Virus record (IMG/VR): IMGVR_UViG_3300005912_000454 | Location: 1-23,405 of that record | DNA: 23,405 nucleotides | Reading direction: 5' to 3' (one strand) | From: a virus | Part shown: positions 1 to 23,405 of the stretch, piece by piece | Position numbering within the stretch: position 1 is the first letter of the stretch | How the letters are laid out: every line of letters begins with the position of its first letter | The notes under the pieces: model-generated | Told to the model about the DNA's origin: nothing | What the model saw: the letters and a program-made list of their open reading frames with translations, nothing else | The model's database searches: none | Translations under genes and position numbers: made by a program

Positions 1-1
1 A

Positions 2-487
2 CACGAACCAAATCCAGAAGACTGTCTAGTACTGCACGGTACAACTGACAACGATCGTTTTAGTTTATTTGATCCCGAACACAAGCATTATTCAAACGAT
101 CCTGTTTGGAACAAATTCATACATTCAGCGTGGGTAGATTATGGTAGCAGTGTTATTCCTGAACACTTTCGAGATGTAGGTAAAAAATTAATTGCTTATA
201 GTGATTGTGAAGAACTACGTCAATACAACTATGAACAAGCTGTTGGATTATTTGATGGTAAGAGTGCTAGATTAAACATACCAATGCTACAATTCCATAT
301 TATGCCACCAGTTACTCCTGTAGATGTTCCTACATTGTTATGGCCTGAGCGTAATTACTGTAGTTGGATAGTAAGACATCCTGAGAAAGAATTAGTCACA
401 TGTCCAGGCGGGCACCCCAATGAAATTGGTCACCAAATGATATCAAAACAGTTGATTCCGGAGATAAATTCTGTTATACTAGTTTGA
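2..487 (+). CDS. SGNH-like protein, C-terminal fragment (5' end outside window)
   Basis: The frame is open from the first complete codon at base 2 to the TGA at 485-487, giving 161 residues without a start, so the gene begins upstream. Near the C terminus is a G-G-H-P-N-E-x-G-H motif, which resembles the last block of SGNH/GDSL hydrolases, where the catalytic His sits in a D/H-x-x-H context. Three other proteins in the window (2845-3576, 13272-14291, 16172-16696) share features of this fold, and this fragment's H-P-N-E-x-G-H closely resembles H-P-T-x-x-E-H in the protein at 13272. No substrate can be inferred. The stop codon overlaps the next start as TGATG, so it is probably cotranscribed and translationally coupled with the primase. 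Confidence 0.6.
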   Translation, partial: HEPNPEDCLVLHGTTDNDRFSLFDPEHKHYSNDPVWNKFIHSAWVDYGSSVIPEHFRDVGKKLIAYSDCEELRQYNYEQAVGLFDGKSARLNIPMLQFHIMPPVTPVDVPTLLWPERNYCSWIVRHPEKELVTCPGGHPNEIGHQMISKQLIPEINSVILV

Positions 488-1464
488 TGTTAGATATCTT
501 ATCTGTTATACCAGGCAAACACAAACAAACTTCAAGTGGATGGGTTTCATTCAATGCAGTCTGTTGCCAGCATAATGGAGAAAGGGCAGATAAAAGAAAG
601 CGAGGCGGTATAAAGCCCGATGGCGAAAACTGGAGTTATCACTGTTTCAATTGTGGATACAAGGCAAGTTTTAAACTGGGCAGAACACTGTCATTTAAAA
701 CTCGTAAGCTGTTGGCTTGGATGGGTGTTGATCAGAACACAATTTCAACACTTAACTTAGAAAGTTTAAGACATAAAGATATTGGTCAGCTAGCAGAAGA
801 TAGAACACAAACTAAACTTACCAAAGTAACATTTAACACATTAGAGTTACCTAAGGAATTAAGACTAATAGAAGAATCAGATCAACCATATGTTGAATAT
901 CTAGAGTCTAGAGCAGTTGATCCAGGTGACTATCCTTATATGATAAGTCCAGACCAAAAAGGTAGACAAGCAGAGCGTATTGTTATACCATATACATATG
1001 ATGGAGTAATAGTTGGCTGGTCAGCTAGATACTTAGATGATAGACAACCAAAGTTTATCAATGAACAGCAACAGGGCTATGTGTTTGGAACTGACTTACA
1101 ACAAGATCATTGGACACAGGCAATAGTAGTTGAAGGTATATTTGATGCACTTAGTCTGAATTGTTTAGCAGTATTACATAATGATATTAATGCAAAGCAA
1201 GCACAACTGATTACCAGCTTGCGTAAAGAAATAACAGTAGTACCAGACCAAGACGAGGCAGGATTAAAACTTGTTGAACGAGCAGTAGAATTAGGGTGGG
1301 CAGTAAGTATGCCTGAATGGCACGAAGGTGTTAAAGATGTAAATGATGCAGTAAAACGTTATGGCAGATTAGGAACTCTGATAACTATTATGAATAACAG
1401 AGAAACTAGTAAGATTAAAATTGAACTTATGAGGAAGAAACTTGTTAAAAGAATACGGAATTGA
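487..1464 (+). CDS. DNA primase, T4 gp61-like
   Basis: This 325-residue protein is close to T4 gp61 (342 aa), which makes the short RNA primers for lagging-strand synthesis. An N-terminal zinc-ribbon is visible (C26/C27, H29, then C53-x2-C56 in H-C-F-N-C-G). A Toprim-type catalytic core follows: V-V-E-G-I-F-D with E216, and the D-x-D motif V-P-D-Q-D-E with D254/D256. I chose the ATG at 487, which overlaps the upstream TGA (TGATG); a TTG at 484 in the same frame would add one residue. The replicative helicase follows directly and overlaps it, as expected for a primosome pair acting at the fork. Confidence 0.88.
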   Translation: MLDILSVIPGKHKQTSSGWVSFNAVCCQHNGERADKRKRGGIKPDGENWSYHCFNCGYKASFKLGRTLSFKTRKLLAWMGVDQNTISTLNLESLRHKDIGQLAEDRTQTKLTKVTFNTLELPKELRLIEESDQPYVEYLESRAVDPGDYPYMISPDQKGRQAERIVIPYTYDGVIVGWSARYLDDRQPKFINEQQQGYVFGTDLQQDHWTQAIVVEGIFDALSLNCLAVLHNDINAKQAQLITSLRKEITVVPDQDEAGLKLVERAVELGWAVSMPEWHEGVKDVNDAVKRYGRLGTLITIMNNRETSKIKIELMRKKLVKRIRN

Positions 1465-2848
1465 CATACAAAGATTATTTCTTGAAATGATGTTGCAAGA
1501 TGCACAGAGTTATACTCGTATACAAAATATCTTTAATCCAGAAAATTTTGATCGTAGTCTAATAGAATGTGCAAAGTTTATTAAAGACCACGCAGACAAA
1601 CATAACACTATGCCTGACATGAAGCAGGTATCTGCTGTTACTAAAATTCAATTGTCACCAATACCTGAAGCCAAAGACGGACACTTTGATTGGTTCTTAG
1701 AAGAGTTTGAAAAGTTTACACGTAGACAAGAATTAGAACGTGCAATTCTAAAATCGGCTGACTTATTAGAAAAAGGTGACTACGATCCTGTAGAGAAACT
1801 AATCAAAGATGCAGTACAGATATCATTAACAAAAGATATGGGCACAGATTACTTCTTAGATCCTAAGGCCAGACTAATGGAAATTAAGTCTAGTAACGGG
1901 CAAGTATCAACAGGCTGGCCAATGTTAGATAGATTGTTGTATGGCGGATTTAACAGAGGTGAACTACAGATATGGGCAGGAGGCTCCGGCTCAGGTAAAA
2001 GTTTGTTTATGCAGAACATGGCAGTAAACTGGGCAATGCTGGGTATGAACGGCTGTTATCTAACACTAGAGTTAAGTGAAGGCTTGTGTGCTATGCGTAT
2101 GGATTCAATGATGACTAACACTGCATCAAAAGAAATATTTAGAGATATTGACAATGTTGAAATGAAAGTTAAACTTGCAGGTAAAAAAGCAGGACACTTG
2201 CGTATTAAATATATGCCAGCACAGTCAACAGTAAATGACATCAGAGCATACATGAAAGAACTTGAAATACAAACTGGTAAAAAGCCAGACTTTCTTTGTG
2301 TTGACTACTTAGATTTGTTGATGCCGGTGAGTGCTAAAGTGTCGCCAAATGATTTGTTTGTTAAAGACAAGTATGTGTCAGAAGAATTGCGTAACCTAGC
2401 AAAAGAACTAGACATTATATTTGTTACAGCATCGCAGTTGAATAGGGGTGCAGTGGAAGAAGTAGAGTTTGATCACAGTCACATTGCAGGTGGGTTGAGT
2501 AAAATTAATACTGCTGATAATGTGTTTGGTATTTTTACAAGTCGTGCAATGCGAGAACGTGGCAGATATCAAATACAGTTAATGAAGACTAGATCAAGTT
2601 CGGGTGTTGGACAAAAAGTAGATTTAGAATTTAATGTAGATACATTGCGTATCACAGATCTGGGTGAAGAAGGGCAGAGTGATTACAATAGACCATCACC
2701 GAGCGGCAGTAAAATTATGGACTCAGTTAAATCTACTAGCACAGTGTCTGATGGAGCAACAGAATCTAAAAAAGAAGACGGTAAAGTAACAGCTGACATA
2801 CAAAGTAGCAAATTAAAAAGTCTACTAAGTCAGATTAAAACCCAATGA
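1442..2848 (+). CDS. Replicative DNA helicase, T4 gp41 / DnaB-like
   Basis: The 468-residue protein matches the size of T4 gp41 (475 aa), the hexameric 5'-3' helicase that works with gp61 primase. A Walker A motif G-G-S-G-S-G-K-S lies at residues 180-187. A Walker B-like stretch F-L-C-V-D-Y-L-D-L-L lies near residues 284-293, followed by a T-A-S-Q-L-N-R motif typical of RecA/DnaB folds. The N-terminal ~130 residues form a helical DnaB-type domain. The start is a TTG at 1442, supported by GAGGA at 1431-1435 six bases upstream; it overlaps the primase by 23 bases. The last ~50 residues are Ser/Thr/Lys-rich and probably disordered. Confidence 0.9.
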   Translation: MLKEYGIDIQRLFLEMMLQDAQSYTRIQNIFNPENFDRSLIECAKFIKDHADKHNTMPDMKQVSAVTKIQLSPIPEAKDGHFDWFLEEFEKFTRRQELERAILKSADLLEKGDYDPVEKLIKDAVQISLTKDMGTDYFLDPKARLMEIKSSNGQVSTGWPMLDRLLYGGFNRGELQIWAGGSGSGKSLFMQNMAVNWAMLGMNGCYLTLELSEGLCAMRMDSMMTNTASKEIFRDIDNVEMKVKLAGKKAGHLRIKYMPAQSTVNDIRAYMKELEIQTGKKPDFLCVDYLDLLMPVSAKVSPNDLFVKDKYVSEELRNLAKELDIIFVTASQLNRGAVEEVEFDHSHIAGGLSKINTADNVFGIFTSRAMRERGRYQIQLMKTRSSSGVGQKVDLEFNVDTLRITDLGEEGQSDYNRPSPSGSKIMDSVKSTSTVSDGATESKKEDGKVTADIQSSKLKSLLSQIKTQ

Positions 2849-3576
2849 AGATCTACACATTTGGCGATGGATTTGCATCAGGACATATATGGCCTGAATG
2901 GCCTCAACTCTTAGATGCACTCACTGGCTCCGTAGAAAACTACGGACACATTGGAGCTGGTAATGAGTTTATCTTTAATTGTGCAATCAAAGCGGCCGTT
3001 AAGGCAAAATCGGATGATATATTTTTAGTTCAATGGGCTCAGTCTAATAGATTTGATAAACTATTAGAAGATGAGTATTCAACAACTATTAAACAAGCTG
3101 ATCCAATATATAAGGATATAGAAGCAACAGTGTTTGGTCAAACTTGGTGGAGTTCAAGTGCATCTAAACTAGAAATAATTAAAAGTTATCATCGATTAGT
3201 TGGACCAACCCAGTCTCAAAATAGATCTAAATTATTTGCTATATCCTTATCACACACGTTAAAATCTTTAGGGATTAAACATCTATACTTTTCAACTTAT
3301 GCTGTTGACTTTTTAGACAAAGACACAGAAGTATTACCTTGGGTTGACACCGATGGTATGGAATCGTATTCTCAAAAATTTTCTAATAGAGGCGATGAAG
3401 TGCAACCAAAACCCATTATTCATTTAACCTATCTTAAAGAAAAAATATTACCTAAATTAAATATTAAACTAGATCAAAAGATAGTTGATCTTGTCGATGG
3501 CATTGAATTTATTGCTTATGATCCTGACAGAGAAGAGAAATGGAAAGACTCATTATTAAAGATATGCAATGTATAA
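2845..3576 (+). CDS. SGNH-like protein with altered nucleophile block
   Basis: A 243-residue protein with an ATGA overlap with the helicase stop. The N terminus has F-G-D-G-F, where an SGNH hydrolase would carry the G-x-S nucleophile motif; here position 9 is Gly, so this copy may be catalytically inactive or use a nearby Ser. A second Gly-rich block (Y-G-H-I-G-A-G-N) and the strand F-L-V-Q-W-A-Q-S-N-R-F-D match equivalent segments of the proteins at 13272 and 16172. A possible terminal His lies in P-I-I-H-L near residue 191. The role is unknown; such proteins recur in marine myoviruses and could act on surface glycans. Family assignment rests on motif order only. Confidence 0.55.
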   Translation: MKIYTFGDGFASGHIWPEWPQLLDALTGSVENYGHIGAGNEFIFNCAIKAAVKAKSDDIFLVQWAQSNRFDKLLEDEYSTTIKQADPIYKDIEATVFGQTWWSSSASKLEIIKSYHRLVGPTQSQNRSKLFAISLSHTLKSLGIKHLYFSTYAVDFLDKDTEVLPWVDTDGMESYSQKFSNRGDEVQPKPIIHLTYLKEKILPKLNIKLDQKIVDLVDGIEFIAYDPDREEKWKDSLLKICNV

Positions 3577-4246
3577 TCTAGTATGTTTCCCTCATTATAC
3601 CTGTGGCGGAATGTTATGCGACATATTAAACGATTCGTTTTCAGTGGTTAGTATATATAACGGAGGAATAGCAAGCCTCCACCACGACGCTGGCAAGATA
3701 GGAGATACTGAATCAATTTTTGAAGAATTCGATCAGAAAAAACTGTTTACTAAATTAGAAAAGTGGGGTAAGCCTGAATGGATAGGTACACATTGTTGGT
3801 TAGGAAACACACCGTTAGAATCTGTTAACAGTATTATTAATATTACTACATCAACGTATAAGAGTAGACTCTATAGGTGGATCAGAGCAGTTAACCATTA
3901 TTATATTCCCAGTGACCCTTGGCTAGCAGAGACAGGCAACGATCAGGGGTATAGAGATAAAGCTAAAGAAACAGCTAAAAATTATCTTAAACCATTTAGG
4001 CCAATTAAACTAGATAAGGTAATTAACTTAGAATTCTCTGACATTGTAGAGATGAAACCAGAATTCATTAGTGTTATACAAAAATATAATTACAAGCAAT
4101 CAATTAACCGATGGCAAGAACAGAACTCATTCTTGTATAATCAAAACCTTTTAAGAAGTTTCGAAGCTGAGGTATTTCATGAGGCAGAACATGAAATAAA
4201 TCTTAAAGAATATTATGTTTATGAAGTTGATAAATATACAAACTAG
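3569..4246 (+). CDS. Hypothetical protein, weakly sulfotransferase-like
   Basis: This 225-residue protein starts inside the end of the upstream gene (8-base overlap). It begins with a hydrophobic strand followed by F-P-H-Y-T-C-G-G-M-L, placed where a sulfotransferase PAPS-binding loop would be. Further on it has W-I-G-T-H-C-W and then I-I-N-I-T-T-S-T-Y-K-S-R-L-Y-R-W, an arrangement reminiscent of the strand plus basic helix that binds the 3'-phosphate of PAPS. These are resemblances, not diagnostic motifs. There is no signal peptide or membrane segment. It sits in a run of small, tightly packed unknown genes. A nucleotide-binding transferase is plausible but unproven. Confidence 0.35.
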   Translation: MYNLVCFPHYTCGGMLCDILNDSFSVVSIYNGGIASLHHDAGKIGDTESIFEEFDQKKLFTKLEKWGKPEWIGTHCWLGNTPLESVNSIINITTSTYKSRLYRWIRAVNHYYIPSDPWLAETGNDQGYRDKAKETAKNYLKPFRPIKLDKVINLEFSDIVEMKPEFISVIQKYNYKQSINRWQEQNSFLYNQNLLRSFEAEVFHEAEHEINLKEYYVYEVDKYTN

Positions 4247-4261
4247 AGAGAATAATAAACC

Positions 4262-4507
4262 ATGCAAAAAAAGACTAGAAGTATATTAGACGAACTAAAT
4301 GACTTGCACATTCCAAAAGATAAAACACATCTTGTTGAAAGCCGTGCCAGTAATATTATCCAGTCAGCAATTAATCTGTTTGAACAGATTGATATGGCAT
4401 ACGACAGAGACCAAGCAGACGACCTTCAACGTAAGTTCGTTAACGCTATTAAAACTAGAGATCCAAAAAAGTTTTATAGGTCAGTGAGACGTAAAGATGA
4501 AGATTAA
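4262..4507 (+). CDS. Small conserved-type phage protein, unknown function
   Basis: An 81-residue, strongly charged, mainly helical protein (many Lys, Arg, Asp, Glu). A purine-rich GAGAGAA stretch lies 5' of the ATG. It overlaps the next gene by 11 bases, so it belongs to the same operon as the putative packaged proteins downstream. I see no catalytic motif, signal peptide, membrane segment or I-x-E|A signal. An alternative frame (4299-4487) inside it is a shadow. Function is not recognisable. Confidence 0.6.
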   Translation: MQKKTRSILDELNDLHIPKDKTHLVESRASNIIQSAINLFEQIDMAYDRDQADDLQRKFVNAIKTRDPKKFYRSVRRKDED

Positions 4508-5075
4508 TGAAATTACAGAAGCAGGCATACTAGACCGACTTGTTAAAGGTACCAAAGCGGCTGTACAAGGGTACACACAATCTAAGGACACTCGTGTAAA
4601 CGCTCAGGCAATAGCACAAATGTCGCAAGTGGCCGCAAGAGCTTGGGGCAAGATGAAACAAAATTTAGAACGTATCAATGATTACAACCCCCTAACAAAA
4701 CAACAAGAGACACAACAGTTAACTAAATGGATAGACGATAATCTATTAGGATCTTATCAATTAAAAAGCACCGGCGGTGACTTTCAGGGAATAGTTGCTA
4801 ACCTAGTAAACAAGATCACTAGTGATCCAAAACAAACAGAACAATCATTTAGCACAATATTAACTAATGCAAGCAAGTTAGCATTAGATCCAGAATCGGA
4901 ACCATCACGTGCACCGCAAGCGGGCCAATTGGCAGGAGCTAACACTGCTCCATTTAAAGTTGTGGGGGATATTGCCACAGCAGGTAACATGGAATTGAAT
5001 CTTAAAGATCCGCAACAACGAGAAATATACGATAGAATCAGAGATGAAGTTGCTAAAGGCGACATAAAAGCATGA
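4497..5075 (+). CDS. Putative internal/packaged head protein with N-terminal processing motif
   Basis: A 192-residue protein of unknown family. Its N terminus, M-K-I-N-E-I-T-E|A-G, contains I-T-E followed by Ala, which fits the T4 gp21 prohead-protease consensus (I/L)-x-E|(A/G). It resembles the short capsid-targeting sequences of T4 internal proteins such as IPIII. The next two genes start with similar motifs. Cleavage would leave a mature chain starting at residue 9 or 10. The body is Gln/Ala/Asn-rich and largely helical with no catalytic motif. It overlaps its neighbours at both ends (11 bases upstream, ATGA downstream). Packaging with the DNA is inferred from the motif alone. Confidence 0.55.
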   Translation: MKINEITEAGILDRLVKGTKAAVQGYTQSKDTRVNAQAIAQMSQVAARAWGKMKQNLERINDYNPLTKQQETQQLTKWIDDNLLGSYQLKSTGGDFQGIVANLVNKITSDPKQTEQSFSTILTNASKLALDPESEPSRAPQAGQLAGANTAPFKVVGDIATAGNMELNLKDPQQREIYDRIRDEVAKGDIKA

Positions 5076-6877
5076 TAATACTTGAGGGTGGAAACGTATT
5101 CAAAGACGAAACCGGAACACCTTTAACTCAAAGGATTAATCTTGCGGATGTCAAACCAACAGTACAACAGTTAGAAAAACTTACTGGACTGTCTCTATTA
5201 GATAATATGTTAGGTAGTACAGGAAACACTGCGACCAGTGGAGACTTAGATCTAGCAGTTGATGTTACAAAAATTACAAAAGACCAATTAATACAGTCAT
5301 TGAAGGCAAAGGGCGTTGACGATAAAGATATCGCTAAGTCGGGCGACAGTGTGCATTACAAAGCACCTATAAAAGGTGATCCAACAAATGGTTACGTGCA
5401 GACAGACTTTATGTTTGGTAATCCACAATGGCAGAAGTTTAGTTTAAATGTTGTTGGTAACAGCGAATTCAAAGGTGTACATAGACATATACTATTAGCA
5501 AGCATTGCTAAAGCAAGAGGCCTCAAGTGGAGTTACAAGTACGGACTTGTAGTTAGAGAATCTAATAAAGTGTTGTCAACAGACCCAGACGAAATTGCTA
5601 GAATATTAATTGGTGGTACACGAAAAGATCTAGGATCAGTTGAGACTATTATAGCCAGAGCTAAACAAGATCCAGAATATGAAAAACTAGTAGCTGATGC
5701 TAAAGAAACATTTGAAAGAGATGGATTAGTGTTAGAAGATGCCAACGATGCAAACTTTATGGCACGCCTTAGAGATCGTATTGTTAATCAAGGTATGGAA
5801 GTTATCATTGAAGGTGCTCGTATAGAACATCCTGAAGATATGATATTTGATGGTGCTAGTCAAGGTGCACTTAAGGCCATTGCTACTTTAAGATCATTAC
5901 CTAAGCAAGCCGCCGACATTACAATTAAATGGGACGGCAAGCCTGCAATAATATTTGGACGTAATCCTCAAGGACAGTTTGTGTTAACAGACAAGTCAGG
6001 ATTTACTGCTAAAGGCTACAACGGTCTAGCAACAAGTCTTGAACAATTAGAAAAGATAATGCAACAACGTAGTGGCGAACGAGGTGACCTTGTTAACATG
6101 TATAAAACTATATGGCCTGCACTAGAAGCACAAACACCAAAAGGTATGAAAGGTTATCTTATGGGCGACTTGCTATATGTAGGTACACCAACTGAAAGCA
6201 ACGGTAAGTATACCTTTACTCCAAACACAGTTTCTTATGCAATAGATAAAAGAACAGACCTAGGTGATCAAATAGGTAACAGCATAGCCGCATTGGCAGT
6301 ACACACATTTAAAAGAAGTCCTGAAGATGCAGGACAACCATTCAGCGATATTGCACAACTAGGACAAGGACAGGTATTAATACTAGGTCCTAAAATGTCA
6401 CAAACACCAACTGTTGATGTGCCAGAAGCACAACTAAGTGAACTTGAATCAACAATAAGAAAGAACTCAGATAAAATTGATGTGTTGTTTAATCCAGCAA
6501 GCCTACGTGAGTACCAACTTGCTAACTTACCAGCACTAATGAAACAGTACGGTAATGCTAAAGTACGACAAGGTAACTTTAGTAATATGGCAGAAGGCTT
6601 TTTAGAGTTTGCATCAACTAAAGTAACTCCACAAAAATTAGAAAGACTAACTAAGTTTTGCACAGACAATGCTCGTGCATTAGAACTAGTGTTTACATTG
6701 TTTAGAATGATAGGTGCTATTAAAACTAAAATTGTTAGACAACTAGACGGTGCTAGTTCAGGTATAGAAGCAAGCATAGATGGCGAACCAGGACATGAAG
6801 GATATGTTACTAGCGGTATTAAACTTGTAGATAGATTAAGATTTTCAAAATCAAACTTTGCAAAGAACATACAATAA
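5072..6877 (+). CDS. Two-domain protein: nucleotidyltransferase-like plus ligase-like domain, possibly packaged and processed
   Basis: A 601-residue protein. Residues 48-113 carry a Pol-beta/MNT-type nucleotidyltransferase signature: G48-S49, then G-D-L-D with D58 and D60, and a third acidic residue in V-Q-T-D-F (D112). The second half has I-K-W-D-G-K-P near residues 285-291, matching motif I (K-x-D-G) of covalent nucleotidyltransferases such as ATP-dependent ligases. It also has G-Y-L-M-G-D-L-L (361-368) and, near the C terminus, H-E-G-Y-V (575-579) followed by I-K-L-V, resembling motifs IV and V, though the spacing is longer than in classical ligases. The N terminus M-I-I-L-E|G-G fits the prohead-protease consensus, and a second match (I-I-E|G at 245-248) lies between the domains right after an in-frame Met242 (ATG at 5795). 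This may be a fusion of two formerly separate packaged proteins. Substrate unknown. Confidence 0.6.
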   Translation: MIILEGGNVFKDETGTPLTQRINLADVKPTVQQLEKLTGLSLLDNMLGSTGNTATSGDLDLAVDVTKITKDQLIQSLKAKGVDDKDIAKSGDSVHYKAPIKGDPTNGYVQTDFMFGNPQWQKFSLNVVGNSEFKGVHRHILLASIAKARGLKWSYKYGLVVRESNKVLSTDPDEIARILIGGTRKDLGSVETIIARAKQDPEYEKLVADAKETFERDGLVLEDANDANFMARLRDRIVNQGMEVIIEGARIEHPEDMIFDGASQGALKAIATLRSLPKQAADITIKWDGKPAIIFGRNPQGQFVLTDKSGFTAKGYNGLATSLEQLEKIMQQRSGERGDLVNMYKTIWPALEAQTPKGMKGYLMGDLLYVGTPTESNGKYTFTPNTVSYAIDKRTDLGDQIGNSIAALAVHTFKRSPEDAGQPFSDIAQLGQGQVLILGPKMSQTPTVDVPEAQLSELESTIRKNSDKIDVLFNPASLREYQLANLPALMKQYGNAKVRQGNFSNMAEGFLEFASTKVTPQKLERLTKFCTDNARALELVFTLFRMIGAIKTKIVRQLDGASSGIEASIDGEPGHEGYVTSGIKLVDRLRFSKSNFAKNIQ

Positions 6878-7443
6878 TGGAATTTATTAAAGATATTACA
6901 GAAGCAAGAATGTATCGTAGACTAGGTCAACTAGCAGGCAAAAATGTCAGCGAGTTAGCTAGCCAAACATTCACACACCTATTGATGTTAAGATCATTAT
7001 ATGATCTAGATAAACCTAAAGCAGTTAAGTATGCTAAAGAAATAGTAAACAATTTAAACTTTAATGGCTTCAGAGCAAGTATGCCTGATTTATATAACAT
7101 GCTGGTCATGATTATAGAACAACACAAATATGCCGACAAGCTGTTTAACAATTGGGAAATAACTGTTCCTGAAATGCGTATTAAACGAGTAATTAGATCT
7201 ATGTCTCAAGGAGATTTAGATTCAAACGACTTTGCCCAACTAATGTTAATTCTACAACGCAAGTTTCCAAACCTAGACGGTGATCAAATGCGTATGCGTA
7301 GAATGGTGCAAAATACTACAAAATCCACATCATCAGACCGCAAATGGATGCAAAAACGCCTCTTACAGATGTCGAGAAGAGTAGTTAATTCAGACTTACA
7401 CCAGCTATATCAACAGGTTAGCGGAGTAAAACTAGACACATAA
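6877..7443 (+). CDS. Basic putative packaged protein with N-terminal processing motif
   Basis: A 188-residue, strongly basic, helical protein of unknown family. Its first residues, M-E-F-I-K-D-I-T-E|A, fit the T4 prohead-protease/capsid-targeting pattern, as in the two genes before it. The remainder is rich in Arg, Lys, Met and Leu, compatible with a nucleic-acid-associated internal protein. The ATG overlaps the preceding TAA as TAATG, and the gene closes an operon that is followed by a new late promoter. No enzymatic motif is visible. The packaged role is inferred from the signal and the composition. Confidence 0.5.
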   Translation: MEFIKDITEARMYRRLGQLAGKNVSELASQTFTHLLMLRSLYDLDKPKAVKYAKEIVNNLNFNGFRASMPDLYNMLVMIIEQHKYADKLFNNWEITVPEMRIKRVIRSMSQGDLDSNDFAQLMLILQRKFPNLDGDQMRMRRMVQNTTKSTSSDRKWMQKRLLQMSRRVVNSDLHQLYQQVSGVKLDT

Positions 7444-7519
7444 TTTTGGTAATTTCAGCTAAATAAGTGCAGGGAAGAAACAAATTCCCATTTATTAGGA
7501 GAAATACAAAATGGCAACA
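7441..7519 (+). repeat. Direct repeat copy 1: late promoter, leader hairpin, RBS and start codon
   Basis: This segment aligns with 7966-8044 at a constant offset of 525 bases, with two mismatches near its start and identity from 7457 through the first three codons of the gene. It contains GCTAAATAAG (late promoter), a short GGGAA/TTCCC stem (7472-7476 with 7485-7489), and AGGAG at 7497-7501, nine bases before the ATG. The repeat reflects duplication of a whole transcription unit, since the downstream genes and terminators are also paralogous. Confidence 0.9.
7458..7467 (+). promoter_or_regulatory. T4-type late promoter for the first small-protein gene
   Basis: The sequence GCTAAATAAG contains the TAAATA core of T4-like late promoters (consensus TATAAATA). 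With the usual 6-7 base spacing, transcription would start near 7471-7472, so the mRNA would begin at or just before the GGGAA/TTCCC hairpin. An identical copy sits at 7983-7992. Confidence 0.65.
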
Positions 7520-7867
7520 TTAACAAGATCACATCCAGTAGCAACAAGTAACAATACTGAATCAATAGGTAACCTACAATTTTTAACAGTAGATTATGTA
7601 GCAACAGCGGCTTCAACAGGCCCTGAAGGTGCACAGGCGGCTGTACTTAAAGCAGTTGCGGCAACAGCAACAATTGTAGCCGTCGGCCCAATGTTAGACA
7701 CAAACTCACAACAAACATTTGCTGTTGAAGCAATTAGTGGTGACAACGTGGTTGCGTCAACATTGCAAACAGCAATTCGTGCATTAGGCACAGTTGACTC
7801 AGTTGATCTAAGTAATGCAACAGCTACACTTACACTATTAGGTATCTTAACAGCGGCAGTAGTTTAA
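7511..7867 (+). CDS. Small Ala/Thr/Val-rich protein, tandem paralog 1
   Basis: A 118-residue protein rich in Ala, Thr and Val, predicted mostly beta strand. It is clearly paralogous to the protein encoded at 8036-8383: both begin M-A-T-(L/V)-T-R-(S/T)-H-P-V and share G-N-L-Q-F, T-G-P-E, Q-T-F-A-V-E and A-L-G-T-V-D-S. Its own late promoter, strong RBS (AGGAG) and dedicated terminator suggest high late expression, as for an abundant virion or decoration-type protein. No signal peptide, cysteine or catalytic motif is seen. The family is not recognised. Confidence 0.75.
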   Translation: MATLTRSHPVATSNNTESIGNLQFLTVDYVATAASTGPEGAQAAVLKAVAATATIVAVGPMLDTNSQQTFAVEAISGDNVVASTLQTAIRALGTVDSVDLSNATATLTLLGILTAAVV

Positions 7868-7887
7868 ATAATACAGTAAGAATTTAG

Positions 7888-7916
7888 AAACCCTGCTTTT
7901 TAAGTGGGGTTTTTAT
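7888..7916 (+). terminator. Rho-independent terminator after paralog 1
   Basis: AAACCCTGCTT pairs with AAGTGGGGTTT around a three-base loop, with two G-T wobbles, and is followed by a T run. It lies 20 bases after the stop codon of the first small-protein gene. A near-identical hairpin follows the second paralog at 8400-8428. Confidence 0.85.
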
Positions 7917-7965
7917 TGGCTAAAACTAGCTATATCAACTAGTTACCGCTATCACCCAGGTTAAA

Positions 7966-8044
7966 TAATTTTGGTATTTTGAGCTAAATAAGTGCAGGGA
8001 AGAAACAAATTCCCATTTATTAGGAGAAATACAAAATGGCAACA
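7966..8044 (+). repeat. Direct repeat copy 2: late promoter, leader hairpin, RBS and start codon
   Basis: Second copy of the 7441-7519 control segment, 525 bases downstream, identical in the late promoter, leader hairpin, RBS and first codons. The short stretch between the upstream terminator and this repeat (about 7917-7965) contains no gene that I can see. Confidence 0.9.
7983..7992 (+). promoter_or_regulatory. T4-type late promoter for the second small-protein gene
   Basis: GCTAAATAAG, identical to the element at 7458-7467, with the same downstream leader hairpin (GGGAA/TTCCC) and RBS spacing. The two paralogs should therefore be expressed with the same timing. Confidence 0.65.
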
Positions 8045-8383
8045 GTAACAAGAACACATCCAGTAACAACAGAATATGACGTGGAATTTAACGGAAACTT
8101 ACAATTTTTCACAGTTACATATCCATCTGACGTAAGTGGTAAAACAGGACCTGAATCAACACAAGCGGCTGTTCATAGAACAATCGGCGATATTGCAACA
8201 GTTATTGCAGTTGGTGCTTTAGGTAACTCAAGTACTGAACAAACATTTGCAGTTGAAGGAATTGGCGGCGATATAGTTGTAAAAGCGGCACTTGACACAG
8301 CATTTGATGCATTAGGTACAGTAGACTCAATTAACTGTGCTAACGTTACAGTAACACTAAAGCCTTTATACATAGCAGTTTAA
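8036..8383 (+). CDS. Small Thr/Val-rich protein, tandem paralog 2
   Basis: A 115-residue paralog of the upstream protein, similar along its whole length, with more acidic and aromatic residues in the first half (E-Y-D-V-E-F and F-F-T-V-T-Y). The shared core includes G-P-E-(G/S)-(A/T)-Q-A-A-V and Q-T-F-A-V-E-x-I-x-G-D. The gene has its own late promoter, RBS and terminator, the same architecture as copy 1, so the pair arose by duplication of a complete unit and then diverged. It is probably an abundant late virion-associated protein, but no family is recognised. Confidence 0.75.
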   Translation: MATVTRTHPVTTEYDVEFNGNLQFFTVTYPSDVSGKTGPESTQAAVHRTIGDIATVIAVGALGNSSTEQTFAVEGIGGDIVVKAALDTAFDALGTVDSINCANVTVTLKPLYIAV

Positions 8384-8399
8384 GTATAATACTTTTGAA

Positions 8400-8428
8400 A
8401 AACCCTGCTTTTTTAAGTGGGGTTTTTT
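8400..8428 (+). terminator. Rho-independent terminator after paralog 2
   Basis: The same stem as at 7888-7916 (AAACCCTGCTT / AAGTGGGGTTT), here with a four-base loop and a longer T run, 16 bases after the stop codon of the second small-protein gene. Confidence 0.88.
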
Positions 8429-8446
8429 ATTGGCTTAAATATCATT

Positions 8447-8689
8447 ATGAATCCAAAACAAGAAGACTGGATATACGAAAGTCCTGATCGTGGTGAGACT
8501 GTATTTAGGCGTAAGTTCGGTGACAAGCATTTCCAGCGAGAAGAAATAACACCCGACAAGCCATTAACTATCTATAATGACTTTATGTGGATATACAGAA
8601 AAGACTGGGATGACCTAGCTAATAAACATCCAGCAGTAAAAGAACTTCTTGGGAAACTAATCACAATTACAAAGTTAGTAGACGAATGA
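8447..8689 (+). CDS. Small hypothetical phage protein
   Basis: An 80-residue acidic, Trp/Tyr-rich protein. The open frame extends back to 8417, but that region is the terminator hairpin, so I chose the ATG at 8447 (M-N-P-K-Q-E-D-W). A possible TAAATA late-promoter core lies just upstream (8435-8441), leaving little room for an RBS. The stop overlaps the next ATG (ATGA at 8686), so the two genes are coupled. No domain, signal peptide or membrane segment is visible. Confidence 0.6.
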   Translation: MNPKQEDWIYESPDRGETVFRRKFGDKHFQREEITPDKPLTIYNDFMWIYRKDWDDLANKHPAVKELLGKLITITKLVDE

Positions 8690-9114
8690 TAGTCTGTTGG
8701 ACATTGGCAGATATTACTAATACAGGAGTTACTCGTATGCCTAGTAATAGTCCAAGTATAAAATTACGTAATCAGCAACGTAATTACGAAACATTTTTGC
8801 AATTAATAAGTATGCGTGGTCAGCCTACAGTTATAATAGCTCCAACAATGTTGACTAATAGAGATATTACTACACTACCCTTTGGCAAAACTTATCTTCA
8901 GGACCTGGGATTCAAATACAATGTGTGGATGTTTGCATTTGAAAGTGAGCAAGAAAAAGTATTTGATAATACAAGTGGACAATTAGGAGCGTTAATGTCT
9001 GATTTTAATGGTTGTCCTATCATAATTGGTATGGACGAAAATGCTAAAATAACTAATACAATCAATACGATAGGTGAAAAGTGTAATACCTTTTTCCTAC
9101 ACCAAAACCAGTAA
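8686..9114 (+). CDS. Hypothetical phage protein
   Basis: A 142-residue protein joined to the preceding gene by an ATGA overlap. It shows alternating strands and helices (P-T-V-I-I-A-P-T-M-L and C-P-I-I-I-G-M-D-E-N), suggesting a compact alpha/beta fold. There are no catalytic residues that I can assign and no signal peptide. A late promoter follows immediately after its stop codon, so it ends a two-gene unit. The family is not recognised. Confidence 0.6.
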   Translation: MIVCWTLADITNTGVTRMPSNSPSIKLRNQQRNYETFLQLISMRGQPTVIIAPTMLTNRDITTLPFGKTYLQDLGFKYNVWMFAFESEQEKVFDNTSGQLGALMSDFNGCPIIIGMDENAKITNTINTIGEKCNTFFLHQNQ

Positions 9115-9118
9115 CGAT

Positions 9119-9127
9119 GATAAATAA
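9119..9127 (+). promoter_or_regulatory. T4-type late promoter with a ~100-base leader
   Basis: GATAAATAA just after the stop codon at 9114 matches the late-promoter core. The 9128-9227 segment before the next ATG contains no gene that I can detect; GGAA lies about ten bases before the ATG at 9228. Confidence 0.55.
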
Positions 9128-9227
9128 ACGCAAAGCATCACAGAACGAACACAAAGACTAGGCACATTAAGGCTCATTACCAACCCACTAGATTCAGTGA
9201 TAGAAACCTATTGATGGAATTTATAAA

Positions 9228-9506
9228 ATGAGTGCTGTAAAAATTGAAAAAGAAAACCTAGAAGCTCACGTGGAATTGTGTGCAGAGAGGTATAACGCAT
9301 TGGAAGATAAACTCGACAACGTTGAGAGAAAAGTTAGTTCACTAGAACTAGTTGTTAATGAAATCAAAGAAATGATTACACATAACAATAATTCACGACA
9401 AAAACAATTAATCAAATATAGTGTAACCATAATCGGTTCGCTAATAGTATTAGTAGGATGGATGGCGGCAAACTATATGTTACCTTACATCTTTACTGCT
9501 GTATAA
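9228..9506 (+). CDS. XhlA-like coiled-coil membrane protein
   Basis: A 92-residue protein. Residues 1-60 form a charged heptad-rich coiled coil, and residues ~63-88 form one hydrophobic transmembrane segment, leaving a very short C-terminal tail. This architecture (soluble coiled coil, then a single membrane helix) resembles the haemolysin XhlA family, which in Bacillus prophages works with a holin and amidase in lysis. No lysis genes are adjacent, so a membrane-tether or holin-accessory role is only suggested by architecture. A dedicated late promoter lies upstream. Confidence 0.55.
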   Translation: MSAVKIEKENLEAHVELCAERYNALEDKLDNVERKVSSLELVVNEIKEMITHNNNSRQKQLIKYSVTIIGSLIVLVGWMAANYMLPYIFTAV

Positions 9507-9514
9507 TCGTGACT

Positions 9515-9979
9515 ATGGCAACTTTAACATTTGATAAATTTAACAGTCTTGCCAAGCAGAGTCTTGCATCAGTATCTAAAAATATAATTGTAAAAAAACA
9601 AAACACATACGAAGTATTTGGAGAGTTTAGAATAATTAAAGATGAATATGGTTTTGCTGTCCACCGTAATGGAAATGAAGTTGCATCTTTTCTTTCATCA
9701 CGCAATGCTCTTAGCTATTGTATATTTCAAAAATACTTTCGTTATGAGGATGCTGGCTTATTAGAAAGATTAGACGGTAGATTACAGTCAAAGATATTTG
9801 ATATTGAGGTAGCAAAAAATATTTTGACTAACTCAGCAGACCAATTAAAGAGATTCACAGCTTTAGCCAGAGTTGAAATATACATTGATGACACAAAGGT
9901 GATTAAAGAACAAATCAATGATGTTGTCAACATGGCTAAATACTTCCAACAAAGGGAATTAAACAATGAAGTTAACTGA
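9515..9979 (+). CDS. Hypothetical phage protein
   Basis: The frame is open from 9458, but that start lies inside the upstream membrane protein. The ATG at 9515, eight bases after that gene's stop, gives a sensible N terminus (M-A-T-L-T-F-D-K-F) and a 154-residue product. The first half is beta-rich (Y-E-V-F-G-E-F-R-I-I); the second half is helical and charged. The gene overlaps the following one by 14 bases. No catalytic motif or membrane segment is visible. The location among late genes suggests a structural or assembly role. Confidence 0.6.
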   Translation: MATLTFDKFNSLAKQSLASVSKNIIVKKQNTYEVFGEFRIIKDEYGFAVHRNGNEVASFLSSRNALSYCIFQKYFRYEDAGLLERLDGRLQSKIFDIEVAKNILTNSADQLKRFTALARVEIYIDDTKVIKEQINDVVNMAKYFQQRELNNEVN

Positions 9980-10799
9980 TATACAACAAAAGACAGACGC
10001 TAAATTTATTAATCGCGTGATGAATGCACACTTTGAATCAAAAGTAAATGTTTCTGCATTGAAAGAAAATACTGCACGTACAATGCTTACTAAAGTTAGA
10101 GCGTTAATCAAAGAAACTAAAGGTACACACAAGTTCCATACCAGTGAGAAAAGCCCAGCTTATCTACAACTGCTTATGATGGAACAATCACTAACTGCTC
10201 AATTACAAGAGTATGGTGCTGACAGTGCTAGGTATCAGGGTGGAACTGCTTATTCTGCAAATACTACACCATCAGTGATGACAGACATTAAAGATGAAGA
10301 TGAAGACGAAGACGAAGATGAAGACGAAATGGAAGAAGCATGTGGATCTTCACATAAAAAGAAAAAAATGAAAGAGTCTAAATTAACAGAATCAGAAGTT
10401 GAAACAGCACAGGTTGTTTTAGCCGCACAAGATATGTTAGATAAAGTACAAAGCATGTTAGAAGATGTTGCAGATATGCAATTTAAAGATCTTCCTAATC
10501 TTGTCGAAATGATGAGAAATGAAGTTGGTGTTAATGAAGCACAGGCTTACCTAGATTCACAAACAGCAACACTATCTAGTTTAGTAACAACATTAGAACA
10601 AGCTAAAGCCGCCATGACAACAACAATGGCACCGTTAACGGGTGACCAAGCATTAACACCAGATGAGTTTGCTACAGAACCAGACTTAGATGCAGGTGTT
10701 GACAACGATACACCACCAGATTCTGGCATTGAAGCAGATAGCGATGGTGACATCACTGAACCAGATTTAGAACCAGACCTAGGCAGAGAAAGAAGATAA
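9966..10799 (+). CDS. Acidic structural-type phage protein
   Basis: A 277-residue protein. The N-terminal ~100 residues are helical and basic. They are followed by an uninterrupted Asp/Glu tract (about residues 110-125), then a Lys cluster (H-K-K-K-K-M-K), a helical middle with coiled-coil character (about 140-220) and a Pro/Asp/Thr-rich acidic tail. Strong charge segregation and helicity are typical of prohead core or scaffold proteins, and similar proteins are annotated as structural in marine T4-like phages. This is a resemblance, not a family assignment. A purine-rich GGGAA precedes the ATG within the overlap with the upstream gene. Confidence 0.55.
   Translation: MKLTDIQQKTDAKFINRVMNAHFESKVNVSALKENTARTMLTKVRALIKETKGTHKFHTSEKSPAYLQLLMMEQSLTAQLQEYGADSARYQGGTAYSANTTPSVMTDIKDEDEDEDEDEDEMEEACGSSHKKKKMKESKLTESEVETAQVVLAAQDMLDKVQSMLEDVADMQFKDLPNLVEMMRNEVGVNEAQAYLDSQTATLSSLVTTLEQAKAAMTTTMAPLTGDQALTPDEFATEPDLDAGVDNDTPPDSGIEADSDGDITEPDLEPDLGRERR
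10294..10341 (+). repeat. Low-complexity GAAGAY codon tract encoding a poly-Asp/Glu segment
   Basis: Tandem six-base units (GAAGAT/GAAGAC) encode alternating Asp and Glu within the acidic structural-type protein. Replication slippage could change tract length in frame. Confidence 0.8.
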
Positions 10800-11123
10800 A
10801 TGAAACTGTTTGAGGTCAGTGGACCCGCACTAGAACTAGCCTCTTTAGTACAGTACCTAATAGGTAAGAGTGACGAGCTTAATACTAAACCTCAAATTAA
10901 AACAGATACATTCATTGATATGGCAAGACAAACAGGTATAAACATATCGTTTAGTAATTTGCAAGCACTATCAAATCAAAACCCTTTAAAAAATATGATC
11001 ACAAATCTAAATCAAGACACTATTGAATTTGGAATTGCAAATGGTGATCAAAAAATGCCTGTTGATAAAGCAAGAGATGTTGTTAAACAAATGGCAAAAA
11101 GATCACTACGCAAAAGAAATTAG
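10800..11123 (+). CDS. Small hypothetical phage protein
   Basis: A 107-residue helical protein with a basic C terminus. Its ATG abuts the upstream stop with no gap, suggesting coupling to the acidic structural-type gene. It begins M-K-L-F-E-V-S-G, which is close to an L-x-E prohead-protease site but has Val at the position after Glu. No known domain is recognised. A terminator follows 28 bases after the stop, so this gene closes the late structural-type operon that starts at 9119. Confidence 0.6.
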   Translation: MKLFEVSGPALELASLVQYLIGKSDELNTKPQIKTDTFIDMARQTGINISFSNLQALSNQNPLKNMITNLNQDTIEFGIANGDQKMPVDKARDVVKQMAKRSLRKRN

Positions 11124-11151
11124 ATAACTACTATTATATGCTCCAAGCAAG

Positions 11152-11182
11152 AACCCATTCTCTAGCCAGACTGGGTTTTTTT
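11152..11182 (+). terminator. Rho-independent terminator before the Fe-S/FDH operon
   Basis: AACCCA (11152-11157) pairs with TGGGTT (11172-11177), followed by a T run to 11182. It separates the structural-type operon from the metabolic operon, whose promoter begins six bases downstream. Confidence 0.8.
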
Positions 11183-11187
11183 ATGTC

Positions 11188-11219
11188 TTGACATTAGCTT
11201 ATAAATAGTGTAGTATAAT
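11188..11219 (+). promoter_or_regulatory. Sigma70-like early promoter upstream of iscU
   Basis: A perfect TTGACA (11188-11193) is followed 17 bases later by TAGTAT (11211-11216) and three bases further by a perfect TATAAT (11214-11219, 20-base spacing). Either could serve as -10. The promoter at 15409 shares TTGACATTA and a GTGTA at the -10, supporting a common early promoter type read by host sigma70 polymerase. Confidence 0.7.
11200..11207 (+). promoter_or_regulatory. T4-type late promoter embedded in the early promoter
   Basis: TATAAATA, an exact match to the T4 late-promoter consensus, lies between the -35 and -10 elements of the sigma70-like promoter. It would start transcripts near 11213, upstream of iscU. 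The operon may therefore be read both early and late. Confidence 0.55.
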
Positions 11220-11243
11220 AATTGTATACAGGAGAAGTTTATT

Positions 11244-11627
11244 ATGGCTTATAGCGAAAAGGTATTAGATCATTACGAGAACCCAAGAAACGTAGGTTCT
11301 TTTGATAAAACTGACCCAACAGTTGGAACTGGCATGGTTGGTGCACCTGCTTGTGGTGATGTTATGAAACTACAAATTAAAGTAGAAGATGGAGTTATTA
11401 CAGATGCGAAGTTCAAAACGTATGGATGTGGTTCTGCGATTGCAAGTTCAAGCCTTGTTACAGAAATGCTCAAAGGCAAAACAATCGAGCAAGCACAAGA
11501 AATTAAAAATATGGAGATTGTTGAAGAACTATCTTTACCACCGGTAAAGATCCATTGCTCAGTACTAGCAGAAGATGCTATTAAAAGTGCATTAGCAGAT
11601 TATAAGAGTAAACAAGAAACCGCATAA
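11244..11627 (+). CDS. iscU: Fe-S cluster scaffold protein IscU
   Basis: A 127-residue protein that closely matches bacterial IscU (128 aa), the scaffold on which [2Fe-2S] clusters are built from cysteine-derived sulfur. The ligand residues are all present: C37 with D39 (A-C-G-D), C62 (Y-G-C-G-S), and H104-C105. The L-P-P-V-K motif (98-102), recognised by the HscA chaperone, is intact, which marks this as ISC-type rather than SUF-type. AGGAG lies nine bases before the ATG. No cysteine desulfurase is encoded in the window, so it presumably draws on host IscS. It is the first gene of a metabolic operon, and its TAA overlaps the next ATG (TAATG). Confidence 0.95.
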   Translation: MAYSEKVLDHYENPRNVGSFDKTDPTVGTGMVGAPACGDVMKLQIKVEDGVITDAKFKTYGCGSAIASSSLVTEMLKGKTIEQAQEIKNMEIVEELSLPPVKIHCSVLAEDAIKSALADYKSKQETA

Positions 11628-11797
11628 TGGAAGAAACTCAATCGCCCTGCGTGTCGATATGTGCTATGGACAACGGTATATGTGTGGGGTGTGGGAGAAC
11701 ATCTAAGGAAGTTAGTGAGTGGCTTAACTATACAGATGAACAACGTATAACTATAATGGAAAGATTGGAGAAAGAACAAAATGATATCTTTAACTGA
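11627..11797 (+). CDS. DUF1289 family cysteine-rich small protein
   Basis: A 56-residue frame beginning at the TAATG junction with iscU. It carries S-P-C-V-S-I-C, then C-V-G-C-G-R-T, giving four cysteines (C8, C12, C19, C22) in the C-x3-C-x6-C-x2-C arrangement of DUF1289, followed by the usual E-x-x-x-W helix. Members are thought to be metal or Fe-S binding, but their role is unknown. Its last codons and stop lie inside a copy of the first six codons of iscA, the key to the fdh insertion story. GGAG within this gene (near 11766) would once have served as the iscA RBS. Confidence 0.85.
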   Translation: MEETQSPCVSICAMDNGICVGCGRTSKEVSEWLNYTDEQRITIMERLEKEQNDIFN

Positions 11798-11798
11798 T
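11779..11798 (+). repeat. 20-bp direct repeat, left copy (DUF1289 end / relic iscA start)
   Basis: These 20 bases are identical to 13011-13030. Here they encode the last residues and stop of the DUF1289 protein in one frame and M-I-S-L-T-D, the iscA N terminus, in another. The two copies bracket the formate dehydrogenase gene. Confidence 0.95.
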
Positions 11799-11819
11799 GA
11801 AAATGGAGAAATAAAATGA
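11781..11819 (+). pseudogene. Relic 5' end of iscA left by fdh insertion
   Basis: The frame from the ATG at 11781 reads M-I-S-L-T-D-E-N-G-E-I-K and stops at TGA 11817-11819. Its first six codons are identical in DNA to the start of the intact iscA at 13013. A GGAG sits 12 bases upstream, a better RBS than the one before the present iscA start. The relic stop overlaps the fdh start as ATGA, so it might now act as a coupling mini-ORF. The relic interpretation is inference. Confidence 0.65.
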
Positions 11820-13012
11820 AAGTGTTATGTATATTATATGATGACCCTAAAGGTGGAATGCCTGAGAGTTATCCATTAAGCAATTTACCTAAAATAGACA
11901 AATATCCTGATGGCATGACATTGCCAAATCCTCAAGGACGAGATTTTAAACCTGGAGAATTATTAGGTTGTGTATCTGGTGAGTTAGGTCTTAGAAAGTT
12001 TTTAGAAGATGCTGGTCATACATTAGTCGTTACGTCTGACAAAGATGGCAAAGGATGTACGGCAGATAAAGAATTAGTTGATGCAGATATTGTTATATCT
12101 CAACCATTTTGGCCATATTATGTAACAAGAGAATTGATGGAAACTGCCCCGAATTTAAAGATGGCGATTACTGCCGGCATTGGTTCAGACCATGTTGACT
12201 TACAAGCCGCCATGGACCATAACATTGATGTTGTTGAAGTAACTTATTGTAACTCAAGGTCTGTTGCTGAACATATCATTATGCAGATTCTAGTTTTAGT
12301 AAGAGATTTTACTACTCAACATAAGATTGTTAATGATGGCGGTTGGCATATTGCTGATGCTGTTTCTAGGTCTTATGATGTAGAGGGTATGAATGTTGGT
12401 ACAATTGCGGCTGGTCGTATTGGTCTAGATGTATTAAGAAAGATGGAGGCATTTGATGTACATCTCCATTACTTTGATAAACATAGATTAAGTATAGAAC
12501 AAGAACAAAAGTTAAATCTTACATATCACGATTCAGTCGAATCAATGGTTGCAGTTTGTGATGTGATTAACATTAGTTGTCCTTTACATCCTGAAACTGA
12601 ACATCTGTTTGATGATGAGATGATTGCTAAATGTAAAAAAGGTGCTTATATAATTAATACTGCAAGAGGAAAGATTTGTGATAAAGATGCAATTGCTAGA
12701 GGTCTAGAATCAGGACATCTAAGTGGTTATGCTGGTGATGTATGGTTCCCACAACCTGCACCTAATGACCATGTTTGGAGGACAATGCCAAATCATGCAA
12801 TGACTCCTCATACATCTGGAACATCTCTATCTGCTCAGACTCGATATGCAGACGGAGTTAGAGAGATATTAGAGTGTGTATTCAATGAGGTTGATATCAG
12901 AGATGAATATCTAATTGTTCAGAACGGAGAATTGGCTGGTGTTGGTGCTCACTCTTACACTAAAGGAACTTCAACAGGCGGCTCAGAAGAAGCGGCAGAG
13001 TTCAAAAAGTAA
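11816..13012 (+). CDS. fdh: NAD-dependent formate dehydrogenase (metal-free, D-2-hydroxyacid dehydrogenase superfamily)
   Basis: A 398-residue protein, full length for bacterial NAD-FDH, which oxidises formate to CO2 with reduction of NAD+ to NADH in the cytoplasm. Numbering coincides with the Pseudomonas sp. 101 enzyme, and the known functional residues are all present: F98, I122, N146 (T-Y-C-N-S), the Rossmann loop A-A-G-R-I-G (198-203), D221 (H-Y-F-D-K, NAD rather than NADP preference), R284 (N-T-A-R-G-K), Q313 (W-F-P-Q-P) and H332 with S334-G335 (P-H-T-S-G). The C-terminal S-Y-T-K-G and G-G-S-E-E-A-A motifs are also kept. GGAG precedes the ATG. There is no frameshift or truncation. It sits between DUF1289 and iscA, flanked by a 20-bp direct repeat, and its base composition resembles phage DNA, unlike sufU-nfu. 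Confidence 0.96.
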   Translation: MKVLCILYDDPKGGMPESYPLSNLPKIDKYPDGMTLPNPQGRDFKPGELLGCVSGELGLRKFLEDAGHTLVVTSDKDGKGCTADKELVDADIVISQPFWPYYVTRELMETAPNLKMAITAGIGSDHVDLQAAMDHNIDVVEVTYCNSRSVAEHIIMQILVLVRDFTTQHKIVNDGGWHIADAVSRSYDVEGMNVGTIAAGRIGLDVLRKMEAFDVHLHYFDKHRLSIEQEQKLNLTYHDSVESMVAVCDVINISCPLHPETEHLFDDEMIAKCKKGAYIINTARGKICDKDAIARGLESGHLSGYAGDVWFPQPAPNDHVWRTMPNHAMTPHTSGTSLSAQTRYADGVREILECVFNEVDIRDEYLIVQNGELAGVGAHSYTKGTSTGGSEEAAEFKK

Positions 13013-13030
13013 ATGATATCTTTAACTGAT
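13011..13030 (+). repeat. 20-bp direct repeat, right copy (fdh stop / iscA start)
   Basis: Identical to 11779-11798. Here it contains the last two bases of the fdh stop codon and the first six codons of the functional iscA gene. Confidence 0.95.
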
Positions 13031-13333
13031 ATAGCGGCAGAGAAAGCTAGCAAAGCAATTACAAGCAGAGAAAATACTGTAGGGCTTCGTATTGGTGTAA
13101 AAACTACAGGGTGTTCAGGACTTGCTTACGTAATAGAGTTTGTTGACAGTATATTACCTGAAGACAATACGTACACTGACAAGGGTGTTACACTAATAAT
13201 AAATAAAAAAGATTTAACATACCTAGATGGCTTACAACTAGACTATCAGAAAAAAGGATTAAACGAAGGATATGAATTCATCAACCCAAATGAATCAGCA
13301 AGATGTGGATGCGGTGAAAGTTTCACGGTCTAA
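13013..13333 (+). CDS. iscA: A-type Fe-S carrier protein IscA/HesB
   Basis: A 106-residue protein, the usual IscA length (E. coli 107). The three conserved cysteines are present: C34 (T-G-C-S-G) and C98-G-C100 (R-C-G-C-G-E-S-F). A-type carriers bind iron or [2Fe-2S]/[4Fe-4S] clusters and pass them to apo-proteins after assembly on scaffolds such as IscU. The ATG directly abuts the fdh stop and lacks a strong RBS of its own, so translation is likely coupled to fdh. The first 18 bases of the gene also occur at 11781. The 3' end overlaps the downstream SGNH-like frame. Confidence 0.93.
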   Translation: MISLTDIAAEKASKAITSRENTVGLRIGVKTTGCSGLAYVIEFVDSILPEDNTYTDKGVTLIINKKDLTYLDGLQLDYQKKGLNEGYEFINPNESARCGCGESFTV

Positions 13334-14291
13334 TAGGCGACTGTTTACTTTTGGATGCAGTTTTACAAACTACCAATGGCCTACCTGGGCAGATATAGTA
13401 GGTCAGGAATTTAAAGAACACCAAAATTGGGGAGCAGTAGGAGGAGGTAATCTTTTTATACTCTGCTCACTCTTAGAAGCTATACAAAGAGAATCTATTA
13501 GTATTAACGACACTGTAATTGTAATGTGGTCATCTATAGGTAGAGAGGATAGATGGATCAAAGGAAGATGGGAAACTCCAGGTAGTATATATAATCAGCT
13601 TGTGTATCCCAAAGACTGGGTAGACAAATTTGCAGATCCAGATGGTTATTTAATACGTGACGCCGCACTGATATCTGCAGTTATGAATACCTTAGATAAC
13701 ATTAAGTGTGAATATTACATGTTAAGCATGTTACCGTTCAACATCGTCAATGACGCAGATCTTAATATCCTACAAAAAATAAAATCTAAGTTCAACTTAC
13801 TCAATGGTACTGAGAGACACAACACCATTGATTCAATAAGTGATACAAGTAAAGTATTAGAAATTTATCAAGATGTGTTTGATAGAATACGCCCATCTGT
13901 CTTTGAGACCATATTTGATAATGATTGGTATAGCAGGAAAGGATTTAAGTCCATGACATGGATAGAAACCAGTTATAGAGATTCTAAAAACACATGGGCC
14001 CAACACTGGCCTCCCTATGAAGATTTTATTAACAAAGATGTTGATGATAAAACGCTACACGAAATAAAACAAGTTTATGACTTTGACAACCTAGACCAAT
14101 TCTTAGAAGAAATTAAAAGATTTGAAAGTAGAAATGATCAGCACCCAACCCCCTTAGAGCATCTAGAATATCTAGATAGCGTATTACCAGAGATACTAAT
14201 TAGCCAAGAAACTAGAAGTTGGACTGAAAAAAAACATCTAGATGCCGAAAAGGGAATTACCTGGGAAACAAAAAAAGTGGAGAGGCTATAG
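13272..14291 (+). CDS. SGNH-like hydrolase-fold protein
   Basis: A 339-residue frame; the start is uncertain. The ATG at 13272 overlaps iscA by 62 bases and has GAAGGA too close in front; alternatives are ATG 13290 and GTG 13314. SGNH-type blocks are visible: F-G-C-S-F with the candidate nucleophile S30, the Gly block W-G-A-V-G-G-G-N (53-60), the strand V-I-V-M-W-S-S-I-G-R, and Q-H-P-T-P-L-E-H (290-297) with candidate catalytic His near the end. It is the most complete of four such proteins in the window. Likely roles are esterase or glycan deacylase, possibly virion-associated. It sits inside the Fe-S gene run with no obvious link to it. Confidence 0.65.
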   Translation: MNSSTQMNQQDVDAVKVSRSNRRLFTFGCSFTNYQWPTWADIVGQEFKEHQNWGAVGGGNLFILCSLLEAIQRESISINDTVIVMWSSIGREDRWIKGRWETPGSIYNQLVYPKDWVDKFADPDGYLIRDAALISAVMNTLDNIKCEYYMLSMLPFNIVNDADLNILQKIKSKFNLLNGTERHNTIDSISDTSKVLEIYQDVFDRIRPSVFETIFDNDWYSRKGFKSMTWIETSYRDSKNTWAQHWPPYEDFINKDVDDKTLHEIKQVYDFDNLDQFLEEIKRFESRNDQHPTPLEHLEYLDSVLPEILISQETRSWTEKKHLDAEKGITWETKKVERL

Positions 14292-14314
14292 CACCGTGCA
14301 AAAGGTATTTACGA

Positions 14315-14800
14315 ATGGCTGACTATAAATCTCTCTATCAAGAGGTCATCCTCGATCACAACAAGAAGCCGCGTAATTACGGTACCCTCGACCAAGCAAG
14401 TCACTCTGCGGCAGGCCATAACCCGCTGTGTGGTGATCACATTAAAGTGGCACTCAATCTTGAACACGAGTGCATATCCTGTATAGTATTTCAGGGAGAA
14501 TCATGTGCGATCTGCAAAGCGTCAGCGTCAATGATGACGACAGCCATTAAAGGTAAGTCCCGTACTGACGCAGAAGTTCTGATTCAGGAATTTCTTGCCA
14601 TGGCTACTGGAAAACTCAGCCTTGACAAACTAAATCACATTGGACGGCTTGCGGTGTTTGCAGGTGTGTGCGACTTGCCTACACGTGTTAAGTGTGCAAT
14701 ACTGCCGTGGCACACGCTTCATGCCGCATTTAACTCAATTAACAGCACATCGACTGAAGCAGATGCAGACCCGATGCACGCCACAATAGGCAACGCATGA
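14315..14800 (+). CDS. sufU: SUF-type Fe-S scaffold / sulfur acceptor SufU
   Basis: A 161-residue IscU-fold protein of the SufU subtype. Zinc/cluster ligands are visible: C39 with D41 (P-L-C-G-D), C64 (G-E-S-C-A-I-C) and C127 (R-V-K-C-A-I-L-P-W-H-T-L). The extra segment between the second and third ligand and the absence of L-P-P-V-K separate it from the IscU at 11244. In Gram-positive bacteria SufU accepts sulfur from SufS; no SufS is present here. Base composition is visibly richer in G and C than the surrounding phage genes, as is the following nfu, suggesting recent joint acquisition. The Ser/Thr/Asp C-terminal tail is not part of the core fold. Confidence 0.85.
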   Translation: MADYKSLYQEVILDHNKKPRNYGTLDQASHSAAGHNPLCGDHIKVALNLEHECISCIVFQGESCAICKASASMMTTAIKGKSRTDAEVLIQEFLAMATGKLSLDKLNHIGRLAVFAGVCDLPTRVKCAILPWHTLHAAFNSINSTSTEADADPMHATIGNA

Positions 14801-14828
14801 TGTAATGCCGAATTTTTAGGGGGTTAAG

Positions 14829-15383
14829 ATGCCGAAAATAGCAGAAATTGAAGACACACCCAATCCGAACGCGGTGAAGTTTATTCTTAAAGAACCGCTG
14901 ACTTGGGGGATAACACACTCGTACGACAACGCCGAGCAGGCGCAGGATGATACCCTTGCCTCCACACTATTCGATATCGAACACGTGACCAATGTGTTTT
15001 ACATCGATCGCTGGCTCACGGTCACACAGGACGGTGAAGCCGACTGGCCAGAATTAGTTCGTAAAGTCGCCGTGCCGATTCGAGCCGCACCAGCGGCAGA
15101 GGAGCAATCTGCTACCACTGTTGCGGCCTCTGCTGATACTGACCTAAGCCCTGAGGATCAGCGGCGCCTTGATGTGATCAACGTGATGTTGGACGAGCAG
15201 ATCCGTCCTTCGCTACAAGGTGATGGCGGCGATCTAAAAATACTTGATCTCAACGGTAACCAGCTAACAGTACACTACCAAGGTGCATGCGGAACCTGTC
15301 CGTCCTCAATAGCAGGAACGTTGCGTGGCATCGAGAATCTACTTCGATCAATTGAACCTGATATCGAACTTGTAGCTGTTTAA
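14829..15383 (+). CDS. nfu: Nfu-type Fe-S carrier (Nfu N-terminal domain plus NifU C-terminal domain)
   Basis: A 184-residue two-domain protein. Residues ~5-85 are the Nfu N-terminal domain, beginning with the characteristic T-P-N-P-N-A-V-K-F. A Pro/Ala/Thr-rich linker follows, and residues ~110-180 are the NifU C-terminal domain with G-D-G-G-D-L and the cluster-binding C154-G-T-C157 (C-x2-C). This arrangement is typical of alphaproteobacterial and mitochondrial Nfu, which carry [4Fe-4S] clusters to target enzymes. AGGGGG before the ATG gives a strong RBS. The gene shares the raised GC content and codon choice (GCG, CTC, CGC) of sufU just upstream, so the two probably travelled together. Confidence 0.92.
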   Translation: MPKIAEIEDTPNPNAVKFILKEPLTWGITHSYDNAEQAQDDTLASTLFDIEHVTNVFYIDRWLTVTQDGEADWPELVRKVAVPIRAAPAAEEQSATTVAASADTDLSPEDQRRLDVINVMLDEQIRPSLQGDGGDLKILDLNGNQLTVHYQGACGTCPSSIAGTLRGIENLLRSIEPDIELVAV

Positions 15384-15408
15384 GTTATTAACTCTGACAA
15401 AATAATAG

Positions 15409-15436
15409 TTGACATTATTAAAAAATCGTGTAAAAT
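15409..15436 (+). promoter_or_regulatory. Sigma70-like early promoter
   Basis: TTGACA (15409-15414) and TAAAAT (15431-15436) are separated by 16 bases. The element lies in the 108-base gap after nfu and drives the nuclease gene at 15492. Its TTGACATTA and GTGTA resemble the promoter before iscU. Confidence 0.7.
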
Positions 15437-15491
15437 TGTATTAAATAGAACTTATCCTACGTAGTAACACATTAAAAATCAAGGACACTGC

Positions 15492-16175
15492 ATGATAACA
15501 AATAAATTTGATTATAAAGAGTTAACTAGAACAACCACAGAACATCAACGGTTGTATCAATGTCCAGATGGTAATGCTGTTCCTAGTGTAACAACTATCT
15601 TAGATAAAACAAAATCAGCAGAAAAAACTAAAGCATTAGCAAATTGGCGTAGGAGCATAGGTGAAGCAAAAGCAACTGAAATAGTTACTGAAGCCGCCAA
15701 CAGAGGAACACGTATGCACACTTACTTAGAAAATTATGTTCTAGGTGAAGAACTAAAAGAGACAGTGTCTAATCCTTATGCTCAACAGAGTCTAGACATG
15801 GCTAAGATTGTTATTAAAGAAGGTCTATCAAATGTAGATGAGTATTGGGGGACTGAAGTTGCTTTATACTTTCCGGAAATTTATGCAGGTACAACTGACC
15901 TAGTAGGTGTACACAAAGGTGACGATGCAATACTTGATTTTAAACAATCAAACAAACCAAAGAAGCGTGAATGGATTGAAGATTACTTTCTTCAACTAGT
16001 AGCCTACGCAGAAGCACACAACGAAGTGTACGGAACTAATATACGCAAAGGTGTAGTACTGATGTGTACCAAGGACTATAAATACCAAGAGTTCATAACA
16101 GAAGGCGTAGAATGGGATATGTGGAAACAGAAATGGTGGGACCGGGTAGAGCAATACTATAAAAAACATAGATGA
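15492..16175 (+). CDS. PD-(D/E)XK superfamily exonuclease
   Basis: A 227-residue nuclease-like protein. Motifs in order: R-G-T-R-M-H (71-76), E122 (T-E-V-A-L-Y), the metal-binding D136 (A-G-T-T-D-L-V), D149-F-K151 (I-L-D-F-K, the D-x-K signature) and Q168-L-V-A-Y172 (the Q-x3-Y helix). The pattern resembles RecB/Cas4/MGME1-type exonucleases found in phages. It lacks the four-cysteine Fe-S cluster of Cas4, having only two cysteines. The likely role is DNA processing in replication or recombination, or host DNA degradation. AAGGA lies six bases before the ATG, and an early promoter precedes it. Confidence 0.85.
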   Translation: MITNKFDYKELTRTTTEHQRLYQCPDGNAVPSVTTILDKTKSAEKTKALANWRRSIGEAKATEIVTEAANRGTRMHTYLENYVLGEELKETVSNPYAQQSLDMAKIVIKEGLSNVDEYWGTEVALYFPEIYAGTTDLVGVHKGDDAILDFKQSNKPKKREWIEDYFLQLVAYAEAHNEVYGTNIRKGVVLMCTKDYKYQEFITEGVEWDMWKQKWWDRVEQYYKKHR

Positions 16176-16696
16176 TTAAGTTTGCATTTGGGTGTAGTCA
16201 CACTGCCGGAGTTGGTGTAGAATTACATGAGGCGTTTCCTAATCTTCTTAATGCAACTAACTACGGAGTTGAAGGAATCAGTGCTAACTTTCTTGCCAGA
16301 CATCTAATAGAAAAAGTACAAGAACAAAAGCCAGATGTAATTTATATTCTTTGGCCTGATTGGTCCCGCTTTGAATATATAGATAACGACGGTAATACAC
16401 AACAGTCACTTCCTACAGATACTAATCGAATTCATTTTATGGAAACTGCTACTGACGATTGGTTAAAGAGCAATTTTAAAAAAGTTGTTGATAGCGTGCA
16501 TACCTATTGCGTAGATAACAAAATTACGTTGATAGATGCAACACTGTATGATCTTATACCGTTTATTAATCATGCAGACAAATGGCCCGTATCTAAATTA
16601 GGACATCACTATAGCGAAATTTGGCATCAATGGGTAGCTGACATTTTTAATAACGCATTACAAAATAATACAAGATTTCCACTTAATAATGAATAA
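16172..16696 (+). CDS. Compact SGNH-like protein
   Basis: A 174-residue protein with an ATGA overlap with the nuclease gene. It has the nucleophile-type motif F-G-C-S-H (candidate S9), a Gly block (N-Y-G-V-E-G-I-S-A-N), the strand I-Y-I-L-W-P-D-W-S-R-F, and a C-terminal G-H-H-Y-S-E-I-W-H (144-152) in the position of the catalytic His block. It is the shortest of the four SGNH-like proteins and looks like a minimal catalytic core. There is no signal peptide. Function and substrate are unknown; a virion or cell-surface carbohydrate esterase is one possibility. Confidence 0.6.
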   Translation: MIKFAFGCSHTAGVGVELHEAFPNLLNATNYGVEGISANFLARHLIEKVQEQKPDVIYILWPDWSRFEYIDNDGNTQQSLPTDTNRIHFMETATDDWLKSNFKKVVDSVHTYCVDNKITLIDATLYDLIPFINHADKWPVSKLGHHYSEIWHQWVADIFNNALQNNTRFPLNNE

Positions 16697-16702
16697 ACAT
16701 AA

Positions 16703-17062
16703 ATGATTGACATACTATTTGCTCTCGTCGTTAAACACTGTATAATTGATTTAGGATTACAGAGCCAACTCCTTGCCAACAAAACACATAAAAAAGTGTT
16801 TTATTTTGGATGTCACGAACATTATATACATCATGCTATAGGAACATTTGTAGCACTGTATTTTTTTACAGATATATCAATAGTACTATTAGCAAGTGTT
16901 ATAGATTACCTAGCACACTGGCATATCGACTTTGCAAAACATAATCTAAATAATTGGTTAGAATATACTAGAAAAGATAAACTTTTTTGGTGGGTAGCAG
17001 TAGTTGATCAGTTGTTACATTTCTTAACTTACTATCTTTTGGTCCTCTATGTTATTTCCTAG
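16703..17062 (+). CDS. DUF3307-like integral membrane protein
   Basis: A 119-residue protein with about four hydrophobic segments and conserved-looking charged residues inside or next to them: K-H-C-I-I-D-L-G-L-Q near the start, H-E-H-Y-I-H-H-A, L-A-H-W-H-I-D, and V-D-Q-L-L-H-F at the end. This pattern of membrane-embedded H and D residues resembles DUF3307 family proteins, whose function is unknown. The gene follows the SGNH-like gene by six bases. A late promoter overlaps its stop codon. A metal-dependent membrane role is possible but unsupported. Confidence 0.55.
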   Translation: MIDILFALVVKHCIIDLGLQSQLLANKTHKKVFYFGCHEHYIHHAIGTFVALYFFTDISIVLLASVIDYLAHWHIDFAKHNLNNWLEYTRKDKLFWWVAVVDQLLHFLTYYLLVLYVIS

Positions 17063-17069
17063 ATAAATA
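17062..17069 (+). promoter_or_regulatory. T4-type late promoter for the tail spike gene
   Basis: GATAAATA, a seven-of-eight match to TATAAATA, overlaps the stop codon of the membrane protein gene and lies 28 bases before the tail spike ATG. Confidence 0.6.
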
Positions 17070-17097
17070 TACTGATAACAATGGAACTTTAAAAAAG

Positions 17098-18675
17098 ATG
17101 GCTACAGTACAAATCTCAAGAATACAGCATAGACAAGGTCTAGCAGAAAACTTACCTCAACTAGCAGGTGGTGAATTAGGCTGGAGTATAGATAATAGAC
17201 AGTTATATATTGGTAACGGAACCATTGCAAATGGTGCACCGGTAGTTGGTAACACAGAGATACTAACTCAATTCTCAGATATCGTTCAACTAGCAGATAC
17301 TTACACATATAAAGGTGATGCCGCAGGATACACATCCAAGACAGGAGCATTAACAAGTACACCTGTAACAAGAACATTACAAGGTAAATTAGATGACTTT
17401 GTATCAGTAAAAGACTTTGGCGCAGTAGGTGACGGAGTTACAAATGATACACTTGCGATTAATAGAGCATTGTATGAAATATTCTGTCGTGAAGTAAACC
17501 CAGAAGTACGAAGAGGCTTGTATTTTCCAGCAGGAACATATCTAACAAATGATACAATATTAATTCCACCTTATGCTAAGATATGGGGAGAAGGAATGCA
17601 CTCAACAGTGATCAAACTAGATGTTGATCCATCGAGTACTATTGCAACATATATGGCTAGAACAACAGACAGTCTACAACAAACAGGAATTAACATTGGT
17701 ACTAACTCAGCAATAACACCTAAGAATGTTGAAATATCATCACTGACATTTGAAGCCGCTGAGATTACTAATATCTTTTTAGTAGAATCAATTGATCAAA
17801 TGTATTTTGATTCAGTAGGTTTTAAAGGAACACTAACATCCGCAGATTTAAATGTAGCTACAGATGATGCAAGTTGTGTACGAGTTAATGGAACAAGTGC
17901 AAACATTTCACGTGCAGTAACATTTGATAAATGTGCATTTACTAATATGACTTACGCATTTAAAATTGATGAACGTTGTCAAGGATGGACAGTAAGTAAC
18001 TCAAAATTTGAAACACTATACAATGGTGTAGTTTTAGGTACTTCACTAGTTGACGGTGGACCAGTCGGCTTCCGTACAGTACATAACTTCTTTGATGAAA
18101 TTTATGGTTCAGCAATTGTTTATGATCTAGTTAGCACTTGTGCTACTGCTCATAACATATTCTTAGATAATTGTGGTAAACAATTCGGTGCAAGTCCACA
18201 GGTACCAGTAATTGATTTTAATACTAATAATAATATATCAATTGGTGATATGTTTGAACGTAGTGATGCTGATAGTTTAACATTCCCAAGAATTGATGTA
18301 GGCACAACAACATCAATTGGTTTAGACAATACTAAACAAATTCAGTTAGGTAGTTTTGTTCGTGAAAGTGGTAAAACTGCTACACTAACAGATAATACAG
18401 CAGTTGCGGCATCAGTATTCACAGTGGCATCTGGAGATATAACAGCTTGGTCAATGGATTATACTATAACAAGAGGATCTAACATAAGACATGGTAAAAT
18501 GGCAGTACGCAATGCGTCTTCTCCGAGTTACTCAGATGAATATGTTGAAGATGCATCAACAGGTGTTACCTTAACAGTTGTTAATACATCAGGCACAACA
18601 TATGCTTTGCAATATGTATCAACTAGTACAGGTAGTAACGCTACATTAACTTACAGTCTAACACAGTTAGGATAG
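17098..18675 (+). CDS. Tail fibre/spike with Mtd-like N-terminal domain and pectate-lyase-type beta helix
   Basis: A 525-residue structural protein. Residues ~4-45 (I-S-R-I-Q-H-R-Q-G then A-G-G-E-L-G-W and Q-L-Y-I-G-N-G-T) match the N-terminal repeat of phage fibres related to the major tropism determinant N domain, used for virion attachment. From residue ~100, D-F-V-S-V-K-D-F-G-A-V-G-D-G-V-T-N-D introduces a pectate-lyase superfamily right-handed beta helix to about residue 390. The C-terminal ~130 residues are Thr/Ser/Gly-rich beta structure, perhaps receptor-binding. It is likely involved in host recognition and possibly surface polysaccharide degradation. Its own late promoter fits virion expression. 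Confidence 0.85.
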   Translation: MATVQISRIQHRQGLAENLPQLAGGELGWSIDNRQLYIGNGTIANGAPVVGNTEILTQFSDIVQLADTYTYKGDAAGYTSKTGALTSTPVTRTLQGKLDDFVSVKDFGAVGDGVTNDTLAINRALYEIFCREVNPEVRRGLYFPAGTYLTNDTILIPPYAKIWGEGMHSTVIKLDVDPSSTIATYMARTTDSLQQTGINIGTNSAITPKNVEISSLTFEAAEITNIFLVESIDQMYFDSVGFKGTLTSADLNVATDDASCVRVNGTSANISRAVTFDKCAFTNMTYAFKIDERCQGWTVSNSKFETLYNGVVLGTSLVDGGPVGFRTVHNFFDEIYGSAIVYDLVSTCATAHNIFLDNCGKQFGASPQVPVIDFNTNNNISIGDMFERSDADSLTFPRIDVGTTTSIGLDNTKQIQLGSFVRESGKTATLTDNTAVAASVFTVASGDITAWSMDYTITRGSNIRHGKMAVRNASSPSYSDEYVEDASTGVTLTVVNTSGTTYALQYVSTSTGSNATLTYSLTQLG

Positions 18676-18676
18676 T

Positions 18677-19114
18677 ATGTGGCCCGTCGGCTATGAAGAA
18701 CGGCTCCAATCCTGGGTTCAACTCAGACAAGATTGTGAAAACAAATCCCTTAAAGCACAACTTAACCAAATAGCAGGATGGTGGGGTCATGCTCCTCGAG
18801 TAAAAAATGTATTACATTGGCAGGATAAAACAACCTGGCCAACCCCCTGGGAACTTTTGGCAGATAATAACTTCGATGAGCTTGCTATTTCCTTAGGAAT
18901 GTCATATACTTTATTGATGCTAGAAAGTAATAATACCACAGTTGAGATTGTACAAGCAAAGGACATCTCCGCTAACGAGTATAATTTAGTTATGGTTGAC
19001 AATCAGAAATATATACTTAATTATGATCCGTGGTTAGCAATAAATAGCGAGCAGGTAGATTTTAAAATATTAAATACAGTTGGCAGTGATCAACTATTAC
19101 AAAAAATAGGATAG
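18677..19114 (+). CDS. Hypothetical protein next to the tail spike
   Basis: A 145-residue Trp-rich protein whose ATG follows the tail spike stop after a single base, so the two are probably cotranslated. It starts M-W-P-V-G-Y and contains W-P-T-P-W-E-L-L-A-D and a beta-rich second half (Y-N-L-V-M-V-D-N-Q-K-Y-I-L-N-Y). No signal peptide, membrane segment or known motif is visible. Position suggests a tail accessory or chaperone role, but this is inferred from context only. Confidence 0.6.
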   Translation: MWPVGYEERLQSWVQLRQDCENKSLKAQLNQIAGWWGHAPRVKNVLHWQDKTTWPTPWELLADNNFDELAISLGMSYTLLMLESNNTTVEIVQAKDISANEYNLVMVDNQKYILNYDPWLAINSEQVDFKILNTVGSDQLLQKIG

Positions 19115-19116
19115 AG

Positions 19117-21420
19117 ATGGCAGAGATTATAGTTACTAAAAGAGACGGAAGTAAAGAACCTTTAAACATCGAAAAACTGCACAAAGTTGTAATGTGGGCA
19201 TGTGAAGGTACCACAGGTGTATCAGCCAGTGAAGTTGAGATTAAAAGTCACTTACAATTTTACAATGGTATTAAATCGTCAGACATTCAGGAAACTGTTA
19301 TTAAGTCTGCCGCTGATTTAATAACAGAAGATACTCCTAACTATCAACATGTTGCTGGTAGATTAATTAGTTATCATATTCGTAAAGATGTATATGCACA
19401 GTTTGATCCTTGGCATATTACAAAATTAGTTAAACAAAATATTGAACTTGGTCTGTATGATCCTCATCTATTAGAAGATTACACAGAAGATGAATGGGAC
19501 CAAATTAATTCATATATTAAGCACAATCGTGATGAAATGCTAACGTATGTTGCTATGGAACAATTCCGTGGTAAGTACCTCGTACAAAATCGAGTTACAG
19601 GACAAATATACGAAAGCCCACAAATGACATATATGTTAATAGCAGTAACGTTATTTTCAACTTATGCAAGAAGCTCTAGATTACAATACGTTAAAGATTA
19701 TTATGACGCAATATCAACTCATCAGATAAGTTTACCTACTCCTGTAATGGCAGGCGTAAGAACTAGTCAACGACAGTTTAGTTCATGTGTACTAATTGAA
19801 ACAGATGACAGTTTAGATTCTATTAATGCCACAGCGGCGAGTATTGTTAGGTATGTGTCACAGAAAGCAGGTATTGGTGTAAATGCAGGTCGAATTAGAG
19901 CTATTAAAAGTCCTATTAGGAAAGGCGATGCTTACCATACTGGTGTTATCCCATTCTTTAAATTATTTCAGGCGGCAACACGATCGTGTTCACAAGGTGG
20001 GGTAAGGAATGGCGCGGCAACCTTGTACTATCCTATATGGCATTTAGAAGTAGAGGACTTATTAGTACTTAAAAACAACAAAGGTACAGATGATAATCGT
20101 GTTCGTCATATGGATTATGGTGTGCAGTTTAATAAATTAATGTATGAAAGATTGTTAGCAGGTGGAGACATAACGTTATTCTCACCACATGATGTTCCGG
20201 GTATGTATGATGCGTTCTTCCAAGATCAAGATAAGTTTAAAGAACTATATGAAACTGCAGAACGTAATACAAAAATTCGTAAGAAAACATTAAAAGCAAT
20301 TGATTTGTTTAGTTCATTTATACAAGAACGTAAAGATACAGGTAGGATATATTTACAAAATGTTGATCATGCTAACACACACGGGTCGTTTGACCCTAAA
20401 GTAGCACCAATTAGACAAAGTAACTTATGTTGCGAAATTAATTTACCAACCAAACCGTTAAACGATTTAAATGATCCCGATGGTGAAATAGCATTATGTA
20501 CATTAAGTGCTATTAATTGGGGTGCATTCAGAGCTCCGGAAGAGATGGAAAAGGCGTGCGGGCTTGCTGTGCGAGGATTAGACGCCCTTTTAACCTATCA
20601 GAACTATCCAGTACTAGCGGCCAGAATGGCTACAGAAAACAGGCGACCTTTAGGTGTAGGCATTATTAATTTGGCATATTGGTTAGCAAAGAATGACTTT
20701 ACATACAGTGATCCTGGTTGCTTACCTGAATTAGATCGATGGGCACAGCACTGGTCATATTACCTGATTAAAGCATCTGCAGACTTAGCAGAAGAATATG
20801 GTGCTTGTCCTAAATCAGATGAAACTAAATATCATCATGGTATATTACCGGTTGACACATATAAACGAGATGTCGACGAGCTAGTACCACACAAAGATCT
20901 AGTTGATTGGTCTGGATTGCGTAAGCAACTTAAGAAGACTGGTATACGTAACTCAACACTAATGGCACTAATGCCAGCAGAGACATCTGCACAAATTAGT
21001 AACTCAACAAACGGTGTAGAACCTCCACGTAGCTATATTAGTATTAAGCAAAGTAAACACGGAGCGTTAACACAAGTAGTACCTGAGTTTAGAAGATTGA
21101 AAAACAAATACGAACTATTGTGGGATCAGAAGTCTCCAATAGGGTATTTGAAGATAATGGCTGTACTCCAAAAATATATTGACCAAGGAATATCGGTAAA
21201 TACTTCTTACAATCCAGAGCATTATGAGGATGAAAAGATCCCAATGAGTGAGCTGTTACAACACGTTATTATGTTTTATAAATACGGTGGCAAGCAGTTA
21301 TACTACAACAACACACACGATGGTCAAGGCGAAATTGATATTGACCGTGATGTAAAAGATAGTGTCGAATTTAATGAAAGTGACCTGGATGATGCAGACT
21401 GCGATAGTTGTAAACTTTAA
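19117..21420 (+). CDS. nrdA: Class Ia ribonucleotide reductase, large subunit NrdA
   Basis: A 767-residue protein, near the length of E. coli NrdA (761), which reduces ribonucleoside diphosphates to deoxy forms. Active-site residues are present: C224 (F-S-S-C-V-L), N436-x-C438-x-E440 (S-N-L-C-C-E-I), the second redox cysteine C461 (C-T-L-S-A-I-N), and the radical-transfer tyrosines Y729-Y730 (Q-L-Y-Y-N-N-T). The C-terminal shuttle cysteines are C762-x2-C765. An N-terminal ATP cone (about 1-95) suggests retained overall activity control by ATP/dATP. There is no intron or frameshift. It is paired with nrdB downstream and supplies dNTPs for phage replication; reduction depends on thioredoxin or glutaredoxin. 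Confidence 0.96.
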   Translation: MAEIIVTKRDGSKEPLNIEKLHKVVMWACEGTTGVSASEVEIKSHLQFYNGIKSSDIQETVIKSAADLITEDTPNYQHVAGRLISYHIRKDVYAQFDPWHITKLVKQNIELGLYDPHLLEDYTEDEWDQINSYIKHNRDEMLTYVAMEQFRGKYLVQNRVTGQIYESPQMTYMLIAVTLFSTYARSSRLQYVKDYYDAISTHQISLPTPVMAGVRTSQRQFSSCVLIETDDSLDSINATAASIVRYVSQKAGIGVNAGRIRAIKSPIRKGDAYHTGVIPFFKLFQAATRSCSQGGVRNGAATLYYPIWHLEVEDLLVLKNNKGTDDNRVRHMDYGVQFNKLMYERLLAGGDITLFSPHDVPGMYDAFFQDQDKFKELYETAERNTKIRKKTLKAIDLFSSFIQERKDTGRIYLQNVDHANTHGSFDPKVAPIRQSNLCCEINLPTKPLNDLNDPDGEIALCTLSAINWGAFRAPEEMEKACGLAVRGLDALLTYQNYPVLAARMATENRRPLGVGIINLAYWLAKNDFTYSDPGCLPELDRWAQHWSYYLIKASADLAEEYGACPKSDETKYHHGILPVDTYKRDVDELVPHKDLVDWSGLRKQLKKTGIRNSTLMALMPAETSAQISNSTNGVEPPRSYISIKQSKHGALTQVVPEFRRLKNKYELLWDQKSPIGYLKIMAVLQKYIDQGISVNTSYNPEHYEDEKIPMSELLQHVIMFYKYGGKQLYYNNTHDGQGEIDIDRDVKDSVEFNESDLDDADCDSCKL

Positions 21421-21444
21421 ATAACCACAATAAGAATATACTAC

Positions 21445-22566
21445 ATGAGCGTTCTAAATACAAAAACAAATCATCTTAAGAGCCTAGCATTTCTTGACAA
21501 AAGCGGTGGCCGTGGCATACAAAGATATGATACCCTGAAATATAAACAGTTTGATAAATTAACTGATCGCCAGTTAGGTTTCTTTTGGCGGCCAGAAGAA
21601 GTAGATGTAATGCGTGATAGTAAAGACTTTAAAGATCTTACACCGTATGAACAACACATCTTTACTAGTAATCTGAAACGTCAAATACTGTTAGATAGTG
21701 TTCAAGGACGTTCACCTAACTTAGCCCTATTACCTCTTGTTAGTTTACCAGAGATCGAAACCTGGATTCAGACCTGGGCATTTAACGAAACAATTCATTC
21801 ACGTTCGTACACACACATTATACGTAATGTATTTGCTGACCCATCAAAAGTATTTGATGAAATGATGAACATTGAAGAAATAATTAATTGTGGAACTGAA
21901 GTTACTAGATATTATGACGACTTAATTGAATATGGATCTTGGTATAACTTACTAGGTGAAGGAGTTCATACAGTAAATGGTAAGAAAATTACAGTCGATC
22001 GTTACGAACTTAAGAAGAAACTATGGTTATGTATCAATTCAGTTAATGCGTTAGAAGGAATACGCTTTTATGTTTCATTTGCATGTTCGTGGGCATTTGC
22101 TGAACTTAAGAAAATGGAAGGCAATGCTAAAATTATTAAACTAATTGCACGTGACGAAAATGTACATTTAGCATCAACACAGCATATGTTAAAAATGTTA
22201 CCACAAGATGACAAAGACTATATTAAAATTAAAAAAGAATGTGAACAAGAAGTAGTTGATATATTTAGAACTGCTGTTGAACAAGAAGGAGCATGGGCTA
22301 GTTACTTGTTTAAAGATGGATCAATGATTGGTCTTAACGAAGAACTACTAAAAGACTATGTAGAATGGATAGCATCAAAACGTATGAGTAGTATAGGACT
22401 TCCTCAAATTTATAAAGGTGGTTCTAACCCTCTTCCGTGGACACAGAAATGGATAGCAGGTGGTGATGTACAGGTGGCCCCTCAGCAAACTCAAATATCC
22501 TCATACACAATTGGAGCTGTCAAACAAGATGTTTCTAAAGACACATTTAAAGGACTTAGTTTATAA
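21445..22566 (+). CDS. nrdB: Class Ia ribonucleotide reductase, radical-generating subunit NrdB
   Basis: A 373-residue diiron-tyrosyl radical subunit, almost exactly E. coli NrdB size. Metal ligands and radical residue fall at the E. coli positions: D84, E115, H118, the radical Y122 (E-T-I-H-S-R-S-Y), E204, E238 and H241. This is therefore a conventional tyrosyl-radical enzyme, not a Tyr-lacking Ic-type variant. It lies 24 bases after nrdA in the same operon. It needs iron, which may connect to the Fe-S gene set upstream, though its cofactor is not an Fe-S cluster. The stop directly abuts the following ORF start. Confidence 0.96.
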   Translation: MSVLNTKTNHLKSLAFLDKSGGRGIQRYDTLKYKQFDKLTDRQLGFFWRPEEVDVMRDSKDFKDLTPYEQHIFTSNLKRQILLDSVQGRSPNLALLPLVSLPEIETWIQTWAFNETIHSRSYTHIIRNVFADPSKVFDEMMNIEEIINCGTEVTRYYDDLIEYGSWYNLLGEGVHTVNGKKITVDRYELKKKLWLCINSVNALEGIRFYVSFACSWAFAELKKMEGNAKIIKLIARDENVHLASTQHMLKMLPQDDKDYIKIKKECEQEVVDIFRTAVEQEGAWASYLFKDGSMIGLNEELLKDYVEWIASKRMSSIGLPQIYKGGSNPLPWTQKWIAGGDVQVAPQQTQISSYTIGAVKQDVSKDTFKGLSL

Positions 22567-23405
22567 ATGTGGAATAACCCAGATACAATTGACAATGAAA
22601 TTATATCTATGGCAAAAGATCTCAAATGTAATTGGATAGGAGCAGTTAAAGTTGACGCACAGTCTGCATACGAGTATAATAACTGCCACAACAATGTTAG
22701 AATACACTCTAGTATATATGGGGGTAAGGAAGTAGTTGGCTATTATTTTGTGAAAGGGTTTAATGTTGTACAAGCTATAAGACATAGTGTATGGGAAGAC
22801 AACACGTTAGTAGATGTCACCCCATACAAGGATAACAGAGAACATATTATTTTTGCATTAAGTGTAGACCAATCTAACGATTACTCGATACCTAACTGTT
22901 ACTCTCAGTCTCTTTCTAAATACTTAGAACAGGAGAGTGAGAGCATGTATTATGTATATCAAATAGTAGATCCGAGAAACAACCAACCATTTTATATCGG
23001 CAAAGGTACAGGTAACAGAGCATCAACACATTTACGGACTGTGCCTGACACTAGAAATGTGTACAAAGAAAATAAAATCGCTAGTATAAGAAAGTCCGGA
23101 GTAGAACCAGTAATTGAATATATCGCTGAAAACATATTAGACGAGAAATTAGCGTATGATATTGAGGCTACTGTAATTAAAAAGTATGGTAGAAAAGGAT
23201 ATGACAAGAATGGCATATTAACTAATATATGCCCTGACGCTCGCCCACCTAATCACAAAGGTAAAACATACGAAGAAATATACGGGGTTAATAAAGCAAA
23301 GCAACAACGAGAATTAAGATCACGCCTCCAGAAAGAGAGAGGTGGGTATGGTCCTAAACAACATAGCATCGAAACACGAAAACGATTTAGTGAATTAAAT
23401 TCTGG
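22567..23405 (+). CDS. GIY-YIG homing-type endonuclease fused to an N-terminal CHxNV/HSVW domain (3' partial)
   Basis: An open frame from the ATG abutting the nrdB stop to the window end (279 complete codons, no stop reached). Residues ~1-125 contain C40-H41-N-N-V, G-G-K-E-V-V-G-Y, H-S-V-W and D-V-T-P. From memory these resemble a bacterial domain sometimes linked to SEC-C motifs; Cys, His and Asp could form a papain-like triad. From residue 127 (M-Y-Y-V-Y-Q-I-V-D-P then P-F-Y-I-G-K-G-T-G-N-R) a GIY-YIG nuclease domain begins, with its own in-frame ATG at 22945. Near the end, H-S-I-E-T-R-K-R-F-S-E-L-N resembles the NUMOD3 DNA-binding motif of homing endonucleases. Likely a mobile endonuclease inserted in frame into a phage gene after nrdB. 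Confidence 0.8.
   Translation, partial: MWNNPDTIDNEIISMAKDLKCNWIGAVKVDAQSAYEYNNCHNNVRIHSSIYGGKEVVGYYFVKGFNVVQAIRHSVWEDNTLVDVTPYKDNREHIIFALSVDQSNDYSIPNCYSQSLSKYLEQESESMYYVYQIVDPRNNQPFYIGKGTGNRASTHLRTVPDTRNVYKENKIASIRKSGVEPVIEYIAENILDEKLAYDIEATVIKKYGRKGYDKNGILTNICPDARPPNHKGKTYEEIYGVNKAKQQRELRSRLQKERGGYGPKQHSIETRKRFSELNS

Follow-up and report, generated by a model that had tools for sequence, protein, structure and literature searches.

Positions 14292–15383 of the window (the whole 23,405-base stretch analysed, an IMG/VR fragment of a tailed phage) are a fragment of a Burkholderiales suf operon, comprising the end of sufS and all of sufU and nfu. We consider it highly probable that this fragment was captured from a suf operon into the phage and that it plays an auxiliary metabolic role. 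The recipient is a T4-related/jumbo-like phage, with a helicase and an exonuclease that share 46–55% identity with those of PA5oct-like and Atu_ph07 jumbo phages. Because the operon of origin can be seen along with the two insert boundaries and the unoccupied site, this is an unusually clear snapshot of host-gene capture by a phage.

Composition and edges of the insert

The genes of the region, from iscU through the exonuclease gene, all lie on the + strand. An intact iscU (11244–11627) is followed by genes encoding an NAD-dependent formate dehydrogenase (fdh, 11816–13012) and an IscA-type carrier (13013–13333). The upstream phage flank of the insert is an ORF of 339 aa (13272–14291), which belongs to a small family of short SGNH-like proteins and has no Pfam match. 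The insert itself contains a 3' remnant of sufS (14292–14322), sufU (14315–14800, 161 aa) and nfu (14829–15383, 184 aa). An AT-rich spacer (15384–15491, 26% G+C, + strand) leads to the downstream phage flank, a PD-(D/E)XK-type exonuclease gene (15492–16175) assigned to phrog_298. Three related SGNH-like ORFs, with 26–28% identity, occur in the window (2845–3576, 13272–14291 and 16172–16696).

Region 14292–15383 is a sharp G+C island of foreign DNA. The richest 1,069-base sliding window starts at 14277 and has 49.9% G+C, whereas those clear of the island average 36.2% (s.d. 1.6%, maximum 40.0%). A two-boundary maximum-likelihood fit placed the segment at 14344–15333, with 50.6% versus 36.2% G+C and a log-likelihood gain of 41. 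The two genes have GC and GC3 values of 0.481 and 0.463 (sufU) and 0.510 and 0.486 (nfu); GC3 in the remaining genes of the window is 0.17–0.34, about 0.25 (SGNH2, 0.31). Corrected for amino-acid content, the excess over the expectation from phage synonymous codons corresponds to z = 7.0 for sufU and z = 8.8 for nfu. Directly behind nfu, at 15401–15500, G+C drops to 0.25. An earlier note on this DNA had described sufU–nfu as a G/C-rich island with the AT-rich pattern returning immediately past nfu, and had regarded iscU, iscA and fdh as adapted to phage composition; the large sliding-window deviation, the codon statistics and the phage-like GC3 of iscU (0.23), iscA (0.25) and fdh (0.22) bear out each of these points.

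The edges of the insert can be placed precisely. It starts one base past the stop codon (14291) of the upstream phage gene, and the 23 bases that separate this codon from the sufU start correspond to the 3' end of a bacterial sufS gene. In-frame translation of the left edge gives TVQKVFT(NG*), the complete TVQKVFTNG* spanning 14293–14322 and running into the start of sufU. Of 76 bacterial loci, 61 have a SufS C-terminus of the form VQK[VIL]Fx ahead of sufU, and in genome G318, the closest neighbor of the phage pair, the sufS end reads ...IAGIRTVQKIFT. The insert thus represents a suf-operon segment made up of the last sufS codons, sufU and nfu. At the right edge, bacterial similarity stops at the nfu stop codon.

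The earlier note had suggested looking for phages with the same flanks and no sufU–nfu, and four related contigs (L015, L016, L017 and L024) provide them: in each, the SGNH-like gene abuts the exonuclease gene. The L015 junction of these two genes reads GGCTATAATAAATGATAA. All 14 of the closest relatives whose sequence extends far enough upstream lack the pair. The suf fragment entered the phage between these two adjoining genes, with both reading frames left intact.

Consensus scans detected neither a promoter-like site immediately before sufU nor a terminator following nfu; a strong promoter-like site (TTGACA-16-TAAAAT, 15409–15436) sits behind nfu, in the spacer. Since no promoter was found in front of the pair, sufU and nfu are probably co-transcribed from the upstream phage genes, and the promoter-like sequence may re-start transcription at the exonuclease gene. 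In a second phage contig, L005, the spacer is identical at 106 of 108 bases while the coding DNA on either side shows about 6% divergence; thus, the 108-base spacer seems to be under selection.

Bacterial source of sufU and nfu

The best relatives of Nfu in the genome collection are 53 loci, all betaproteobacterial or from unnamed proteobacteria, and sufU adjoins nfu in almost all betaproteobacterial loci retrieved. The best identities to betaproteobacterial homologs are 79% for SufU and 78% for Nfu. A Polaromonas locus (L118) has the order sufB end, sufC, sufD, sufS, sufU, glutaredoxin, nfu, and G318 has the order sufS–sufU–nfu. The phage fragment shares with the Burkholderiales operon, sufBCDS-U-(grx)-nfu, the order sufS end–sufU–nfu and 70–79% protein identity to its nearest members; unlike that operon, it has just two complete genes, sufU and nfu, retains no more than the final codons of sufS and lacks sufBCD. 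In a combined SufU+Nfu tree the phage pair lies within a 12-row Burkholderiales clade (support 100/91) with G318 as its neighbor (85/75), and the single-gene trees agree. Placement in bacterial trees, a check proposed by the earlier note, thus puts both proteins within Burkholderiales and not in an old phage clade.

A donor of high identity (above about 79%) was found neither in the genome-contig collection nor among 399 sampled genomes of Burkholderiales. Burkholderiales that carry the pair range in GC3 from 0.33 to above 0.9, some of them at 0.42–0.57, and because donor GC is not fixed, amelioration is unusable as a clock. A mid-GC donor and partial amelioration are indistinguishable here, and amelioration is neither shown nor excluded. 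The earlier claim of a recent acquisition from a higher-GC host thus stands in that the two genes were gained together from a bacterial lineage of higher GC, a conclusion supported by suf-operon synteny, tree position, the sufS 3' remnant and the empty sites in related phages; the GC3 of the donor could lie anywhere from mid to high. "Recent" holds only in a relative sense, as nfu already differs from the L005 copy at 34 of 552 nt and the exonuclease part at 10 of 172 nt, a similar rate.

Predicted roles of SufU and Nfu

SufU relays sulfur from SufS to the SufBCD scaffold; the role of Nfu is to ferry clusters to client proteins. The phage SufU scored 142.7 bits against TIGR01994 (Fe–S cluster assembly sulfur transfer protein; curated cut-off 92.5) and matched the solved Zn-dependent SufU 5xt5 (7.8e-26); its zinc/active-site residues Cys39, Asp41, Cys64 and Cys127 are invariant in the compared alignment. 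The phage Nfu contains Nfu_N (73.5 bits) and NifU (65.1 bits) domains, each with a Pfam gathering cut-off of 27, and in its CxxC motif at 154–157 both C154 and C157 are invariant in the alignment.

No sufS, sufB, sufC or sufD is encoded within the 23-kb fragment, and the phage pair would therefore rely on those of the host. The phage SufU would accept persulfide sulfur from host SufS and hand it to the host SufBCD scaffold, while the phage Nfu would deliver completed clusters to their client proteins, working alongside the older phage carriers IscU and IscA. Host-type metabolic genes of cellular origin flanked by phage genes are the hallmark of auxiliary metabolic genes, and sufU–nfu has these features; most likely, the two act as an auxiliary metabolic pair working with host SufS/SufBCD during infection. 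Since SufU has to be compatible with its SufS partner, a betaproteobacterium is the likely host of the phage, which offers a pointer to the host of an uncultured phage group. A possible Fe–S role for the neighboring exonuclease was also considered and rejected, as sequence inspection found too few cysteines for a Cas4-type cluster.

Morons of tailed phages are inserts of foreign composition between genes that adjoin in relatives. The sufU–nfu insert likewise deviates in composition and lies between genes adjacent in relatives, but a promoter or terminator of its own was not found in front of or inside it by consensus scan. Its capture is thus a new example of a known phage habit, with source and edges clear. 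An iscU and an A-type carrier in marine environmental viral genomes have been described as auxiliary metabolic genes (PMC5332604). Those genes and the present ones are alike as host-derived scaffold or carrier genes in phages, presumed to support Fe–S metabolism in infection; the marine genes are of ISC/A-type, with an IscU related to gammaproteobacterial homologs, whereas the window phage has a betaproteobacterial SUF pair (SufU and Nfu) beside IscU/IscA, with the edge of the donor operon visible. This suggests that phages top up the host SUF pathway as well as ISC. No phage sufU–nfu pair was found in published papers by a literature search, which is weak evidence given its limited coverage.

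Other viral copies and alternative explanations

A protein search for more viral copies turned up no more than the L005 copy, an end piece of 63 residues in L006 and unrelated copies in L190 and L189. In addition, a separate IMG/VR record is identical to the window over 8367–23380 (15 kb) and may stem from the same or a related sample. The independent phage contig L005 carries nfu, the spacer and the start of the exonuclease gene at 94% identity, and 25 of its 34 changes in nfu fall in synonymous codons. Among INPHARED phages, only distant homologs were found, the best SufU (from a Microcystis phage) at 50% identity and Nfu at 26% or less over most of its length.

Two of these contigs have arrangements of their own. 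In L005:33–1106 (IMGVR_UViG_3300027983_001080), nfu, the spacer and the first 57 codons of an exonuclease gene like that of the window continue in frame into the latter half of an iscA close to that of L009, and a complete, divergent exonuclease gene lies downstream. The segment is an illegitimate recombinant or a chimeric contig. In L190:6479–8570, part of a 289-kb contig (IMGVR_UViG_3300025502_001322), a full-length sufB (478 aa) adjoins nfu between phage genes; L189 holds a further large-phage nfu copy. The L190 Nfu is 56% identical to that of the window and groups with different bacteria; therefore, different pieces of suf operons have been taken by phages more than once.

Three other explanations of the insert were weighed. 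That sufU–nfu is passenger DNA, carried without benefit and heading for loss, would fit its lack of a recognizable promoter and its presence in only one phage lineage plus L005. The intact frames, the conserved active residues and the mostly synonymous differences between the two phage copies speak against this, and we judge it unlikely. Less probable is an old phage pair whose high G+C was kept by selection or codon needs and which was lost in relatives: at least three phage contigs besides this one do have nfu homologs (L005, L006 and L190), but the phage proteins are not monophyletic, the pair is absent from all close relatives, several with abutting flanks, and nothing would preserve a sufS remnant in an old insert. 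Slightly less probable still is an assembly artefact linking bacterial suf DNA to phage contigs. In its favor, the contig is metagenomic, nfu lies at or close to the break points of both the L005 and the L006 contig, and L005 has its odd exonuclease/iscA fusion. Against it, the left junction keeps a short sufS remnant abutting the phage stop codon with no long shared repeat, the identical 15-kb contig exists, and the right junction (nfu–spacer–exonuclease) recurs in a different phage contig at 94% identity, which a chance chimera would not yield twice.

Interrupted iscU genes in related phages

More surprising than the capture of sufU–nfu is the iscU of related phages, which is interrupted between the Gly38 and Asp39 codons in 54 viral contigs. 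Such interrupted genes lie in L195–L212, L256–L259, L261–L266, L269–L271, L273, L275–L280, L282, L284–L286, L289, L291–L295, L297, L299 and L302–L310; those of L020 and L023, close relatives of the window phage, are included. The inserts consist of a stop codon, 0–4 nt and GGN, with a total of 6, 7, 8, 9 or 10 nt, and each of the three stop codons and of the three reading frames occurs among them. Examples, with slashes at the insert ends, are GGA/TGAC GGA/GAC, GGC/TGAC GGC/GAT, GGA/TGACA GGT/GAC and GGT/TAGATA GGC/GAT. This rule fits 42 of 43 distinct sequences, the exception being L302; the scan pattern required neither the second GGN nor the Asp39 GAY. Both halves of the interrupted gene are under purifying selection (median dN/dS 0.09 and 0.08). 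The element was absent from 200 Burkholderiales genomes searched with a narrower pattern, and a literature search found it in no published paper. In L291, iscU has a 10-nt stop-containing insert as well as an intein-like insertion after the conserved Cys63 (YGC/FVGNTYVNTPTHSV...).

The only candidate mechanism to account for all insert lengths is a hop in which the ribosome leaves the Gly38 codon, skips the stop codon and lands on the next Gly codon. Its main rival is termination followed by re-initiation at a downstream ATG, against which the conserved GGN–GAY codons speak. Plain +1 frameshifting was rejected, as lengths 6, 8 and 9 do not fit, and stop-codon readthrough fails for lengths 7, 8 and 10; a conserved hairpin was rejected because it is not kept in all variants.

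Directly upstream of the interrupted gene lies an HNH-like ORF of 195–218 aa in 28 of the 41 cases with readable upstream DNA (for example, L195, L262, L264, L276, L284, L020 and L023) versus 0 of 21 intact iscU genes (Fisher p = 6e-8, an optimistic value since the sequences are related). Family matches of this ORF are weak (HNH_4, E 0.017; PHROG HNH families, E 0.0016–0.05). The pattern is as expected for a putative homing endonuclease whose target the insert would protect. In phage T4 gene 60, translation bypasses a 50-nt gap flanked by GGA codons, and this gap is believed to have given protection against a neighboring homing endonuclease (PMC5009743); the interrupted iscU, a candidate short bypass element of 6–10 nt, resembles it.

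History of the Fe–S gene region

The earlier note had envisaged two waves of Fe–S gene gain, which is too simple. Its division into an old iscU/iscA core and a later sufU–nfu addition holds: iscU and iscA are common to the phage clade, upstream of the exonuclease gene. Its placing of fdh with the core does not, as fdh is a later addition from the viral pool. It is missing at this place in every relative with both iscU and iscA, yet it occurs in 43 viral contigs at 84–100% identity, and the fdh–iscA segment (11789–13318) is 97.6% identical in L213, a phage with otherwise different genes. The history is therefore that of a core to which at least two additions, drawn from different pools, were later made, and of the three layers visible only sufU–nfu has bacterial composition. 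Since fdh is AT-rich and nonetheless a newcomer here, AT-rich does not mean old, and composition alone misleads on age.

Just behind the fdh–iscA segment in L213 (4973–7262) is a gene for a SegE-type GIY-YIG endonuclease, a possible driver of the fdh–iscA exchange. A tentative and rather doubtful account of the whole region is that the interval from iscU to the exonuclease gene is an exchange hotspot held open by homing-type endonucleases that attack iscU. Hop inserts would protect iscU in some relatives, and repair tracts would import genes such as fdh and those of the SGNH type and, on one occasion, the bacterial sufU–nfu fragment, giving a phage with both ISC and SUF carriers.

Elsewhere in the window, a GIY-YIG-type endonuclease-like ORF (22567–23403), with a match just below the Pfam cut-off, lies directly behind nrdB and is open at the window end. 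Positions 7511–7867 and 8036–8383 encode a tandem pair of small proteins that are 51% identical.
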